NCBI GenBank assembly: GCA_009841335.1
Contig: VXLY01000112.1
Span: forward strand, 1 to 64,000
DNA: 64,000 nucleotides
DNA from: Rhodothermaceae bacterium
GTDB lineage: Bacteria > Bacteroidota > Rhodothermia > Rhodothermales > Bin80
Direction of reading: 5' to 3'
A model generated the notes under the pieces. It worked only from the letters and a program-made list of their open reading frames with translations, was not told the DNA's origin and made no database searches. Below are positions 1 through 64,000 of this stretch, piece after piece. Position numbers and translations under genes: made by a program. Numbering within the stretch: the first letter of the stretch is position 1; the number at the start of each line of letters is the position of its first letter.

Positions 1-394
1 ATCTTTGAGCGCCGCTCGCGATAGTCCGGCGCTGGACTATTCGGCGCTCCCCCGTTTCACGCCGACTCAAGGTCTCCTCCAGCGTGATTGCTTCCCGTGC
101 GGGCAGGGATGCAGCACGCTCGCTTGGTCGCTCGGGGACTGATCTTGTATCAGAGTTGGCAGGAACTGCCGGCGCAGGGGCGGGATTCACCACCGAGGTG
201 AAGGCCACTACGCGGGTCGCATATGCTCCAGTTGAGACATCTGAGATCGCTGCGATTCCATACAAAAGCAGCAGCACCAAAAGGGCGATCCCCCACCCAC
301 TCAGACGGTCGCGCGTGACGGGTTTTTGGCTCCAGGCTCTAATCTGCCGGAGCACGGTGGTTACAGCTGGATGGATCGGGATACTGAGGTTCAT
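1..394 (-). CDS. TonB-like single-pass membrane protein (partial, cut by left edge)
   Basis: Reading leftwards from the ATG at 394, an open frame of 131 codons continues off the window edge. Its ATG overlaps the stop of the ExbD-like gene at 391 (ATGA), so it is probably translationally coupled. The N-terminal 35 residues are cytoplasmic-like, followed by one hydrophobic helix (about residues 36-55, rich in Leu/Val) and then a Pro/Ala/Arg-rich stretch. That layout matches TonB/TolA energy-transducing proteins, which link ExbB/ExbD to outer-membrane receptors. The diagnostic C-terminal TonB fold lies outside the window, so the assignment rests on topology and on position after exbB and exbD. 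Confidence 0.55.
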   Translation of the reverse strand, partial: MNLSIPIHPAVTTVLRQIRAWSQKPVTRDRLSGWGIALLVLLLLYGIAAISDVSTGAYATRVVAFTSVVNPAPAPAVPANSDTRSVPERPSERAASLPAREAITLEETLSRRETGERRIVQRRTIASGAQR

Positions 395-759
395 GAGGCA
401 ACAGGTGCACAGACAGTTGAAGTTCTGGCGCATGCGTCCAGGACGTTGACCAGGCGCTGCACGTGCACCCCCGAGTCTGCGGTAATCAGGATCTGCCGCG
501 CAGATCCGTGTTCCTGTAGGCAGGAATCCAGTCCGGTGATTCCTCTACCGCCGCACACGCGCCGATTTTCCGAGGTAAGTAGCCATGCGGACTCCATAAT
601 GGTTAGCGTCAGGGGAGATGTACCAGCATCCACCCCGGACTGGCTCCCGTGGGGTAGCGCCACTTCATGCTCAACGACCAGATCAGCCGTGAACAAAAAG
701 GCCATCAGGAGAATGAGCGTAAGGTCAAGGAAGCGGACCATGATTGTTGATTTCTGCAT
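391..759 (-). CDS. exbD: ExbD/TolR-like biopolymer transport protein (second copy)
   Basis: This 122-residue protein has a short N-terminus, one transmembrane helix (about residues 10-28) with a conserved-type Asp at residue 12 at the start of the helix, and a periplasmic domain. This is the ExbD/TolR plan, in which the membrane Asp carries protons for the ExbB-ExbD motor. It has three cysteines or more in the periplasmic part, unlike the neighbouring copy. It is downstream of another exbD-like gene (34 bp gap) and overlaps the next gene by 4 bp. The length is slightly short for the family (usual 130-150). Confidence 0.7.
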   Translation of the reverse strand: MQKSTIMVRFLDLTLILLMAFLFTADLVVEHEVALPHGSQSGVDAGTSPLTLTIMESAWLLTSENRRVCGGRGITGLDSCLQEHGSARQILITADSGVHVQRLVNVLDACARTSTVCAPVAS

Positions 760-793
760 CGGCTTAGACTCTGTTTTCGTAGAGGCGTGCGGA

Positions 794-1156
794 TTAGGGT
801 TTCTTCATATACTCCACTAGAAACACCGCGGGTCGATTGAAGGACTCAAGAACCTGGTGAATTTCTAGAAGTCTGAGTGCGTCTGCCTCTGCATCAACCC
901 GGAGCTCCACTGGGCGTCCAGACTCCGAGCTGATCTCGGCCAGTTCCTGGGCGGTGGATTCTCCCATCCCCTCCACCTGCATCGCGCCAGAGAAATCAAC
1001 AGATGCTTTGACAGGAAATGGAATCCCGCCCTGATCTTCCAGGTCCTGACTCACTGGGATGACTACCTCCTGATCCGAGATTTTGACGATCGCGAGCAGG
1101 CTCAACAGAAGCAGGAGGGTCAAGTCCACCAGACGTACGAGGAAGTTTGATTGCAT
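794..1156 (-). CDS. exbD: ExbD/TolR-like biopolymer transport protein (first copy)
   Basis: This 120-residue protein has a single N-terminal transmembrane helix with Asp11 at its start (V-D-L-T-L), followed by a periplasmic domain with the mixed alpha/beta pattern of ExbD. ExbD works with ExbB as a proton-driven motor that energises TonB or a Tol-like partner. It begins 6 bp after the ExbB-like gene. Two unlike ExbD paralogues in one operon are common in Bacteroidota and relatives and may form a mixed dimer inside the ExbB pentamer; that is inference. Confidence 0.75.
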   Translation of the reverse strand: MQSNFLVRLVDLTLLLLLSLLAIVKISDQEVVIPVSQDLEDQGGIPFPVKASVDFSGAMQVEGMGESTAQELAEISSESGRPVELRVDAEADALRLLEIHQVLESFNRPAVFLVEYMKKP

Positions 1157-1162
1157 ATACTC

Positions 1163-1894
1163 TCAGCTTTTACCTGTTTGATCGCGCTTATTACGCTTCC
1201 GCCCCGAAGCCAGGTGTAGGGAGATGAGGCGCTCTGCCACGCCCTCTCCCCACGCCCGCGAATCTGCGAGATGCCTGGAGGTGAACCTCATAACAAACGT
1301 GTCCGCGGCCTCCAACATCAGGCTGGCCGCAATCCCCAAGAGCGTAGACACGACGGCCAGACTGATCCCGACGAACACCGTGTTTGGGTCTGTGCCTGCC
1401 GACGCAAAGCTCACGTAAATTCCAACGAGGGTGCCGGCGAGACCCAATCCTCCTGCAGCGCTAGAGCAGTAGGCAACTACCCGCCGCGTAATACCCAGGG
1501 ATTCTTCTTTCGCCTTGAGGATCCCACTGACTGCACGCACGAGTGACGAGTGTTCCGTGTCCAGTTGAAAGCGGCGCAGCACTCCCCGCAGGAGTAAATG
1601 GTACGTGCTATGCCCCTCCAGGGTGGCAGCACTGCGAAGGTCCCTGGTCGACACGCGTTCAATGTCCAGTTTTCGCAGCGTTGTAGCGGAGACATGATCA
1701 CGGTAAGTGCCGACTATAATCTGAGCCAGGAGCGCCAGCCCCAGGACGAATACACCAAGGATCGGCCACTGAAATCCTCCCGCCAACCCGATCACATCCA
1801 GGATGTTTTGCGCAGATGAGGGCGAATTATCAGGAAGGACTGCAGCAGAGTCCTGGACAAGCTGTGTTGCATCCTGCAGGCGGAGGAATAACAT
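1163..1894 (-). CDS. exbB: MotA/TolQ/ExbB-family proton channel
   Basis: The protein has three hydrophobic segments: near residues 38-58 and, after a cytoplasmic loop, two C-terminal helices (about 145-170 and 180-205) with the Gly-rich A-A-G-G-L-G-L-A-G-T-L-V-G-I segment typical of MotA/TolQ/ExbB. The family forms the pentameric proton channel of the TonB system. The start used here is the ATG at 1894, giving 244 residues. A TTG at 1942 would add 16 residues, but that stretch is AT-rich and looks like untranslated leader. It is first in an operon with two ExbD-like genes and a TonB-like gene. Confidence 0.8.
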   Translation of the reverse strand: MLFLRLQDATQLVQDSAAVLPDNSPSSAQNILDVIGLAGGFQWPILGVFVLGLALLAQIIVGTYRDHVSATTLRKLDIERVSTRDLRSAATLEGHSTYHLLLRGVLRRFQLDTEHSSLVRAVSGILKAKEESLGITRRVVAYCSSAAGGLGLAGTLVGIYVSFASAGTDPNTVFVGISLAVVSTLLGIAASLMLEAADTFVMRFTSRHLADSRAWGEGVAERLISLHLASGRKRNKRDQTGKS

Positions 1895-2178
1895 GTGTGA
1901 GGGAGACTGAAAAATATATACGAATATATTATCATTTATCAATATAAAGCCGAAAAACCAAGAATGTTCCTGTATTCAGGGTAATTTGAGCGGGTTTGGG
2001 AGACCAAGTACCGTTTTGACGAGATTCCTAGACGGCCTACGGACCGCCGATCACTGTAGTGGATTCGAGACGTTTGGCTCAATATACCCTTCTATGAGGG
2101 CTAAATGATGGTTATCGGGGAAACAGTGGGCATAATATATATTATAACAATACATTGAGACAGCGGCGATGAAATAGA
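1895..2178. promoter_or_regulatory. AT-rich intergenic leader between relaxase 3' end and exbB operon
   Basis: No gene is seen. The stretch is conspicuously AT-rich around 1911-1950 and 2131-2160, unlike the coding DNA on both sides, and it should hold the promoter of the minus-strand exbB operon. No clear promoter motif was found. Confidence 0.35.
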
Positions 2179-3222
2179 TCAGCGCTGTAATCGATGTTCC
2201 AATCCCCGATCTTCAAGGCCCTCCCCAACCTCTCTCCGATCCCGTCCAACTCGGCCCCGCCAGTCAGAGTCCACTCCCTTCCCCCAGGCAGGCTTCTTTG
2301 GGAGTTCTATCGCCTCGACCCCTCTTTGAGCCAACTTGTCATAGACATCTGTCGCCTTGGCGTGTCCCTGGGCGCTTGCCAGCTCATACCAGCCCATTGC
2401 AATCCGGAGATCCTGTTTTACTCCTGCTCCCAGGCGAAAGACCTCCCCCATTTGCCACTGGCAATGAGCGTCCCCATCCACAGCTCGCTTCCAGCAGCCC
2501 GCGAGCTGCCTTGCATTCTGAGGGAGGTTTGACGGCATCGTCAGCGTCTGACCGTCTTCGGTCAACGACATAATAAACTTGTCCGGGGCAGGCTGCCCTT
2601 CGTTTGGTGGTGGCAATCCCTTTTTCTTGTTTGAGTATACTCCCGCTTTTGTGGTAGCCCTTCGAGGGGGGATTTCATGACCGGGGAGACTGGCATGTCG
2701 CCCAGGGACCTCACGCCAACCAAATTGCCGTTCCATTGATCGCAGTGTTCGTTGAATGGTTGCATAATCTTTGGAGCCCCGCCACGCCGTGCAGGTCACA
2801 GGATGAACCCGATTTACCAATATGTGCATATGCGGATGAGGTCGGTCTCGATGCCTCGCCACAATCGCCTGATGCTCTTCAAGCCCCAGGTCTTTGAGCA
2901 TTCGTTTTGCCACCAAGGTCATTTCTTCATTGGTTACGGTTTCAGCCTCCAGCTTTTTGATGTCACCCCCCATCTCTTTTATGGTTTTTCTCTGCTCATC
3001 ACTCATGTCATTCGGATCCCAACTTATGATGAGGTGATAGAGAGGCTTCTTACATCGCTCGCTTTGTGACGCAGTCAGTTCTACCTGCGAGATGACCTGA
3101 TCCACCGTTTTCGCAAAGGGAATGTTTTGAAGAAACAAGGTCTCTCCTTTCTTCTTATCCATTACATAGGCAATTCTCTTCCCGATCTTTGCCCGCGAGG
3201 CTTTTCTTGTTTCAGCAACCAT
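2179..3222 (-). CDS. MOB-P-like relaxase with C-terminal Sel1-type repeats
   Basis: This is the DNA-nicking enzyme of conjugation, which cuts oriT and stays bound to the transferred strand. The metal-binding signature is R-P-H-P-H-M-H at residues 127-133 (three His), followed by I-L-V-N-R-V-H-P; Tyr19 in R-I-A-Y-V-M is the probable catalytic tyrosine. This pattern fits the Relaxase/VirD2-type MOB-P fold. After a Lys/Pro-rich linker, residues about 246-302 contain one to two Sel1/TPR-like repeats (G-D-A-H..L-G.G-V-K-Q-D....A..W-Y-E-L-A-S-A-Q-G-H-A-K-A), which is unusual for a relaxase. The C-terminus is Arg/Glu-rich. At 347 residues it is compact, with no helicase or primase domain. It lies 52 bp after the MobC-like gene. 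Confidence 0.85.
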   Translation of the reverse strand: MVAETRKASRAKIGKRIAYVMDKKKGETLFLQNIPFAKTVDQVISQVELTASQSERCKKPLYHLIISWDPNDMSDEQRKTIKEMGGDIKKLEAETVTNEEMTLVAKRMLKDLGLEEHQAIVARHRDRPHPHMHILVNRVHPVTCTAWRGSKDYATIQRTLRSMERQFGWREVPGRHASLPGHEIPPRRATTKAGVYSNKKKGLPPPNEGQPAPDKFIMSLTEDGQTLTMPSNLPQNARQLAGCWKRAVDGDAHCQWQMGEVFRLGAGVKQDLRIAMGWYELASAQGHAKATDVYDKLAQRGVEAIELPKKPAWGKGVDSDWRGRVGRDRREVGEGLEDRGLEHRLQR

Positions 3223-3274
3223 CAGTAATCAAAGATTGGTAGTCCTGCATAATGAGTCGCCACATTCTGCAGCG

Positions 3275-3943
3275 TCATGTCTTCCTATATTTCCTTCCAG
3301 ACGAAAATTCGTGGTTGAGTCGAATCACTCTCATCCCGATTCTCACGGTCTTCCCTACAATGTCAACGGTTGCAAAGCGACACTCACTCATCTGATTCAG
3401 ATTACTCAACCACTTCTGGAGCCCATGCATCACCCCGCTCCACGCCTTCCTGCCGAGTGGGCCCTGCAGCGCGGCTGACCGCACAAAGGAGGACTGTGGC
3501 AATCCCACCAGTTCGGCACGCTCCTTAATCCTGACCAATTCTTCTGCAGACCCGCGGACCCATCCCCGATGCTTCCGGCTTCCAGGTCCCTTCTGCGTCT
3601 GATACACTCGGATCCATTCCGTCTGGGGGATCCCGTCTAGGGTGCCCTCAAGTTCTGAGAGAATCCAGCGAAGTCTCTCCGGACGGACGTCTCCACCCTG
3701 GTTAACAAAATGCATTATATCGTTCAGCTTGTGGCCCACGCGGTCGACCCGCTTCGCAAGACCATGGACCAGATCTACCCCGATGTCGCATGTCAATGCG
3801 GCTTGCCGAATGTATCGGTTGATGGAGAGCTTCGCGTAGGCTGCGCGCCTCTTTACAGACTCATACTCCTGGTCGCTCATGTAAATCCGAGGACCAGGAA
3901 GTGATCTATAGATCCGTGACGGATTCACTCTTCCAGGTTCCAT
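3275..3943 (-). CDS. mobC: MobC-like relaxosome accessory protein, internally duplicated
   Basis: A basic 222-residue protein directly upstream of the relaxase. Two copies of a MobC-type RHH/helical motif are visible. The first runs from about residue 20 (S-D-Q-E-Y-E-S-V-K-R-R-A ... L-S-I-N-R-Y-I-R-Q-A-A-L). The second starts near residue 117 (S-A-E-E-L-V-R-I-K-E-R-A ... L-P-Q-S-S-F-V-R-S-A-A-L). MobC proteins bind and open oriT so that the relaxase can nick. A normal MobC has one such unit in about 100-130 residues, so this looks like a fused tandem duplicate. The ATG at 3943 was preferred over a TTG at 4030, because the added 29 residues show no domain. Confidence 0.75.
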   Translation of the reverse strand: MEPGRVNPSRIYRSLPGPRIYMSDQEYESVKRRAAYAKLSINRYIRQAALTCDIGVDLVHGLAKRVDRVGHKLNDIMHFVNQGGDVRPERLRWILSELEGTLDGIPQTEWIRVYQTQKGPGSRKHRGWVRGSAEELVRIKERAELVGLPQSSFVRSAALQGPLGRKAWSGVMHGLQKWLSNLNQMSECRFATVDIVGKTVRIGMRVIRLNHEFSSGRKYRKT

Positions 3944-4250
3944 TTTACTGCCGGGACTGTCCCCAGCCACTTCTCGCGCGACCCTCAGCGCACAAAATTC
4001 GCCAAATTTTACCCCGTCTTTTGGGTACAAAAGACATAGCTTGCAGGGCTATTCGCGGCACCCCCCAACCGCCAAGAATCCCGCCGCAACCGCTCACTGC
4101 CCACCTCCCCCCGGAAATGGACCGAATCCACATAAAGTGGATCCGGGAATTTATCGTTACAGAACTCGATCCGTGCCTCATTCGCGGCACGGATCGACAA
4201 TCCCCGCCAAGGCAATAAAGCAAATAGCGAAGGTGTGCTGCATTTTATCG
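3944..4250. other. Candidate oriT region (inverted and direct repeats upstream of mobC)
   Basis: A 307-bp gene-free stretch between the MobC-like gene and the HTH gene. It holds a perfect 11-bp inverted repeat CGATCCGTGCC/GGCACGGATCG at 4167-4177 and 4186-4196 with an 8-base loop. A 6-bp inverted repeat ATCCAC/GTGGAT lies at 4126-4131 and 4137-4142. A 12-bp direct repeat TTTATCGTTACA lies at 4150-4161 and 4244-4255. Inverted repeats immediately upstream of mobC and the relaxase are the usual setting of a transfer origin; the nick site was not identified. Confidence 0.5.
4167..4196. repeat. Perfect 11-bp inverted repeat (possible oriT hairpin)
   Basis: The arms are CGATCCGTGCC (4167-4177) and GGCACGGATCG (4186-4196), separated by TCATTCGC. 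It is the strongest dyad in the region upstream of the mobilisation genes and could be the relaxase or MobC recognition hairpin, or an operator for the adjacent HTH protein. Confidence 0.6.
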
Positions 4251-4730
4251 TTACATATGAGCACGGAGTGGAGCGGCAAAAAGAGTATACTGGGTGACCG
4301 TTCGGCTGACACGCGTTGACGAAATGAGGGTTACACATTCAAGTCTGCGCATCACTCTCGATACAGACACCCTTGAGATTCCGACCCGATCTGCGATCTC
4401 TCCCTGTTTCAACGCTAGGCATTGGAGATAAGTGGGAGATTCGGGGTTTAGGTCTGCATGGTCTGCAAGCATCTGAAGAACAGCCCGTGTGTAGTCTCTC
4501 CGGTTCGGCTTCCGGGTACTCTTGACCACCCACTGCCTCAATGATTCACGACGCTCCTCCCGACTCATCAGTGCATCTACCTGGCACAACGCCTTCGTAG
4601 GGAGTGCCCCCGTTCCCTGAGGGAGGGGAGCCAGTTTGGGTCGGCCCTGCTTTCGCCTGAGAGTTATAGGTGAAGAACTCTCTATATCATCAACCTGGAA
4701 GTCAAATAGACTTGGGGCGTATTTACTCAT
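4251..4730 (-). CDS. Winged-HTH DNA-binding protein, possible regulator of transfer
   Basis: A 159-residue basic protein. The C-terminal half contains a helix-turn-helix at about residues 108-135 (L-K-Q-G-E-I-A-D-R-V-G-I-S-R-V-S-V-S-R-V-M-R-R-L-E), the winged type used by Crp/MarR-like and plasmid proteins. The N-terminal 60 residues are Pro/Lys-rich and probably disordered. It is divergent from the trb operon across a very AT-rich intergenic region, which suits a local regulator of that operon or of the mob genes. The last codons overlap one copy of the TTTATCGTTACA repeat. No family name can be given. Confidence 0.6.
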   Translation of the reverse strand: MSKYAPSLFDFQVDDIESSSPITLRRKQGRPKLAPLPQGTGALPTKALCQVDALMSREERRESLRQWVVKSTRKPNRRDYTRAVLQMLADHADLNPESPTYLQCLALKQGEIADRVGISRVSVSRVMRRLECVTLISSTRVSRTVTQYTLFAAPLRAHM

Positions 4731-4959
4731 CTGCTATACATTCTTGGGAAATAATATTATAATATAAATTATATCATATTATATATCATTTAGCGGTTAA
4801 AGCCCCACAATCCAGCTTTAATACTCCTACACCTGTCAAATTGAGCAGGAATGATATTGAACACGCTCTGTAACAAATTAATATAATATTATTGTTAATT
4901 TTATTGGAACAAATCATTTGACTGACCTGTTTCGGCAGAAATCAACATCTCTTACTCAC
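4731..4959. promoter_or_regulatory. AT-rich divergent promoter region of HTH gene and trb operon
   Basis: The segment between the HTH gene and virB2 is strongly AT-rich (ATAATATTATAATATAAATT near 4750 and TTAATATAATATTATTG near 4879). It must carry the start signals for the twelve-gene transfer operon on the plus strand and the HTH gene on the minus strand. No exact consensus was assigned. Confidence 0.5.
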
Positions 4960-5301
4960 ATGAACTACGCATCCAAACAACCGCATCCCGCTCGCCAGAT
5001 GACAGCATTTCTCGCCTGGACGTGCGCACTTTTGATCCTCAATCCTCCTATGGCTATGGCCGCTGTGGGTGTCGGGGAGGTGCAAGGCTTCCTCGGGGGA
5101 GTGACAGGTTTTCTGACCGGCCCAATGGCCACGAGTGTCTTGATCATCGCAGTGGTCGTCTGCGGAGTAATGTGGTTCGCCAACCGCCAGAATAGCGGCG
5201 GACAAACACTGGGGCGTATTGCGATTGCAGGCGCACTCATCATGTTCGCCGGCCCCATCATAAAATTGGTCGGTCCGAACCAGACTGGCGCGATCATGTG
5301 A
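4960..5301 (+). CDS. trbC: VirB2/TrbC-family conjugative pilin
   Basis: A 113-residue precursor. It has a cleavable hydrophobic leader ending near P-M-A-M-A-A, then two hydrophobic helices separated by a short polar loop (N-R-Q-N-S-G-G-Q-T-L-G-R). This is the pattern of VirB2/TrbC pilins, the subunits of the extracellular pilus. The ATG at 4960 was chosen over a TTG at 4918 because it places the signal peptide at the N-terminus. It is the first gene of the transfer operon. Its stop overlaps the start of the VirB3 gene (ATGATGA). The cyclisation or cleavage peptidase is probably the TraF-like protein at 14667. Confidence 0.85.
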   Translation: MNYASKQPHPARQMTAFLAWTCALLILNPPMAMAAVGVGEVQGFLGGVTGFLTGPMATSVLIIAVVVCGVMWFANRQNSGGQTLGRIAIAGALIMFAGPIIKLVGPNQTGAIM

Positions 5302-5618
5302 TGACCCAGCTAAATCAGGCCACTGTCTACAAGTCTCTCACTCAGCCTCCCATGCTGATGGGACTCCCCCAGACGGCTACGATTCTGGGGCTCGGGGGAA
5401 TATTCCTGGCCTGCGTTGCCTCTGGATACAACTTGATCGTAATCGGCGTCACGCTGGCTATCGCCATGTCTGCACTTCTCTTTCTCCGACGAATGTTCGA
5501 GAAGGAACCATTCATGATGGATATCCTCCCGGGCTATTTCAATTGGCCACCGTTCATGCCTCATCACAGTCGGACGAATCCACGGCCCGACTCCGTCCCC
5601 AAATCTCCGTATGACTGA
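5298..5618 (+). CDS. trbD: VirB3/TrbD-family inner-membrane T4SS protein
   Basis: A 106-residue protein with two adjacent transmembrane helices (about residues 25-65), preceded by the VirB3-like N-terminus Y-K-S-L-T-Q-P-P and followed by a hydrophilic Pro-rich tail. VirB3/TrbD anchors the VirB4 ATPase at the inner membrane. It overlaps the pilin gene by 4 bp and the VirB4 gene by 1 bp (TGATG), in the normal virB2-B3-B4 order. Confidence 0.85.
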   Translation: MMTQLNQATVYKSLTQPPMLMGLPQTATILGLGGIFLACVASGYNLIVIGVTLAIAMSALLFLRRMFEKEPFMMDILPGYFNWPPFMPHHSRTNPRPDSVPKSPYD

Positions 5619-8068
5619 TGTGGTGGCCCTTCATCTTTCTTTCTGGTGTAGCCGTGGGTACCGCGGCCGCACTCATGGTGAGGCAGTATCTGGTCTCCAG
5701 ACAACCCAAGGAGGTGGGACTTGCAGACCGACTTCCCTGGGCGCTGCTGGTGGCGGATGGCGTCATCCTGTGTAAGGATGCCACGCTATTGGGTGGGTTC
5801 GTGATCAGGGGCGACGACCTGACCACAGCTCCGCATACCGCAGTCAACCTGGCGGCGGATCTGGTACGGGAAATGATTGGCTACCTCCCGCCAGGATACA
5901 GTATCGAAATGAATGTCCACCGCAACGCACACCAGGCCTACCTTTCCAGTGGCGCCCGCCATTTCCCCACGTCTAAGTTGGAGGAAGTGGACAGGGAGCG
6001 GGAAATTCACTTCAGGATGCCAGGTCAGTACTACGCCAGCACAGCGACCCTCTTGGTGAGTTTCACCCCCCTGAAAGAGTCCGTCAGTAAAATGGAAGGA
6101 TTCTTTGTCAAGGGCACAAGCCTATCTGTGAACTATCCCGCTCTCATTGAAGGGTTCCAGCAAACCCTGGACGAGTTGACCGGGCATATGACCTCCGCCT
6201 TCTCAATCAACCGGATGGACTCCACTCGGCTGGTTACCGAGTGCAATCAATGTCTGTCCGGTGACCCCGAACCTGTCATCCCCGACGGAGGCTACCTGAA
6301 TTACGCGCTGGGTTGCGGCGACTGGTACACCGGCTTCACGCCGCGTTTCCGCGATCAGCACCTCCACCTTGTGACGATCACGAGCTTTGGCCCATCTGTC
6401 CTGGCCGCGTCGGGAGACTTCTTCAATACGATCCAAGACGATGTCCGGTGGCATCTCCGTTTCCTGCCTCTCTCCCGTGCGCAGTCCGAGGCCAAGCTGA
6501 AATTCATCCAGAAGAACTGGTTCACGCAGCGGAAGGGCCTTAGGCAGTTCCTCCCCGGGGGGGACAAGGAAGGACCAGCAATCGAAGATGTGCACGCCGT
6601 CGCCATGCAGAAGGAAACAGCAGAAGCTCATGCGGAACTCTCCAGCGGGGAATCCAGATTCGGCCATCTGAGCAACACCATTGTTGTACGCGACACGGAT
6701 GAAAAGCGTGGTCGTACACGTGCCATGGCCATTGTGCAGCGCGCACGGGAAGCCGGGTTCATTGCGATGATCGAAAGCGTGAACGCGCCGGCTGCATTCA
6801 TGGGATCGCTTCCGGCGTTCGGCGCGGTGAACCACCGCCGGTTCCTGGTGACCAGCAAGGTCGTGAGCCATCTCTTCCCTACCACGCAGTCCTGGACAGG
6901 GGACCCTGTCAACCCCAGCGCACTCTTCCCCAAAGATTCTCCTCCATTGATGCAGGTAAGTGGACGTGGGGCGAATCCATTCAGACTCCACCTCCACCAT
7001 GGAGATGTTGGACACACCCTTGTAGTGGGGGCGACCGGAGCCGGTAAGTCGGTCCTGGTAGGCAGCCTCATGCTGAGCTGGCTGCGCTACGAGCACAGTC
7101 GGGTCGTGTGTTTTGACCTGGGGCGGAGTCACGCCCAGCTTACACAGTCCGCCGCAGGGGCACATGTGGATCTGGGACAGGATGAGTCTCCGCCGTTACA
7201 GCCCTTACTCCATCTGGACACAGACACCGACTTCCTCTGGGCACAGGAATGGGTCACCGGCATCTGCGCTTTGTCCCAAGTCAAATTGTCCCCCGCAGAA
7301 AGGGTGGAGATCGGGGATGCGATCCAATTGGTCGCCGCCGAACTTCCAGAACACCGAACCCTTACCGCACTTCACACCTACCTACCACCGTCTATTCGGG
7401 AGGTCCTTGAACCATACACTGGAGAAGGAACTTTCGGCAGCATTTTTGACGGTGTTGAGACCGGAGGGGAATCGAACACGCGGATGAAGACCTATGAGCT
7501 CCGGGACGTACAGGACATGGGAGAGGCGGTCATCGGCCCACTACTTCTAGCTCTATTCCGAAAAGTGGAGCGCGCCTTGGATGGTCGCCCGACCTTGATT
7601 GTGATTGAGGAAGCATGGGCGGCACTCATGCGGAGCGACTTCAGCGACCGGCTTCAGAAGTGGCTCTTGACACTCAGAAAGCAGAATGCCTCGGTCATAA
7701 TTGTGGCACATAATCCGCTCCAGATCCAGTCCCTCCCGAATCACGGGATCATCACCGACTCGTGTCCAACGCGATTCCTTCTCCCGAACCCTGAAGCACG
7801 AGTACCGGCTCATGCCGCAGTCTACCAGTTTCTGGATCTGAATCCGCGCGAGATTGAGATGATCGCCACTGCGAAACCGAAGCGGGACTATTACTATAAG
7901 TCTCCGCGAGGCAGTTGTCTGTTCGACCTTAAGCTCGGCGCCAAGGCAAGGAAGGTTTTGATCCCGCCCAAGATATCGGATTCCGAACCAGAGCAGTCCG
8001 GGCTGAATGGACAGCTCAAGAACACGAACAATTTGTTCCAACCAGCTGTCTCTGTCCAACGCCTCTAA
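5618..8068 (+). CDS. trbE: VirB4/TrbE-family T4SS ATPase
   Basis: An 816-residue ATPase that energises pilus assembly and substrate transfer. It has an N-terminal hydrophobic segment (residues 1-22), the CagE/TrbE/VirB domain, then the ATPase domain. Walker A is G-A-T-G-A-G-K-S at about 471-478, and Walker B is T-L-I-V-I-E-E-A-W at about 659-667. The R-K-Q-N-A-S-V-I-I-V-A-H-N motif follows. The membrane segment at the start is a variant in which VirB4 has its own anchor besides VirB3. Length is normal for TrbE (800-850). Confidence 0.95.
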   Translation: MWWPFIFLSGVAVGTAAALMVRQYLVSRQPKEVGLADRLPWALLVADGVILCKDATLLGGFVIRGDDLTTAPHTAVNLAADLVREMIGYLPPGYSIEMNVHRNAHQAYLSSGARHFPTSKLEEVDREREIHFRMPGQYYASTATLLVSFTPLKESVSKMEGFFVKGTSLSVNYPALIEGFQQTLDELTGHMTSAFSINRMDSTRLVTECNQCLSGDPEPVIPDGGYLNYALGCGDWYTGFTPRFRDQHLHLVTITSFGPSVLAASGDFFNTIQDDVRWHLRFLPLSRAQSEAKLKFIQKNWFTQRKGLRQFLPGGDKEGPAIEDVHAVAMQKETAEAHAELSSGESRFGHLSNTIVVRDTDEKRGRTRAMAIVQRAREAGFIAMIESVNAPAAFMGSLPAFGAVNHRRFLVTSKVVSHLFPTTQSWTGDPVNPSALFPKDSPPLMQVSGRGANPFRLHLHHGDVGHTLVVGATGAGKSVLVGSLMLSWLRYEHSRVVCFDLGRSHAQLTQSAAGAHVDLGQDESPPLQPLLHLDTDTDFLWAQEWVTGICALSQVKLSPAERVEIGDAIQLVAAELPEHRTLTALHTYLPPSIREVLEPYTGEGTFGSIFDGVETGGESNTRMKTYELRDVQDMGEAVIGPLLLALFRKVERALDGRPTLIVIEEAWAALMRSDFSDRLQKWLLTLRKQNASVIIVAHNPLQIQSLPNHGIITDSCPTRFLLPNPEARVPAHAAVYQFLDLNPREIEMIATAKPKRDYYYKSPRGSCLFDLKLGAKARKVLIPPKISDSEPEQSGLNGQLKNTNNLFQPAVSVQRL

Positions 8069-8090
8069 CCATTCACCAACTGCCACATCC

Positions 8091-8939
8091 ATGAAGTCTC
8101 TACTCACGCTTACTGTCCCCTCACTTGTCCTGATCGTGGCAGGTCTGATGCCCTCGGCCGCGTCCGCACAGTGGACTGTCATTGACCCGGCGAACCTGGC
8201 TCAGGCCATCACCCAGGTTACGAAACTCGTGGAGCAAATCGATCTAATCAGAGAACAGATCGACCTCCAAGAGACCATCCGCAGAGCCGCCGATGATCAC
8301 CTGAATGACTTTAGGCAGAGCCTTGAGTCCAAGCTGGCCTTTGATGTGGATAAGTATTTGGATAGACATCTCTCAGAGATCCACCAGTTTGACAATGCGT
8401 CTCATGTGAACCCCGACGCGATCAGTTCAAAAACGAGATCCGAGACGGAGTTCATCGAATACTTCAACTATCACGACCCAGACAGGCTGCAAAACTACGA
8501 CCCGGCCGAGCATGAACGGATGCTCTTCACCTCAATCAATGAGAGCATGAACGAGATCCGCGATGCGCGTGCCAGGCTGACCACAACGGCAAGCGAGATC
8601 AAAGAACTCTCTCGCAAGGCACGTGCAGCATCTACCCCAGAGGAGCGAAGACAGCTTCAGATCGAAATCGACCTTCTGCAGGCGAAACAGGAGAATGAGG
8701 CACAGATGCTTACCATCTCCCGGGCTGATCTCGAAAACCTGCTGGAGATGAGTTCACATGCCGAGCTAACCCGCCAACGAAACGAGGCGATCTACTTGAA
8801 TGAGAGCTTAATTGCTGCGGGCTCCTTGTCCAACGAGGAAACAGAACGCCACATTAAAGATGTGGAGGCGGGGCTGACGACCAAGGGGGGGAATCCGAAG
8901 CAAGTCCATCTGCGCCCAACCTTCCGCAAAGGACAGTAA
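8091..8939 (+). CDS. trbJ: TrbJ/VirB5-like periplasmic T4SS protein
   Basis: A 282-residue protein with a signal peptide ending A-S-A-Q at about residue 24, then long amphipathic helices rich in Glu/Gln/Arg with heptad character (T-K-L-V-E-Q-I-D-L-I-R-E-Q-I). This is the plan of TrbJ and the related VirB5 minor pilin/tip proteins. Position between VirB4 and VirB6 supports the call. The ATG at 8091 gives a clean signal peptide; an upstream start at 8007 would run inside the end of trbE. Confidence 0.8.
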   Translation: MKSLLTLTVPSLVLIVAGLMPSAASAQWTVIDPANLAQAITQVTKLVEQIDLIREQIDLQETIRRAADDHLNDFRQSLESKLAFDVDKYLDRHLSEIHQFDNASHVNPDAISSKTRSETEFIEYFNYHDPDRLQNYDPAEHERMLFTSINESMNEIRDARARLTTTASEIKELSRKARAASTPEERRQLQIEIDLLQAKQENEAQMLTISRADLENLLEMSSHAELTRQRNEAIYLNESLIAAGSLSNEETERHIKDVEAGLTTKGGNPKQVHLRPTFRKGQ

Positions 8940-8947
8940 CCTGATCT

Positions 8948-9889
8948 ATGCCACCTGCCTTGTTTGACAACTGCAACGAATTTTCGGATGTCTTATGGTG
9001 CATCCAGGGCCAGGCCGTGGTTCTGACAGAGATGTGGCTGGGAAAAGCCTTGAGGTTCGCCCGCTATCTGTTCTACTCGCTCTTTGTACTGGAACTGATA
9101 GTGACAGGGTACCTCGCCTTGCAGCGACGTGGGACGTGGGACGAGCTCCTGCAGCAGGTGGCCACGAAAATGATTATCCTGGGCGTAATCTTGGTTGTCT
9201 TGCTCGGTATAGACCAGGCAGGGTCCCCATTCATCAGCCGCGTCCCCTTCGTTCAAGTCCCAGAGGCCGTCGCGCGGGACGTAGCAACTTATGTTGCGGG
9301 AACGAAGGATGTCAGCACTACCCCGGTGCACATCCTGATGAAAGGATTTAACTTGGCGGGCGAGTTTTTTAGTGTTGCAAGTTCATCTATCTCCGCGTTC
9401 AGTCTTTTCAACCTCAGCACGTTCGGGGTGCTTGTTCTGGTCATCCCGATTATAGTCTCCCTCCTCACGGTCGGCGTCTTCATTCGTCTGGCAGTGGAGT
9501 ACCTCAAGGTGATAATTGAAACCTACTTCGTCGTTGCTGTGGGGGCGTTCACGCTCTCCCTGATTGCATTCCGCGGGACCGCCCCTATCGCGTCGGGCTA
9601 TATCCGTTCTCTCGCGGCCCTCCTGCTGCGCATCTTCTTCCTCCTGTTTGTGATCCTGTTCGCGGTTGAGCTTGCCGAGGGCCTCATGACGGTCATCCGA
9701 AACTCCACCGGGGAATTCCCAGGCTGGGAGAACTGGGGGGACGTAGCCAAGGGGACCCTTCCTTTTCAGTTCACCTTTGCCGCGGCCATGATGCTGATCC
9801 ACGCCCTGATCCAACTCCCTGACAAACTGTCCCAGCAACTCACGGCCGGTCTTTCGATTGACTTCGCCGGGATGCTGAAACGACTGTAA
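8948..9889 (+). CDS. trbL: TrbL/VirB6-family polytopic channel protein
   Basis: This 313-residue integral membrane protein has at least six hydrophobic segments (about residues 35-58, 73-91, 140-175, 190-215, 218-245 and 265-285). VirB6/TrbL forms the inner-membrane stalk of the translocation channel. It follows trbJ after 8 bp and precedes the VirB8 gene, as in the P-type trb order. The C-terminus (S-Q-Q-L-T-A-G-L-S-I-D-F-A-G-M-L-K-R-L) is hydrophilic. Confidence 0.85.
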   Translation: MPPALFDNCNEFSDVLWCIQGQAVVLTEMWLGKALRFARYLFYSLFVLELIVTGYLALQRRGTWDELLQQVATKMIILGVILVVLLGIDQAGSPFISRVPFVQVPEAVARDVATYVAGTKDVSTTPVHILMKGFNLAGEFFSVASSSISAFSLFNLSTFGVLVLVIPIIVSLLTVGVFIRLAVEYLKVIIETYFVVAVGAFTLSLIAFRGTAPIASGYIRSLAALLLRIFFLLFVILFAVELAEGLMTVIRNSTGEFPGWENWGDVAKGTLPFQFTFAAAMMLIHALIQLPDKLSQQLTAGLSIDFAGMLKRL

Positions 9890-9891
9890 CG

Positions 9892-10572
9892 ATGCCGAAA
9901 AAAAAGAATCAGGCCGAGCAAGAGTCCCATGCATGGGAGAAAGGACGTGCTCAAATGGATCGCATGTATGCTGATCTGGCACTGCGCTGTCGGCAATGGA
10001 TGACGGCAGCACTAGCAGCAATGGCGGCCAGCATAGTTCTGGCTGGAGGCATTGTGATCCTGGCGGTCACAGACAAGGACAGCCCCTATGTCGTGGAGGT
10101 CGACAGATTTGGAGAGATACGCGCCGTCGGAGACATCTCGGTGCAGGATGTACCGGAACGTGCCCGCAGGGCGACGCTGTTTCGCACGATCAAACACATG
10201 CGGGAGATCCCCTCAGACGCACGTATCCTGAGTGCGCGCCATGAGACGGCGCTGGCTCACATGTCTGACAACGCCGCGGAGGTTTTCGCAGAGGACCTGG
10301 CCACCAGCGCAGACGCGCTGAACGAGATGCTACAAAGAAGACGGACACGATATGTGACAGAGCTGAAATCCCTGCTCCCGTTCCCAGACCGTCCCAACAT
10401 GTACCGGGTGACTTGGTCAGAGTCGGGGGGAGGCGAGACGGATCTATCGTATGAGGGCTTTTTCCAGATCCAGGACGGCATCCAGCCCACCCCCGCCCAG
10501 GCGCTCCACAATCCGCTCGGGATCTTCATCGCGAACTATTCCATCTCCACATTAACGACCGACGAAGAATGA
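9892..10572 (+). CDS. trbF: VirB8/TrbF-family bitopic T4SS protein
   Basis: A 226-residue protein with a short cytoplasmic N-terminus, one transmembrane helix at about residues 38-62, and a periplasmic NTF2-like VirB8 domain beginning S-P-Y-V-V-E-V-D-R-F-G. VirB8/TrbF is an inner-membrane assembly factor that binds VirB9, VirB10 and the pilin. Length and order are normal. Its stop overlaps the VirB9 start by 4 bp. Confidence 0.9.
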   Translation: MPKKKNQAEQESHAWEKGRAQMDRMYADLALRCRQWMTAALAAMAASIVLAGGIVILAVTDKDSPYVVEVDRFGEIRAVGDISVQDVPERARRATLFRTIKHMREIPSDARILSARHETALAHMSDNAAEVFAEDLATSADALNEMLQRRRTRYVTELKSLLPFPDRPNMYRVTWSESGGGETDLSYEGFFQIQDGIQPTPAQALHNPLGIFIANYSISTLTTDEE

Positions 10573-11483
10573 AAACTACCGCCTTTTTCACCGAAATCTT
10601 TTTGTGGGTAGCCGCTGCCGCCACGATCGCGCTCCTTGTGCATTCCGCGGCCGCTCAGTCCCCAGTCCCCGAGCGAATCGTGGACGCAGAAACCCCTCTT
10701 CAGCAGGCGATTGATGAACAGTTGCAGGTCTATGCAGCCGGAGGCCGCCCAGAAGTACTCCGTACCTCCAACGCGCTCATCTACCCGTTTGGGATCTATC
10801 AGCCTGTCCTGACTTGCACCGTACTGAGAATCTGCATTATTGAGCTCGAAGTGGGTGAGGAGGTCTATTCCATGGGGGTGGGTGATCAGGTGCGTTGGAA
10901 CATTGACCACGGCACCACGGGACCACAGGGGAGAACCATTTATCTAACCGTTGTCCCGACAGACTATAACCTGACGACTAATCTGGTCATTAGTACGGAC
11001 CGCAGGATGTACCACATGACCCTGGATTCACCTCCCAAGCAGGGAAGGAACGGCACGCTGAATCCACTGGAGCCGTATACCAGGCACGTGCGGTTCTACT
11101 ACCCCGAACAGATTCGCACATTGAGTTCAGCCCATCCCGACGAGGAGTCGGTCACACAGACGATCGGAGCTAAACTCGAAGACCTGCAATACGGATACAA
11201 CTGGCGCGCGGAGAACGGGTTTCCCTGGGAACCCTTAACAGTGTTTGATGATGGCAGGCGCGTGTTCCTTCGGATTCCTCCGGAGGCGAAGCCGAACGGA
11301 GTTCTATTGATAGGGACGCAGCGAGATTCCCAGCCAGGAAATTACCTGGTTCGAGACGGATTCCTGATCATTGAGCGCACATTCGATGAAGCCCGACTGA
11401 TCATTCCCGGCCCCGACCGCAAGCGCTTTCTCCGAAGGACAAGACAGACTCAACGCTCACTCATCATCACAAGAAGCCAATGA
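10569..11483 (+). CDS. trbG: VirB9/TrbG-family outer-membrane core protein
   Basis: A 304-residue secreted protein with a signal peptide ending A-A-A-Q, then the VirB9/TrbG beta-rich domain (I-Y-P-F-G-I-Y-Q-P at the N-side, Y-G-Y-N-W-R at about 215, and D-D-G-R-R-V-F-L-R-I-P-P in the C-terminal part). VirB9 forms the outer ring of the core complex with VirB10. No separate VirB7/TrbH lipoprotein was found next to it. It overlaps both neighbours by 4 bp. Confidence 0.9.
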   Translation: MKTTAFFTEIFLWVAAAATIALLVHSAAAQSPVPERIVDAETPLQQAIDEQLQVYAAGGRPEVLRTSNALIYPFGIYQPVLTCTVLRICIIELEVGEEVYSMGVGDQVRWNIDHGTTGPQGRTIYLTVVPTDYNLTTNLVISTDRRMYHMTLDSPPKQGRNGTLNPLEPYTRHVRFYYPEQIRTLSSAHPDEESVTQTIGAKLEDLQYGYNWRAENGFPWEPLTVFDDGRRVFLRIPPEAKPNGVLLIGTQRDSQPGNYLVRDGFLIIERTFDEARLIIPGPDRKRFLRRTRQTQRSLIITRSQ

Positions 11484-12448
11484 AAATTCTTTTCCGACGC
11501 CACACAGACTATGACCCGAGCGAAGTCAACGATCCCGCGCCACCGAGAGGGATTGACCGAAAAACCATTGTCCTGCTGGCCACGGGAGTAGGCGTAATGG
11601 TGGCGGTACTCTTCCTTGCGAATCAGAATGGATCCGACGAAGCTAATTCTGCCTCGCCCCCTGGGTTGTACCCAGACGTGGAGTATGGAGGAGTGTTTGA
11701 ACTGGGCACCCCCACGCCGATTGCCGAGCCTCCCGCTCCGGCGGAGTTGCCAGAGTGGTACGGAGGGCGATCGCGCCTCAGCACAGGCGAGGAGGAGGAT
11801 CCACGAATCACATCCTTTCAGAAAGCCATCGGGAGTGGAGGCCTCCTCCTGACAAGAGATCGCAACTCTGACAAAGTCACTGAGGCAGACGCAGACGTAA
11901 TGCAGCGCACTGCCCACGGTCCCCGCGTCCTGTTGGAGGGGTCAATGATCCCCGCTGTACTGGAAGCCCCGATCAACTCTGATCGTCCAGGTCCGGTCCG
12001 GGCAAGGGTGACGCAGGATGTCACGGATTCCCAAAGCATGACCCAGACGCTGATCCCGGTCGGTACCCGGGTACTGGGTGCAATGGGCGAGTTTGAGACG
12101 GGGGCGGTATCCGTCTCTTGGCACCGGCTCATCTTCCCTGATGGAAGCACCATGAATATCGGTGAGATGCCCTCCATGGATCGTGGCGGCGGTGGCCTGG
12201 TCGGGAACGTGGACCGTCACGCTTTCGCCTCTTTTGGACGAGGCGCGCTGATGGCGGTCCTGGGTGCCGTATCCACGGTAGGCACCGCGCAGTTGGGAGA
12301 ACATGGCGGTCTTTATGGCGGAGCACTGGCACAGCAGCTCGGCTCCGGCGGAACCCGAACCATGCAGCAGTTCAGGAGGCCCCCCACCATCACGGTGCCA
12401 CAGGGCCACTCCTTCCAGATCTGGGTTACACAGGACATTCAATTTTGA
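11480..12448 (+). CDS. trbI: VirB10/TrbI-family core complex protein
   Basis: A 322-residue protein with a cytoplasmic N-terminus, a transmembrane helix at about residues 30-48, a Pro-rich periplasmic linker (P-T-P-I-A-E-P-P-A-P), and the conserved TrbI/VirB10 beta-barrel domain (V-P-V-G-T-R-type G-T-R-V-L-G; R-L-I-F-P-D-G; final I-W-V-T-Q-D-I). It spans the periplasm and links the inner-membrane ATPases with the outer-membrane ring. It is rather short for the family (350-460), mainly in the linker. Confidence 0.9.
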   Translation: MKILFRRHTDYDPSEVNDPAPPRGIDRKTIVLLATGVGVMVAVLFLANQNGSDEANSASPPGLYPDVEYGGVFELGTPTPIAEPPAPAELPEWYGGRSRLSTGEEEDPRITSFQKAIGSGGLLLTRDRNSDKVTEADADVMQRTAHGPRVLLEGSMIPAVLEAPINSDRPGPVRARVTQDVTDSQSMTQTLIPVGTRVLGAMGEFETGAVSVSWHRLIFPDGSTMNIGEMPSMDRGGGGLVGNVDRHAFASFGRGALMAVLGAVSTVGTAQLGEHGGLYGGALAQQLGSGGTRTMQQFRRPPTITVPQGHSFQIWVTQDIQF

Positions 12449-12449
12449 C

Positions 12450-14219
12450 ATGTCTAAGGTCTACGGACACCGCGCTCCCCGCCAAAACAAGCGGGTGTTT
12501 TGGATTGCCGCACTGATCCTGTCCGTACCACTGGCGCACCTGATTGCCATGAATACCAGGGTCCTGTTGGTCGGTCCGCCCCATTCCGTTGAGCCTTGGG
12601 TGGAGCCGCAGGGTCTTCTGATGTACGGTTTGGGCATCGCTGTCCTGGGAGCCGCTGTGATGCTGCGTGCGAGCAGTCAACTGACTGGTGTCCTGCTGCT
12701 GGCGCTCGGAATATTCGTCATGTTTACACCGGTTTACTCACCAGTCCTATTGTGGCGCGCACTTGCGACTCAGTCCTCCTCCTTCGACCTACCAGTTGCG
12801 ATCGGATCAGGTCTGTTTTCACTTACGTATGGCTTCTTTCTTGTGTTCAGCATTCGCTACAGGAAAAGCGGCGTCAAAGGATCCTCCGACTGGGGAAAAG
12901 CTAAGGTGCTCCGGACAAGCCGTAGTGGTTTCGTACTTGGACGCGACCAGAAAGGCAACTTACTGAGGTACAATCGCGATGGGCACCTCATGACCGTCGC
13001 AGCAACGCGTGGCGGCAAAGGTGTTGGAACTATCATCCCGAACCTGCTCCTGCACCCCGGGAGCTTCATCTGCACCGACCCTAAAGCCGAGAACTGGTTC
13101 GTCACCCACGCGCACCGCGAACGCATGGGACAGAAGACCATAGCGCTGGACCCTTTCAATTTGACTGATGGCAAGGGGTCAGGCTACAACCCCATGGATC
13201 TGATCAACCTGGATTCCCCGGACCATGTTGAGATCGCGCGGAGCATGGCCCACAATATGATTCCGGACGCAAAGTCCGGTGACCCTCACTGGGTGAACGA
13301 GGCTCGGAGTGCTTTGGAGAGCATCATCCTCTTCGCCAAGTCCCTTCTCGACCCGGCCAAGCACAATCTAGCTACGGTGCGCAGAATGGTCAGCGGAGAT
13401 GCCGGGGGTATCAATAAACTGCTGCATGCCATGCAGAACTGCGAAGAATGTCCGGCCGTCCAGTTAGGTGCGAATCGCCTGCTCCAGAAAGACATCAAAG
13501 AACTCTCCGGAGTATTGAGCACTCTCCAGTCGAACACCCACATCTTCAGCAGCCCCCGCCTCACGGCGACCCTTTCCCAGACTTCCTTCACGAAAGAGGA
13601 CTTGCTGTCGGATAGCGCTTCCGTATACCTGATCGTCCCGGCCGAGCATTTGGAGTCCTATGCACCTTGGCTCCGGACGACAATCACAAGTATCTACCGC
13701 ATGATCACCACCGACACCCACAAGCGTGAGGTCAAACCAAAACACCGAATCTTGTGCATGCTGGACGAGTTTGCGAATTTGGGTAAGATGCCAGAGATAC
13801 TGAGCGCGGTCTCACTGGGAGCCGGGTTCGGGATCACCTTATGGCTCATCCTGCAGGACTTGTCCCAGGTCAGATCCAAATATGGAGGCGAGTGGAACAG
13901 CTTCTTGGCCAATAGCGATGTGATCCAAGTATTCAGTATTCAGGACCCATTCAGCTGCGAACAGGTCTCCAAGCTGCTGGGCGAAAAGACGGTCTGGCAA
14001 CGAAAGCTGGGACGAGTGGGCGAGAAAAAGCTTGCTCCGGAAAAGGGGTACGATGAGGATAGCCGCCCTCTGATGCGCATGGATGAGCTTCGCAGACTAC
14101 ATCCCGACCGGCAGATCCTGCTTGTGCGCCCTAACCAGCCAGTGGCGGCTACAAAGATCCGCTACTATAAGGACCCCGAATTCAAGCATTTGGCCTCCCC
14201 CAATCCGTATGTGTCATGA
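12450..14219 (+). CDS. traG: VirD4/TraG-type coupling protein
   Basis: A 589-residue ATPase that brings the relaxase-DNA complex to the channel. It has N-terminal transmembrane helices (about residues 16-34, 49-115), then the TraG/VirD4 domain. Walker A is A-T-R-G-G-K-G-V near residues 185-192, followed by the family motif F-I-C-T-D-P-K-A-E-N. The Walker-B-like L-C-M-L-D-E-F-A-N-L-G and the W-L-I-L-Q-D-L-S-Q motif follow. The ATG at 12450 is right after the trbI stop; an earlier start at 12303 lies inside trbI. No relaxase-specific C-terminal extension is present. Confidence 0.95.
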   Translation: MSKVYGHRAPRQNKRVFWIAALILSVPLAHLIAMNTRVLLVGPPHSVEPWVEPQGLLMYGLGIAVLGAAVMLRASSQLTGVLLLALGIFVMFTPVYSPVLLWRALATQSSSFDLPVAIGSGLFSLTYGFFLVFSIRYRKSGVKGSSDWGKAKVLRTSRSGFVLGRDQKGNLLRYNRDGHLMTVAATRGGKGVGTIIPNLLLHPGSFICTDPKAENWFVTHAHRERMGQKTIALDPFNLTDGKGSGYNPMDLINLDSPDHVEIARSMAHNMIPDAKSGDPHWVNEARSALESIILFAKSLLDPAKHNLATVRRMVSGDAGGINKLLHAMQNCEECPAVQLGANRLLQKDIKELSGVLSTLQSNTHIFSSPRLTATLSQTSFTKEDLLSDSASVYLIVPAEHLESYAPWLRTTITSIYRMITTDTHKREVKPKHRILCMLDEFANLGKMPEILSAVSLGAGFGITLWLILQDLSQVRSKYGGEWNSFLANSDVIQVFSIQDPFSCEQVSKLLGEKTVWQRKLGRVGEKKLAPEKGYDEDSRPLMRMDELRRLHPDRQILLVRPNQPVAATKIRYYKDPEFKHLASPNPYVS

Positions 14220-14689
14220 CCCGTCTTCCCCGCTTCACCCCGTTCGGCCTAATAATCCTTACCCTGATGCTCGCTGGCATCGTGAACTGGATGTGGTTCC
14301 TGCGACAGGACGCAGAAGAGATAGACGTAGGGCAGGTGTACCTTCGCGCCGGACTCCCCGACTCAGCGATGGTATCCGAAATCCTGACCACCGCCCCCAA
14401 CGAAGCCGGCTATCTCATGGTCACGATCTTGGCCTATGATCGCCTGGTAAGGATTGATCAGGTTGGCAGATGTACCTCAATTCGGCAGATATACGAGGCG
14501 TCGCGGGAGGTCATTCCCCTGCCGGTGCACCTACCTGACCAAGAAGCCTGCTTTGCGTACCGCATCCGATTTGACGTCCCGCTTCCGGGATCCGAAACCG
14601 CACTCCCGCTAACGGTTGCCGTAATCCACCCCGACGAGGATCGCCGCCTCCTCCATAAACCGTCCAATGACTCACACCCTCTCCCGTAG
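14216..14689 (+). CDS. Unrecognised bitopic membrane protein of the transfer operon
   Basis: A 157-residue protein with one N-terminal transmembrane helix (about residues 9-28) and a mainly beta-rich extracytoplasmic part with two cysteines (near residues 83 and 105). It overlaps the coupling-protein gene by 4 bp and the peptidase gene by 23 bp, so it is firmly part of the operon. The position between traG and traF suggests a role in pilus maturation or in the missing TrbH/TrbK functions. No family was recognised. Confidence 0.65.
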   Translation: MTRLPRFTPFGLIILTLMLAGIVNWMWFLRQDAEEIDVGQVYLRAGLPDSAMVSEILTTAPNEAGYLMVTILAYDRLVRIDQVGRCTSIRQIYEASREVIPLPVHLPDQEACFAYRIRFDVPLPGSETALPLTVAVIHPDEDRRLLHKPSNDSHPLP

Positions 14690-15341
14690 AGAGCGCCGGT
14701 GGATTACGGTCGTGATCACGCTTGTGCTCCTCGCCCCTCTGATCCCCACTGTACTCCGTACGGCGGGGCTGCAAGGAATAGTGTTCCGCGTGGTATCTCC
14801 CAGCCTCCCCCAAGGCTGGTACTGGATGGCCACCCAAGACAGCTTGATCGTTGGCTATCCCACGCTGGTTTGCTACCCGCAGGATGTCGTCTCATTTGGC
14901 GTGAGACGAGGATACTTATCCCCTGACTCTACACGCGCCCAGTCTCACTGCCCTCAGACGCTTGTATACGTGATCAAACCCATCGCGGCTCTTCCCGGGG
15001 ATACAGTCACGGTTACTAGGGACAGCCTCCGCGTCAACTCCCGTCCCTGGCTCCCTGCACATGTCCACGAACTTGACTCAAAAGATCGTCCGCTCCCGAA
15101 TGCCATTGGCACTCATGTGCTCAACGATGGGGAATGCTTTGCGCTGAGCCTCTGGCACTCCCGAAGTTATGACAGCCGCTACATCGGTCCCATCCCATGT
15201 CCGGTCGCCCCCCGGATCGCTTTTCCCTTCTCCCCGTCAGATGCGGCCCACGTCCACAGGATGGCACGTAGGCTCGCAGGGATTACGGACGCGGGCTCGC
15301 TTTCGTCACATGACCCAGCCAACGAACAAGAAGAAATCTGA
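14667..15341 (+). CDS. traF: TraF-type S26 peptidase (pilin maturation)
   Basis: A 224-residue membrane-anchored peptidase with one transmembrane helix at about residues 13-33. The signal-peptidase-like motif S-L-P-Q-G-W-Y gives Ser46 as nucleophile. K-P-I-A-A-L-P-G-D gives Lys104 as general base. The C-terminal region has G-E-C-F-A-L and S-Y-D-S-R-Y-I-G, the S26 box (S-x-D-S-R-Y-x-G). TraF of RP4 removes the C-terminal tail of the TrbC pilin and cyclises it, so this enzyme probably acts on the product of the gene at 4960. Confidence 0.9.
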   Translation: MTHTLSRRERRWITVVITLVLLAPLIPTVLRTAGLQGIVFRVVSPSLPQGWYWMATQDSLIVGYPTLVCYPQDVVSFGVRRGYLSPDSTRAQSHCPQTLVYVIKPIAALPGDTVTVTRDSLRVNSRPWLPAHVHELDSKDRPLPNAIGTHVLNDGECFALSLWHSRSYDSRYIGPIPCPVAPRIAFPFSPSDAAHVHRMARRLAGITDAGSLSSHDPANEQEEI

Positions 15342-16281
15342 CTTCCGAGTGGAGGGCATGATTCGCCGGCATCTCGGGCCGGTCATTCTCGCTGCACTAG
15401 AAGATGCGGATGTGGAAGAGGTACAGGTGAACCCGGACAGAAGTGTGCATATCATCACCTCCAGCAAGGGAGCGTACAAGTTGGTTGAGAATCCCACCCC
15501 CATCTCCGTTGAGAGCTTCCTGCGAGCCGTTGCCGCCAGCTCGAACACTCACATCAATTCATCCCAACCCTCGCTGGCAACAGTGCTTCCCGCTTCTCTG
15601 GGCAAGTGCCGGATTCAGGGATTCCTGCCCCCTCTTACCGAGGGTCCCGCATTCATTCTCCGAAAGCCTCCCTCCCGAATTATCAACCTGGACGAGTATG
15701 TGCGTCAGGGATCCCTCTCAAGACAGGGGATTGAGGTGATCCGGGAGCTGGTTGCGAAGCGGAAAAACATAATCGTAGCTGGCCCCACTGCGAGCGGGAA
15801 AACCACACTTTGCAACGCGATCCTGAGCGAGGTGGAAGACCAGTTCCCCAAGGAACGCATCCTTGTCCTTGAGGATACGCGCGAGCTCCATCTGAAACAC
15901 GAAAATCAACTCCGTCTCGTGACAACAGCCGAGCACACCATGCGGCATTTGGTCCGATACAGCCTCCGGTCCACTCCCCGCCGGATCGTTGTCGGGGAAG
16001 TCCGCGATGGGGCTGCGCGAGATCTACTGGATGCATGGATCACTGGTCACCCCGGTGCGTGCGCTACGGTGCATGGCGAAGATGCGCTAAGGGCACTGGG
16101 GAGGTTGGCCGCACTCGCGCAGGAAGCAACCCCTGGCGTGGATCAGAGGCGCATGGTGGCGGAAGCTGTCCATGCGGTCGTGTTCATCCACGGGCATGGA
16201 ATCCAGCGCGCCGTAGACGCGATCGCGGCAGTGGATGGATTTGATGGAGAAAAATACCTTCTCCGGTCTCTGCTAGGCTAA
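15310..16281 (+). CDS. trbB: VirB11/TrbB-family ATPase
   Basis: A 323-residue cytoplasmic hexameric ATPase of the GspE/VirB11 group. Walker A is G-P-T-A-S-G-K-T-T at residues 158-166. The Asp box is I-L-V-L-E-D-T-R-E-L, Walker B is R-I-V-V-G-E-V-R-D-G-A-A, and the His box is H-P-G-A-C-A-T-V-H-G-E. Placing trbB last rather than first differs from the RP4 trb operon. The ATG at 15310 overlaps traF by 32 bp; a GTG at 15169 would run deep in traF. Confidence 0.92.
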   Translation: MTQPTNKKKSDFRVEGMIRRHLGPVILAALEDADVEEVQVNPDRSVHIITSSKGAYKLVENPTPISVESFLRAVAASSNTHINSSQPSLATVLPASLGKCRIQGFLPPLTEGPAFILRKPPSRIINLDEYVRQGSLSRQGIEVIRELVAKRKNIIVAGPTASGKTTLCNAILSEVEDQFPKERILVLEDTRELHLKHENQLRLVTTAEHTMRHLVRYSLRSTPRRIVVGEVRDGAARDLLDAWITGHPGACATVHGEDALRALGRLAALAQEATPGVDQRRMVAEAVHAVVFIHGHGIQRAVDAIAAVDGFDGEKYLLRSLLG

Positions 16282-16384
16282 CCCAATCCCGTACAAAGAG
16301 AAATAGACCGGGGCGAGAATTTTGCGTCCGTATGGTGCGGCCTCCCTTTCGAACCATCTCACACCTCGTAGGGAGTCAACTCCT

Positions 16385-16786
16385 TCATTTGTCGCCGTTT
16401 TTTAGCGTAATGTCGCTGAATAAGTGTTTGACTGCGTAAAGTGCTAAACCTACAATTTGGGCCAGATTCTGGACGAGAAGACCAGGCAAAAGCCAGTCAT
16501 AACCTTTGAAGTCCAGTATTCCAAGTCCTACTAGAACTAGTAAGGCCATTTGGTAACCAATCATACTCGCAATGGCTCCCAACAAGAACTTAGACCAACG
16601 ACCTTTATGTTGATAATGCTGTCGAACCCCTAGGTAGTGTTCGTATGCTGTCCACGATTCCAAGGATTGGGAATCGAATTTCGTAATGTAGCGCTGTCCA
16701 CCGGCAGGATCGGGCGATAACGACTTTTCAAGATCGCTTGGTGAAATAATTTGAACGCTCGCGCCCTCAATGGGCTCATCACTCAT
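16385..16786 (-). CDS. Two-helix membrane protein paired with ImmA-like peptidase
   Basis: A 133-residue protein with a hydrophilic N-terminal 65 residues and two transmembrane helices (about 70-92 and 100-120). It ends in a short cytoplasmic-like tail. It starts 1 bp after the ImmA-like gene stop, so the two are co-transcribed. The order (about 60 soluble residues, a basic helix, two membrane helices) is broadly like small two-TM effector or antitoxin partners, but no family was recognised. It is convergent with the transfer operon, with about 100 bp between. Confidence 0.65.
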   Translation of the reverse strand: MSDEPIEGASVQIISPSDLEKSLSPDPAGGQRYITKFDSQSLESWTAYEHYLGVRQHYQHKGRWSKFLLGAIASMIGYQMALLVLVGLGILDFKGYDWLLPGLLVQNLAQIVGLALYAVKHLFSDITLKNGDK

Positions 16787-16787
16787 T

Positions 16788-17288
16788 CTACCTCCCCTTC
16801 ATCCTTATTTCCATCATTGTCCTTGACACGAAGAAAATGTTTGCCAGCACAACGGCACTCATACCTGGATTTAGCACTGGCTTCAAAAGACGATCAGGGA
16901 CAAGAAGGTGGGCAGCGAATGTATTGGCTTCCTTCTCGAGCGGACCATTGTTGAGGGGAGTACTGAACCGTGGCAGAACTGGATAGAGCGCTGGATTATC
17001 CACAAAGATGCTTCGGTGCATGAGCCAATGCCCCAGTTCATGCGCAATCGTGAAGCTTTGCCTCCGAGGACCGTCAGCGACATTGACGAACAACTTGGCA
17101 TTTCTGAAATCGCAGAATCCGGCGACGCGCGCTGAATTAGGCCCAAAGTTTGCAAAGATTACGTTGACACCACTCCGCTCCGCGATCTCCAATACTGGTA
17201 TCGGTGGCGACGAATAAACTGCTGTCAACTCGTCTGCTTCGCGCTTGGCCCTGCCTAAATTAGGCGATTCCCCAGTGTGTTGCACCAT
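16788..17288 (-). CDS. ImmA/IrrE-family zinc metallopeptidase
   Basis: A 166-residue protein with the gluzincin-like signature H-E-L-G-H at residues 83-87 and the third ligand in E-K-E-A-N-T-F-A-A-H-L-L (Glu120). This is the ImmA/IrrE peptidase fold, whose known members cleave phage or ICE repressors (ImmR) or DNA-damage regulators. No XRE repressor gene lies next to it. The neighbour instead is a two-helix membrane protein. It may control a lysogeny-like switch or act in stress response or defence of the element. Confidence 0.85.
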   Translation of the reverse strand: MVQHTGESPNLGRAKREADELTAVYSSPPIPVLEIAERSGVNVIFANFGPNSARVAGFCDFRNAKLFVNVADGPRRQSFTIAHELGHWLMHRSIFVDNPALYPVLPRFSTPLNNGPLEKEANTFAAHLLVPDRLLKPVLNPGMSAVVLANIFFVSRTMMEIRMKGR

Positions 17289-17903
17289 GACGGAACTTTC
17301 TACACGCCCCTTGAACGAGCATTATACAAAAAAGGCTCAAATGTGTCAACTTGCCTCCCCAACCCTTTCAGCTGCAACGGCAAGAGAAGTAAGGTAATTA
17401 GTTACTATCCCGTGTCACATCGCAAACGTTTAGGATATTATTTGTACACCAGACAATGAAAAACTAAGTGATGTGCTCTTGAGTTGGAACCGTCACACGA
17501 GCAAGCCGTTCACCACGACGCGCGGTGGGGTGCGGCATGGCATGGCACGGTATGGCGAGGCGTGGCAGGGAATATCATTCGGCATGCAAGATGCGGGAAC
17601 TTGAGTGTCGTTGATTGGCAGACCACCGAGTGGAGTCACTTTTTACTTAAGGGGGTGGCTATATCACGTTTCCATCTGAGCCCCGGTCAATGAAAGGAAG
17701 TCGGGGCTTCTGGTTTCTAGAAGGCACCAGTCTCCCGGGACCCCCAGAACTTGGGCTCGGTCGCTATAGCATAAGATCGGTTTGTGATGTAGTGATTCCC
17801 CGCCAAATCGTACAGGAGGGTCATAGAATCGAAGAGCGGGCATCGGGGGGCTACGTTAGTGCCACTGAGGGCCAAATGTGCCTATTTGCGCTGTATGCGT
17901 CCC
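17289..17903. other. 615-bp region with no confident gene
   Basis: Short open frames here (17484-17693, 17690-17920) show no recognisable domain. The stretch carries a GG-start pentamer run (17524-17570) and, at 17680-17707, a GCCCCG/CGGGGC inverted repeat. The segment near 17630-17670 (GTCACTTTTTACTTAAGGGG) resembles the ends of some IS21-type elements, but no transposase is present. Confidence 0.4.
17524..17570. repeat. Degenerate tandem GGNNN pentamer array
   Basis: Nine consecutive pentamers each beginning with GG (GGTGG, GGTGC, GGCAT, GGCAT, GGCAC, GGTAT, GGCGA, GGCGT, GGCAG), closed by GG. It is in the gene-poor gap between the immA-like gene and the partition genes. The nine or more regularly spaced GG doublets could form a two-tetrad G-quadruplex or be a binding-site array. 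Confidence 0.6.
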
Positions 17904-18374
17904 TCACACCTCCTGACTGATCGCCTTGAGCCGCTTTTCGGAATAATCGGATCCTGTGCAGTTCTCGGCTATCCACGCATCCAGCACCGGGATAACCACT
18001 TCCCGCATGCTGATTTTGTTGATTGATGCGGCCAACTTAAGCGTGACGTGTACATCCTTCGGGAGCCAGATACCGAAATTTATTTTCCCGCGGAGATCTC
18101 CTTCAGGCGTAGTGATCGTCTTTGCACTCGCCAGATCATCTAAGTTATCCCTGACCCAACACTCAACAACCCTTGACATAATCTTGCCCATCGCTTCCTG
18201 ATTGAAGATTGAGTAGAGCTTGATATTTGCATGGGTTTTGACAGGCAAGATGATGTTAAAAAAGACCCCGTGATCCGACCTGATCCGTTCTTTGAGCTCA
18301 GTCGCCTGTTCATGGTTCCGTTTCGGGTTCTTCCGCCGGGATAACTGACTTCTTGCAGGTTCAGGATTGGACAT
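17904..18374 (-). CDS. Tandem ribbon-helix-helix partition protein (ParG/ParB-like)
   Basis: A 156-residue basic protein encoded downstream of and overlapping parA by 14 bp. After a Lys/Arg-rich tail (residues 1-35), two RHH-like units of about 40 residues follow: F-F-N-I-I-L-P-V-K-T-H...R-V-V-E-C-W-V-R-D-N, and K-I-N-F-G-I-W-L-P-K-D-V-H...V-I-P-V-L-D-A-W-I-A-E-N. RHH proteins normally dimerise to bind DNA; here both halves are in one chain. With ParA next door, it is probably the centromere-binding component. ParG/Omega proteins are usually 70-90 residues. Confidence 0.75.
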   Translation of the reverse strand: MSNPEPARSQLSRRKNPKRNHEQATELKERIRSDHGVFFNIILPVKTHANIKLYSIFNQEAMGKIMSRVVECWVRDNLDDLASAKTITTPEGDLRGKINFGIWLPKDVHVTLKLAASINKISMREVVIPVLDAWIAENCTGSDYSEKRLKAISQEV

Positions 18375-19041
18375 GTTCTTCCGGTTTAACAGATATCAAT
18401 TTGATAATTTCTTTCAATAGAGCGGTGACCTCCCGGTCTCCCTCGCTTCCAGGCTTTAGCGTGGGAACAGTGAGACCCACCTGGAATGCTTCCGAGTAAT
18501 CCACCCTCATTGTGGTCCGGGTTGTCAGGATAGGGAACCCAAGAGACGATGCGGCTGCATCCACCTCCTTGGCAAGGTCGGTCCCGTATATTGACTGAAG
18601 ACATACAAACGCGGCGGGTACAATGCGCCCCGTCCCACTTAGCCCAGATAGACGGGCTTTGACGAGATCAATGAGTGGCTCCGTGGCCCAAAGATCCGGG
18701 GCGCTGGGTCGAATGGGGATCAGGATACAGTCCGCGACATACAAGGCGGCCATAGAAAGTCGTTCAAGCCCCGCCGGTGTATCCACCACGACCCAATCAA
18801 AGTCATCAATCAGCTTTTTCAACTCCTCAAGTTCGGCATCGGGAGGGAGCGACATGACAATAGGAGGCATATCCCAGTTGTCAATGCGCTCATTTTCCCA
18901 GTCCACCACTGACCCCTGAGGGTCCGCATCTACTAGTAGAGTCCGATATCCGAACTCGGACAGTCCGCCAGCCAGGTTCGTTGCCAGCGTACTGCGGCCT
19001 ACGCCACCCTTTGGGCTTAGAATTGAGACAACCGTTGACAT
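18361..19041 (-). CDS. parA: ParA-family partition ATPase
   Basis: A 226-residue MinD/ParA-type ATPase that segregates low-copy replicons. The deviant Walker motif reads K-G-G-V-G-R-S-T at residues 11-18: the signature Lys11 is present but the usual P-loop Lys16 is Arg. Other motifs are L-L-V-D-A-D-P-Q-G-S and D-W-V-V-V-D-T-P-A-G. It is short and lacks an N-terminal HTH, so it is a type Ib ParA (ParF/delta-like). That class pairs with RHH proteins, as found here. The upstream region (19042-19160) is AT-rich and divergent to the M23 gene. Confidence 0.88.
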   Translation of the reverse strand: MSTVVSILSPKGGVGRSTLATNLAGGLSEFGYRTLLVDADPQGSVVDWENERIDNWDMPPIVMSLPPDAELEELKKLIDDFDWVVVDTPAGLERLSMAALYVADCILIPIRPSAPDLWATEPLIDLVKARLSGLSGTGRIVPAAFVCLQSIYGTDLAKEVDAAASSLGFPILTTRTTMRVDYSEAFQVGLTVPTLKPGSEGDREVTALLKEIIKLISVKPEEHVQS

Positions 19042-19160
19042 GCTAAATGAATATATAATACTTCAACACTATAATCTAACAAAAGGTCCAATGAAACTGT
19101 GGTCCGGATCCTCAGCCCTGCGATCTTGTAGCAGCCAATTCCGCATTCCCCAAGAAATAA

Positions 19161-19739
19161 ATGTCCCGGAGTCTTCTAGTAATCGCCTCTGTGATCTGCA
19201 TTCTTGTCCCTGTGGTCTACTGGGCAGGATCTGGACGCGGATTGGATGTCGAACGTAAACACCAGATCTTGCAAACCACCAATACCCTACAGTCCATCAT
19301 CCTTCCGCCAGGAAATCCCTCCCGCGAAAAGTCACGTACCCCTCCGCACGGAAGCCCTGTCGCCGGGCGGGTATCCAGCCCGTTTGGAATGCGGTTACAT
19401 CCTAGATACAATCGCCTAAAACCACACCGGGGAGTTGATATTGCTGCTCCGATTGGAAGCCACGTCATGGTCACCGCAGATGGATGGGTACACAGGATTG
19501 GCCATCACCCCGAAGGACACGGAATCTTTGTCGAGGTATCCCATCCTGGAAGTGGATACCTAACGCTCTACGCACACCTGTCCCTTGTCCATGTTCGTGT
19601 TGGGCAGGCCGTGAAACGCGGACACGTGATTGCCCTTACAGGCGAGACAGGCAATGCAGTCGGTCCTCATTTGCATTACGAAGTCCGAACTTCCCGCGGG
19701 AAACATGTGAATCCGCAGCGTCTCCGGCCGGCAAATTGA
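19161..19739 (+). CDS. M23/LytM-family peptidoglycan endopeptidase
   Basis: A 192-residue secreted or membrane-anchored protein with an N-terminal hydrophobic segment (residues 5-22). The M23 domain starts at V-S-S-P-F-G-M-R-L-H-P. Zinc ligands are visible: His89/Asp93 in H-R-G-V-D-I-A-A, His139 in Y-A-H-L, and His170/His172 in G-P-H-L-H-Y-E-V. The family cuts peptide bridges of peptidoglycan. No VirB1 transglycosylase is encoded in this transfer region, so this enzyme may open the wall for the conjugation channel. Confidence 0.85.
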   Translation: MSRSLLVIASVICILVPVVYWAGSGRGLDVERKHQILQTTNTLQSIILPPGNPSREKSRTPPHGSPVAGRVSSPFGMRLHPRYNRLKPHRGVDIAAPIGSHVMVTADGWVHRIGHHPEGHGIFVEVSHPGSGYLTLYAHLSLVHVRVGQAVKRGHVIALTGETGNAVGPHLHYEVRTSRGKHVNPQRLRPAN

Positions 19740-19910
19740 CCGTGGTGATTCGGCAATGTAACCAACAACTTCCTCACCCGGGTTGCACTTAATCCAGTAT
19801 ATTGCAATACATTGAAACAAAGTAGTTTCGCAATGGTAGCCTGACAGGTCACGATCTCTACATGCTCTCCAGATGGCCGACCTTGGCTCTCCTTCATTCC
19901 CCTCAAGTCC

Positions 19911-20117
19911 ATGAGCAACCCTGATGCCATCCCCACGGGGACATTCGCCTGGCTCCGAAAAGAAGAAACCTGGGGCTGCAGGGTTGCAAAAGAGATTGAG
20001 CCCGGAACAACAACCAAGGTGGATGTACATCGCAAGGACGGCAGCAGCGAAACCAAGACGGTTAAGGTGTTCTGGGTAGGCGAAGGGGTCTCCCTGGGAA
20101 GCTTCGTAGATAACTGA
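19911..20117 (+). CDS. Small beta-rich protein of unknown function (68 aa)
   Basis: A 68-residue open frame starting with ATG. The sequence P-G-T-T-T-K-V-D-V-H-R-K-D-G-S-S-E-T-K-T-V-K-V suggests a compact beta-barrel. Similar short domains with an R-K-D-G turn are seen in plasmid and phage proteins. It is followed by a 146-residue gene after 29 bp on the same strand, with which it shares a basic beta-hairpin flavour. Function is unknown; nucleic-acid binding is only a guess. Confidence 0.5.
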   Translation: MSNPDAIPTGTFAWLRKEETWGCRVAKEIEPGTTTKVDVHRKDGSSETKTVKVFWVGEGVSLGSFVDN

Positions 20118-20146
20118 TCCTTCCAAAATCCTAACACGATCCCACT

Positions 20147-20587
20147 ATGAATAAAAAGAGGACCTACGGACTTAAAGACTTCGTCATTGACGAATCGACC
20201 ATTCCCACCGCCAGGCCAATTAAACTCATGGACGGCAGCTGGGGCGTGTTCGTGTCTCACGAGGACATGCCGAAGCTGCGCAACCACCTGATTGTCTCGG
20301 TCCAGACCAAAGGGGGGAAGACTTGGTATGCCCAGCTGGTGACCCGCGAACACGCGGATAAGCAGGGGGTTGCTTTCTCACCAGCCGCGCGCCGGATAGA
20401 TCTGAATATAGAAGCAGAAGCAAGATACCTCCTCTACCGTCAACGCCGGGTAGAGGTGTCTCAGGGAAAACTCTTCTGCTCCTCCGATGTGGTCATTCCA
20501 GATCAACACGAAAGAATCTTCCCTAATTACTCCAAGAATCACTCCAAGAAACAGCACAGAGTACGGCAGAGATCACGCTCCCGGTAA
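20147..20587 (+). CDS. Hypothetical basic protein (146 aa)
   Basis: This protein starts M-N-K-K-R-T and ends in a Lys/Arg/Ser/His-rich tail that is probably disordered. The middle (H-L-I-V-S-V-Q-T-K-G-G-K-T-W-Y-A-Q-L-V-T-R-E) resembles the hairpin in the preceding 68-residue protein. It lies between the M23 peptidase and the replication block. No family was recognised. The basic tail suggests DNA or RNA contact. Confidence 0.5.
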   Translation: MNKKRTYGLKDFVIDESTIPTARPIKLMDGSWGVFVSHEDMPKLRNHLIVSVQTKGGKTWYAQLVTREHADKQGVAFSPAARRIDLNIEAEARYLLYRQRRVEVSQGKLFCSSDVVIPDQHERIFPNYSKNHSKKQHRVRQRSRSR

Positions 20588-20705
20588 AGGCGACATCCCA
20601 ATCCAATGATCGGTCCCTTCACAGGCTATGAGGAGAATCGACTGTATTGCAGTGCGATAGATAGCTACTAGTGATTCGCCCCACCTAGAACGCCGCCGTA
20701 GGGGG

Positions 20706-20750
20706 CCCTTTGAAAGGGGACGTACTTGTCAAGGAGCTTGTCCACTCCTT
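20706..20750. repeat. Two adjacent short inverted repeats
   Basis: A perfect dyad CCCTTT-G-AAAGGG lies at 20706-20718. A second dyad AAGGAG/CTCCTT lies at 20731-20736 and 20745-20750. They sit between convergent genes and could act as a weak bidirectional terminator; no T-run follows directly. Confidence 0.3.
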
Positions 20751-20851
20751 AAACCAGCCTTGCGTTCGGGGTCTACTGTCTTCGTCATGGGCGGTAGTAT
20801 GAAAACACTGTTATTGCCGCATCAGCCCAGTTATTTTGATGTGCGACAGTC

Positions 20852-21199
20852 TCATTTTGTTAGTAGAACTTGGAATCTCTTAAACATCAGTAGGAATTCG
20901 TTCATAGTCATATTTAGAACTATGCATCTATATGACTTTTCATCTGAAGAATCCTCCCTGACATAGACCTCCACATATGGATCACGAACGGTATCGAAAA
21001 TTTCCCCCATACCAAGTCTTATTGCTGCTATATAATCTTGCTCAGTGATTATCCCTTCTCTTATAAGAAGACTTTTGAAGCTCCTACTATCGTTACTATC
21101 TGCAGAAGCTGATCCCTTATAGTCCTCGTACTTTACACGAGCACGAGAAATAGGGCCATCATGGGGAAATTCGTTTTCGACTGTCATGGCGATACCCAC
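20852..21199 (-). CDS. Hypothetical protein (115 aa)
   Basis: A 115-residue acidic protein with lower GC than its neighbours. It has an alpha-helical middle (F-K-S-L-L-I-R-E-G-I-I-T-E-Q-D-Y) and a hydrophobic C-terminus. A second ATG four codons later could be the true start. The AT-rich base use suggests a recent arrival on the element. No family was recognised. Confidence 0.45.
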   Translation of the reverse strand: MGIAMTVENEFPHDGPISRARVKYEDYKGSASADSNDSRSFKSLLIREGIITEQDYIAAIRLGMGEIFDTVRDPYVEVYVREDSSDEKSYRCIVLNMTMNEFLLMFKRFQVLLTK

Positions 21200-21693
21200 T
21201 TTGTCTGTTGTTGAATACGGTGACTGCCCCCAATATAACGATTCAAATCACTGTGTCAACCCTCTTCACATCCACACCGAAATAGGGCAAAAATTATTCC
21301 TTCATTATCTTTACGCAACAGTCTCTATGACTGAAAATGCCGCTGAAACCCGGTCCGTTTCGTAACGCTTATCAGCAGGATCAATACCGCAAGTCCGGGG
21401 TGTTCGATACTGAATAGACGGTTTCTAACGTCCCGCTATACTCCCTGGGTGCAGGTAGGCTCCAGCCAGGCCAACCACTCCCCATTGTCATTCCATCCGC
21501 AGACTTTGCAACACTACCCGACATTGGTTCCCAATCCTCGTACAGAGGATCGTCCTAGCAGCCAAATGGATCCCGCCCGCCCAGAGGGCACTCTTCAATC
21601 TTTAGAGGTTCCTGGACGGTGTCCATGCCTTCTCCAGATGCTGTGTACTCTTTCGTTGAGGTCTCCAGCTTCCTGCCCTTTGTGAGTTAGGGA
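21200..21693. other. 494-bp region with no confident gene
   Basis: No credible coding frame, RNA gene or strong dyad is seen between the hypothetical gene and the dnaB stop. It could hold an origin or a terminator, but no iteron-like array was found by eye. Confidence 0.3.
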
Positions 21694-23166
21694 CTAAAAA
21701 GGGCCGCCGTTCTTAGTAGGGACAGTCCGCCAATTCACCCCCTCGCGTGGTGCATGTTCGAGGGGTGGGTGGTACGGGGTGTAGTTTCTGAACCGTGCAT
21801 AAGTTTTGTCAAAGTTAAGTTTCACCGTCCCGATCGGCCCATTTCGGTGTTTCCCCACAATCACCTCCGCCACCCCTTCGGTGGATGCCCCGCTCTTATC
21901 CGTTTTTACCCCGTATACCTCTGCCCGATAGATGAAGGCAACCATGTCGGCATCCTGTTCTAGGGATCCACTCTCCCGCAGGTCTGACAACAGGGGGCGC
22001 TTGTCCACTCGGTCTTCCGGGTTCCGGTTGAGTTGACTGAGCGCAATAACCGGGATATGTAGTTCTTTTGCCAATGCCTTCAGGGATCGTGAAATCGAGG
22101 CAATCTCCTGTTCACGGCTATCTGCATTCCGCTTTCCCTGCAAGAGCTGCAAATAGTCTACCAGTAACAGGCCGATATCGTGCTCCGACTTCAATCGCCT
22201 GCATTTCCCCCGAAGCTCCAGGATATTCAATGACGCGGAATCGTCGATCCATATTCCCCCTCGTCCCAAGATACTCCCAACCTCCTTTACTCGCAGGCAT
22301 TCGTCCTGGGTCATCGCCCCGCTCCGCATTCTTTGCAAATCCACCCCCGCCTCCGAGGAAAGCAGCCGGTGCATTAGCTGCTTCCGCTCCATTTCCAGGG
22401 AAAAGATCACACAATGCACTGGATTTTGCGAGGCGAGGGCAGCATTACGTGCGCACGCTAGCGCAAACGCAGTTTTCCCCATTGCCGGTCGGCCAGCGAT
22501 AATGATCAGATCCGTATCCTGCCACCCACCGGTGATCTTGTCCAGATCTACAAATCCGCTGGTCACCCCAGACAAGCTATCTGTGCGTTCAGCCCTCTCC
22601 TGTATCTGCTGCATTGTTTCCTCCCCTATCTCCCTGACATGTTTCACCGACTGCCGGAGCATGTCCCCCGAAATCGAGAACAGATCGCTCTCGGCACTGT
22701 CAAGCAACTCAAACGGATCCATCGCAGGGTCATATGCCTCCCCTATACGGCGACTCATGGTTTTAATCAACGAACGAGCCATCGCCTTCTGTACCAGAAT
22801 CCTCGCGTGATGCTCAACATTCGCCCCTGTTGCGACCCGATCACTCAGCTCCATAAGATAGGGTAGGCCCCCCACCGCGTCCAGACTCCGCTCGCCCTTT
22901 AATTGCTCCGCCACTATGAATTCGTCTACCCTATTGCCATCTGCAAACAGCATACACATCGCACGAAAGATTCTGGCATGCTTAGGGAGGTAAAAAGAAT
23001 CGGGCTTCAGCAGGGATGCTGCCACACTAATCGCCCCTGGGTCAATCAGGATGGCCCCCAGCACATTCTGCTCTATCTCCACTGCTTGTGGTGGCACGCG
23101 GCCAGAGTAGTCTCTCGAAGAGTGTGATGGTGCCTCACCAGCGCGCTGCAGCGCCTCGCCGTTCAT
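21694..23166 (-). CDS. dnaB: DnaB-type replicative helicase
   Basis: A 490-residue hexameric helicase that unwinds the replication fork. The N-terminal DnaB domain (V-E-I-E-Q-N-V-L-G-A-I-L) covers about 28-130. The RecA-like C-terminal domain has Walker A A-G-R-P-A-M-G-K-T at 224-232, Walker B L-L-L-V-D-Y-L-Q-L-L, and S-Q-L-N-R. It is a full-length functional-looking copy. It is the last gene of a minus-strand block with an initiator-like protein, which suggests that the element brings its own helicase rather than being the host's chromosomal dnaB. Confidence 0.93.
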   Translation of the reverse strand: MNGEALQRAGEAPSHSSRDYSGRVPPQAVEIEQNVLGAILIDPGAISVAASLLKPDSFYLPKHARIFRAMCMLFADGNRVDEFIVAEQLKGERSLDAVGGLPYLMELSDRVATGANVEHHARILVQKAMARSLIKTMSRRIGEAYDPAMDPFELLDSAESDLFSISGDMLRQSVKHVREIGEETMQQIQERAERTDSLSGVTSGFVDLDKITGGWQDTDLIIIAGRPAMGKTAFALACARNAALASQNPVHCVIFSLEMERKQLMHRLLSSEAGVDLQRMRSGAMTQDECLRVKEVGSILGRGGIWIDDSASLNILELRGKCRRLKSEHDIGLLLVDYLQLLQGKRNADSREQEIASISRSLKALAKELHIPVIALSQLNRNPEDRVDKRPLLSDLRESGSLEQDADMVAFIYRAEVYGVKTDKSGASTEGVAEVIVGKHRNGPIGTVKLNFDKTYARFRNYTPYHPPLEHAPREGVNWRTVPTKNGGPF

Positions 23167-23357
23167 GTCCCTGTGGGAGCTGATTGTGCAGCCGGGACCT
23201 TTTCCCCTGACGCCGTCCGGGTCTTGATGGAACGCTCGAGGGCTTCTGACGCGGGATGAACCCGAACTGGGTTGCGCCTCCGGGACAGGGGAGTACGGAC
23301 AGGTACTTTCTGTTGGACCTGTCTTGCAGGAACTGTAGTCTGCTGATTAGTCATCAT
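23163..23357 (-). CDS. Small basic Gln/Pro-rich protein upstream of dnaB
   Basis: A 64-residue frame with the likely ATG at 23357 (a TTG at 23396 is further upstream). It is rich in Gln, Pro, Arg and Val with no predicted fold. It overlaps the dnaB start by 4 bp and the preceding gene by 11 bp, so it is embedded in the replication operon and translationally coupled. It could be a helicase-loading peptide or a linker protein; no family was recognised. Confidence 0.45.
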   Translation of the reverse strand: MMTNQQTTVPARQVQQKVPVRTPLSRRRNPVRVHPASEALERSIKTRTASGEKVPAAQSAPTGT

Positions 23358-23742
23358 TTTGTTGTCTTTTGGTTGTGGATTTCCGAGCCAGGTCAATGTG
23401 GTTTTGACGAAGGAGCTCGTCTAGTTCGGTCTCCAGAGAGTCCCCCCGAAAGAGCTCTTTCAGCGATACTTCCAGCGCTTTCGCAAAGCGGTTCGCTGCA
23501 TTCACATAGCGTTGAGCAAGGTCCATATCCCCATCGCACAGCGCGATGAGCAGCGTTTCAAGATGGGGGGCAAGCGGGTGTTTGTTTTCACAGTCTTGAC
23601 ACCTGTTTGCCAGCATCCCCAGGATTGCCGTATCCAAAACGATGTCACGCTCAAATATTGGCCCCATTTTGTGGGTCCACGCAGTTACCTCTTCCCGCGC
23701 GACTCTCGGACTTCCCCGTTTTGATTCAAAATGCTTAGACAT
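23347..23742 (-). CDS. Hypothetical helical protein of the replication block (131 aa)
   Basis: A 131-residue mostly helical acidic protein with a C-x-x-C pair (R-C-Q-D-C-E-N) near residue 50. It overlaps the initiator-like gene by 8 bp upstream and the small gene downstream by 11 bp. Its place between an HTH initiator and DnaB matches where phage and plasmid modules carry helicase loaders, but no loader ATPase motif is present. Function is unknown. Confidence 0.55.
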   Translation of the reverse strand: MSKHFESKRGSPRVAREEVTAWTHKMGPIFERDIVLDTAILGMLANRCQDCENKHPLAPHLETLLIALCDGDMDLAQRYVNAANRFAKALEVSLKELFRGDSLETELDELLRQNHIDLARKSTTKRQQNDD

Positions 23743-25474
23743 CCTCTACGTCCCATGCGGCATGGTTCAGGGGGGCGACCTTACTGCGCTCACTCCTCAT
23801 CTTCTTCCGCACACCGACACAAATCCTGATCACCGTACCCCGGTAGAGGTCCCGCCCTGGACTGAGTCCAGACTTCTTCCTCACGAATAGTTCATAGACC
23901 AGCTCAGGAGCCTCACGAATGACATCATCAATCCAGCTCTCTTTCCCCTGCCAATCAATCGGATGCGGTTCAGTAGCACTGTTTCTGGCGCGTCCCAACA
24001 CCACTCTGCAGTCAAGGATCTGCTGAGTCCGCGACATGTAATCCCCGTTCCGCGCGAGAATAGCCAAGGTAGTTGTTGGGGACTCTCCCCGTTCCATCCC
24101 TTGGAGAACTGCGCGGAGGGCGTTACTGACATGCTCGGGATCCGTGCTCCAAATGTACAAGGCGTGATTCTTCGGTAGCACAGGATCAAGGATCTGCCGA
24201 AGTTGATGCTGATGCCGCTCAATCCGGGCTGCCATCCGCTCCGCCACCAACTTCCGCCTCAGTTTTTTCTGCGTTTGATGCGGACTAGAATATGCTGGGG
24301 ACAGGGCACCAGTCTGGTCGGCAGAGAATCCCGTATCCGACCATTCCGTTCGTCCCATAGCGGAACCATTTCCGAGCGAGTCGTCTGTTTTGGTGAGTAG
24401 CTGTTTCCCCCGACAAATGGAGCAGGAAGGCTCGGAAGCCCCAGGCTGCGCGCCACTGGACAGGTGGATGTGATCAGGAAATATATCCCGACACCCAAAC
24501 GCCATCTTCCGCGTTGACTCCTGTGGCTTGACTTGCATCCGCCGTCGCAGAATCATCAGCGACTTGACGGGACTTACGCCATTGCCTATCCCCCGCAAGA
24601 CCCCCCGGACACTATCCTGCACATTCTCGGGATCCATGCCCCAAACGTACAAGGCGTGATCTTGGGGTATGAGCGTATCAATGAATATCCTCAGTCTGTG
24701 CTGGAGCCGCCGGACCCGATCATCCACTCTTTCTCCGTCCTCCGCTGTTGGTTGCCCCCGTGGTGGAGGGACTGCTGGCCTCGCTTGCCACCGAAGTTTT
24801 TCCGCTTCTGCCTTCTTAGAAGTTTCTTCAAATCTTTGTTCTTCTAGAAGTGCACCGCCAGGTGCAACGGTAATGTGGCGGTTAGGTGCACCGCCCGGCT
24901 CAACGGTAATGTGGCGGTTAGGTGAATTCGCCGTGGAGGGCGCGTATTTGGTTAGATCTGGGGGCGTAAGAACCCAGAAATGTCGCGGGCCAAATTTACC
25001 ATTTTCGTATCGCTCCCGCTCTCCTAACAGGATGCTGGCTTTCTTTAACTCAGCGATTGCTCGCTCCACTGTTCGCTTTCCCATGCATAGGCGATCGGCA
25101 ATCCTCTCCACCGTGTGCCAGCATTTCAAGTAACTTTCCTCCCTGGGCTTCCGACGACAGTGAGTAATAAAAAACTGGTACACCATTACCGCCCGATCTG
25201 ACAGCCTGCGCCCGCGTGCAGCATCTCTCTGCCAGAGCAGCAGTGCCGATTGGATATCACGGATTTGTGATTCCGCGTCCAAGTTTCGCTCTGAGGGTAC
25301 GAGCGAATCTGGGTTAGTCAGGTCAGGCTTCTTTCCCGGTGCGCCAGAGCGCCCTTTGAGTAATCGTCCTCCATGCTTGCCAGGGTTTGACTGCCATTGC
25401 CGAGAGGAATCTACATTCTTTTCGTCCTCCCTATTCTCCTGTCTGTCGTCAGGTACCTCAGATTTGACGATCAC
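23735..25474 (-). CDS. HTH replication initiator-like protein with duplicated C-terminal domain
   Basis: A 579-residue protein. A winged-helix (HTH_36-like) domain at about residues 90-170 includes W-H-T-V-E-R-I-A-D-R-L-C-M-G-K-R-T-V-E-R-A-I-A-E-L, as in plasmid replication initiators and phage O-type proteins. After a 12-residue tandem repeat (185-208) there are two copies of a roughly 65-residue domain at 252-316 and 416-480, sharing H-A-L-Y-(V/I)-W, D-P-E and (V/A)-L-x-G. A Cys/His cluster (C328, H335, H337, C351, C354) lies between them. The start is a GTG at 25474. The frame is open upstream to a TAA near 25685 without ATG, GTG or TTG, so the true start is uncertain. Position before dnaB supports a replication role. 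Confidence 0.65.
   Translation of the reverse strand: MIVKSEVPDDRQENREDEKNVDSSRQWQSNPGKHGGRLLKGRSGAPGKKPDLTNPDSLVPSERNLDAESQIRDIQSALLLWQRDAARGRRLSDRAVMVYQFFITHCRRKPREESYLKCWHTVERIADRLCMGKRTVERAIAELKKASILLGERERYENGKFGPRHFWVLTPPDLTKYAPSTANSPNRHITVEPGGAPNRHITVAPGGALLEEQRFEETSKKAEAEKLRWQARPAVPPPRGQPTAEDGERVDDRVRRLQHRLRIFIDTLIPQDHALYVWGMDPENVQDSVRGVLRGIGNGVSPVKSLMILRRRMQVKPQESTRKMAFGCRDIFPDHIHLSSGAQPGASEPSCSICRGKQLLTKTDDSLGNGSAMGRTEWSDTGFSADQTGALSPAYSSPHQTQKKLRRKLVAERMAARIERHQHQLRQILDPVLPKNHALYIWSTDPEHVSNALRAVLQGMERGESPTTTLAILARNGDYMSRTQQILDCRVVLGRARNSATEPHPIDWQGKESWIDDVIREAPELVYELFVRKKSGLSPGRDLYRGTVIRICVGVRKKMRSERSKVAPLNHAAWDVEDV
24851..24922. repeat. Tandem 36-bp repeat inside the initiator-like gene
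   Basis: Two copies in a row encode P-N-R-H-I-T-V-(E/A)-P-G-G-A. At DNA level they share CAACGGTAATGTGGCGGTTA. The near identity indicates a recent in-frame duplication. If the initiator binds its own gene, as in phage lambda O, this could also be an iteron-like site. Confidence 0.7.
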
Positions 25475-25697
25475 AGAGCGCCCGGGAAGGCTGTCTCCCC
25501 GGTCTGGAAAACTCGGGACAGGACCGGGGAGCGGAGTGGGAGTCGAGGCCGATTGACGCGATGGCTCCTCGGTATTCTGGCCTTTATCCTTACCTTGATC
25601 TATCGGAGTAACCCGCTCAATCTCAGGATATGAGAATGATTGGTTCCGATAAATATAATTAAGTCGTATTATCCTCTTCCAACCTTAATCCAGATCG
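25475..25697. promoter_or_regulatory. Divergent region between replication block and S9 peptidase
   Basis: The minus frame of the initiator-like gene stays open to about 25685, encoding a Ser/Pro-rich stretch without a standard start. AT-rich DNA at 25640-25680 should hold the divergent promoters. This is also the border between plasmid-type genes and secreted/metabolic genes. Confidence 0.35.
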
Positions 25698-28142
25698 ATG
25701 AATCTCCGTATTTCAGCATTGTTTGTGTTGCTCATGATTGCTCTCAACGTAGAATCAGCAGAAGCACAGATCAATTACCAGACACCTCCTTCGCCGCTGG
25801 ACCGCCTGATTAACGCGCCGGTCACCCCGTCGGTGCAACTCAGCCCGGATGGCAGCAAAATGGCCCTGCTGCACAGGTCAAGTCTTCCTTCAATAGCCGA
25901 GATTGCTGCTCCTGAGATGCGTTTGGCAGGGATGAGAATCAATCCAAAGATCAACGGTCCGAGTCGGTCCTCGGCCTACCTGGGGATAAGTCTCAAACCA
26001 GTGGATGAAAGTTCTGCGCGCCCCGTCACGGGCATACCGGAATCAGGCGGGGTCCGTAATGTGTCTTGGTCACCTGATGGACAGCATATTGCGTTTACGG
26101 TGAATTCGACTTATCAGATTGATCTGTATGTCGCAGAAGTTTCCACGGGTGTTGCTCGAAAATTGGCGGACATTGCTGTGAATGATGCGACATTTGGTAG
26201 TGTTCGATGGCATCCGAGTTCGCGATCGTTACTAGTTCGTGCAATTCCCGGACGACGGGGCGCCATGCCGGTCCGCCCGGAAGCCCCCAAAGGCCCCGTA
26301 GTTCAGGAGAATTTGGGTGAGCAGGCGCCTGCGAGAACTTACCAGGATCTGCTTTCCGACCCTTACGACGAGGATCTCTTTGCCTGGTTTATGGCCTCTC
26401 AGGTGCTCCATGTAACACTGGATGGGGAAGTAAAGCCGATTGGTCCAGAGGGATTGGCCCTTTCGCCATCACCATCCCCGGATGGGCAGTACATCTTGAT
26501 CCGTGCCTTGCATCGACCGTTTTCCTATTTGGTGCCGTCGGGGCGTTTCCCGCACAGCTATACGATCTACGATTTGGATGGCCAGTTAGTCCGGGAAGTA
26601 GCGATGCTGCCCCTCGCAGAGAATGTACCAGTGGCGTTTGGCTCAACCACCACAGGACCGCGCAGCATGAGTTGGCGCGCTGATGCGCCTGCAACACTGG
26701 TGTGGGTTGAAGCGCTTGATGGCGGCGACGCGGGTGCCGAAGCGATGTTGAGAGACGAAGTTTTCATGCTTCCGGCACCTTTTGAGTCAGCTCCGACTTC
26801 CCTGGTAAAACTGCAACTGCGCTACGGCGGCATACAGTGGGGGCATGAATCTCTGGCGCTCGTGCGGGAAACATGGTGGTCTACACGGCAGACAATAACG
26901 TCTGTTCTGGATCCTTCTGCACCCGGCAAGATCACAAAGGTGCTCTTTGATCGCTCGACTGAGGATCGGTACGGTGATCCTGGCTCCTTTTACATGACGC
27001 GTACTCCACAGGGCACATCCGTGCTGCGCATGCAGAATGGTCAATTGCTGCTCTCGGGAGCAGGAGCGTCAGAGGAAGGCGATCGCCCTTTCCTTCGAAC
27101 GATGGATCTGGAGACCGGGGAGATGGTGACACTTTTTCAAAGCGAAGCACCGCACTACGAACGTCCGGTAGCTGTGATCGACGAATCGCACATTTTGACG
27201 ATACGGGAATCTGTTGATATACCGGCGAACTATTATGTGCGCAACCTGGAAGATGGATCCCTTACGGCAGTGACTGATTTCCAACATCCGTACCCGGAGT
27301 TGGCCGCTGTTGCAAAGGAAGAATTGACGTACACGCGGGCCGATGGTATCCCCCTGAAGGCGACGCTTTATCTTCCACCCGGATATGATGCTGAACGTGA
27401 CGGTCCACTGCCAACACTCATCTGGGCATATCCGCGCGAATTCAAGAGTGCAGCGCTTGCTGGTCAACGCAGCGGTAGTCCTTTTCGGTTCAAGTACATA
27501 AGCTACTCTGGAGCAATTCCCTATGTAACGCAGGGATACGCAGTACTGGATGGTGCATCAATGCCAGTGGTTGGGGAAGGTGATCAAGAGCCGAATGATA
27601 CTTTCCGGGAGCAATTGGTAGCCAATGCTCAGGCCGCGATTGATGCGGGAGTTGCTAGAGGAGTTGTAGATCCCGATCGGGTCGCAATAGCGGGTCATTC
27701 CTATGGCGCTTTTATGACTGCAAACCTATTGGCACATTCGGACCTATTCCGGGCCGGTATAGCCAGGAGCGGGGCATACAACCGTACACTGACACCCTTC
27801 GGGTTTCAGAGGGAGGAACGCCTGTTCTGGGAGTCCCCGGAAACATACTATACAATGTCGCCCTTTATGCATGTGGATAAGGTGAACGAGCCGATACTGC
27901 TCATACACGGCGAGGCAGACAATAATTCTGGAACGTTCCCGCTGCAGAGTCGACGCTTCTATGGTGCATTGAAGGGGCTAGGTAAGACGGCGCGTCTGGT
28001 AATGCTTCCCCATGAAAGCCATGGGTATCGTGCACGGGAATCCGTGGGACATGTTCTCTGGGAAACTACCCGCTGGTTGGATACCTATGTTAAAAGCCCT
28101 GGAACATCGGTTGAAGTAGCCGAGCCCAGTGGACTGGATTAA
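25698..28142 (+). CDS. S9 family prolyl oligopeptidase-like serine peptidase, secreted
   Basis: An 814-residue protein with a signal peptide ending A-E-A-Q at about residue 24. A beta-propeller region (residues about 50-480, with W-S-P-D-G-Q and S-P-D-G-Q-Y blades) is followed by an alpha/beta-hydrolase domain. The catalytic triad is visible: Ser668 in G-H-S-Y-G-A-F, Asp741 in H-G-E-A-D-N-N, His775 in H-E-S-H-G-Y. These enzymes release dipeptides or acyl-amino acids in the periplasm. The layout is closest to the acylaminoacyl-peptidase/dipeptidyl peptidase group (S9B/S9C). It stands alone on the plus strand, convergent with the CRTAC1 operon. Confidence 0.9.
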   Translation: MNLRISALFVLLMIALNVESAEAQINYQTPPSPLDRLINAPVTPSVQLSPDGSKMALLHRSSLPSIAEIAAPEMRLAGMRINPKINGPSRSSAYLGISLKPVDESSARPVTGIPESGGVRNVSWSPDGQHIAFTVNSTYQIDLYVAEVSTGVARKLADIAVNDATFGSVRWHPSSRSLLVRAIPGRRGAMPVRPEAPKGPVVQENLGEQAPARTYQDLLSDPYDEDLFAWFMASQVLHVTLDGEVKPIGPEGLALSPSPSPDGQYILIRALHRPFSYLVPSGRFPHSYTIYDLDGQLVREVAMLPLAENVPVAFGSTTTGPRSMSWRADAPATLVWVEALDGGDAGAEAMLRDEVFMLPAPFESAPTSLVKLQLRYGGIQWGHESLALVRETWWSTRQTITSVLDPSAPGKITKVLFDRSTEDRYGDPGSFYMTRTPQGTSVLRMQNGQLLLSGAGASEEGDRPFLRTMDLETGEMVTLFQSEAPHYERPVAVIDESHILTIRESVDIPANYYVRNLEDGSLTAVTDFQHPYPELAAVAKEELTYTRADGIPLKATLYLPPGYDAERDGPLPTLIWAYPREFKSAALAGQRSGSPFRFKYISYSGAIPYVTQGYAVLDGASMPVVGEGDQEPNDTFREQLVANAQAAIDAGVARGVVDPDRVAIAGHSYGAFMTANLLAHSDLFRAGIARSGAYNRTLTPFGFQREERLFWESPETYYTMSPFMHVDKVNEPILLIHGEADNNSGTFPLQSRRFYGALKGLGKTARLVMLPHESHGYRARESVGHVLWETTRWLDTYVKSPGTSVEVAEPSGLD

Positions 28143-28361
28143 TAGGTCAAACGGCCGTATTGGTCTGACGACCTGAGTATAGGCGGTCGGTCCGGTGGTG
28201 GACGCATCTCGAAAGATGTGTTCCCTGTCGGAGAGGACCCAGAAACTCAGACTCGAGGCTTAAACCGCTGTTGTTCAATTCGGGTATTGAATCAAGTACA
28301 CGGGATTTTCCCTACTGTACGGCGCGCCTTTGCTCTACCGTGCAATGTTCGAGCCTGCTGA

Positions 28362-31300
28362 CTATTCATCGAGTCTTGGTGCCACTTCAAACAACATTGG
28401 CGCATCGTTCGAGCGGGCTACGATAATTCTGAGGGGGTTGCCTCGGATTAAACGAATACCGCGTGCATCGCCTGGAACACGAAATCCCGTGCCTGAAATA
28501 GCTGCCATCTCTCGTTCTTCTGTAAAATAAACGACCGAACCCCATCCTGCATTCAGTGCCCCCAGGGCATCACCGGCTCCAGACAGGTTGCCTGCAAAAA
28601 ACCAGACGTCGATTCCCTGCTTGTCCAGCGGGACCGATGTTGAAGCCAGTACTGGTGCCCATTGGAGTTCATCAGGAAGTATTCGCGCACTGAAGCTTGT
28701 ATCTGCCATGTTCCAGTACACCGTAGATGCTAAGGTTTGGATCACATAGTCCGGTTCAATACTGTTCCCAAACAGATCCGCCATAGAAAGACTTGAATAG
28801 GCGTTATATGTTGGAATTATTGGAGCGAGTCCGGGCATTTGACCGAGAAGAGCGTCCCGTGGGGGCCATGCATACCACTGTTGCTCCTGCCATTGTGCCA
28901 CAATAGGATCTGTGCGCCCGTCCCGATCAAAATCATCAACAAACAATGCCAAGGGTAAACTCAGTACGGTGTTCAGACCGAGGTTGCCCGCCACTAGATC
29001 TTTGAAGCCATCTCCATCCACATCTCGGACAGCGATGCTTTGCCAGAGTCCGACAGTTTCCGAAAGCTCAAGATCGTCCGTTCGGTTGACCAGGGCGGTT
29101 CCGAGATTCTCGTAGACCGTGATTGGCATCCACTCCCCCGCTAAAACCAGATCAGGCAGCGGAGACCCTAGGAGGTCTGTCCAGACTGCACTTGTTACAT
29201 GTCCCGCATGTTGCAGAGCCGGGCTCCATTGTGCGGTGACATCAGTAAAATGTCCGGTGCCATCATTTTGTAGCAGGCTGCTGCGTCCGGGCTCCCCGTA
29301 TGTTTCAGAACCAGTATCTGATCCAACAAAAAGATCTATATTTCCGTCGCCATCAAAATCTGCTGCAGCCACGGTGGACCCATTCGAATTCATGACAGGC
29401 AATCGGCTGGAATCCGCGCGAAAGCCTGCATCTCCCATGTTCATGTATAGTCGATCCTGATGCAGCGCGTCGGGTCCGATCCATCCCCCACTTGCCACGT
29501 ACAGGTCCTGGTCACCATCGCCGTCAGCATCCAGGAATATCGCATAGGTATCTTCGTGGGTTTCATGTGAGTCCGGAAAAGGCACCTGTCGGAAGCGACC
29601 TTCCTGTGACTGTAGATACAGCGCGCCAGGCTGGCCGCGCGCACCTCCCAGGTAGACATCTTCAAGGTTGTCGCCGTTTACATCAGCTACCGCAAGCGCG
29701 GGACCGCGCGCACTTCGCCAGTATGGCAGGAGTGGAAGGACTTCAAAATCCCGTGTTTCATCTTCCTGATGCACAAATGAGATGCCGTGATCGTCCACCG
29801 GTTTCACACCTATGTCAGGGTCGGATTTCGTTTCAATGTTGGTTGCTGTGCCTCCTGCTTCATTCAGGATCAGGCGGGTGCCAGCTGCCACAGGCCCTAC
29901 GACTGACCGAAGCCCTGAAGGCCAGATCACGACTACAGAATCAGCAGCCGGTATGTCACCTATCCCAAAACTCAGTACATGGTCGACCGAAGATTGGAAC
30001 CCGCGAGACGGGAATTGCTCTTGCACACTGTATAGGTCAGATGCCCAAACGCTGACCCTGGCGCCAAATGCGGACGTGGTTTTTACTGCGCCGCGCAACT
30101 GAACAGAAATGTAGCCACTCGTGGATTCGTTGCGATAAATCCGCACGTCAGTATTCAGTGCATTCACGACCAGGTCGAGGTCGCCATCCAGGTCCAGATC
30201 ACCGTATGCTGCTCCATTACCGATCACACGCTCAGCAAGTCCCCAGTCAGACCCAACATTCTCAAATTGCAAGGTACTGTCCCCTCTGAATGCATAGTTA
30301 GGTACAACAGCAGACGGCATCCGTTGTGCTACTTCCGCTTCCTGTTCCGGTGTGCCTGCGTTGAGTATACGTTGCACATCAGGCGCGGAGACGTACTCGA
30401 TATAATCCAGATCATTCGGGCGCCCAGGGATACCATTCGTGACATACAGGTCCTTCCAGCCGTCACCATCAAAATCAGCCAGTAATGGAGACCAGGACCA
30501 GTCGGTGGCCTCAATGCCGGCAAAGGGGGCGATCTCGCTGAAGAACGGGCGTCCATCAGGAGTTACTCCCCGATGCAATTGCAGCGTATTGCGTGGAGTC
30601 TGGGGGCCATAACCAAGGTCTGCTTTGATCCAGGCAATCATGTCGGCGTCGGCGCCGCCGGATGTTCGTTGCGTAGCCAGATCCGGAGGTAGCATATCCA
30701 GCGCAACAATGTCTGGTAAGCCATCATTGTTCAGGTCGGCCACATCCACTCCCATTGTTGAGCGACTAGTTTGACCGGTTGTCTCCCAAAGAGACTCAAC
30801 AAACGTGCCGCGCCCGCTATTGAGGTACAAGTAGTCGTCCTCATGGAAATCATTGCCGACATACAGGTCGGGCCAGCCGTCCATGTTCAGATCACTAGCT
30901 GCGATACCCAGGCCGTAGCCCAGCGCGCTACTGTAGATTCCCGCTTCGGCCGCAATGCTTACGAAATAACCATCGTCCTGGCGGTAAAACTTGTCCCCGA
31001 CCCGGGGAACATCAATAATTCTTCGCCATGAGGGCACATGGGATTCTCGCGAGTGGATCGCATGATTGAGCAGGTACAGGTCCAGATCTCCGTCACGATC
31101 ATAATCCAACCAAGCCGAATGGGTGGAGAGACCTTCAAAGTCGAGCCCATAGCGGCGGCTCTCCTCCTGGAAAGTGCCATCCTGCTGGTTTATGTAAAGC
31201 AGATTGTGACCGGTTTTTCCGAGGTGGTTCACCCGGCAGACATAAATATCAAGCCATCCATCACCGTTCACGTCTGCCATACTAACTCCGGTTGACCAGG

Positions 31301-31625
31301 TGTTTTCTCCAGTGCCAACTCCGGCTGATGCGGTAATGTCCTCGAACTGGAAGTCTCCGCGGTTCAGGTAGAGCCGGTCAGACACCTGATTGCCCGTGAG
31401 GAATATGTCAGGCAGACGGTCATTGTTGATGTCGCCAATAGCAACGCCTCCGCCGTCGTAAAAATACAGATAGTCAATGATGTTGAAATCGTCTTCCGGT
31501 ACGAGCGTGTTGTTGAAATAAACCCCAGTCCGGTCTCCGTCCAATAGCTTGAACAGCGTATTATCCGGGCCGGCTCTGGAACAACCTATCAGGATCGCCA
31601 GAAGCAGAACATAGCTATTGCGCAT
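28362..31625 (-). CDS. CRTAC1-type FG-GAP/UnbV lipoprotein, long form (third copy of operon)
   Basis: A 1087-residue lipoprotein with lipobox I-L-I-G-C near the N-terminus (ATG at 31625; an upstream start at 31649 adds 8 residues before the signal). It has many FG-GAP/VCBS calcium-type loops (D-V-N-G-D-G-W-L-D-I-Y), an ASPIC/UnbV domain at about 500-590 (F-P-S-R-G-F-Q-S-S-V-D-H), then a second FG-GAP block (D-V-N-G-D-N-L-E-D-V-Y-L-G-G). It is the last gene of a four-gene operon, overlapping the second long paralogue by 11 bp. Such proteins are surface beta-propellers often near SusC/SusD; substrate unknown. Confidence 0.85.
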   Translation of the reverse strand: MRNSYVLLLAILIGCSRAGPDNTLFKLLDGDRTGVYFNNTLVPEDDFNIIDYLYFYDGGGVAIGDINNDRLPDIFLTGNQVSDRLYLNRGDFQFEDITASAGVGTGENTWSTGVSMADVNGDGWLDIYVCRVNHLGKTGHNLLYINQQDGTFQEESRRYGLDFEGLSTHSAWLDYDRDGDLDLYLLNHAIHSRESHVPSWRRIIDVPRVGDKFYRQDDGYFVSIAAEAGIYSSALGYGLGIAASDLNMDGWPDLYVGNDFHEDDYLYLNSGRGTFVESLWETTGQTSRSTMGVDVADLNNDGLPDIVALDMLPPDLATQRTSGGADADMIAWIKADLGYGPQTPRNTLQLHRGVTPDGRPFFSEIAPFAGIEATDWSWSPLLADFDGDGWKDLYVTNGIPGRPNDLDYIEYVSAPDVQRILNAGTPEQEAEVAQRMPSAVVPNYAFRGDSTLQFENVGSDWGLAERVIGNGAAYGDLDLDGDLDLVVNALNTDVRIYRNESTSGYISVQLRGAVKTTSAFGARVSVWASDLYSVQEQFPSRGFQSSVDHVLSFGIGDIPAADSVVVIWPSGLRSVVGPVAAGTRLILNEAGGTATNIETKSDPDIGVKPVDDHGISFVHQEDETRDFEVLPLLPYWRSARGPALAVADVNGDNLEDVYLGGARGQPGALYLQSQEGRFRQVPFPDSHETHEDTYAIFLDADGDGDQDLYVASGGWIGPDALHQDRLYMNMGDAGFRADSSRLPVMNSNGSTVAAADFDGDGNIDLFVGSDTGSETYGEPGRSSLLQNDGTGHFTDVTAQWSPALQHAGHVTSAVWTDLLGSPLPDLVLAGEWMPITVYENLGTALVNRTDDLELSETVGLWQSIAVRDVDGDGFKDLVAGNLGLNTVLSLPLALFVDDFDRDGRTDPIVAQWQEQQWYAWPPRDALLGQMPGLAPIIPTYNAYSSLSMADLFGNSIEPDYVIQTLASTVYWNMADTSFSARILPDELQWAPVLASTSVPLDKQGIDVWFFAGNLSGAGDALGALNAGWGSVVYFTEEREMAAISGTGFRVPGDARGIRLIRGNPLRIIVARSNDAPMLFEVAPRLDE

Positions 31626-34600
31626 GCGCAAAGACGCGAAGCCGATCATTATTGCGGGCTACGATCACCAGTATGCGGTCATTGGCTTCGAGGGTCAGAA
31701 TCTGTCGTACCTGTCCCTCGACAAAGAAGCCGGACTCGTGCCAGTTTAGAGATTCCATAGAGGGACTTCTGAGCGCGGTACCGTAGCTCGCATCATACCT
31801 TCCCGCTTCCGGCTTTACTTCGTGCAGGTTACCTCCTGCCAGTATGAAATGTCCCTGAGCAGTGTGCAGGTCAGCAAGGCCGTAAACGGGGGATAATTGC
31901 AACTCTTCTGGTCCGGGAATGAGCGTGAAGCTCCCTGTGCCGTCGTTAATACCGATCATACTCCTGAGTTCTGTAGCCTGCAGGTAAACGGCCCGGTTCA
32001 GTTCCTCGTCTGAAAAAATGTCCTGTATGGTCGCATCCGCATAAGATGCGTATGTTGGGAATGTGCGCACGAGGTGGGGCAGTTGCTCAACCAGATCATG
32101 ACGCAGATGCCAGGGAAACTGGCCACCGTCTATTGTTCGCGCGAAGATTTGCTCGACTCTTCCATTTCGATCAAAATCACTGATCCATACCTCAACAGGT
32201 GGCTTGAAGCGTGAGTTCAGTCCATGATTTCCCGCCACAAAGTCCAAGTCACCGTCTCCGTCAAGATCGGCTGCCAGAACGGATTGCCACCATCCTGAAG
32301 TATTTTGCAGCTCAGCGTTCACAGGGGCAAGCAAACCGCGGTCGTTTTTCAACAAAGTGAGCTGCATCCATTCGCCGCTGATGAGAATATCCGGTTCAGC
32401 ATCCCCGTCAAAATCCGCGCAAGCCGCATCCGTCACGAGACCAATGGACTCCAGATCTGGGGCAAGGCGTGCAGTTGCATCGGTGAATTTTCCGCTTCCA
32501 TCGTTGAGGAGCAGACGGCTAGTAGCTGGAAGGCCATATGCAAATGGCTGCAGGCGGGTACCTTGAAAGAGATCCAAATCACCATCTCCGTCAAAATCAG
32601 CAGAACAGACAACCGAGGTCGGATCAAACCCGCGTGCAGCCAGGTGCATGAACGACTCGCCTCTCTCGAGATTAGTCGTGCCGTTGTTGATATATAACCG
32701 GTCCACCAACGCAGAACTGCTCCCTGGTAATTCACTGCTGCCACTCGCTACGTAGAGATCCTGATCTCCATCTGCATCGACATCCAGCCACTCGCAGTCT
32801 ACATCTTCCGAAGGCGCGTCCTCCACAAGGACAGTCTGTGTAATTCGTTCAAACGATCCTTGGTCAGTCTGGACAAAGATCGCTCCGGGTTGTCCCCTCG
32901 CTCCGCCGAGGTACAGATCCTCTCTTCCGTCTCCATCCAAATCTCCCTTACACATGGCCGGACCCTCTGTGGAGCGCATATGAAAAAGCATAGGCTGCTG
33001 GTCAAAGTCACTAAACACATTCTCTGTGTGCTGCCAGTCAAGCCCGATCGCATTTTCATCAAGTGGGATCAGAAGTGGTGTAGGTAACACCTGAATACCG
33101 TCGTTGGTGGGTGGGCTCGCGGGAGGTTCCTGGAGTTGCAGGCGCTGGTTTGTGGTCACGGTTTCATACAGTGTTGTTGCACCGTTCGGCCAGCGGACCA
33201 CCAGAGAGTCCAATGTTTCGATTTGGTCCCCAAGGCCCAGATGTAATACGGGATCTACACTGCTCTGAAAGCCTCGCACAGGTTGTTGTTCGATATACCA
33301 GAGCCTAGCGTCATGCCAGGCGCTGATCTGGGCCCCCACCGCCTGTGTATTCGGAGGGATTCCTGCAAGTTCAATCTGCAGTGAATTGCGGTCACGGAAG
33401 TAGTCGGTCGCGCGGTTACGAAAAATCATGGGGGGACCGCCAAGATTGTTGATAACCAGGTCCAGGTCGCCATCTAGATCCAGATCCCCATATGCACTTC
33501 CGTTTGAAAAACCTGGTGCCTCGAGGCCCCATGCCTGAGTGACATCCGAAAAGGGTTGCTCTTCAAGGCGGGCAAACATGTGATTCGGGATTGCCTGAAC
33601 AGGAATCATTTCAATCAATGTTTTCCAATCCACATAATTCTCACTGGTCAGGAGGTCCCGGGTATTTTCGTCACGAATAGCTGTCAGATAGTCTGCATTG
33701 GTGAGATCACGGTAGATGCCGTTGGCTACAAAGATGTCTCGTTTTCCATTGTGATCGAAGTCAGCTATGAGTGCTCCCCAGCTCCAATCACTTGCGTCAA
33801 CGCTGAGCAGACGACCGGCTTCCGTAAAGCGAATCTCGGAAGGAGTATCAGGGGCGGGTCCCCGATTTATCTGCAGTGTATTCCGCGTAAATTGGTGATA
33901 GTAGTCATCGCGTACATAGGCTTGATAGCGCTGCCAGCTATCGAACGAGGAAACAGTCTTGAGGCGATCATTCGCTGCCGGCAGCATGTCGGTAACGAAA
34001 ATGTCCAGAAAACCATCGCCGTTAAGATCGGCCATATCGGCCCCCATCGCTGCTGCACTGACACTCTTCATGCTCTTGCGAAGCTCCTCCGAGAAAGTCC
34101 CGTCCTGGTTATTTATGTAGAGGTAATCATGTTCAAAGAAATCATTGGAGATATAGAGATCGGGCCATCCGTCACGGTTCACATCTCCCACGGAAGCACC
34201 AAGACCAAAGCCAATTTCACTGTTATAGATCCCGGACGATGCGGTTACATCAGTAAAGCGTGCATCTGGGGCCTCATTACGGAATAACCGGTCTCCGCCG
34301 GCCATATGCGGTATATGGCGCGTATTGACTTCGAGATTAAAATCCAGGATACTGCGAAACGAGTTGTTGACCAGAAACATGTCTATGTCGCCGTCGAGGT
34401 CGTAGTCCAGGAAGGTTGCGTGTGTTGAAAGTCCGGCATCATCAAGTCCATAGGAGCGTGCCGTTTCCAGGAAGGTCCCATCGCCCTGATTGATGTACAG
34501 TTCGTTTCGACGGTCATCTCCGGGTGCAATCCCCGAGTTACAGACATAGATATCCAGGTGTCCGTCTCCATTGATATCTGCCATACTGACGCCGGTACTC

Positions 34601-34923
34601 CAGGCATGTGTGCCCATGATACCTGCTACTTCGGATATATCCTCAAACAGAAAATCGCCCCGGTTCAGATAAAGGCGGTTGGGCACCTGGTTGCCAGTCA
34701 GGAACACATCAGGGAGTTCATCATCGTTAACATCCCCGATTGCGACGCCTCCTCCGTTATAGAAGTTACGGTAGCGATAAACATTGAAGTCGTCTTCATA
34801 CCGCAGCGTATTTTCAAAGTCGATCCCCGCCTCTATGGCGGAAATCTGTTCAAAGAGCGGTCCCTGTTCTGCGGTGCACGCACACAGAAAGATTGCCAGC
34901 AGCACGGACGCCAATTTATTCAT
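31615..34923 (-). CDS. CRTAC1-type FG-GAP/UnbV lipoprotein, long form (second copy)
   Basis: A 1102-residue lipoprotein with lipobox F-L-C-A-C. The architecture is the same as the gene downstream: N-terminal FG-GAP propeller (D-I-N-G-D-G-H-L-D-I-Y), UnbV domain with P-V-R-G-F-Q-S-S-V-D-P, then a second propeller half starting D-L-D-G-D-G-R-E-D-L-Y-L-G-G-A-R-G-Q-P-G. The two long paralogues share this order end to end, so they come from a duplication. It overlaps the small lipoprotein gene by 8 bp. Predicted to be at the outer membrane, facing the surface or periplasm. Confidence 0.85.
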   Translation of the reverse strand: MNKLASVLLAIFLCACTAEQGPLFEQISAIEAGIDFENTLRYEDDFNVYRYRNFYNGGGVAIGDVNDDELPDVFLTGNQVPNRLYLNRGDFLFEDISEVAGIMGTHAWSTGVSMADINGDGHLDIYVCNSGIAPGDDRRNELYINQGDGTFLETARSYGLDDAGLSTHATFLDYDLDGDIDMFLVNNSFRSILDFNLEVNTRHIPHMAGGDRLFRNEAPDARFTDVTASSGIYNSEIGFGLGASVGDVNRDGWPDLYISNDFFEHDYLYINNQDGTFSEELRKSMKSVSAAAMGADMADLNGDGFLDIFVTDMLPAANDRLKTVSSFDSWQRYQAYVRDDYYHQFTRNTLQINRGPAPDTPSEIRFTEAGRLLSVDASDWSWGALIADFDHNGKRDIFVANGIYRDLTNADYLTAIRDENTRDLLTSENYVDWKTLIEMIPVQAIPNHMFARLEEQPFSDVTQAWGLEAPGFSNGSAYGDLDLDGDLDLVINNLGGPPMIFRNRATDYFRDRNSLQIELAGIPPNTQAVGAQISAWHDARLWYIEQQPVRGFQSSVDPVLHLGLGDQIETLDSLVVRWPNGATTLYETVTTNQRLQLQEPPASPPTNDGIQVLPTPLLIPLDENAIGLDWQHTENVFSDFDQQPMLFHMRSTEGPAMCKGDLDGDGREDLYLGGARGQPGAIFVQTDQGSFERITQTVLVEDAPSEDVDCEWLDVDADGDQDLYVASGSSELPGSSSALVDRLYINNGTTNLERGESFMHLAARGFDPTSVVCSADFDGDGDLDLFQGTRLQPFAYGLPATSRLLLNDGSGKFTDATARLAPDLESIGLVTDAACADFDGDAEPDILISGEWMQLTLLKNDRGLLAPVNAELQNTSGWWQSVLAADLDGDGDLDFVAGNHGLNSRFKPPVEVWISDFDRNGRVEQIFARTIDGGQFPWHLRHDLVEQLPHLVRTFPTYASYADATIQDIFSDEELNRAVYLQATELRSMIGINDGTGSFTLIPGPEELQLSPVYGLADLHTAQGHFILAGGNLHEVKPEAGRYDASYGTALRSPSMESLNWHESGFFVEGQVRQILTLEANDRILVIVARNNDRLRVFAHAQ

Positions 34924-35500
34924 TGCCCTCGGGTAAAGCGGCTCGTAGATCCGTGATCAACACCAACACTTCACTGTCTGTATCGCGACGGATGGTTATC
35001 TGGCGGTTTGCGTCATTCTTCACAAACTCACGCGTGAGACCATGTAACGGTACCGGTATCTCCCGGGTAATGAATCCTTCGCCATACCAGGTTTCCATTA
35101 ATTGCCGAACATCCAGAAGTAGGCTGTCAGACCAAAGGCGCCGATTCCAGGGGGCCCACGCATCGTACTGGAAGCGGGTGCGCATCTGGACTACGCGGTC
35201 ATCCTTGAAGTCGGGGTAGTAGAGCATGGTCGCCTTATAGGGAAGAGCATCCGGGATCTCGTAAAGTACGTTCTGATTTTGCGGTCCCTGCCTGACTAGG
35301 CCGCGCCGATTCAACGCCCAACTTGAATCATAGAATGCCTGGCGTAACATCCCCAATTCGTAGTTAAGGAATATCTCACTGATTGTGTCAGGCCGGGCCA
35401 ACTCACGGGCTACTATAGCCTCGTGCGACGGAGTTCTTTCACAGGCCACTAGCAAAAGAAGCCCTAAAAAGCAGAACATCGAAAAGCCGGGTTGGCTCAT
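34916..35500 (-). CDS. Lipoprotein of unknown function within the CRTAC1 operon
   Basis: A 194-residue lipoprotein with lipobox L-L-V-A-C near residue 20. The mature part is mixed alpha/beta, rich in Tyr, Trp, Arg and Asp (A-P-W-N-R-R-L-W; M-E-T-W-Y-G-E-G-F). Its start overlaps the stop of the 611-residue CRTAC1 gene by 4 bp and its stop overlaps the next by 8 bp. It occurs exactly where the long paralogues have a second propeller half, so it may be a partner of the short form. No family was recognised. Confidence 0.7.
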   Translation of the reverse strand: MSQPGFSMFCFLGLLLLVACERTPSHEAIVARELARPDTISEIFLNYELGMLRQAFYDSSWALNRRGLVRQGPQNQNVLYEIPDALPYKATMLYYPDFKDDRVVQMRTRFQYDAWAPWNRRLWSDSLLLDVRQLMETWYGEGFITREIPVPLHGLTREFVKNDANRQITIRRDTDSEVLVLITDLRAALPEGNE

Positions 35501-37332
35501 TGAATCTCGGAAATAGTCAGACGCGAATTATGTTTGATATCAGTAATCACTCGCCGGTCCCCGTGCGCCCACTGCACAACGACAGAATCTAACGGTTCGG
35601 TGAAGCCAAAGTGCAGCACGGGATCTACACTGGACTGGAAACTGCGCTGCAGGTATTGTTCGGCGTACCATTGGGTTCCGTTCGCCCAGACGCTCACTTG
35701 GGTGCCAATCCCGAAGGTATTGGGTGGGGCACCTTCCAGTTTTACCTGCAGCCAGCGTCGGTCAGGATATAGCGAGGTTGCATGGCTACGGTAGATAAAA
35801 GCCGGCATATTTACATTATTGACGACCAGATCTAGATCCCCATCGTTATCCAGATCTCCATAAGCCGCTCCATTAGAAAAACTCGGCAGTGCCAAGCCCC
35901 ATGCCCTGCTTACGTCTTTGAAATGCAGACCCTGCTGACCTGCAAACATATGGTTCGGCAATGAATGTGACGGGACGTTTTCCAAAAGCTCTAGTATTGG
36001 CTCCTCATGTGCGAGAAAGAACGTCCGCAGGGAGTCAGCATTGGAGGCCTGGGCAATAAAGTCCTGATCCAAAAGGTCTTTGAAAATGCCATTGGGTACA
36101 AAAATATCCCGCCGACCATCCAAGTCGAAATCGGCAATCAGGCCTCCCCAGCTCCAGTCCGTGCTTTCCAAACCTGCGATGCGGGACACCTCGCTAAACT
36201 GCAAGTGTCCCTCGGGGGATCTTCCGCGATTTAACTGAAGGGTATTGCGAGTGGCCTGGTGGTGATAGCCGTCCATTAGGCTACTGGAATAATCTGACCA
36301 TGATGGGAATGCGATGCGAGATTGATACCGCCACGGTAGATCAGGCAGCATGTCAGAAACGAAAATATCCGGCCACCCATCACCGTTGTAGTCTGCGATA
36401 TCACCCCCCATGGAGCTAAGGCTCATCGTACTGATCGTGCGAGTACCTGCTTCCATAAATGTGCCGTCCTGCTGGTTGAGGTATAGGTAGTCACGTTCAA
36501 AAAAGTCATTGGAAACATACAGATCAGTCCATCCATCCCGGTTCACATCTCCGGTTGATACTCCCAGGCCGAAGCCAATTTTGCTGCTGTATATATTTGC
36601 GGTTGCTGTGATGTCGGCAAATCGACTGTCGTCGTTACGCAAGAGTCTGTTACCGCCGTCCGGATCTTGGATCTGTCGGAGATCCGGAGCAGGTTCCAGG
36701 TCATCAAGCGAACGGACTGGATTACTCAGAACGTAGGCATCCAGGTCGCGGTCTCCATCGTAATCAAAAAAAGAGGCATGAATCCCAAGTGCCTGAAAGG
36801 CAAGACCGTACTCGTGGGCCAGTTCAATGAAAGTGCCGTTCTGCTGGTTGATGAACAGTTCGTTATGGCGACGTACTCCACCCGGTGGTCCAGACTTGCT
36901 TAAATAGATATCCAGCCAACCATCGCTGTTTATATCTACGAGGCTTACCCCCGTGGTCCATACATTCGCTGAGTATAGGCCAGCGCTTTCGGTAACATCC
37001 TCAAAGTGGAAGTCTCCTTTATTAAGATAGAGTCGGTTGGATACCTGATTACCGGTCAGAAAAATATCTGCCAGACCGTCATTGTCTAAATCCCCAATTG
37101 CAACTCCGCCACCGTTATAGAAATTGCGGAAGACGTAGGTGTTTAGGGTTTCGGCAGGCACAAGATCATTGGCAAAGGTGATACCTGTTTGTTCGGGGCT
37201 CAACAGTTCAAATAGCTGGGTTTCGTGCTTGCATGCACCGAACACCAGGCATACAGACACAATGGGTAGGGCGCTTTGCGTGAGTGTGCCGGAGAAGAGT
37301 TTAGCTAGTCGGTTGTACACCTGAGATCCCAT
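35497..37332 (-). CDS. CRTAC1-type FG-GAP/UnbV lipoprotein, short form (first copy)
   Basis: A 611-residue lipoprotein with lipobox V-F-G-A-C and the N-terminal half of the architecture only: FG-GAP repeats (D-I-N-S-D-G-W-L-D-I-Y; D-V-N-R-D-G-W-T-D-L-Y), then the ASPIC/UnbV domain ending L-T-I-S-E-I. It is about half the length of the two downstream paralogues and lacks their second propeller. It is first in the operon. The upstream region carries a dispersed repeat shared with the PIG-L gene. Confidence 0.85.
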   Translation of the reverse strand: MGSQVYNRLAKLFSGTLTQSALPIVSVCLVFGACKHETQLFELLSPEQTGITFANDLVPAETLNTYVFRNFYNGGGVAIGDLDNDGLADIFLTGNQVSNRLYLNKGDFHFEDVTESAGLYSANVWTTGVSLVDINSDGWLDIYLSKSGPPGGVRRHNELFINQQNGTFIELAHEYGLAFQALGIHASFFDYDGDRDLDAYVLSNPVRSLDDLEPAPDLRQIQDPDGGNRLLRNDDSRFADITATANIYSSKIGFGLGVSTGDVNRDGWTDLYVSNDFFERDYLYLNQQDGTFMEAGTRTISTMSLSSMGGDIADYNGDGWPDIFVSDMLPDLPWRYQSRIAFPSWSDYSSSLMDGYHHQATRNTLQLNRGRSPEGHLQFSEVSRIAGLESTDWSWGGLIADFDLDGRRDIFVPNGIFKDLLDQDFIAQASNADSLRTFFLAHEEPILELLENVPSHSLPNHMFAGQQGLHFKDVSRAWGLALPSFSNGAAYGDLDNDGDLDLVVNNVNMPAFIYRSHATSLYPDRRWLQVKLEGAPPNTFGIGTQVSVWANGTQWYAEQYLQRSFQSSVDPVLHFGFTEPLDSVVVQWAHGDRRVITDIKHNSRLTISEIQ

Positions 37333-37800
37333 ATTGCGCGGTAGTACCCAGTGGATGATTTAACGCTCTTCACCGTGCAGTTGCCTAGATTCCGGCATGC
37401 TTGCGGTCGCATCAGTCTCCCCGTGATCACCGGTCATACACTCGATTTAGGAATCATAAGAAGGAGGAAAACCTTTGGGCGTGGTGTCATGCATAAAAAG
37501 GTACGTAACAACTCGATAGAATGGCATCAAGAGCAAAGGGAAAGGCCCGGAGCGTAACTAGCGGGAAGGGATAACTGTGATTCAACTGGCCAAAAGGTCT
37601 CTCGATGAGAGAGCTGCTGGAATATGTATTGGCGTATCATGTGGCCGGTCGGTCGAGTACATCTAGGTTGCAAAGGCACGAATACACACAAGTCTACCAG
37701 AACCCCGTCCGATCCCCTGAATTAAACACAGTATGACCACGACTGAATTTAATTCATGGTGAAACGAGTCCGGCCACCCGCTCTGGATCGACTCCGACGA
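37333..37800. other. Intergenic region upstream of the CRTAC1 operon, with dispersed repeat
   Basis: No gene is seen. It holds part A of a dispersed repeat (37481-37650) about 150 bp before the CRTAC1 operon start, so the repeat may carry or flank its promoter. The propeller gene diverges on the right. Confidence 0.5.
37481..37650. repeat. Dispersed repeat, copy 1 part A
   Basis: About 170 bp aligning clearly with 47751-47919. Shared blocks include AATGGCATC, CTGTGATTCAA and AATATG. The matching part B lies far away at 39413-39517, whereas in copy 2 the parts are adjacent. Confidence 0.7.
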
Positions 37801-38925
37801 ATGGATTTCTTTTCTTGTCCCCGCATACGCGTTAGGTGGCGGTATGCGGGGATCCTGTTTCTTTTGCCCCTGATCGCATGCCAGAGCGGGGAATTTACCC
37901 GAGTTGAAAATTCTCCGGGCATCGACCGTCTGCTGGATTCTGCTCCGCACTCTGTGGCCAATACGGACATCGAACCGGAAAGATGGGTGGCCACAACCCG
38001 ATTGGGGCTTCCAACTGATTCGCTCATCCTGGGTAGGCCCTCTTACATGATTGCGATCGAGGACAGTCTTTATATCTCTGAGAATATGGGATATGACATC
38101 TTTGTGGTAGGAGTTGATGGGTACCTCAGCCGGAAAATTGGTCGGCAGGGACAAGGCCCCGGAGAGTTTACTCATATAGAAGGGCTCGAGTACAGCGGTT
38201 CGCGCGTATTCGTCAAGGAGATGGGACGTTTGCAGGTATTCACGGAATCGTTCGAATATGTAGATTCGTTCGTCTCCCTGGATCCTTTCGTGCGTAGATT
38301 TTCGGTTTCTCCCGATTATATGTTTTTGCAATGCCCGGGCGACAACCCACTAGAGACCGATTGGATTGTTTGTGCTCGCCGTACATCACCACCGTATGAC
38401 TGGGTTTCGTCAATTAAATTGCTTCCTCGTCTGGATCTTCCGAATCAAACGGGGGAAAATAGTAGTGTTGTGACGGTGACTCCTGATGGGGATCGATTTG
38501 CCCTAGCATATGTCGGACTCCCCTATATCTTCATTTACGATGATCAGTTCCGGCATTTGCGAACGATTCGATTCGAGGGAAAAAAGGTTCGTGACTTTCA
38601 GCCTTCGGGTTTTCCCGGTGCAGCGGGTATAGAACTGCCAGCCGGGACGGAAGCTTTTACGCAGAGTTTCATATACACAATGAAGTTCCTCAATTCTCGC
38701 TATTTGATTGTGCGGGTAACCAAACAAGGGGGAGGAGGTGATTACATTTTCGATTTGTCTGAAGATGATTGCAGGCTCGCAAAAAAGATTGTCCTCCGGC
38801 CGATGAACGACACGGAAGAGAGAAATGATATTGCTGCTAGAGATTTACTCCTGCACGGGGATCATTTGTATGTATCTTCTCCCTGGGAAGAGTATGTAAA
38901 TGGCTATCCGTTTAACCTGGAATAA
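37801..38925 (+). CDS. Six-bladed beta-propeller lipoprotein (DUF5128-like)
   Basis: A lipoprotein of 374 residues from the ATG at 37801 (an ATG at 37756 would add 15 basic residues). The lipobox is L-P-L-I-A-C. The fold signature is I-G-R-Q-G-Q-G-P-G-E-F near residue 120, the typical NHL-like blade motif of Bacteroidota six-bladed propellers. Such proteins often sit close to SusC/SusD systems and are thought to bind peptides or glycans. It lies between two halves of a dispersed repeat, so it may have arrived as an insert. It has no same-strand neighbour. Confidence 0.75.
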   Translation: MDFFSCPRIRVRWRYAGILFLLPLIACQSGEFTRVENSPGIDRLLDSAPHSVANTDIEPERWVATTRLGLPTDSLILGRPSYMIAIEDSLYISENMGYDIFVVGVDGYLSRKIGRQGQGPGEFTHIEGLEYSGSRVFVKEMGRLQVFTESFEYVDSFVSLDPFVRRFSVSPDYMFLQCPGDNPLETDWIVCARRTSPPYDWVSSIKLLPRLDLPNQTGENSSVVTVTPDGDRFALAYVGLPYIFIYDDQFRHLRTIRFEGKKVRDFQPSGFPGAAGIELPAGTEAFTQSFIYTMKFLNSRYLIVRVTKQGGGGDYIFDLSEDDCRLAKKIVLRPMNDTEERNDIAARDLLLHGDHLYVSSPWEEYVNGYPFNLE

Positions 38926-39684
38926 CCGGGAACTTATTGAGCCGTTTTGAGGCCCTTATTTTCGATCAGCCTGTCAATTAGGGTGAAACCTTTACTGACT
39001 CCCCTATCGTTAATTCTGCGCCGTTTCTGCGATTCTCCGGGCATCCCCCGCGTTATTGCGCTGTGCACCTCGATTCTGGGGCGGTTCGTGAGCGGTTGGC
39101 GTAATAGCCACGCTGTTGGCCATCTCATGCGCACGGGCACATCATAGCCATATCCGGGGGCCATGCAGCACAGGGCCATTTATGCTTACTCCCCGTTTCC
39201 AGGTCAACCGGCCAAGAACTCCAACGGGGCTTGCGCGGCGGGATTTGGCCGAATTCGAAGAAACGCATTCCTCTGCAGAATATGGCTGGTTCTGGAAGCG
39301 CCCGGCAGCAGCGTTTCTGGCACGTCGTCTGCGCGGCCATTCTGTCCGAGCATAAGAAACTTTCCTATCGTCGCCGCCCATGCAAGCGTTTTTTCGTTGC
39401 TCGCAAAGGAGCGCTTGTGGAAAACCGTAGATGGGCCAATCTGATCTCGGTTAATGCGACGTACTTGGAGTTGACCAATTGAAAAGGGATCTCCAGTATG
39501 AAGCTGTACCGGAACACTAGAACTAGTCATCGAAGCGATTCTGATGAGTATGGAACTGAAGACTACGCGAATTCAGCGATCAGATTGTTGCATCGACTAC
39601 CGACCGGCCAGGCCATTCCGGTACAACGAAAAAGCGCCCCGCCGGTGACCCGACGAGGCGCTGCGTGTGTGCGAGGTGATTTGT
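38926..39684. other. 759-bp region with no confident gene
   Basis: Overlapping short frames on both strands, none with a recognised domain. The right end (39413-39517) is part B of the dispersed repeat. The rest (38934-39400) is unique and GC-rich and may be decayed coding DNA. The susD stop follows at 39685. Confidence 0.4.
39413..39517. repeat. Dispersed repeat, copy 1 part B
   Basis: About 105 bp aligning with 47951-48054; the best block is TACTTGGAGTTGACCA (39461-39476), followed by matching CCAGTA and CTGTACCGG-like blocks. It is separated from part A by 1762 bp. Confidence 0.7.
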
Positions 39685-41346
39685 CTAGTACCCGGGATTC
39701 TGCACGAGATTGGAGTTGGCTTCCAACTGATTGCGCGGAATCGGGGCGACATTGCGCCAATTCTCCGAGATTGGCTTGAACTGCCACGGATCATTGTAGC
39801 GGGTCTCTCCGCCTTCCACACCAGCAAAGCGGATCAGGTCCTGACGTCGGGTCTGTTCCCAGAAGAGCTCTCTGCCGCGCTCACCTATGAGTTTATCGGC
39901 ATCTAGGCTCATGAACGGATCCACACCGGAGCGCATCCGGATCTGGTTGACGAGGGCCAAAGCCTCCGCACTTCCCGCATTCATCCGCCACAATGCTTCC
40001 GCCTTGAGCAGCAATACATCCGCGTAGCGGTAGATCACAAAATCATTGCTGCCGGAACTGCCAATGCCGTTCTCAAATGCGTACTTGCCAATTCGAGCTC
40101 CGCACTGGCGGCACGCTACCGCCTCAAGGTCATTCATAGCAGGCGTGAACGTAAGGGGTGGTCCATTCCGATCAAAGTCACTATAAATGCCAGAGTCAGT
40201 GATCCTTTCGCCACCGGAGGTATACTGGGGACCTACCAGGAAATTGCCTAGCCGGTCATCTAACGTACCCATTACACGCTCCAAGCCCGCGTCATCCGAG
40301 GTCGGCTCAGAGCCCCAGACTTCACCTTGGGGTCCTGGGTTCTGCATCGGATCGATGACAGACTCATACATTTTCTGCGTGGCGCTCCATCCGTTCCACG
40401 GCTGAAATTGGAAGTTATAGGTATTCTGGCTTCCGTAGTGCAGCGTCATCTGGTGGAGATTCAATCCGGTCAGGAACACCTTGTCATAAGGGACGACGAA
40501 GATGTTCTCCGGTGATCCGTCATTCTGGACGGCAAAATTGTCGTGATAATTCGCCGCCAGGGAATACTGGCCGGAGTTGATAATCTCGTTTAGCTGTGTC
40601 AGCGCATCTCCCCATCTGCCGGTACCCGTGTAGACCTCGGCATTCATGTAGAGCTTGGCAAGCGTCATACGCGCTACATACTGATTCATGCGCCCGTAGG
40701 TACCACGCGTATCGGTGCTAAGATTGCCCACGTTATCGAGGAGCTCCTTCTCTACAAACTGAAACACCATCCGTCGTCCTTCCGCAAAATCTGAGGACGG
40801 CTGGGAGGGCTTCTCCTCGGCATCTACGAAACTGGTTACAATCGGAACATTGCCGAATGCATCCAGCAGCCAGAAGTAATAGAAAGCGCGCATAGCGACC
40901 AGTTCAGAAATGAACGTTTCCGCAAGCGCAGGATCGGCAGCCCCGGACTCCACGGCGCTTTCAAACTGAAAAATCAGCCTGTTGGCGTTGTTGATTCCTG
41001 AGAAATAAGTGTTCCAGAATCCGTTGAATGTACCGTCGGCTTCCGTCCAAGAGTGGCTGTTGACTCTGTACCAGAATCCACCTTCGGACCAGTCCTGCCC
41101 GCGCGCAGGCACGATGATCTCATCCGTGGTGGCCTCATTAAACTGTGCCGGCGATCCACCACCGCCCAAAGCTGTTAGCCTGCTATAGGCATCACCCATA
41201 GCTGAGACGAACTGCTGGTCATTTTGAAAAAAGGTTTCAGCCGTAACCTGGCTGTCGACCGTGTCCGTCAGGTCCGTGCAGCCCACTGAATAAAACAGCA
41301 GGCCAGCGGCGAGGACCAGCGGAGAAAGGATTGTTCTCGGTTTCAT
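39685..41346 (-). CDS. SusD/RagB-family nutrient-binding outer-membrane lipoprotein
   Basis: A 553-residue lipoprotein with lipobox S-V-G-C (Cys23). It has the SusD helical/TPR fold: N-terminal A-E-T-F-F-Q-N-D-Q-Q-F-V-S-A-M, G-I-N-N-A-N-R-L-I, and the family hallmark A-L-V-A-M-R-A-F-Y-Y-F-W-L-L-D-A-F-G-N-V-P near residue 155. SusD binds the substrate on top of SusC. It follows the susC gene by 22 bp. The ending L-V-Q-N-P-G-Y is standard for this family. The substrate cannot be read from the sequence. Confidence 0.95.
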   Translation of the reverse strand: MKPRTILSPLVLAAGLLFYSVGCTDLTDTVDSQVTAETFFQNDQQFVSAMGDAYSRLTALGGGGSPAQFNEATTDEIIVPARGQDWSEGGFWYRVNSHSWTEADGTFNGFWNTYFSGINNANRLIFQFESAVESGAADPALAETFISELVAMRAFYYFWLLDAFGNVPIVTSFVDAEEKPSQPSSDFAEGRRMVFQFVEKELLDNVGNLSTDTRGTYGRMNQYVARMTLAKLYMNAEVYTGTGRWGDALTQLNEIINSGQYSLAANYHDNFAVQNDGSPENIFVVPYDKVFLTGLNLHQMTLHYGSQNTYNFQFQPWNGWSATQKMYESVIDPMQNPGPQGEVWGSEPTSDDAGLERVMGTLDDRLGNFLVGPQYTSGGERITDSGIYSDFDRNGPPLTFTPAMNDLEAVACRQCGARIGKYAFENGIGSSGSNDFVIYRYADVLLLKAEALWRMNAGSAEALALVNQIRMRSGVDPFMSLDADKLIGERGRELFWEQTRRQDLIRFAGVEGGETRYNDPWQFKPISENWRNVAPIPRNQLEANSNLVQNPGY

Positions 41347-41368
41347 GATATCTGTGGTTCCTGTCTGT

Positions 41369-44300
41369 TTATAAGGTTACGTTTATGCCAAAGCTGATGG
41401 ATCTCGTGGTAAACCACTCAATCCTCCGCTCAATCCCAGGAGCCAGCGGTCCTCCGCTGGAGCCCTGCTCTGACTGACCCTGATTGCGGTCTACATACCG
41501 CACCTGCGGATTCAGACCGGAATAGCCTGTGATAGTAAACAGGTTGTTTCCGGTCAGATATAGCCTCACACGGCGGACTGGACTGTCACTCAACATCCGA
41601 GCGGGCAACGTATAACCCACGGAAGCGTTGTTCAGGCGCACATAGTCAGCATCTTCAATGTAGTAGCTGGACCAGCGCGGGTCGTCCTTGAGATTACTCA
41701 GTTCAAACGCGTGCGACAGCACGTTGTAGGACGAAATTTGCTTAGGTACGGAATAAAACAGGCTGAACATGTTGGCCAACTGGTGCCCAAACACACCTTC
41801 CAGGAAGAAACTCATATCGAAGTCCCCGTAGCGCATGTTGTTGCTCCAGCCGATCTGAAAGTCCGGAAGGCCGTTGCCAAGGATCTGTTCATCATCCGGG
41901 AATGAAAGACCACCGTATTCCACTTCCGATCCATCCGGCTTCAGGAAGAGCCATTGGCCGTTATCACCGATGCGGGAAAACTGTGGTCCCCAAAGCTGTC
42001 CGATTGGCTCTCCTTGTTTAACCCGGATCAGGTCCGGTGTATTGAGACCCGGTGATCCTGGGCTGGCGAGAAACTGCACATCCTCAGTGTGAAACTGGTT
42101 AAGCATCGTTTCCGAGTAGAACGAAGCTACTATTCCGGTATTCCAGGACAGCGGGCCGTCGCCGCGGAGCACATCAACATCAAGCGAGATCTCCAGTCCA
42201 CTGGTTTCCAGCTCACCTACGTTGGTCCAGGTAGTGGGATACAGGTTCGGCGGCACCGGGACGCTGACTTCAAACAGCAAGTCACTCGTGGTCGAATTGT
42301 AAAAGTCGATACGACCACTGACACGATCGCCGGCGGTCACAAAGTCGGCCCCAATGTTGAGCTCCGTCTTCTCCTCCCATTTCAGGTCCGGATTCGGGTT
42401 ACTAACAGGTCCGAAGCTCTGGATGAATTGACCGTTGACAAAGAAGTTGCCAGCTGGGGCGAATCGCTGCAGGGCCAAGCCGCTCAGCGGAGCATCCTGA
42501 CCCGTTTTACCTATGCTTCCGCGCAGTCTCAGAGAGCTGAGGTACGGCACATCGACGAGGTTGCTGACTTCCACCCCGACTCCTGCGGCCCAGAAAAGAC
42601 CCCATTTGTTGTCCTCGCCAAAACGTGAAGAGCCTTCTCGTCGCAGACTGGCGTTGGCAAACACGGTACCGTCATAATTGACATTGGCCCGCCCGAAGAA
42701 AGCCACCAGACGGTGCGTACTTCGGAAACTGCTTACGGACCCTTCACCTTGGCTAAAGTCCTGCGCAAAAGAGAAGTTGTTGAACGAGACATTGTCTGCG
42801 ATGAAATCACCGCCAGCCGCATTAAAGCCTTCATCAACAAAGTCGTTATATGAGTACCCGGCGAAGGCTTCCAGTGAAGTGGATTCAGCCAGATCACCGG
42901 AATAGTGGAGCGTGGTTTCAAACAGCTCACTGCTCAAGTCCAGATAGGCTTGTGTAGCCCGGCCCGGACCCAGTGAAGCGGCTGTGGCCCCGCCTCCAAC
43001 TTTATGCTTGCGCGAAAAGAACTCACGGGCAACCTGATCTTCGGTCTGGAAGGAATATTGCGCGGCAAACGACAGTCCGGGCAGGACAGAGTCAAAGTTG
43101 TACTCGCCCCTGAATACTCCGGTAAAATACTTGCTCTCGCCAATGCGCTCGCCTTCTTCAATAATGGCGACCGGGTTGAAGTAGTTGAATAGAGGCTGCT
43201 CAAAGTAGCCACCGGTATTCTCAAAACCAGAGGCGGTGACGGGAGCGGTCGGATTCATGATGCCGGAAAACTTGAAAGCGTCGGCGAATCCGAAATTTTG
43301 ATCTTTCTTCGTTGCCGCCAACTGGATCGTTACCTCCAGATCATGATCCATGGCCCACTGAGTGAAATTCAGCCGGCCACCGATTTCCTGAAAGCCAGTG
43401 TAGCGTTGGATGCCGTTTCGGTCCCGGAAATTACCGGATACGCGATAGACCGTATTCTCATTGCCACCGCTAAGCGCAAGGTTGTGAACCATGTTCGATC
43501 CCTGCTGGGTGACTTCCTTGAACCAATCGGTGCTTGTGCCCAGATCCGGCGCGTTCAGACCAGTCTCGTTCGATAGCCGGCGGTACTCATCACCGCTCAG
43601 CACATCCAAGCGATTTTCAATACCCTCAAACGTGTAGTAGGCATTATAATCTACAGACACGCCTCTCCGCGCTTCACCTTGCTTGGTCGTAATCAGAATA
43701 ACGCCGGCGGAGCCGCGCGTTCCGTAGATAGCCGCGGCGGAGGCATCTTTGAGTACTTCTACCGAGCCAATATCCGAGGGGTCCAAGTTGTCCCAGTTAG
43801 CTCCGATTACGCCATCTACAACGACCAGCGGCGACTGATTGGCTCCAAACGAGGAGATTCCGCGGAGGCGGATCTCAGCCACATCATTCGGATTGCCGTT
43901 GCGGGTGGTTATCTGAAGTCCAGCAACCTTGCCCTGAATGAGCTCGGCAGCTGAGTTGACATTTCCGGCAACGAAGTCTTCGTCGCTCAGACTGGCCACC
44001 GCGCCGGTAATCGTCCTACGCTCCTGGGAACCGTATCCAGTCACCACAAGCTCCTCACCGATTTCGAACACGGTTTCAACCATCGTAACGTCAATCTCAT
44101 TACGCCCGTCGATGCCGATTTCCTGCGTGTCAAAGCCAACAAAGGAAAACACCAATGTATCCTGCAGCGAAGGGACGTTTACGACATAATTGCCGCTCAT
44201 GTCGGTCGTTCCGCCTTGGGTAGTACCTTTGACGACGATGGAGACTCCGGGCAGCGGGTCGCTGGTTGTGCCGTCACGCACAGTCCCGGATACCGTTGAC

Positions 44301-44371
44301 TGCGCCAGCACCGACGGCACCGCAAGCGCAATCAACAGAAGTGAAAGTAACGCTCTTTTCATATTCATCAT
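41369..44371 (-). CDS. SusC/RagA-family TonB-linked outer-membrane transporter
   Basis: A 1000-residue TonB-dependent transporter with a signal peptide ending V-L-A-Q. An N-terminal carboxypeptidase-regulatory-like domain (S-G-T-V-R-D, residues about 26-105) is followed by the plug (V-L-K-D-A-S-A-A-A-I-Y-G-T-R-G-S-A-G-V-I-L-I-T-T-K) and a C-terminal beta-barrel. The terminal residues S-F-G-I-N-V-T-L form the last strand. It imports oligosaccharides or peptides with SusD. The exbB/exbD/tonB-like genes at the left edge could energise it. A TACGTTTG promoter lies 53 bp upstream of the start. Confidence 0.95.
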   Translation of the reverse strand: MMNMKRALLSLLLIALAVPSVLAQSTVSGTVRDGTTSDPLPGVSIVVKGTTQGGTTDMSGNYVVNVPSLQDTLVFSFVGFDTQEIGIDGRNEIDVTMVETVFEIGEELVVTGYGSQERRTITGAVASLSDEDFVAGNVNSAAELIQGKVAGLQITTRNGNPNDVAEIRLRGISSFGANQSPLVVVDGVIGANWDNLDPSDIGSVEVLKDASAAAIYGTRGSAGVILITTKQGEARRGVSVDYNAYYTFEGIENRLDVLSGDEYRRLSNETGLNAPDLGTSTDWFKEVTQQGSNMVHNLALSGGNENTVYRVSGNFRDRNGIQRYTGFQEIGGRLNFTQWAMDHDLEVTIQLAATKKDQNFGFADAFKFSGIMNPTAPVTASGFENTGGYFEQPLFNYFNPVAIIEEGERIGESKYFTGVFRGEYNFDSVLPGLSFAAQYSFQTEDQVAREFFSRKHKVGGGATAASLGPGRATQAYLDLSSELFETTLHYSGDLAESTSLEAFAGYSYNDFVDEGFNAAGGDFIADNVSFNNFSFAQDFSQGEGSVSSFRSTHRLVAFFGRANVNYDGTVFANASLRREGSSRFGEDNKWGLFWAAGVGVEVSNLVDVPYLSSLRLRGSIGKTGQDAPLSGLALQRFAPAGNFFVNGQFIQSFGPVSNPNPDLKWEEKTELNIGADFVTAGDRVSGRIDFYNSTTSDLLFEVSVPVPPNLYPTTWTNVGELETSGLEISLDVDVLRGDGPLSWNTGIVASFYSETMLNQFHTEDVQFLASPGSPGLNTPDLIRVKQGEPIGQLWGPQFSRIGDNGQWLFLKPDGSEVEYGGLSFPDDEQILGNGLPDFQIGWSNNMRYGDFDMSFFLEGVFGHQLANMFSLFYSVPKQISSYNVLSHAFELSNLKDDPRWSSYYIEDADYVRLNNASVGYTLPARMLSDSPVRRVRLYLTGNNLFTITGYSGLNPQVRYVDRNQGQSEQGSSGGPLAPGIERRIEWFTTRSISFGINVTL

Positions 44372-45040
44372 GAGTCCGGTTAATGAAAGGCCAACTAGTT
44401 TTATTCGTGTACGGGCGAAATACCAAACGTACGCGAGGATATATGTCTACTGAAACATACGCTACGCGAAATTTAAATTCAAATGCAAGCGCACAAAAAA
44501 GTGCAATGGTTCGACCTAAAAAATCAGGTCAACGGCGGTACCATATCTAGCTGCAATCAACATAATTCTTGTTCGAGGCCGGCGCACCCCGGTACGAATG
44601 TGCATCTGGATTCAGGGACGGCGCCTATGGCAGTTTCCGCTGCTTCCCTGGTCAAAAGCCTCAACTAGAAGTGTTTTAGTGGAACACCGCTTCCTCAAAG
44701 TCCGGGGCGGATTCTCGTGTTTTGTTTGGCTGATTTATGCGACCTTTCTTCGGCGTGATCAGCGGTTCCAAACTTTGCCCCAATACTTCGCGGTGGTGTA
44801 CTGAGGAATCCCCGTATCCATACTGCACGAAATCAGCGACGGATACAGCGCCTTGGCCTCGGGCAATTAATCCACGATCATCGACGAATCTGTCCCTTCC
44901 TACAGCAATTTGGTGGTGAATAATGCACGGATGCGGGTCCTCCAAAAGGCAGACTGATCGTCTGGTTTTGAGCAGCGGGACGCAGAATAGGGTGCGGCCG
45001 GAGTTTAAATTTGCGACCCGATTGATCTTACGGGCATCGG
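44372..45040. other. 669-bp region upstream of susC with no confident gene
   Basis: It holds the susC promoter at its left end. An 89-codon minus frame (44676-44945) has no recognised domain and could be a decayed gene. No RNA gene or strong dyad was seen. Confidence 0.4.
44424..44456 (-). promoter_or_regulatory. Candidate Bacteroidota-type promoter of susC
   Basis: On the minus strand TACGTTTG (44424-44431) matches the -7 element TAnnTTTG exactly, and GTTTC (44452-44456) lies about 20 bp upstream near the expected -33 TTTG position. It is 53 bp before the susC start. Confidence 0.5.
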
Positions 45041-47704
45041 CTACATAGACAGCAGATTGGCAAGCAGCCGATATGCGCCAGCCACCGAATAGGGTACCTG
45101 TCGGTGTAACGCCAACGCACAGTAGGTATAGTGTCCCTGTCCATAATCTGCTACAAGGAACGCTCCCCGCTGGGGCTCCTGACCAGTATCATTCATTTCA
45201 ATTAGCGGTGTATAGGCACCATCCCACTCAGTGAAGAATTTGGATCCGCGCTGCTCGACCCAGCCATCAAAATCCGCCCCGGTGATCGGGTTAGGCCCCG
45301 CAAGCACCGGGTGGTCGGGTGCAAGAATGGTCACCGGGGCATCTTCCTCGGAAACCTCCTCAGCGCCTCTGGGCAGTTGGGCAGATATAGGTGCCATCTG
45401 GTCCGGGACAAACTCCTGGGTCTGGTAGAGCACAATCAAATTGCCTCCAGCATGCGCATATTCCAACAGCCGACGGTTGTTGGTTAGCAGGTCTTGTCGT
45501 ACAGCATAAGCGCGCGTGCCGATCACAATCGCATCAAATTCACTTAAAGTGCCACTGGCCAGGTCAGCTTCTTGCAGTAGCGTTACGGCGGCCCCCAACT
45601 GCTGAATGGCTGAAGGAACTTCATCTCCAACCCCCATTACATAGCCGACATTCAAGTCCGGGGAAATGTCTACTTGAAGTCCGGTAACCTGTGTGGTGGC
45701 CTCGCGAAACAAGTACCGCGTTTCCATATGGCTGTGTCGGATAACCTGGTAACCCTCCGATATGGTGGCATCTCCCACGTGCGCTACAGCCCGTACATCA
45801 TAAACATGACCAGCTTCCAGGTCCGGCACATGGACTTCGAAGGAGAAGAGCTGACGTTCTCCGGCCTGCGCGAAGGTCAGCTCATGACTGGGCGGGCTGG
45901 CTGTCCAGCCTTCGGGCAGCTGAAGGTCCATAGAACCGACAGTACCGCCAGGGACATTGTTAATTATCTCAGTGGAGACGGTAAACTGACTGCCTGAGAC
46001 CTGTGGGATTACGATTCGGTGGGCTGGCGACACATTGACCACCAGCGCAGGCATCACGTGCAGCTTTCGCATGACGTATCCGTACGGCAGATTCGCCTCA
46101 CGGGTTTGGACATCGCGCACCAGATGAATAGGTACCCCCATGATATTTAGGCTAGCCACTGCCTGCAGACCTGCAGGCCGGGTCGGCTGGTGCTTCCAAC
46201 GCGGGTCGTGCCACTGGAAATGGTTCTCCTTCACGCTGTTGCGAAAAAAATAGGGCCGTGCATACGGGGCATCGTCGGGCACCGCTGCCGCAAATACCAC
46301 TTGGTGGAACGGCGTTGACTGTCTTACCTCACTGCTGATCTGCCAGTCGTCCTGTGATAGCCCGGTCGGATCTTTGATGGTCATCGCGACGGCATCAGCG
46401 GCAATGTCGGCCGGGATAGAGAGTCGCGCGTCAATCTCAAAGGACTGCCCGCGTACGACGGGTCCCATGGTGGATGGAGCCTGCCAGAAGCTCGAAACCG
46501 GCGGCGTACCTGTCGGCTGAGCCGTAGCCGTGAACGCAAGGCCTACGGCCGTGGCGATTGCGTGCTGAAACTGCTCCTCCTTGATCTGCAGCATGAAGGC
46601 TGATTCGGAATCCTCAGGCAACAGGCTCAGGAGCTCACGTGTCTTGGCCAGACCGGCCATCAGATCGCCGACCACGGCATCAGGGTGGCCCGGGCGGGCG
46701 GCCATGAGGGCATCGTGAACATGTGCAGCAATCTCATCGAGCAGAGTAGCCCCACCTTCTGGAGGTGCTTCACCGGTCAATTCAAACAACCCGGCCAGCG
46801 TCACATTCAGTCCGTCAAAGAAGCTGGACTCAGCCTCCGCTCCCGGTTCTGACAGGCGCTCATAGTAGTATGGCACGGGGCCAAGAGTAGTACGCGTACG
46901 GCCGCTGGTCTGCGAACGCTGCAGACTTAGTCCATACATGCCAAAGTTATAGTAGGAATCACCCAGCCAGGGACTGTGCTGACCGGCATCGAAGTTCATG
47001 TTCCAGGGCTCATTTTCCCGTACACCGCCACGGTACAACTTGTGCACTTTCCACGGCCGCAATCCCTCCTCGGTAATCTGCTCGGGAAACCGTTCAGGGT
47101 CTGCCGCCGCCGCCACGGCATCAGGCGTTATCTGGCCAACAGCCACATGGTTGCCATGCCCATCCCGGGTTGACCCGTGAAATCTGGAAATCACCACTAC
47201 CGGGCGATCCATGCGAATGACCCGAACCATGTCGGAAAGTACTCGCTCCACATCCCAGCTCTTGAGGGATTCTTCAAGTGTTTTTGAATAGCCGTAGTCC
47301 ACCGCGCTCGAAAAATAGAGTCCATCCAACCCATAGTAGCGCCCTGCAAGCCGCAGTTCCTCGGTACGGATCAAACCGAGGCCATCAAATAGTTCAGGCC
47401 CAATGGCATTGGCCCCAGCTTCACCCCGATTGATGGACATCAGAGAAACCCTAGCGCCGGCACCACGACTTAGGTATGTCAAAAGCCCAGCGTGCTCATC
47501 GTCCGGATGGGCTACCGTATGCAGCATGCTTGCTGTAGTGGACAACTTCAGCAGCTGCTGCCACAAACCGGTACTTCCGCGGTCCACATCGAGTAGAGGG
47601 CCGCCCTCAGTACTCAGCGTGCTATTGAGTGCCTGTTCCTGCGCAATCGTCACAGGCACACAGATAAGACAGGCAAGACAGAAAGTAGTCAACAGACGAA
47701 GCAT
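45041..47704 (-). CDS. PIG-L family deacetylase-like protein with ThuA-like C-terminus, secreted
   Basis: An 887-residue protein with a signal peptide ending T-I-A-Q. The N-terminal PIG-L/LmbE domain has A-H-P-D-D-E at residues 65-70 and a later H-G-N-H-V-A-V-G motif that supplies zinc ligands. These enzymes remove acetyl groups from GlcNAc-type sugars. The middle part is beta-rich (NPCBM/Ig-like). The C-terminal about 200 residues resemble a glutamine-amidotransferase-like (ThuA) fold, with F-D-A-I-V-I-G-T-R-A-Y and A-G-G-N-L-I-V-L-Y-Q-T. This architecture is common in Bacteroidota. Glycan breakdown together with the Sus genes is plausible. Confidence 0.85.
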   Translation of the reverse strand: MLRLLTTFCLACLICVPVTIAQEQALNSTLSTEGGPLLDVDRGSTGLWQQLLKLSTTASMLHTVAHPDDEHAGLLTYLSRGAGARVSLMSINRGEAGANAIGPELFDGLGLIRTEELRLAGRYYGLDGLYFSSAVDYGYSKTLEESLKSWDVERVLSDMVRVIRMDRPVVVISRFHGSTRDGHGNHVAVGQITPDAVAAAADPERFPEQITEEGLRPWKVHKLYRGGVRENEPWNMNFDAGQHSPWLGDSYYNFGMYGLSLQRSQTSGRTRTTLGPVPYYYERLSEPGAEAESSFFDGLNVTLAGLFELTGEAPPEGGATLLDEIAAHVHDALMAARPGHPDAVVGDLMAGLAKTRELLSLLPEDSESAFMLQIKEEQFQHAIATAVGLAFTATAQPTGTPPVSSFWQAPSTMGPVVRGQSFEIDARLSIPADIAADAVAMTIKDPTGLSQDDWQISSEVRQSTPFHQVVFAAAVPDDAPYARPYFFRNSVKENHFQWHDPRWKHQPTRPAGLQAVASLNIMGVPIHLVRDVQTREANLPYGYVMRKLHVMPALVVNVSPAHRIVIPQVSGSQFTVSTEIINNVPGGTVGSMDLQLPEGWTASPPSHELTFAQAGERQLFSFEVHVPDLEAGHVYDVRAVAHVGDATISEGYQVIRHSHMETRYLFREATTQVTGLQVDISPDLNVGYVMGVGDEVPSAIQQLGAAVTLLQEADLASGTLSEFDAIVIGTRAYAVRQDLLTNNRRLLEYAHAGGNLIVLYQTQEFVPDQMAPISAQLPRGAEEVSEEDAPVTILAPDHPVLAGPNPITGADFDGWVEQRGSKFFTEWDGAYTPLIEMNDTGQEPQRGAFLVADYGQGHYTYCALALHRQVPYSVAGAYRLLANLLSM

Positions 47705-48352
47705 CGCGTTATTGATTTGGGGAGTTGTAAATAGACGTAAAATCTTGGACGTGAAGTCATGTATAAGAAGATACGTAACTGCTCAAAGAGAATGGCATCG
47801 TGAACGAGGGGAATGGCCGTGGGCGTATCCACAGGAAAGGGATTACTGTGATTCAAGAGGCTCAATAGTTTCCCGATGCGAAAACGGTTAGAATATGGAT
47901 TGACCGTATCGTGCGGTCGAACAGTCATGCATGCCCACGATCTGAAAGAAGCTTATAGAAATCAGTAGGTGGCCCTATCTGACTTGGTTTTTGCGATTTA
48001 CTTGGAGTTGACCAGCTAAAAAGAAATTTCCAGTACTATGTTGTACCGGGGCATTGGGGTTCGCAGACAATGGTGTGATACATGCTGCAGAGAATCCGCG
48101 CGGCATTTTCGACCAAGCGTTCAAGACATTACCGGACCGATCGAAGAAGATGAATCATTTTTCCTGATATGACTTAATTTCACTGTTGCGTACAACGACG
48201 GGAACGCATACTTGAGGGAGACGATTTGAGAAAAAGTCTAATCACTCAGGAGCGATGTTCGCTGTCATGCATCGATAGGACAACAAATTGGTTGGGTTTG
48301 CATGTATACTCGATATAGAATGTGATCTTCCGCCATTGCATACTATTCCCAA
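47705..48352. other. 648-bp region with dispersed repeat copy 2
   Basis: No gene is seen. Repeat parts A (47751-47919) and B (47951-48054) occupy the left half, immediately before the PIG-L gene start. The right half (48060-48352) has no recognised element and precedes the aldolase gene. Confidence 0.5.
47751..48054. repeat. Dispersed repeat, copy 2 (parts A and B contiguous)
   Basis: Part A is 47751-47919 and part B is 47951-48054, separated by 31 bp. They align with 37481-37650 and 39413-39517. The repeat begins 46 bp upstream of the PIG-L gene. No terminal inverted repeats or intact transposase frame were recognised. Confidence 0.7.
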
Positions 48353-49117
48353 ATGGATTTCAGATCGGAGGTCTGTCGAGAGCTTCTGGAGCTTGCACAT
48401 TTTTTAGGAGATGCCCGACAGATGGCAATTTTTGGAGAGGGCAATGTGTCGGGCAAGTTGGATTCAGAGTTCTTACTTGTCAAGGCTAGTGGTACTTCTC
48501 TCTCCACACTGACCGCTGAAGAATTGGTCAAGGTCGCGGCGCGTTCGCTCGTTGATGCGGTTATGGATGAGACATTGATTACGGATGAAGAGGCCAATGA
48601 GTTGCTTCTGGATTCCCTCCAGTACCCATCTGCGCTCAAGCCCTCTGTGGAGTCCATGTTTCATGCCTGGCTACTTACGCTGCCCGGTGTAGCTTATGTT
48701 GGGCATGTACATGCCAGGGCAGTCAGTGCCCTTATGTGTTCACCGCACGCAGAGAAGTTTGCTTTACATCGACTGGTTCCTGATCAGGTCGTTTATACCG
48801 GCCCCTCATCGGTGATCGTACCCTATGTAGATCCCGGTATAGTGCTTGCTCGTCATATCAGGGAGGCCGTTGGCACTTATCGTAGCGCCACTGGTCATGT
48901 GCCCAAGACCATATTGCTAAAAAATCACGGGATTATAGCGTTGGGTGGGACAGCACAGGAGGTCGCAGCCGCACTTTCCATGGCCGAAAAAGCTGCGCGT
49001 ATATACCTTGATGCAGCAGTATTGGGGCCTCCGATCTTTATGGAGGCATCGGAGGTGGTACGCATAGCGGGTCGCAGTGACGAACATTATCGGCAGGCTA
49101 TGCTTTCCCGTAAATAA
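48353..49117 (+). CDS. Class II aldolase/adducin family protein
   Basis: A 254-residue protein with the FucA/RhaD/AraD fold. The substrate phosphate loop G-N-V-S-G-K-L and V-K-A-S-G-T-S-L are visible. The zinc motif G-H-V-H-A-R-A is near residue 118, and L-K-N-H-G-I-I supplies the third His. These enzymes split sugar phosphates to dihydroxyacetone phosphate and an aldehyde, or epimerise them. It lies upstream of a bifunctional aldolase/dehydrogenase on the same strand after 181 bp, suggesting deoxysugar breakdown. The exact substrate is not determined. Confidence 0.85.
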   Translation: MDFRSEVCRELLELAHFLGDARQMAIFGEGNVSGKLDSEFLLVKASGTSLSTLTAEELVKVAARSLVDAVMDETLITDEEANELLLDSLQYPSALKPSVESMFHAWLLTLPGVAYVGHVHARAVSALMCSPHAEKFALHRLVPDQVVYTGPSSVIVPYVDPGIVLARHIREAVGTYRSATGHVPKTILLKNHGIIALGGTAQEVAAALSMAEKAARIYLDAAVLGPPIFMEASEVVRIAGRSDEHYRQAMLSRK

Positions 49118-49298
49118 TTCCTCAATGAAGCAGCGTTATTCTCTGGTATATATGGATCGTGCATTCAACCTCTTTACATGTAGTGCCGGGATTGATCAAT
49201 TGACGCCCGGTCGGACCGACGCCGCTTCTCGCACATTCCGGATGTTCCATCATATTCCGTAATGCCAGTGGGTTTATCGACCATCAAAACTTATACAC

Positions 49299-51500
49299 AT
49301 GTCTCTGCCCGTTCCTGAATCTCCTGTTTTCAAATACATCACCGATCGCTGGGAGGACCATGTCGCAAATAAGTTGGATCCCGTGGAGCGTCTTATCTAT
49401 CGCTCAAACTTGTTAGGGCAGGATTGGCGGATCACCAATACGGGTGGCGGCAACACCTCCACCAAACTCAAAGAGAAAGATCCTCTGACCGGGGAGAGGG
49501 TGTCCGTGATGTGGATCAAGGGGTCGGGCGGTGATCTCCGGACTGCCACACGGAAGAATTTTGCATCCTTGTATCAGGATCAATTGCTTGCGCTTCAGAA
49601 GCTGTACGCCAGCGAGTCTTCACGAGGAGTAAAATCAGCGGCCGAAGATGCAATGGTTGCGGCGTACAAGCATTGTGTATTCAATCTAAATTCCCGGGCG
49701 CCCTCTATTGATACGCCGTTACACAGTTTTGTACCATTCTCGCATGTGGATCACTCGCACCCAGTTGCCTGCATCGCACTGGCGACAGCCGCGGATGGCC
49801 CTGCACTCACACATGAGATCTATGGAACGGACGTGATCTGGGTTGACTGGCAGCGGCCGGGTTTTGAGCTTGGCTTAAAGCTGCAGGCCGTTTGTGCAGA
49901 ATACCCAGAAGCAAAAGGCGTATTGCTGGGAGGGCATGGCCTGATCAATTGGGCAGAGAGTGATAAAGCCTGCTATCATCTCAGTCTGGAACTTGCCGAC
50001 CGCGCAGAAGTCTTTCTTGCTGACAGGGGAGCGGGTACATATGCGTTTGGCGGGGTGCGCCACACGCCGTTAAATGAGGCGGCACGTACCTCTGCACTTG
50101 TGGATGTTCTGCCGTGGTTGCGAGGAAAAGTCAGTCAGCATAAACGCTGCATTGCTACACTGGAACTGGATCCACACGTAGTTGATTTTGTGAATTCTGA
50201 AGATGCGCCGCGCCTGGCGGAGTTGGGGACATCCTGCCCAGATCATTTCCTGCGTACCAAAATCAAGCCACTTTATGTGGAGTGGGATCCAGGGCAGGGG
50301 GATGTTGATGCCCTGAAAGCAGCACTTGCTAACGGCCTTGAGCAGTATCGAAAGGACTATGCAGCTTACTACGCCGCCCATCGACATGCGGACTCCCCAC
50401 CTATAAGGACGGTAGAACCCACGGTTGCGCTGATTCCGGGAATTGGTCTTGTTGCCTGGGGTAAGTCAAAGAGTGAGAGCCGTGTAACAGCAGAATTTTA
50501 TCGTGCAGCCATCGGTGTCATGCAAGGTGCCGAGGTGGTTTCGACGTACACGGCGCTACCGAGACAGGAGGCCTTTGATATCGAGTATTGGTCACTGGAA
50601 GAGGCCAAGCTTCGCCGAATGCCGCAGGAAAAGGGATTCGCGGGCCAGGTGGTGGTCATCTTTGGCGCAGGAAGTGGAATTGGCAGGGAAACAGCAATCC
50701 GTATGGTGGCAGAAGGGGCGAATATCGTTGCCGTTGATCTCAACGAATCTGCGGCAAAAGAGGTAAGCGATACTATCCTGCAATCCGTCGGGATGGGGAT
50801 CGGTGTTGCAGGAACGGGAGTGTCAGGATGCGGAAATGCGATTGGTCTGGGTTGCGATATTACGGAGCGCACCTCCGTTCGACAGGTGATGGAAACCACG
50901 ATTCTGGCTTATGGTGGACTGGATCATGTGATCATCACAGCAGGGATGTTTCCAGGAACCGACGCAGCGGGGGTTGTTCCGGATGCAGCATGGGACAAAA
51001 CGTTTGCTGTAAATGTGAAGGGATCCTACATCGTGGCCAGTGAAGCGGCAAAGACGTGGGAGGCGCAGCAGTTACGGGGGAGCCTCGTACTGACTGGAAG
51101 CGTTAATGGAGTCGTTCCCAAGTCAGGGAGTATGGCTTATGACACAAGCAAGAGCGCGCTTAATCATCTGGTACGCGAACTTGCAGTTGCCTACGCTCCC
51201 CTGATTCGCGTTAACGGGATTGCGCCTGCGACGGTTATCGCAGGCAGCAGCATGTTCGGACGTGAACGTGTAATCCGTTCTTTACGCAAGTACGGGCTGC
51301 CCTGCAGCTCCAATGAATCCACGGATACCTTGCGCGAGCGCCTAGCTGATTTTTATGCGGGGCGAACGCTTACGGATCAGCGAGTGACCGCCAGAGATCA
51401 GGCGGAAGCGGTAATACTTTTGGCGAGCAGAAAGCTTGGAAAAACCACAGGACAGATCCTGAACGTCGATGGCGGGCTTGAAGGAGCATTCCTTCGCTAA
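49299..51500 (+). CDS. Bifunctional rhamnulose-1-phosphate aldolase/lactaldehyde dehydrogenase-like fusion
   Basis: A 733-residue fusion. The N-terminal class II aldolase domain (residues about 20-430) has G-G-G-N-T-S-T-K and zinc motif H-V-D-H-S-H-P-V. The C-terminal short-chain dehydrogenase domain has V-V-I-F-G-A-G-S-G-I-G near 450 and the catalytic Y-D-T-S-K (Tyr614, Lys618). Related RhaEW/YuxG enzymes cleave rhamnulose-1-phosphate and oxidise the lactaldehyde. No isomerase or kinase gene (RhaA, RhaB) is in this window. Its stop overlaps the convergent aldo/keto reductase by 4 bp. Confidence 0.88.
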   Translation: MSLPVPESPVFKYITDRWEDHVANKLDPVERLIYRSNLLGQDWRITNTGGGNTSTKLKEKDPLTGERVSVMWIKGSGGDLRTATRKNFASLYQDQLLALQKLYASESSRGVKSAAEDAMVAAYKHCVFNLNSRAPSIDTPLHSFVPFSHVDHSHPVACIALATAADGPALTHEIYGTDVIWVDWQRPGFELGLKLQAVCAEYPEAKGVLLGGHGLINWAESDKACYHLSLELADRAEVFLADRGAGTYAFGGVRHTPLNEAARTSALVDVLPWLRGKVSQHKRCIATLELDPHVVDFVNSEDAPRLAELGTSCPDHFLRTKIKPLYVEWDPGQGDVDALKAALANGLEQYRKDYAAYYAAHRHADSPPIRTVEPTVALIPGIGLVAWGKSKSESRVTAEFYRAAIGVMQGAEVVSTYTALPRQEAFDIEYWSLEEAKLRRMPQEKGFAGQVVVIFGAGSGIGRETAIRMVAEGANIVAVDLNESAAKEVSDTILQSVGMGIGVAGTGVSGCGNAIGLGCDITERTSVRQVMETTILAYGGLDHVIITAGMFPGTDAAGVVPDAAWDKTFAVNVKGSYIVASEAAKTWEAQQLRGSLVLTGSVNGVVPKSGSMAYDTSKSALNHLVRELAVAYAPLIRVNGIAPATVIAGSSMFGRERVIRSLRKYGLPCSSNESTDTLRERLADFYAGRTLTDQRVTARDQAEAVILLASRKLGKTTGQILNVDGGLEGAFLR

Positions 51501-52474
51501 TGTCCAAGTATACGATGTGGAACATAAGGGGCCTCCAGCAGGGCTACTTCCTCGGCAGAGAGTTCAAGCGAAAGACTGCGAACAGCACTTTCCAGGTGGG
51601 AGATTCTGGACACTCCGACGATGGGTGCCGTTACCCCTTGTTTTGACAATAGCCACGCCATGGCTATTTCTGCGGGTGGCTCGCCACGCTCATCGGCGAG
51701 TTCCCGCAGCGCTTGAATGACATGTGCGTCCTCGGGGGCGGTATAGCGTTCATGCATTAGCTCATCACTCCTTGCGCGTGCCGTTGAGAGTGGATCTTCG
51801 AGAGACTCCGCGCGGGCGAGTAAACCGCGGGCCAGGGGAGACCAGGGCAAAACGGCCAGTCCCTCTTCCTGGCAGAGGGGGATCATTTCCCGCTCCTCCT
51901 CGCGATACAGGAGGTTATAGTGGTTTTGCATACTGACAAACCGGGTCCACCCATTGAGCGCAGCAGTACCGAGCATGCGAGCCAATTGCCAGGCGTACAT
52001 GCTTGAAGCCCCTATATAGCGTACTTTACCATCCCGGACGAGCAGGTCCAGAGCGGCAAGGGTTTCATCAATAGGCGTGTTCACATCATAGCGATGAATC
52101 TGATACAGATCAATCGTTTCGACACCCAGTCTGCGCAGGCTGGCTTCGCATGACTGGACGATGTTCTTTCTTGAGAGTCCTCCAGAATTGGGGGCATCCC
52201 GAAGGGGAAAGAAAACTTTTGAGGCTAGCACGATTTCATTCATGTTGCCGTAGCGTTTGAGTGCACGGCCTGTGATTTCCTCACTAACACCATTGGAATA
52301 AATGTCAGCGGTATCAAAGAAGTTGATACCGAGCTCAATGGCGCGCCTGAAAAATGGCTGAGAGGCCTCCTCATCCAACAGCCAGGGCTGCCAGGATCGA
52401 TCTCCGAAAGACATGCATCCAAGTGCAAGGCGCGAAACGGTGAGGCCTGTATTTCCCAAACGGGTGTATTGCAT
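51497..52474 (-). CDS. Aldo/keto reductase
   Basis: A 325-residue NADPH-dependent AKR. It starts M-Q-Y-T-R-L-G-N-T-G-L-T-V-S-R-L-A-L-G, with the tetrad visible as Asp/Tyr in F-F-D-T-A-D-I-Y, Lys in V-L-A-S-K-V-F, and His in Y-Q-I-H-R-Y-D. Cofactor contacts V-S-R-I-S-H-L appear near the C-terminus. It belongs to the YajO/Tas-like group. It converges tail to tail with the aldolase fusion and could reduce the lactaldehyde made there, but this is inference. Confidence 0.9.
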   Translation of the reverse strand: MQYTRLGNTGLTVSRLALGCMSFGDRSWQPWLLDEEASQPFFRRAIELGINFFDTADIYSNGVSEEITGRALKRYGNMNEIVLASKVFFPLRDAPNSGGLSRKNIVQSCEASLRRLGVETIDLYQIHRYDVNTPIDETLAALDLLVRDGKVRYIGASSMYAWQLARMLGTAALNGWTRFVSMQNHYNLLYREEEREMIPLCQEEGLAVLPWSPLARGLLARAESLEDPLSTARARSDELMHERYTAPEDAHVIQALRELADERGEPPAEIAMAWLLSKQGVTAPIVGVSRISHLESAVRSLSLELSAEEVALLEAPYVPHRILGH

Positions 52475-52495
52475 GGTAGAGCCCAGAATAAGGTG

Positions 52496-52807
52496 CTAAG
52501 ATTGTGGCGCGTCAAGGTCCAAGTTACGGCATATAAAGAGGAAAGCAGATTGGAGATTATCGAATTTTCTGTAACCTCTCCCGATGATTTGCACTTCCTG
52601 GATTGTCTCGTGGAATCCGACAATGTATAAATCATTGAGCTGAAGCCAATTCAGGTAGCGCCAGCTGTGCGCCATTCGGTGATCGTGCAACGTTTCTTGT
52701 TCCCCAGTCTCAGAACAAACCCGTGCATTACCTGAATTAGGAAACGTGCGTATGATCCTGCTAACCACGCTCATCGAACACCGGTTTATCCATCTCCCAT
52801 CCACCAT
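52496..52807 (-). pseudogene. Internally deleted ISL3-family transposase remnant
   Basis: A 103-codon frame. Residues about 44-60 (L-H-D-H-R-M-A-H-S-W-R-Y-L-N-W-L-Q) match the N-terminal zinc-finger region of ISL3 transposases. The last 30 residues (G-R-G-Y-R-K-F-D-N-L-Q...L-F-I-C-R-N-L-D-L) match the C-terminal R-G-Y-R-N-F-E-N-type tail. The DDE catalytic centre between them is missing and one Cys-x-x-Cys has decayed, so it is not active. It lies 21 bp upstream of the aldo/keto reductase start. Confidence 0.6.
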
Positions 52808-53100
52808 TCATACCTGTTGCTCCTAAGCTCTGTACGCAACGCGGACGCGGCTTAGGGAAGAGGTACTCCCCGAAGATGATATTGCAAAAAAGCAGGGTTG
52901 GAGAGCCTCCTCTAATACTTCGTTAACAGAAGCCAACAAAGGGGTCAAACTGTTTTGTTTTTCTGAAGATTGGAAACTCAGTATAAAAAAAGTTGTATAT
53001 TTCTTCCATGTTTTCTAAAACGGTCAACCCGCTGCAAGGGTAACGATCGGTGGTTTTCAGAGGTGTCATTCAGCAATCAGCATTAGACAGAGGTATTTCA
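52808..53100. promoter_or_regulatory. Upstream region of the TonB receptor gene
   Basis: A possible promoter is TTG (52970-52972) with TATATTTC (52996-53003), one mismatch from the -7 TAnnTTTG element but with longer spacing. A partial dyad CTTCGTTAACAGAAG is at 52918-52932 and could be an operator. No riboswitch was recognised. Confidence 0.3.
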
Positions 53101-55506
53101 ATGAAAAGATTATTTCAATTGACTTTTGGAGCAATGATCACTCTGGCGTTCTTTCAGTCTGCGAATGCGCAGGATTGGGGACGTATTGAAGGCACCGTTT
53201 ACGTTGCCGAGGGCATTATGGCAACGGATGCTACGGTTAGCCTAGTGGGTTTGAACTACGTTCAGCAAGTTGATGAATCTGGACGATACGTGTTTGAAGA
53301 AGTGCCCTCCGGTTCGGTACTTCTACGCGTTACGAGTCTGCGTTGGGGGCGGAATTCAATATCAGTCACAGTTGTGGCAGGAGAAACGACGGAAGCAAAT
53401 ATTCAGGTGCTACGTGATGTTCACTTGGAAGAGATTGTTGTTTCGACAGGTCCAGTGGCTCTTACCCGGTCCGAGCTGGTGAATCCGATAGGGGTTCTGA
53501 CAGGCCGGGACCTTATTGAATCAAGTGCACTCAGCCTGGGGGAATCTTTGAAGGAGATGCCAGGAATTTCATCATCATATTTTGGTCCGGCAATCAGCCG
53601 ACCGATTATTGGTGGGGTTGGAGGTAGCCGAGTGAAAATTCTTCAGCAGGGCGTGGAGACAGGCGATCTTAGCGATCAGGGTGCAGATCACGCGATGAAT
53701 ATTGACGCTTTTGATGCTGGGCGGATTGAGATTATTCGTGGACCAAGTGCGCTTCTGTATGGAAGCAATGCAACTGGCGGGGTCGTAAATATTATTGATG
53801 GTCGGGTTCCAAATGAGCGGCCGGCAGGCTTTGTTGAAGGAAGCTTAATGGGCAGGATTGGATCAGTAGCAGATGAGCGAGGTGGAGGTGGAAATATATC
53901 TGGAGCTTTCGGGAACATCGTTTGGCGTGCCCGTGGCCTGGTGCGTGAAAGTGGCGATATTGCAACACCGGAATTCATGCCCGAAGAGGAGCATGACGAA
54001 CATGATGAACATGATGAAGATCATGAAGAAGAACACCATGAAGAAGAGGAGCATGAAGAAGAGGAACATGCTGAGGAGTATTTAACTAGTATTGAGAACT
54101 CCGGGAGTTCACTGACCAGGGGGTCGTTTGGCTTATCCTGGATTGGTCGACGCGGATATTTTGGAGGTGCCGTGACGGTGCATAACAATAATCATGGTGT
54201 TCCGGGCCATGCTCATCACGGGCACGAGGAGGAGCATGATGAAGATCATGAGGATGAGGATCATGATGATGAGGATCATGATGATGAAGATCATGAGGAT
54301 GAAGAAGGCGTCGGAGAAGTGACTGCAGATATGACCTCCACAACATACGATCTTGAAGGTGCGTACCGCTTCTCCAACACGATTCTTCGGGGAATACGCT
54401 TCAGGGCCGCCCTCACTGACTACGAAACTGCCGAAGTGGAACATATTGAAGAAGGGGAAGAGGAGGGAGTCAGCACTATTTTGGGCAGGGATCAGTTGGA
54501 AGGTCGTTTGGAATTGGATCATGTGCTTGCTACCAATATGGTAGGGGTAGCCGGCATACAGATTGCGAACAGTGAACTGACGATTGAGGGGAGTGAGGCT
54601 TTCCTGCCAGATGCGCTGTCAACCGGTATTGGTGTATTTGCACTTGAACGCATAAACCTCGACGCATTGAGGTTTGAGCTTTCCGGTCGCATGCAATGGC
54701 AAACACATGATCCAAGAGAATCCGGGATGAGAGAAAGATCCTTCTCGGCTTTAAGTTTGAGTGGAGGCGTGAACTACCAAAGAAGCGAGGACGTCAGATT
54801 TTCCCTCAGTTGGGCCCGTGCGTCAAAGATGCCGGATGTGACGGAATTGTACGCCCAGGGATTGCATACCTCAACACGTGCTGTGGAGATAGGTAATGAA
54901 AATCTAGAAGTCGAAACGACCAACGGACTAACAATCGCCAGCCACATTCAGAAAGATCTTTTGGAGGCAACGATCAGCGCGTACACAAATCACGCGAACA
55001 ACTTTATATATCTTGCGCCGACGGAACGGGAAGAAGAGGGCAATCCGGTTTACCAGATGAATCAGGCCGAGGCCAGAATTTCGGGGGTCGAAGTTGATAC
55101 AAGGTTTGAATTGCTGCACGGGTCAACGTCACACTTGGTGCTGCGTTTGTGGGGTGACTTTGTGAGAGGGCGATTGGTTGAAAACGAAGAGGATCTGCCT
55201 CGCATGCCCCCCTTGCGTGTGGGGGCAGGGCTTGGGTACGATTTCGGCAATTTTGGTATTGACTTTTCCGTGAAACATGTGACTGATCAGGAAAAGGTGT
55301 TTCCGGGAGAAGAGGAGACCCATGGTTATACCATGGTCAACGCCACCGGGAGATACCGCAGGGTTATAGGCTCTACAGTTCAGATTTTATCCATTCAGGG
55401 CATAAACTTGACGGATGTTCTCGCGCGGGAGCATACGTCGTTTGTGAAGGGCCTGGTGCCATTGCCCGGTCGGGATATCCGGTTATCCTACACATTTGTG
55501 TTCTAG
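53101..55506 (+). CDS. TonB-dependent receptor with His/Asp/Glu-rich loops (metal uptake-like)
   Basis: An 801-residue receptor with a signal peptide ending A-N-A-Q, an N-terminal carboxypeptidase-regulatory-like domain, a plug (G-P-S-A-L-L-Y-G-S-N-A-T-G-G-V-V-N-I-I-D-G) and a beta-barrel ending in Phe. Two long runs of His, Glu and Asp lie in predicted outer loops at about residues 295-326 and 370-402 (H-A-H-H-G-H-E-E-E-H). This is the layout of ZnuD-type zinc receptors, so metal capture is likely. The ATG at 53101 puts the signal peptide first. No Zur-type operator was recognised. Confidence 0.88.
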   Translation: MKRLFQLTFGAMITLAFFQSANAQDWGRIEGTVYVAEGIMATDATVSLVGLNYVQQVDESGRYVFEEVPSGSVLLRVTSLRWGRNSISVTVVAGETTEANIQVLRDVHLEEIVVSTGPVALTRSELVNPIGVLTGRDLIESSALSLGESLKEMPGISSSYFGPAISRPIIGGVGGSRVKILQQGVETGDLSDQGADHAMNIDAFDAGRIEIIRGPSALLYGSNATGGVVNIIDGRVPNERPAGFVEGSLMGRIGSVADERGGGGNISGAFGNIVWRARGLVRESGDIATPEFMPEEEHDEHDEHDEDHEEEHHEEEEHEEEEHAEEYLTSIENSGSSLTRGSFGLSWIGRRGYFGGAVTVHNNNHGVPGHAHHGHEEEHDEDHEDEDHDDEDHDDEDHEDEEGVGEVTADMTSTTYDLEGAYRFSNTILRGIRFRAALTDYETAEVEHIEEGEEEGVSTILGRDQLEGRLELDHVLATNMVGVAGIQIANSELTIEGSEAFLPDALSTGIGVFALERINLDALRFELSGRMQWQTHDPRESGMRERSFSALSLSGGVNYQRSEDVRFSLSWARASKMPDVTELYAQGLHTSTRAVEIGNENLEVETTNGLTIASHIQKDLLEATISAYTNHANNFIYLAPTEREEEGNPVYQMNQAEARISGVEVDTRFELLHGSTSHLVLRLWGDFVRGRLVENEEDLPRMPPLRVGAGLGYDFGNFGIDFSVKHVTDQEKVFPGEEETHGYTMVNATGRYRRVIGSTVQILSIQGINLTDVLAREHTSFVKGLVPLPGRDIRLSYTFVF

Positions 55507-55870
55507 TACAGGATATTGCGACTGACTGATTTACCTCTCAAGGCGTGTCGGAATAGCATTGCCGGGAGGAGTAGAGGTCGTCTCTCGCGGACAGTTGATT
55601 TGCCGGTAGTGAAACGGGATAGTTTTTGGGGTGTATGCATTACTGGACCGATTTAAGGGGACGTCGTGATTCAATTTCAAGGGTCCTCGGGGTCACCGAT
55701 ATGAACGCTTTTTTTGGCGCAGTTGTCCCACTCTGGGATGCCGATGGCAGATACAGCTATACACTGTCATGCAATACTGTCAACATTTTCTCAATAGACG
55801 ACTCGCCTTGAAGGTTACAGTTAAGTACATAATGCCTTAGCTTACCCGTCGGTCAGTATCCGCTATTGTT
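55507..55870. other. 364-bp region with no confident gene
   Basis: No coding frame with a recognised domain is seen. Around 55665-55690 the GTGATTCAA block resembles the dispersed repeat very weakly. The DUF1800 promoter probably lies at the right end. Confidence 0.3.
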
Positions 55871-57490
55871 GTGTCAGATCCTCTTTTTGAAGTTCCTCGC
55901 AGATTTCGTCATTACTTCAAGGAGCGCGGACAAAAGCCCTCCACAAGTGAAGTATTGTCAGCCCCAGCGCAGACGAGCGCAGGTTTGGATCCTTATGATC
56001 AGCCCCTCACACGTCGAGAGGCGGCGCATCTGTTTCGAAGGATTGCATTCGGTGGCAGTACTGCCCAGGTAGAAGCAGTTGCCGGACGTTTAGCTCCCGA
56101 GGCGGTACATCAGATCGTGCAGGAGGGAATTCAAAGCCCGATGCCTGCTCCTCCTTCCTGGCATCAAGACTGGCCTCCGTGGGGGGAATCAGACCGTGTC
56201 AAACAGGCTTATTTTGACAAACAGTTTAGCTGGGCAGCGGAGCTCAGCGCTGTTTGGCTCAAGCAGAAGGTCGAAAATGGTCTACGTGACCGAATGACGC
56301 TTTTTTGGCACGATCACTTTGCAACAGAGCGCGCTACATATTTCTACGCCATTCTGGCTCACAAGCACCTCACTACATTGCGCAAATACGCGCTGGGAAA
56401 CTTCAGGGATTTCGTCGTTGCCGTCGGAATTGATCCCGCGATGCTGATCTACCTTGACGGTAGACTCAGTACGCGGCAGAATCCTAACGAAAATTATGCC
56501 AGGGAGCTTGTTGAACTCTTCACAATGGGACAGTTCGACAAGCATGGCAATCCCAACTACACACAGGATGACATTGTAGAGCTGTCAAGAGCACTGACAG
56601 GCTATCAGGTGGACTACAGGTTTTTCAGGGCGCATTTAACACAGAGTTTGCGGGATGCCACAAACAAAACCATCTTCGGCAGAACCGAACGGTTTGACTT
56701 TGGGGGGGCGCATCTTGTACTATTTGAGGAACGAGCTCCCCAGATTGCAGACTTCATGGCACGCAAGCTTTACAGGGAATTTGTTTATATAACGCCGCAT
56801 GAGGCCGTCGTTGAGCAGCTCGCTCAATGCTTTCTAGATAACAATTTTGAAATCGCTCCGGTACTGGAAGCCTTGTTCTCCAGCCGTCACTTTTATTCAG
56901 AGGAGGTGATCGGGGCACAAATAAAGAGCCCGGCCGCAATGTTTGTCGGCATTCTGCGGGCTTTCGGGCAGGGCGTTCCCCCACGTTCTGGACTGAACTC
57001 CATCCGTTACGGGATGAAGCGTCTGTCCCAAGATATTTTTGATCCGCCCAGTGTCGCCGGCTGGCCCGGGTACCGGAGTTGGATCTCGACCTCCTCGTTA
57101 CCTGAACGATGGTCACAGCTCAGTAAGCTGTTACAGCCGATCCAGTTCGGGATTTTCAATCTGAACGGAGTCAAACTTGCCCGGGAACTTGTCGATGAAA
57201 ATGATGATATGGCGGTGTTTAAAGTTCCGGTGGCAATCGCCGAACGCCTTTTGGCCGTACCACTTGAGGACATCTCTATTGATGCACCACCCGAATTCGC
57301 CGGCGACTTGATCACCCATCCAATTCCTGACGAAATACAGAACGGTCCGAGCTATGTTCTGGATCTGACGCGCATTTTTCTTCGCGGTTTTCCATGGTAC
57401 AGCTGGAGCCTTAGTCGGCAGGGGATCGCGTACCAGACGATGGAATACATCAGGTGGATAGCCGGGTTGCCGGAGTATCAGCTCAACTAG
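55871..57490 (+). CDS. DUF1800 family protein
   Basis: A 539-residue protein from a GTG start. The DUF1800 domain covers most of it: L-T-R-R-E-A-A-H-L-F-R-R-I-A-F-G-G, M-T-L-F-W-H-D-H-F-A-T, N-E-N-Y-A-R-E-L-V-E-L-F-T-M-G and P-P-S-V-A-G-W-P-G. No signal peptide is predicted by eye. The family is found paired with DUF1501, as here, where the next gene begins 5 bp later. The biochemical role is not known; in many bacteria the pair accompanies cell-surface or degradation loci. Confidence 0.9.
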   Translation: MSDPLFEVPRRFRHYFKERGQKPSTSEVLSAPAQTSAGLDPYDQPLTRREAAHLFRRIAFGGSTAQVEAVAGRLAPEAVHQIVQEGIQSPMPAPPSWHQDWPPWGESDRVKQAYFDKQFSWAAELSAVWLKQKVENGLRDRMTLFWHDHFATERATYFYAILAHKHLTTLRKYALGNFRDFVVAVGIDPAMLIYLDGRLSTRQNPNENYARELVELFTMGQFDKHGNPNYTQDDIVELSRALTGYQVDYRFFRAHLTQSLRDATNKTIFGRTERFDFGGAHLVLFEERAPQIADFMARKLYREFVYITPHEAVVEQLAQCFLDNNFEIAPVLEALFSSRHFYSEEVIGAQIKSPAAMFVGILRAFGQGVPPRSGLNSIRYGMKRLSQDIFDPPSVAGWPGYRSWISTSSLPERWSQLSKLLQPIQFGIFNLNGVKLARELVDENDDMAVFKVPVAIAERLLAVPLEDISIDAPPEFAGDLITHPIPDEIQNGPSYVLDLTRIFLRGFPWYSWSLSRQGIAYQTMEYIRWIAGLPEYQLN

Positions 57491-57495
57491 GAATC

Positions 57496-59133
57496 ATGGA
57501 GCACGGAGTAAGCGAGCGATTTGGAAGCTGTCTGGAGCACGGATGTGCACACACGGATGAGCACAGTCTGTGGTCACGAAGGAATTTCCTGACCAGTCTG
57601 GGGCAGGCCATCGGTTCCTCAATAGTGCTGGGTTCCACGACCATCAATGCATTGGCAAGCTCCCCCGTGCTGGATATGCTTCACCGTCACGATTCCGAGC
57701 GGATACTGGTACTGCTGCAGCTTGGGGGTGGGAATGACGGTCTTAATACGATTATTCCAGTTGAAGATGGTTATTATTTTCGTGCACGTCCGACGCTCTC
57801 TATCCCCAAACGGGTAGCCCTGCCATTGACGGATACGTTGGGACTGCATCCTGCGCTGAATACATTGCGCGGGCGCTACAATGATGGACAGATGGCCATT
57901 ATCCAGGGAGTCGGATACAAGGATTCAAGCTTATCGCACTTTGACGGTACCGATAATTGGATGTCGGGCACGACATCGGTCGGGCATGATGCATCTGGAT
58001 GGGTAGGGCGAAAGCTGGAGTTCAGTCACCCCGACTTTGAAACAAAGCCGCGTGAGTATCCTCTGGCCGTTCAGGTAGGCGGTATTTCCTCGCGACTGTT
58101 TGACGGACGCGAGAACGGAATGGGGATGACCATGGCCAATGTGGAGGTATTTCGGCGGCTCGTGCGGACAGGTCGGTTGTTTGACGAAAACACTGCTCCA
58201 GATAATGCTTACGGCGACGAGGTTGCTTTCGTGCGTCGTATAGCCAATGATACATTTACTTACGGCCGGGCCGTCCAGGAAGCTGCTGCGAGGGCAGGCA
58301 ATGCCATTTCGTATCCGCGAGTTGTGCCAGCGTACCTCACCGACAGGCTTTCCATAGTCGCCCGTCTCATCAAAGGCAGGCTGGGGGCGCGGGTGTATCA
58401 TGTTGGTTTGGGTGGATTCGATACACACGGTTCACAGGGTAGTGTGTATGGACGTCACGCAACGCTGCTTAAAGCTATGGCAGAGACGGTAAATGCTTTT
58501 CTGAATGACCTGGGTGAGCTCAGCAAGGAGGTGCTGGTCATGACTTTTTCGGAGTTCGGCAGACGGGTCAACGAGAACGGCTCGGACGGGACCGATCATG
58601 GTACCGCAGCGCCGTTGTTCCTGTTTGGACCGGGCGTCAAAGGCGGGATCCTCGGCGATACACCGTCACTTCGTGATCTGGATGCTCATGGCAACCTCAA
58701 GTATGGAATTGATTTTCGTGCTGTTTATTCGACGGTGCTGCAACACTGGTTTGGTTTCACAGGTCCTGCCAGTGCCCAGGTCCTGGGTGAATCGTTTGAT
58801 CCGCTGGACATTATTGCCAATCCATCGGATCCTACATTTACCGGTGCTGAGTCAACAGCTGAAGTTCCCGATTCCTTTGTATTGCATCAGAATTACCCCA
58901 ACCCATTCAACCCTGCGACGACTATTGAGTACCGGCTTGGAGTACCGGGCAGCGTTACGCTTGATGTTATTGATTTAACGGGGCGAAGGATAGAGACATT
59001 GGTGGACCGTATGCAGCCGCCCGGACAGTACTCTGTTCAATTTGATGCTGCCGGGCTACCAAGCGGGACCTATCTCTACCAATTGCGTGTGGGTACTCAG
59101 GTAGCCTCGCGCAGAATGGTCCTGCTCAGATAG
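57496..59133 (+). CDS. DUF1501 protein with Tat signal and T9SS sorting tag
   Basis: A 545-residue protein from the ATG at 57496. A twin-arginine signal S-R-R-N-F-L is at 27-32. The DUF1501 domain (sulfatase-like fold) has L-Q-L-G-G-G-N-D-G-L-N-T, S-L-S-H-F-D-G-T-D-N-W, G-F-D-T-H-G-S-Q-G and F-S-E-F-G-R-R-V-N-E-N-G. The C-terminal about 80 residues form a type A sorting domain (N-Y-P-N-P-F-N-P...T-Y-L-Y-Q-L), typical of Rhodothermota and Ignavibacteria. It is probably exported and fixed at the surface. Its stop overlaps the convergent pnuC by 37 bp. Confidence 0.92.
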   Translation: MEHGVSERFGSCLEHGCAHTDEHSLWSRRNFLTSLGQAIGSSIVLGSTTINALASSPVLDMLHRHDSERILVLLQLGGGNDGLNTIIPVEDGYYFRARPTLSIPKRVALPLTDTLGLHPALNTLRGRYNDGQMAIIQGVGYKDSSLSHFDGTDNWMSGTTSVGHDASGWVGRKLEFSHPDFETKPREYPLAVQVGGISSRLFDGRENGMGMTMANVEVFRRLVRTGRLFDENTAPDNAYGDEVAFVRRIANDTFTYGRAVQEAAARAGNAISYPRVVPAYLTDRLSIVARLIKGRLGARVYHVGLGGFDTHGSQGSVYGRHATLLKAMAETVNAFLNDLGELSKEVLVMTFSEFGRRVNENGSDGTDHGTAAPLFLFGPGVKGGILGDTPSLRDLDAHGNLKYGIDFRAVYSTVLQHWFGFTGPASAQVLGESFDPLDIIANPSDPTFTGAESTAEVPDSFVLHQNYPNPFNPATTIEYRLGVPGSVTLDVIDLTGRRIETLVDRMQPPGQYSVQFDAAGLPSGTYLYQLRVGTQVASRRMVLLR

Positions 59134-59708
59134 GAAGTTCGCCACGCGATATATCCTGTGGTAGCCAGTCCGAGGTAGAGTACGTAGAGCAGAAGCGTAA
59201 AATAGAGTTCAGTGGCGAAAAAGAGACCAACATAGATCGCGTCAGTCACAATCCAGACGAGCCAGCTCTCGAGAATTTTGCGTGCAGCCATCCAGCTTGC
59301 AATCACGCTGAGCGTGGTCGTCAGGGCTTCTGTTAGCGGATAGGGCGATTCGGTCACGTAGTATTTAAGCAGCAGTGCAAATCCTGCGGTTCCCGCTACG
59401 GTCAAAGTAAGAAGTATTATACCAACCACGGGACGGAGTCGGGTGACCAGCAATGTTCCCCCGTCGGGCCCACCGGTTAACCAGGAACGCCATCCATAGA
59501 TAGATATGCCAACGAATAGCCCCTGGAGGAGCATAGTTGTGTAGAGACGGTCCTCAAAGAATACAACGGCAAAAAGCAGACTGCTGATGATGGCAACCGG
59601 CCAGGTCCAGATGTTTTGGCGAACATTAAACCAAACGCACAGGACGCCCGTAAGCACAGCGGCGACTTCCAAAGGCCGCTCTTCAAGAAATTCCAGGAGA
59701 GTATTCAC
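59097..59708 (-). CDS. pnuC: PnuC-family nicotinamide riboside/mononucleotide transporter
   Basis: A 203-residue membrane protein with about seven hydrophobic helices. The PnuC motifs are W-F-N-V-R-Q-N-I-W-T-W-P near residue 26 and S-W-L-V-W-I-V-T-D-A-I-Y-V-G-L-F near 148. PnuC takes up NAD precursors by facilitated diffusion. No NadR gene is in this window. It overlaps the FG-GAP gene by 4 bp upstream and the DUF1501 gene tail to tail by 37 bp. Confidence 0.9.
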   Translation of the reverse strand: MNTLLEFLEERPLEVAAVLTGVLCVWFNVRQNIWTWPVAIISSLLFAVVFFEDRLYTTMLLQGLFVGISIYGWRSWLTGGPDGGTLLVTRLRPVVGIILLTLTVAGTAGFALLLKYYVTESPYPLTEALTTTLSVIASWMAARKILESWLVWIVTDAIYVGLFFATELYFTLLLYVLYLGLATTGYIAWRTSYLSRTILREAT

Positions 59709-60904
59709 CGGATCTGAATAACATAAGCCGCTCCCGCATCCGTGCTGCCTGCTGCACCAATCAGAGCAGTCTGTTTGTATAGATCAATAGAGTTGCCGAA
59801 AGCAGCTTCCCCAATATCTATGATTCCCTGGTAGTGCCATTGTCCATTGCTGCGGGCAAATATGTAGACCACGCGATCAACATTGAAATTCAAACGGAGT
59901 TGTTCGTCGTAGCCAACAACAAGGGCTCGATCCCCGTACAGTGCTACTTCTGTACCGAAAGCCCCTTTCCGGTAGGGCGTAGGGGGTTCCAGCGTAGCAG
60001 TTTTGATCCAGGCTCCGGTTGAATCGCGTGCGAATAAAGTAGCCTGCCCGGACTCATTCCGGCCAGCCGTAGTCTGTCCAACCAGCAGCTCATCGCCGTG
60101 CAGGTCCAGTGAGATAAAAAAGCCTTCAATTCCTCCCAGCCGAGCAATCTCTGACCAGGATTCCTCCCGATCAGATTCAAATAGATAAACTGAGCCTGCG
60201 CGCCCGCTGAAATAGGCACTGCCTGCGACCGCCAGGCGGTCAAGGTGGAGTGTGGCGCTACCGCCAAAAATACCGGTCGACACGTCGTCGCTGCCAGTCA
60301 CTCTTTGCTTCAACGACCAAGTGCCATTGACTTTTTCGTAGATGTAGGCAGTGCCGTGCAGTTGACTACCACGTGTTGCATCACCGGCAGTTGTAAAGAG
60401 TATTCGATCGTCATGCACGGCTACGGCGGCACCTGCCGGTCCCTCCCGGTTATGGCCGGTGCTAGTAAGGCGCCCGGTCTGGGTCCAGTTGCCTGTATCG
60501 TTCCGTTCAAACACATAGACCGCATTCGAACGCTCGGTAGCGAAATATTCCTGAGTGCCGGCTACAAGGGCCACATTGCCATCAAGCGCAACCTTTCGAC
60601 CAAAAGCAAGGCCTTCCTCACAATCCGAAGGGACAAGCCGTGCTTTTTCATGCCAGTAACCGGTAGAATCCGCCAACTCAAAGATATAGGCGGCTCCGGC
60701 ACCTACTCCACAGGATGCTTCCCCACTTGCCCCAACGATCGCACGGGATCCGTCCAGCGCTACCGAAGTTCCGAAATAGTTGCCACTGGTTGTGTCTGCG
60801 TGAGGCAGCCGTGTGATCTGGGCGTGCGCGCATAATGTGCAGACCAATCCCCCAACGAGTACCGTGCCGAATTTTAGAAGACATCTCTGAGTGTAAGCGT
60901 TCAT
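59705..60904 (-). CDS. Secreted FG-GAP/integrin-like propeller protein
   Basis: A 399-residue protein with a signal peptide ending A-H-A-Q. It consists of seven repeats of the type F-G-T-S-V-A-L-D-G-S-R-A-I-V-G-A, each followed by A-A-Y-I-F, the FG-GAP beta-propeller seen in T9SS-rich phyla. It lacks a sorting tag and a lipobox. It overlaps pnuC by 4 bp, which may couple the two for translation. Function is unknown. Confidence 0.8.
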   Translation of the reverse strand: MNAYTQRCLLKFGTVLVGGLVCTLCAHAQITRLPHADTTSGNYFGTSVALDGSRAIVGASGEASCGVGAGAAYIFELADSTGYWHEKARLVPSDCEEGLAFGRKVALDGNVALVAGTQEYFATERSNAVYVFERNDTGNWTQTGRLTSTGHNREGPAGAAVAVHDDRILFTTAGDATRGSQLHGTAYIYEKVNGTWSLKQRVTGSDDVSTGIFGGSATLHLDRLAVAGSAYFSGRAGSVYLFESDREESWSEIARLGGIEGFFISLDLHGDELLVGQTTAGRNESGQATLFARDSTGAWIKTATLEPPTPYRKGAFGTEVALYGDRALVVGYDEQLRLNFNVDRVVYIFARSNGQWHYQGIIDIGEAAFGNSIDLYKQTALIGAAGSTDAGAAYVIQIR

Positions 60905-60920
60905 TGAAACAATCGGTCGC

Positions 60921-62930
60921 TCACGTACTATGATCTCCCAACGATTCCACTAGCGCCTCCCAGCGTGCATACAGATCGTCCAGTTCTTTTTGGATAGACG
61001 CGTAGTTTGCACTTGCCTCTTTTGCACGCACGGGATTCGAGTAAACGTTCGGATCGGCCAGTGCTTTTTCTGTTGCACGCTTTCGCGACTCAGCTTCTGC
61101 AATCGCTGATTCAGCTTCATCACAGAGCCACTGTTTTTGGTGACGGGTCAGCTCATCTGTGGCAGTTTGTCCATTCATCTGTGCCTGACGGTACGCACGA
61201 TTGCGGGCCTCAGCCTCGCGCCGTTTTTCCTCCTTGGTTTTGGGTCCGCCGGACCGCGCGCGGGTTTTGCGGGTCGGCTTTTTCGCAATTGGGCGCTCGT
61301 GCGCAATTCGGCTGAGGGATCCGTGGGTAAGTGCCCATCGATACTCCGAATAAGTACCCTCGTATGTGCGTACCCCGTGATCGCCTATATACCAGACTAC
61401 ATTGGCGACATGGTCAAGAAAATGTCGATCGTGACTCACAACTACAAAGGTTCCATTGTACTGTCGAAGCGCTTCAATCAACACCTTGATGGACTGGATG
61501 TCAAGATGATTGGTCGGCTCGTCCAGTATCAGGAAGTTGGCAGGATTGACAAGTGTTCTGGCGAGTGCGAGGCGACTCTTTTCGCCCCCGGAAAGGGCTT
61601 GGACCGGCTTGAACACATCATCGCCCGTAAACAGAAACGCCCCAAGGAGTGTGCGCAAGTAAACGTCTTCGCGCCCGACGGCTTCCCGGTCGAGTGATTC
61701 AAGTACTGTATCGGTACCAATCAGAGAATCTGCTTGATGCTGGGCAAAGAATCGGGTTTCTACGTTATGCCCTTCCTTTCGTGACCCTTCAATAGTCTCG
61801 CTCCCAAAAAGTATGCACGCCAGGGTTGATTTACCTGCACCGTTTTTGCCGATAAGTGCAATTTTTTGTCCGCGGGAGATCTCGAGGGGTCCAGCTTTGT
61901 CAAATACGCACACGTCCGGCTCTTCTGAACCTGCATAGCTTTTTGAGAATTCGCTTACAGACAAGACTATTCGACCGGACCGGTTTGGCGACGGGAACCG
62001 TATTCGAATCTGGGCATCTGGTGAGTCAGGTGACTGTAGACGCTCAAGTTTTTCGAGATGTTTTATTCGGCTCTGGACTTGGCGTGCTTTTGATGCTTTG
62101 TACCGGAAGCGTGCGATGAACCGCTCGGCCTGGAGGATTTCGCGTTGCTGGTTTTCATAGGCGGCCTGTTCAAGCGTACGCCGTTTTTCCCGTTCAACCA
62201 GGAAGTAATCATAGTTCCCGGCGTATTCTACAATACGGCCGCGATACAGATGTGCGACAGTGTTAATCATCCTGTTGAGGAAGTACCGGTCGTGTGACAC
62301 CAGAACAACTGTACCCGCATAGTTACTCAAATATTGTTCCAACCAGTCTATGCTTAGGATGTCAAGGTGATTGGTGGGTTCATCAAGCAGCAACACGTCT
62401 GGTTTCTGGAGTAGGATACGCGCCAGTGACACCCGCATTCGATAACCTCCAGAGAGGGTTTCTACGGGTCGTGTCAGGTCATCAGTTGCGAACCCTAACC
62501 CTTCCAGAACCGTTTCTGCCCGTGCCTGTGCGGAATGTGCCTCCTGGATCGCCAGACGTTCGTGGATGGCTTCAAGCTTCCGCAGAATTTTTGCCTGGTC
62601 TGCGCCGGGAAGTTCCAGTGCCTGGGTGAGTGATTCTTCACGATCTTGGAGCTCCTCAATGGCCTCAAAGGCGGTCAATGTTTCTTCGATCACGGATCGC
62701 CTGGAAGTTATTTCCTGTACGTCCTGGGCCAAGTAACCAACCGAGCCGGCACGGGCCACCTCACCGTTATCGGGCTCGAGGTATCCCCCTATTACGCGCA
62801 GGAGGGTTGTTTTTCCAGCGCCATTGGGACCGATCAAACCGATGCGCTTACCATCCTTTAGGGTCCAGGTCAGCCCTTCAAGTATCTGGTTTCCCCCAAG
62901 TGCAACGTCAATTCCCTGTAGCTGAATCAA
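60921..62930 (-). CDS. ABC-F family ATP-binding protein
   Basis: A 669-residue soluble protein with two ABC domains. Domain 1 has Walker A G-P-N-G-A-G-K-T-T near residue 36 and signature L-S-G-G-Y with L-L-D-E-P-T-N-H-L-D. Domain 2 has G-K-N-G-A-G-K-S-T, L-S-G-G-E and L-I-L-D-E-P-T-N-H-L-D. The linker and the basic C-terminal coiled coil (about 560-665) are of the Uup/YheS kind. ABC-F proteins act on the ribosome in translation, and some give antibiotic resistance. It lies 16 bp upstream of the FG-GAP gene. Confidence 0.93.
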   Translation of the reverse strand: MIQLQGIDVALGGNQILEGLTWTLKDGKRIGLIGPNGAGKTTLLRVIGGYLEPDNGEVARAGSVGYLAQDVQEITSRRSVIEETLTAFEAIEELQDREESLTQALELPGADQAKILRKLEAIHERLAIQEAHSAQARAETVLEGLGFATDDLTRPVETLSGGYRMRVSLARILLQKPDVLLLDEPTNHLDILSIDWLEQYLSNYAGTVVLVSHDRYFLNRMINTVAHLYRGRIVEYAGNYDYFLVEREKRRTLEQAAYENQQREILQAERFIARFRYKASKARQVQSRIKHLEKLERLQSPDSPDAQIRIRFPSPNRSGRIVLSVSEFSKSYAGSEEPDVCVFDKAGPLEISRGQKIALIGKNGAGKSTLACILFGSETIEGSRKEGHNVETRFFAQHQADSLIGTDTVLESLDREAVGREDVYLRTLLGAFLFTGDDVFKPVQALSGGEKSRLALARTLVNPANFLILDEPTNHLDIQSIKVLIEALRQYNGTFVVVSHDRHFLDHVANVVWYIGDHGVRTYEGTYSEYRWALTHGSLSRIAHERPIAKKPTRKTRARSGGPKTKEEKRREAEARNRAYRQAQMNGQTATDELTRHQKQWLCDEAESAIAEAESRKRATEKALADPNVYSNPVRAKEASANYASIQKELDDLYARWEALVESLGDHST

Positions 62931-62939
62931 GGTGCCGAA

Positions 62940-64000
62940 TCAGTATGCGTTACGATTAACAAATCCCTTCCAAACGGTCAAGATCATGATTTTAATATCC
63001 AGATACAGGGACCAGTTCTGAATATAATAGAGATCATGTTGAATGCGTTTTTCCAAGGATGTATTTCCACGCCATCCATTGACTTGCGCCCAGCCGGTGA
63101 TCCCTGCTTTCATCTTGTGCCGCTGCATATAGCGTGGAATACGGTTCTTGAAATCCTCAATAAACACGGGTCGCTCCGGTCTCGGGCCGACGACCGACAT
63201 ATCTCCTTTCAGCACGTTAATGAACTGCGGCAGCTCATCAAGGGAGGTACGCCGAAGAATACGACCGATTGGGGTTGCCCGATTTTCACCCTTTTTTGCC
63301 CAGACCGCTCCAGACTCTTTCTCCGCAGTTACCGGCATGGAGCGAAACTTCAGCATGTTGAAGCACAACCCATTGAGCCCCATGCGCTCTTGTTTATAGA
63401 GCACGGGCCCCTTTGAAGAGAGAAGCACCAAGGCGGCAATTATGAGCAGGATCGGCGAAAGAATAATTAGCACCAGCAAAGAAAACCCAACATCAAGACA
63501 CCTTTTGACAAACCTCCGAAAGTCGATTGGTGCTTCATCAATAATATGAAGTACGGGGAGGCCATCGACGTCAGTTATGCGGCTGTTGATGATATCATGT
63601 TGCAGGAGGTCCGGTACGAGGCAAACATGCACGAGGCGTGTGGAGAGCGAGCTAAGTAGGGTTTCGATCTTACCGACTGCGTGGAGGGGCAGGGCGATGT
63701 AAACGTAATGGATTGGATTTTCTGCCGCATCCAGCAGCGGCAACACATCATCCACTTTCCCCAATACGTCCGGTTCTTCGGTTTTGTGATCATCCAGGAA
63801 GCCAATCACCTGGAATCCCATCCACGGATAAAGTTCAAAGGATTTGGCGAGCCGCCTTCCGGCAGTTCCAGCTCCGACAATAAGAACGCGCCGCAAGTGA
63901 CGGCCGCGTCGACGTGCACTCCGTACGAAAAAATATATAGAAAGCCGCAGCGCAACCATAGAGATGGGGGCCAGTGCAGCAAAGAGTAGAATGGTAAGGC
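62940..64000 (-). CDS. Polyprenyl glycosylphosphotransferase (WbaP/WcaJ type, partial)
   Basis: The frame runs off the right edge; upstream of Met at 63959 it is still open with a hydrophobic helix. The visible part has a CoA-binding-like domain (V-L-I-V-G-A-G-T-A-G-R-R-L-A-K), a transmembrane helix, and the Bac_transf domain: D-V-G-F-S-L-L-V-L-I-I-L-S-P, M-L-K-F-R-S-M, S-L-D-E-L-P-Q-F-I-N-V-L-K-G-D-M-S-V-V-G-P-R-P, and G-I-T-G-W-A-Q-V-N. The family transfers a sugar phosphate to undecaprenyl phosphate as the first step of exopolysaccharide synthesis. Confidence 0.93.
   Translation of the reverse strand, partial: LTILLFAALAPISMVALRLSIYFFVRSARRRGRHLRRVLIVGAGTAGRRLAKSFELYPWMGFQVIGFLDDHKTEEPDVLGKVDDVLPLLDAAENPIHYVYIALPLHAVGKIETLLSSLSTRLVHVCLVPDLLQHDIINSRITDVDGLPVLHIIDEAPIDFRRFVKRCLDVGFSLLVLIILSPILLIIAALVLLSSKGPVLYKQERMGLNGLCFNMLKFRSMPVTAEKESGAVWAKKGENRATPIGRILRRTSLDELPQFINVLKGDMSVVGPRPERPVFIEDFKNRIPRYMQRHKMKAGITGWAQVNGWRGNTSLEKRIQHDLYYIQNWSLYLDIKIMILTVWKGFVNRNAY

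Follow-up and report, generated by a model that had tools for sequence, protein, structure and literature searches.

A MOBP-type relaxase with a C-terminal Sel1-type module and charged tail in two related bacterial species

A relaxase of 347 amino acids, encoded with an ATG start on the minus strand (2179..3222) of the window, that is, the whole 64,000-nucleotide stretch of Rhodothermaceae DNA analysed here, combines an HUH nuclease domain with a linker, a Sel1-type module and a charged C-terminal tail. The arrangement appears to represent a real and conserved domain swap within a known kind of enzyme, with a narrow distribution, and is undescribed within the open-access literature searched, where no published account of a relaxase-Sel1 fusion was found, other journals lying outside this scope.

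The nuclease domain (residues 1-175; 2698..3222, minus strand), delimited by Pfam, invariant columns, a structural model and Foldseek, matches the Pfam Relaxase profile PF03432 (E 1.2e-31; 110.2 bits against a cut-off of 24.6). Across 75 aligned related relaxases H124, H131, H133 and N137 are invariant, while Y19 is found in at least 90% of the sequences; the histidine triad is therefore assigned to H124, H131 and H133, and not to H129. The H-P-H-M-H motif is present at residues 129-133, which, together with the PF03432 match, agrees with the original prediction of a MOB-P-like relaxase with this motif. The protein contains both the single motif-I tyrosine and the three-histidine motif III by which MOBP relaxases are recognized; judged by its sequence, it is a MOBP-type HUH relaxase, and its catalytic residues are intact. 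The best NCBIfam family is NF041893 (TraI/MobA(P)), but the score of 104.9 bits falls below the equivalog cut-off of 250, and the protein is therefore labelled MOBP-type rather than an equivalog member. Its modelled nuclease domain shows pLDDT values mostly between 84 and 96, residues 71-100 excepted, and the closest solved fold is the relaxase domain of R1162 MobA (2ns6; Foldseek, E 8.5e-4). In alignment A3 (19 rows), only the window relaxase and its orthologue have an insertion of ~22 residues (73-94; 2941..3006, minus strand), with a low-confidence helix predicted at residues 75-83. The TraI/MobA(P) relaxases (NF041893; Relaxase plus TraI_middle, e.g. P. putida pPp1290 TraI) share with the window protein the nuclease domain, the motif-I tyrosine and the three-histidine motif, as well as an adjoining NikA/MobA-like gene and nearby transfer genes, whereas the window protein is without TraI_middle, carries a Sel1 module instead, and has the 22-residue insertion.

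The nuclease domain is followed by a linker (residues 176-236; 2515..2697, minus strand), which is modelled at low confidence in both models, includes seven prolines within residues 196-236 and is probably disordered. Beyond it, a Sel1 module (residues 237-302; 2317..2514, minus strand) is delimited by Pfam, phmmer and a model. The Sel1 profile PF08238 aligns over its full length (positions 1-36 of 36) with residues 252-287 (E 2.1e-6; 28.5 bits), below the curated cut-off of 30.7 bits in the Pfam search, while the same site scores 32.4 bits, above this cut-off, in a six-frame search of the genome, and the match in the orthologue reaches 25.9 bits (cut-off 30.7). Furthermore, residues 239-314 match Sel1-repeat proteins in a phmmer search against PDB sequences (best E 1e-17), and a local Sel1 HMM, built from 14 repeats of the C115 protein of the same genome, assigns 24.7 bits to the real protein, with no more than 10.7 bits reached in 20,000 copies in which residues 196-347 were shuffled. 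The Sel1 module previously suspected in the C-terminal half is thus upheld by the phmmer matches and by the shuffle control, in which its score lies far above chance.

A model of the C-terminal half, computed from an alignment (A6) in which the orthologous pair was joined by two Sel1 segments from a gene on a viral contig, predicts helices at residues 237-248, 252-264, 272-284 and 288-299 (block pLDDT 69-86), the two Sel1 rows biasing this model toward the Sel1 fold. The first model, in which these rows are absent, places helices at residues 241-247, 252-266, 271-284 and 288-298 (block pLDDT 33-45). Fourteen of the best 16 Foldseek rows for the C-half model are titled Sel1 or SLR, the others being LpnE and DELE1, with E-values between 0.004 and 0.05 and none below 0.001. 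Among the chains ranked by Foldseek, which form the scope of the VIA-align comparison, LpnE (6deh) aligns with Z 10.3 over 73 residues at 2.5 A. Sel1 helical hairpins of the kind predicted here are common to the Sel1-repeat proteins LpnE, LceB, SEL1L and HcpB (Z 9.9-10.3 over 70-80 residues); these proteins, however, consist of repeats throughout, whereas the window protein bears one full unit on an enzyme. Sequence matches and model together indicate that a Sel1-type module is present, with one full repeat (252-287) between half repeats and four predicted helices in two hairpins. The structure prediction proposed as a check, from an alignment that included two Sel1 rows, hence yields helical hairpins with a Sel1-like fold, and the extent first given to the repeats (246-302) was close, although the predicted helices begin at residue 237 and form a half, one full and a half unit.

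A full-length orthologue, 86% identical over residues 1-347, is encoded in a second species (genome G296), and is the one relative with the same fusion recovered by the search that the original prediction had called for. The same gene was found by the genome scan in MPNB01000014.1 (Rhodothermaceae bacterium bin80). Positions 2-16285 of the window and the G296 locus form a collinear transfer block of ~16.3 kb (85% DNA identity), and comparison of the two relaxases (Nei-Gojobori) gives dN/dS values of 0.155 for residues 1-195, 0.187 for residues 196-240, 0.131 for residues 241-302 and 0.055 for residues 303-347, the tail showing the lowest value within the relaxase. The Sel1 part and the tail are therefore as constrained as the enzyme itself. 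Values of 0.083-0.155 were obtained for VirB4, VirB6, VirD4 and the three putative VirB8-10 genes, and of 0.244-0.353 for the ExbB, MobC and HTH genes; VirB5 is excluded, its reading frame having been wrong. In both species, purifying selection maintains the Sel1 arrangement. As the two assemblies are fragmented, with 121 and about 190 contigs, it might be supposed that two genes were joined by an assembly error or frameshift; an identically arranged in-frame fusion in each assembly, with 86% identity between the two, in a collinear block and with its Sel1 part and tail under purifying selection, rules out such an artefact. It could also be supposed that the ancestral middle domain decayed and that a functionless Sel1 fragment was captured by chance and tolerated, as might befit a single unit found in two species only and scoring below the Pfam cut-off. 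Given that the dN/dS values of the Sel1 part (0.131) and the tail (0.055) are like that of the catalytic domain, in an element that is 85% identical, this is highly improbable.

Relaxase matches (E ≤1e-10) occur in 28 of 244 genomes of the class, with whole-length matches only in the own genome and G296. In a wider sample of the phylum, 65 of 296 genomes contain a match (E ≤0.001), many of these involving only the Sel1 part and lying in proteins of other kinds. A scan of an 84,980-species collection yielded 75 loci encoding relaxase relatives, the orthologue included; recruitment was by conserved relaxase peptides, and would therefore overlook very distant relaxases that are fused to Sel1. The 77 frames from these loci were reduced to 74 by excluding both fragments of a broken frame (L147) and a second frame at locus L137, giving 75 relaxases with the window protein. 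PF03432 is found in all 75, TraI_middle in 41, LPD7 in eight and Sel1 in two, namely the window protein and its orthologue, the remaining 73 being without Sel1. The C-terminus is thus indeed unusual for the relaxase family, but the suggestion of a separate relaxase subfamily in this phylum proves too wide: with the fusion in two of the 244 class genomes and two of the 75 scanned relaxases, it constitutes a small lineage of two related species so far rather than a phylum-wide subfamily. Among 72,556 plasmid records, 4200 match the relaxase query, none of the plasmid relaxases matching more than 80% of it in one place. One of those with an alignment reaching residue 303, the P. putida pPp1290 relaxase, was rejected as a candidate, as it carries TraI_middle and LPD7 and no Sel1. 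The C-terminal half matches 23 plasmid records, annotated at the matched site as Sel1/TPR, hypothetical, SPOR or nothing, and none as relaxase. Two scans of viral contigs with relaxase queries returned no close relatives, while the C115 Sel1 protein as query matched one viral-contig Sel1 gene.

In most closer relatives TraI_middle follows the nuclease domain, at the place where the window protein has its proline-rich linker and Sel1 module. The TraI_middle profile PF22863 has no Pfam match in the window relaxase or its orthologue, and a local TraI_middle HMM matches 44 of the 75 relaxases, neither Sel1 protein being included. In a maximum-likelihood tree of 74 nuclease domains (L134 was omitted as too short), the Sel1 pair joins L085 (97/84), a TraI_middle bearer by the local HMM, and its next neighbour by path, L077, is also a bearer. 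The pair is likely nested among TraI_middle bearers, though on a long stem (1.14), and long branches are flagged by the tree program. The coincidence of the fusion with the absence of a domain carried by 41 of the 75 relaxases argues for a swap rather than a simple addition, and the sequences are most simply read as the replacement of TraI_middle by Sel1. Sel1 repeats are present in nine of ten genomes of the genus (each of the nine with 3 to 97 significant matches), which makes the genus a ready donor, and the module may have been borrowed from these common Sel1 genes.

The relaxase gene forms part of a larger set of transfer genes. Next to it lies a MobC/NikA-like accessory gene (3275..4030, minus strand; 222 aa from the first ATG, the start being uncertain; Pfam NikA-like 1.4e-14), which also matches the NCBIfam plasmid mobilization MobA family below its cut-off (6e-10). 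The encoded protein contains two NikA-like stretches, perhaps representing a tandem ribbon-helix-helix. A Crp-type winged-helix regulator is encoded at 4251..4730 (minus strand; Pfam HTH_Crp_2 1.4e-7), and the region between these genes (4016..4255, no strand assigned) is a candidate oriT or control region, with repeats conserved in the orthologous locus. It contains a perfect 12-nt inverted repeat (4166-4177/4186-4197), of which one pair is altered on both sides and another broken in G296, and the direct repeat TTTATCGTTACA at 4150-4161 and 4244-4255, read by eye. The conserved repeats at 4150-4255 are thus a candidate oriT or operator. The ATCCTG nick core, a sequence used by only some MOBP subclades, is absent from window positions 3900-5000.

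Type IV secretion genes spanning VirB2 to VirB10 (4918..12448, plus strand) were assigned by profiles and in part by gene order. They encode VirB2 (4918-5301), VirB3 (5298-5618), VirB4/TrbE (5618-8068), VirB5/TrbJ (8007-8939), VirB6 (8948-9889) and three proteins read as VirB8-VirB10 (9892-12448) from gene order and sequence reading only. Also on the plus strand are genes for a VirD4/TraG coupling protein (12303..14219; NCBIfam PRK13876 1.3e-62 and VirD4 1e-52, both below equivalog-level cut-offs), a TraF-like S26 signal peptidase (14667..15341; Pfam PF10502 7e-13) and a TrbB/VirB11 ATPase (15169..16281; NCBIfam TIGR02782 8e-83). Farther along the window, ParA, DnaB and an HTH_36 protein are encoded in common with G296, in which a tyrosine integrase is also found on contig C9 (4164-5084); the window contig begins within the conserved block. 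In the window, genes for a relaxase, a coupling protein, VirB4 and further secretion components occur together, the combination by which an integrative and conjugative element (ICE) is recognized, and the element is most likely an ICE. A second element, on contig C36 of the same genome, contains homologues of the VirB2 to VirB8 genes and encodes a 335-aa relaxase with a related nuclease domain (31% identity over 157 aa) which, in contrast to the window relaxase, has TraI_middle and ends in DLGL.

Additional genes are observed around the transfer genes. ExbB-like (391-759) and ExbD-like (794-1156, no profile match) genes lie directly downstream of the relaxase gene, at 391-1942 on the minus strand; they are unusual neighbours for a relaxase and are conserved with it in G296. 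Three genes at 28362-37332 (minus strand) encode large secreted proteins rich in FG-GAP-like DG repeats, and SusC/SusD-like genes are located at 39685-44371, both being recognized by eye.

The charged C-terminal tail (residues 303-347; 2182..2316, minus strand), ending in LEDRGLEHRLQR, was characterized through dN/dS, pattern searches and composition. It contains 11 K+R and 10 D+E residues, with three of each in the last 12, and its ending resembles the RGL, DLGL or RGRG endings of many relatives. The pattern [RDEKQ]xG[LMFY], picked by eye, occurs within the last 14 residues of 13 of the 75 relaxases, compared with 52 of 1356 other frames.

Nicking and covalent attachment are established for the relaxase family, and Sel1 modules in general serve as protein docking surfaces. 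In the window protein, the nuclease domain would nick the oriT with the aid of the NikA-like accessory protein, and the relaxase would remain covalently attached to the 5' end, while the flexible linker would present the Sel1 module as a protein-binding surface, a role suggested by the general behaviour of such modules. We tentatively propose that, through the Sel1 module, the relaxosome is delivered to the coupling protein VirD4/TraG or a different relaxosome partner, and that this coupling protein recognizes the tail as a secretion signal. The docking to the coupling protein or MobC put forward in the original prediction is plausible. The type IV secretion and coupling protein genes adjoin the relaxase gene, and the coupling protein is suggested as partner by analogy with relaxases in which, according to PMC6509941, a BID domain and a positively charged C-terminal tail constitute the type IV secretion signal. 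These BID-domain relaxases, discussed there for alphaproteobacteria, resemble the window protein in joining a helical module and a charged tail to a relaxase (PMC6509941), so that the proposed two-part signal would be alike but derived from a different module. The helical module of the window protein is, in contrast, of the Sel1 type, no BID domain being matched in it at E up to 1 (Pfam), and its tail is not net positive, unlike textbook type IV secretion signals. Moreover, a docking surface made of a single Sel1 unit is small, and nothing favours VirD4 as its partner over MobC or a host protein. A relaxase with both TraI_middle and a BID domain (E 7.9e-8) is encoded in another genome of the same order (G404; L062:1249-3144, plus strand).

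The position of the Sel1 module, which is that of TraI_middle in the relatives, and the adjacent accessory protein with its two NikA-like stretches would also fit a role in relaxosome assembly, in which the module docks on this accessory protein or on the relaxase itself and takes over a presumed relaxosome-building role of TraI_middle, with no contact to the coupling protein. According to PMC12857230, the relaxase is brought to the oriT by an auxiliary protein in many MOBP systems, in keeping with such a role. For a TraI_middle relaxase, however, no relative was found in the PDB, and docking of this kind is possible but somewhat unlikely.

The proposal that the tail is a secretion signal for VirD4/TraG bears on a second protein, of 168 aa, encoded on contig C41 of the same genome (L043:2214-2720, minus strand) and, as a G296 copy, on contig C105 (13725-14228, plus strand). 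It ends in RERGLQHGLTR, its last nine residues following the relaxase ending RGLxHxLxR, and is otherwise unrelated to the relaxase, with a weak match to DUF5710 (E 0.072). The pattern RGL[EQ]HxLxR-stop has four hits in the two genomes together, each genome contributing the ends of its relaxase and 168-aa genes, and none in the reversed control; having been composed after both tails were known, it describes the match and is no blind test. A looser pattern (RGL, three residues, L, one residue, R, stop) has eight occurrences in the own genome against 11 in the control, so that nothing beyond the two strict tail hits in this genome can be drawn from it. The 168-aa protein is confined to the two Sel1-relaxase genomes (2/238 searched), and this joint occurrence supports the two genes belonging to one element or travelling together, although two sister genomes may share the 168-aa gene by descent and no link between contig C41 and the window contig was found. 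The 168-aa protein is thus a possible second transfer substrate. It is doubtful that the Sel1 module and the RGLxHxLxR tail form a new two-part T4SS signal, a code based on Sel1 rather than BID, by which the tail-bearing protein would be shipped with the DNA.

Adjoining the 168-aa gene, a 249-aa protein (L043:3054-3803, minus strand) contains a single Sel1 unit near its C-terminus (E 3.6e-5), with a 78% identical copy on G296 contig C105. This second single-unit Sel1 protein beside a tail-bearing gene, and the varied roles of Sel1 proteins, the PDB matches including LpnE and LceB of Legionella, could suggest that the Sel1 module has its role after transfer or in contact with a host factor, be it a donor or recipient protein, and is dispensable for core transfer. 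As the module sits on the relaxase itself, this is improbable.

The C-termini of relaxases help determine what brings DNA to the secretion channel. A Sel1 module in the place of the middle domain suggests that some of the relaxase interface can be replaced by an unrelated helical module, and the window protein, with ~150 residues beyond the nuclease, offers a compact case for studying relaxase recognition. Furthermore, the tail shared with a second protein suggests a way to seek co-transferred proteins in conjugative elements.

Follow-up and report, generated by a model that had tools for sequence, protein, structure and literature searches.

Two IS1595-family remnants in a Rhodothermales genome, one split by a propeller lipoprotein gene and the other shortened by a deletion

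A dispersed repeat occurs at two places in the first 64,000 nucleotides of a contig of a Rhodothermaceae bacterium (GCA_009841335.1, VXLY01000112.1; this stretch is referred to as the window): one copy, before the CRTAC1 gene, is split by a block with a propeller lipoprotein gene, and the other, before a PIG-L gene, appears contiguous. What is this repeat, and how did one of its copies come to be divided? A sequence-only reading of the window had proposed that the gene block was inserted into an old repeat, which might be either a decayed mobile element or a shared control region. The explanation that we regard as almost certain is that IS1595 remnants lie at the two sites and decayed, and that copy 1 later received a 1.65-kb propeller insertion, while copy 2 underwent an 82-bp deletion; of this explanation, the family assignment, the orthologous positions, the block-free site, the deletion and the drift are shown.

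The two copies have the same orientation, and their similarity is well above chance. A BLASTN search with copy 2 against the whole genome (3.49 Mb, 121 contigs) retrieved part A (37475-37647, 74%, E 2.4e-22) and part B (39413-39512, 77%, E 5.3e-14) of copy 1, and no further copy below E 0.3, so that the genome-wide search leaves only the two known sites. Local alignment within the window agrees with this result. The copies align at 73-77%: the two-copy repeat with one copy split by a gene block is therefore real, and the identity is not near background, as the sequence-only reading had allowed it might be. The limits first given for the repeat (37481-37650, 39413-39517 and 47751-48054) turned out to be those of the mutual match and not those of the element, which are given in Table 1. 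In particular, the stretch 39351-39412 belongs to part B, where it matches the loci L014 and L018 at 83-84%, but its counterpart in copy 2 is missing, owing to a loss of 82 bp there. Copy 2 occupies the gap between the divergent genes for PIG-L (minus strand) and a class II aldolase (plus strand), and only 9 bp separate its left end from the start codon of PIG-L. The window's genome and the related species G007 and G008 have another PIG-L gene (L059, G000:C84:3440-4036), which contains an in-frame TGA.

Table 1. Coordinates, in the window, of the repeat copies, the interrupting block and the deletion junction.
Feature	Position	Strand	Evidence
Copy 1 part A, 5' end of IS1595-family remnant (leader, N-terminal codons, start of zinc ribbon)	about 37444..37697	+	74% to copy 2; alignment with G009, G007 and G008 orthologs
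1653-bp block inserted between zinc-ribbon codons of copy 1	37698..39350		site without block in L018, shortened site in L015; left junction shared by L034
6-bladed beta-propeller (DUF5128-like) lipoprotein gene in block	37801..38925	+	PF17170, E 2.9e-6; paralogs at other loci
3' flank of propeller gene	38937..39033	+	about 97 bp matched at 62-68% downstream of paralogs in L099, L049, L036 and L050
Copy 1 part B, remaining zinc ribbon and next transposase codons	about 39351..39517	+	77% to copy 2
Copy 2, IS1595-family remnant	about 47714 to at least about 48163	+	BLASTN, window alignment, alignment with relatives
Junction of 82-bp zinc-ribbon deletion in copy 2	47950..47951		alignment with G009:C30 and G007:C6, ribbon kept

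Between the two identities that had been proposed, it is the decayed mobile element that is borne out. Because it shows a zinc ribbon, a match to transposases, a match to an NCBIfam model and a continuation into a DDE domain, the repeat is, judged by its sequence, the degenerate 5' portion of a transposase gene or element of the IS1595 family. When read through, the remnant consensus (NRREGITVIQLAQKFPDEETARVWIERIMWPNGRVCPRCK...SSMKLYRDIGVSQPTAWYMLQRI) is 50% identical to an intact transposase of the same genus (L026, E 1.5e-38) and 37-45% identical to other intact IS1595-type transposases of the genus. The NCBIfam model transpos_IS1595 (NF033547) matches the consensus with E 1.1e-7 but falls short of the model's cut-off, since the sequence covers no more than the N-terminal part. 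The N-terminal zinc ribbon of the IS1595 type is recognisable both from this protein match to intact members and from a profile match in G009, whose two copies keep about 80 bp that are absent from copy 2 and have an open zinc-ribbon frame of 107 aa: Zn_ribbon_IS1595 (PF12760) reaches E 1.2e-4 and 22.4 bits there, against a curated cut-off of 25.4, under which the intact L026 (20.3 bits) also falls. Moreover, the G009 ortholog of copy 2 runs, with a TGA, into an ISXO2-like DDE domain (DDE_Tnp_IS1595, PF12762, positions 3-68), of which the first 68 of 153 positions are left in G009 and none were detected in the window copies.

Elements of the IS1595 family (ISXO2-like transposase, PF12760 and PF12762; NF033547) carry terminal inverted repeats and are flanked by 8-bp target duplications. 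The remnants share with them the N-terminal zinc ribbon, the conserved stretch that follows it before the DDE domain and, in the least decayed ortholog, the extension into that domain. They differ from these elements by frameshifts and stops, by the absence of the 3' half in every copy, by terminal repeats that are no longer recognisable, and by being immobile; indeed, the transposase frame, which is open in an autonomous element, is broken in both window copies. With their 3' ends gone and their 5' ends degraded, neither terminal inverted repeats nor target duplications of the remnants can be defined, and a simple ungapped scan of the intact relatives yielded only weak, inconsistent pairs of terminal inverted repeats. 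Intact IS1595-family genes are numerous in the genus, including the window's own genome, and none was found to be close enough to be the parent, the best being about 50% identical in protein. A reading of the repeat as a structured non-coding RNA was rejected: Rfam gave no match in the window at the gathering score and nothing credible around copy 2 at E values up to 10.

Among 99 relatives searched, the repeat was confined to three congeneric species (G007, G008 and G009; the relatives with named records are Rhodothermales metagenome assemblies), and always at one of two places: before PIG-L (site P) or in the interval from the start of CRTAC1 to the end of SusD (site C). Both copies were in place before the four Rhodothermales species of this genus split. 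At site C, between CRTAC1 and SusD, the repeat is uninterrupted with continuous ribbon codons in G009 (L018), and uninterrupted but shortened in G007 (L015). The gene block is absent from these two species and common to the window species and G008, where the propeller gene follows the same left junction (L034) and the contig ends at the right junction, which is outside its coverage. Where the block is missing, the sequence forms part of a transposase gene, which makes the uninterrupted state the ancestral one and places the arrival of the block in the common ancestor of G008 and the window species. The proposed insertion of a gene block into an old repeat is supported by these comparisons, with limits that replace the junctions first placed at 37651 and 39412. 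The target duplication that had been looked for at its ends was not found among the 8-mers beside 37697 and 39351 when these were compared by eye in the window, G008 and G009, and no inverted ends of the block were found.

The lipoprotein gene in the block belongs to the fold family of the beta-propeller lipoproteins of Bacteroidota (DUF5128, PF17170), which is multi-copy in the genus; this copy lies inside an IS remnant and is restricted to the window species and G008. The flank behind it travelled with the gene, because it also follows paralogs elsewhere. The idea that the paralogs belong to a common mobile unit was considered and rejected, since what they share is limited to the gene itself and about 100 bp downstream. 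The last about 320 bp of the block have no recognised content, and a Pfam search of 39031-39350 revealed no coding remains. The family has up to about ten members per genome in the genus, with a very uneven copy number; G004 has tandem arrays of these genes (contigs C118 and C51), in which in-frame TAG codons occur.

The contiguous look of copy 2 has its own cause, namely the deletion of 82 bp of the zinc ribbon. At site P, the window species and G008 are without these codons, which G009 and G007 keep (contigs C30, C17 and C6); site C of G007 has lost the same stretch. Because the stretch is bordered by GAAACG and GGAACG in G009, its loss was likely a deletion between short repeats that happened twice. 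Taken together, the ancestor of the four species carried one ISXO2-like IS of the IS1595 family in two copies, before CRTAC1 and before PIG-L, which presumably arrived by their own transposition. The 3' part of each copy disappeared, and both drifted at a roughly neutral rate. In the common ancestor of G008 and the window species, the 1.65-kb segment with the propeller gene entered the zinc-ribbon codons of the CRTAC1-side remnant, most likely, as a guess, by illegitimate recombination, and separately the PIG-L-side remnant lost 82 bp of the same zinc ribbon.

A reversed order of events, in which the long spacer is ancestral and the gene block was later lost from copy 2 and from the relatives, could draw on the fact that copy 2 and the CRTAC1-side copy of G007 carry the 82-bp deletion at the split point. 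The sequence-only reading had named such a deletion in copy 2 as a result that would overturn it; a deletion of 82 bp did take place in copy 2, yet this leaves the 1.65-kb block of copy 1 an insertion. The uninterrupted copies of G009 continue as transposase codons across the split point and match intact transposases, and a transposase gene cannot have housed a propeller gene from the outset, so that a spacer-first order is refuted for the block and has next to no probability overall. A control region kept before two operons, which had been offered as the other identity of the repeat, would explain why both copies sit, in the same orientation, directly upstream of CRTAC1 and PIG-L, two genes that point away from them, and why copy 2 begins so close to the PIG-L start codon. 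However, the repeat aligns to transposase codons, and other species with a CRTAC1 gene lack it. The rate at which the remnants drift is close to that of fourfold-degenerate sites, with nothing that points to a kept control function: their divergence between species is 0.19-0.32, compared to 0.17-0.33 at such sites of PIG-L, CRTAC1, SusD and the aldolase gene. No conserved island was detected, the best conserved 30-column window being no better than permutation (P 0.33), and the 5' end, which faces the genes, is the least conserved part. A shared control region is accordingly unsupported and very improbable.

A less remote, though still unlikely, alternative is that the remnants once bounded, as direct repeats, a composite IS1595 transposon, which moved a block for polysaccharide use (SusD, SusC and PIG-L) here in the ancestor of the four sponge- or marine-associated species. 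The remnants have the same orientation, flank 39.5-47.7 kb and were nearly identical at the start: the divergence between the two copies of G009 is only 0.10, and a tree of all copies is nearly star-like except for the pairs of the window species and G008, which fits copies that were almost the same just before the species split. Furthermore, the contig ends of G009 within the stretch bear IS110-type and other transposase fragments, and in G006 the aldo/keto reductase gene (window 51500-52477) directly adjoins CRTAC1, without the 14 kb that intervene in the window. This 14-kb stretch (37400-51500; SusD, SusC, PIG-L, class II aldolase, RhaD-type aldolase/dehydrogenase) is specific to the four species, and so are the RhaD-like gene and this form of PIG-L. 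The missing stretch, however, also includes the two aldolase genes, which lie outside the flanked segment, and two separate IS insertions in a turnover hotspot account for the same facts.

With the two separate IS1595 remnants that we prefer, the repeat is ordinary genome debris, a fossil of a known kind that leaves the general picture unchanged. It is nevertheless a dated fossil: comparison of the species puts in order the IS copies, their decay, and a gene insertion at one copy with a deletion at the other. The locus as a whole emerges as a hotspot of gene turnover. Elsewhere in the window, three CRTAC1/FG-GAP-type genes lie in a row (30159-37132), with 60-78% repeats in their propeller codons, and a single gene carries two runs of His/Glu/Asp codon repeats (53967-54332), which are likely metal-binding stretches.
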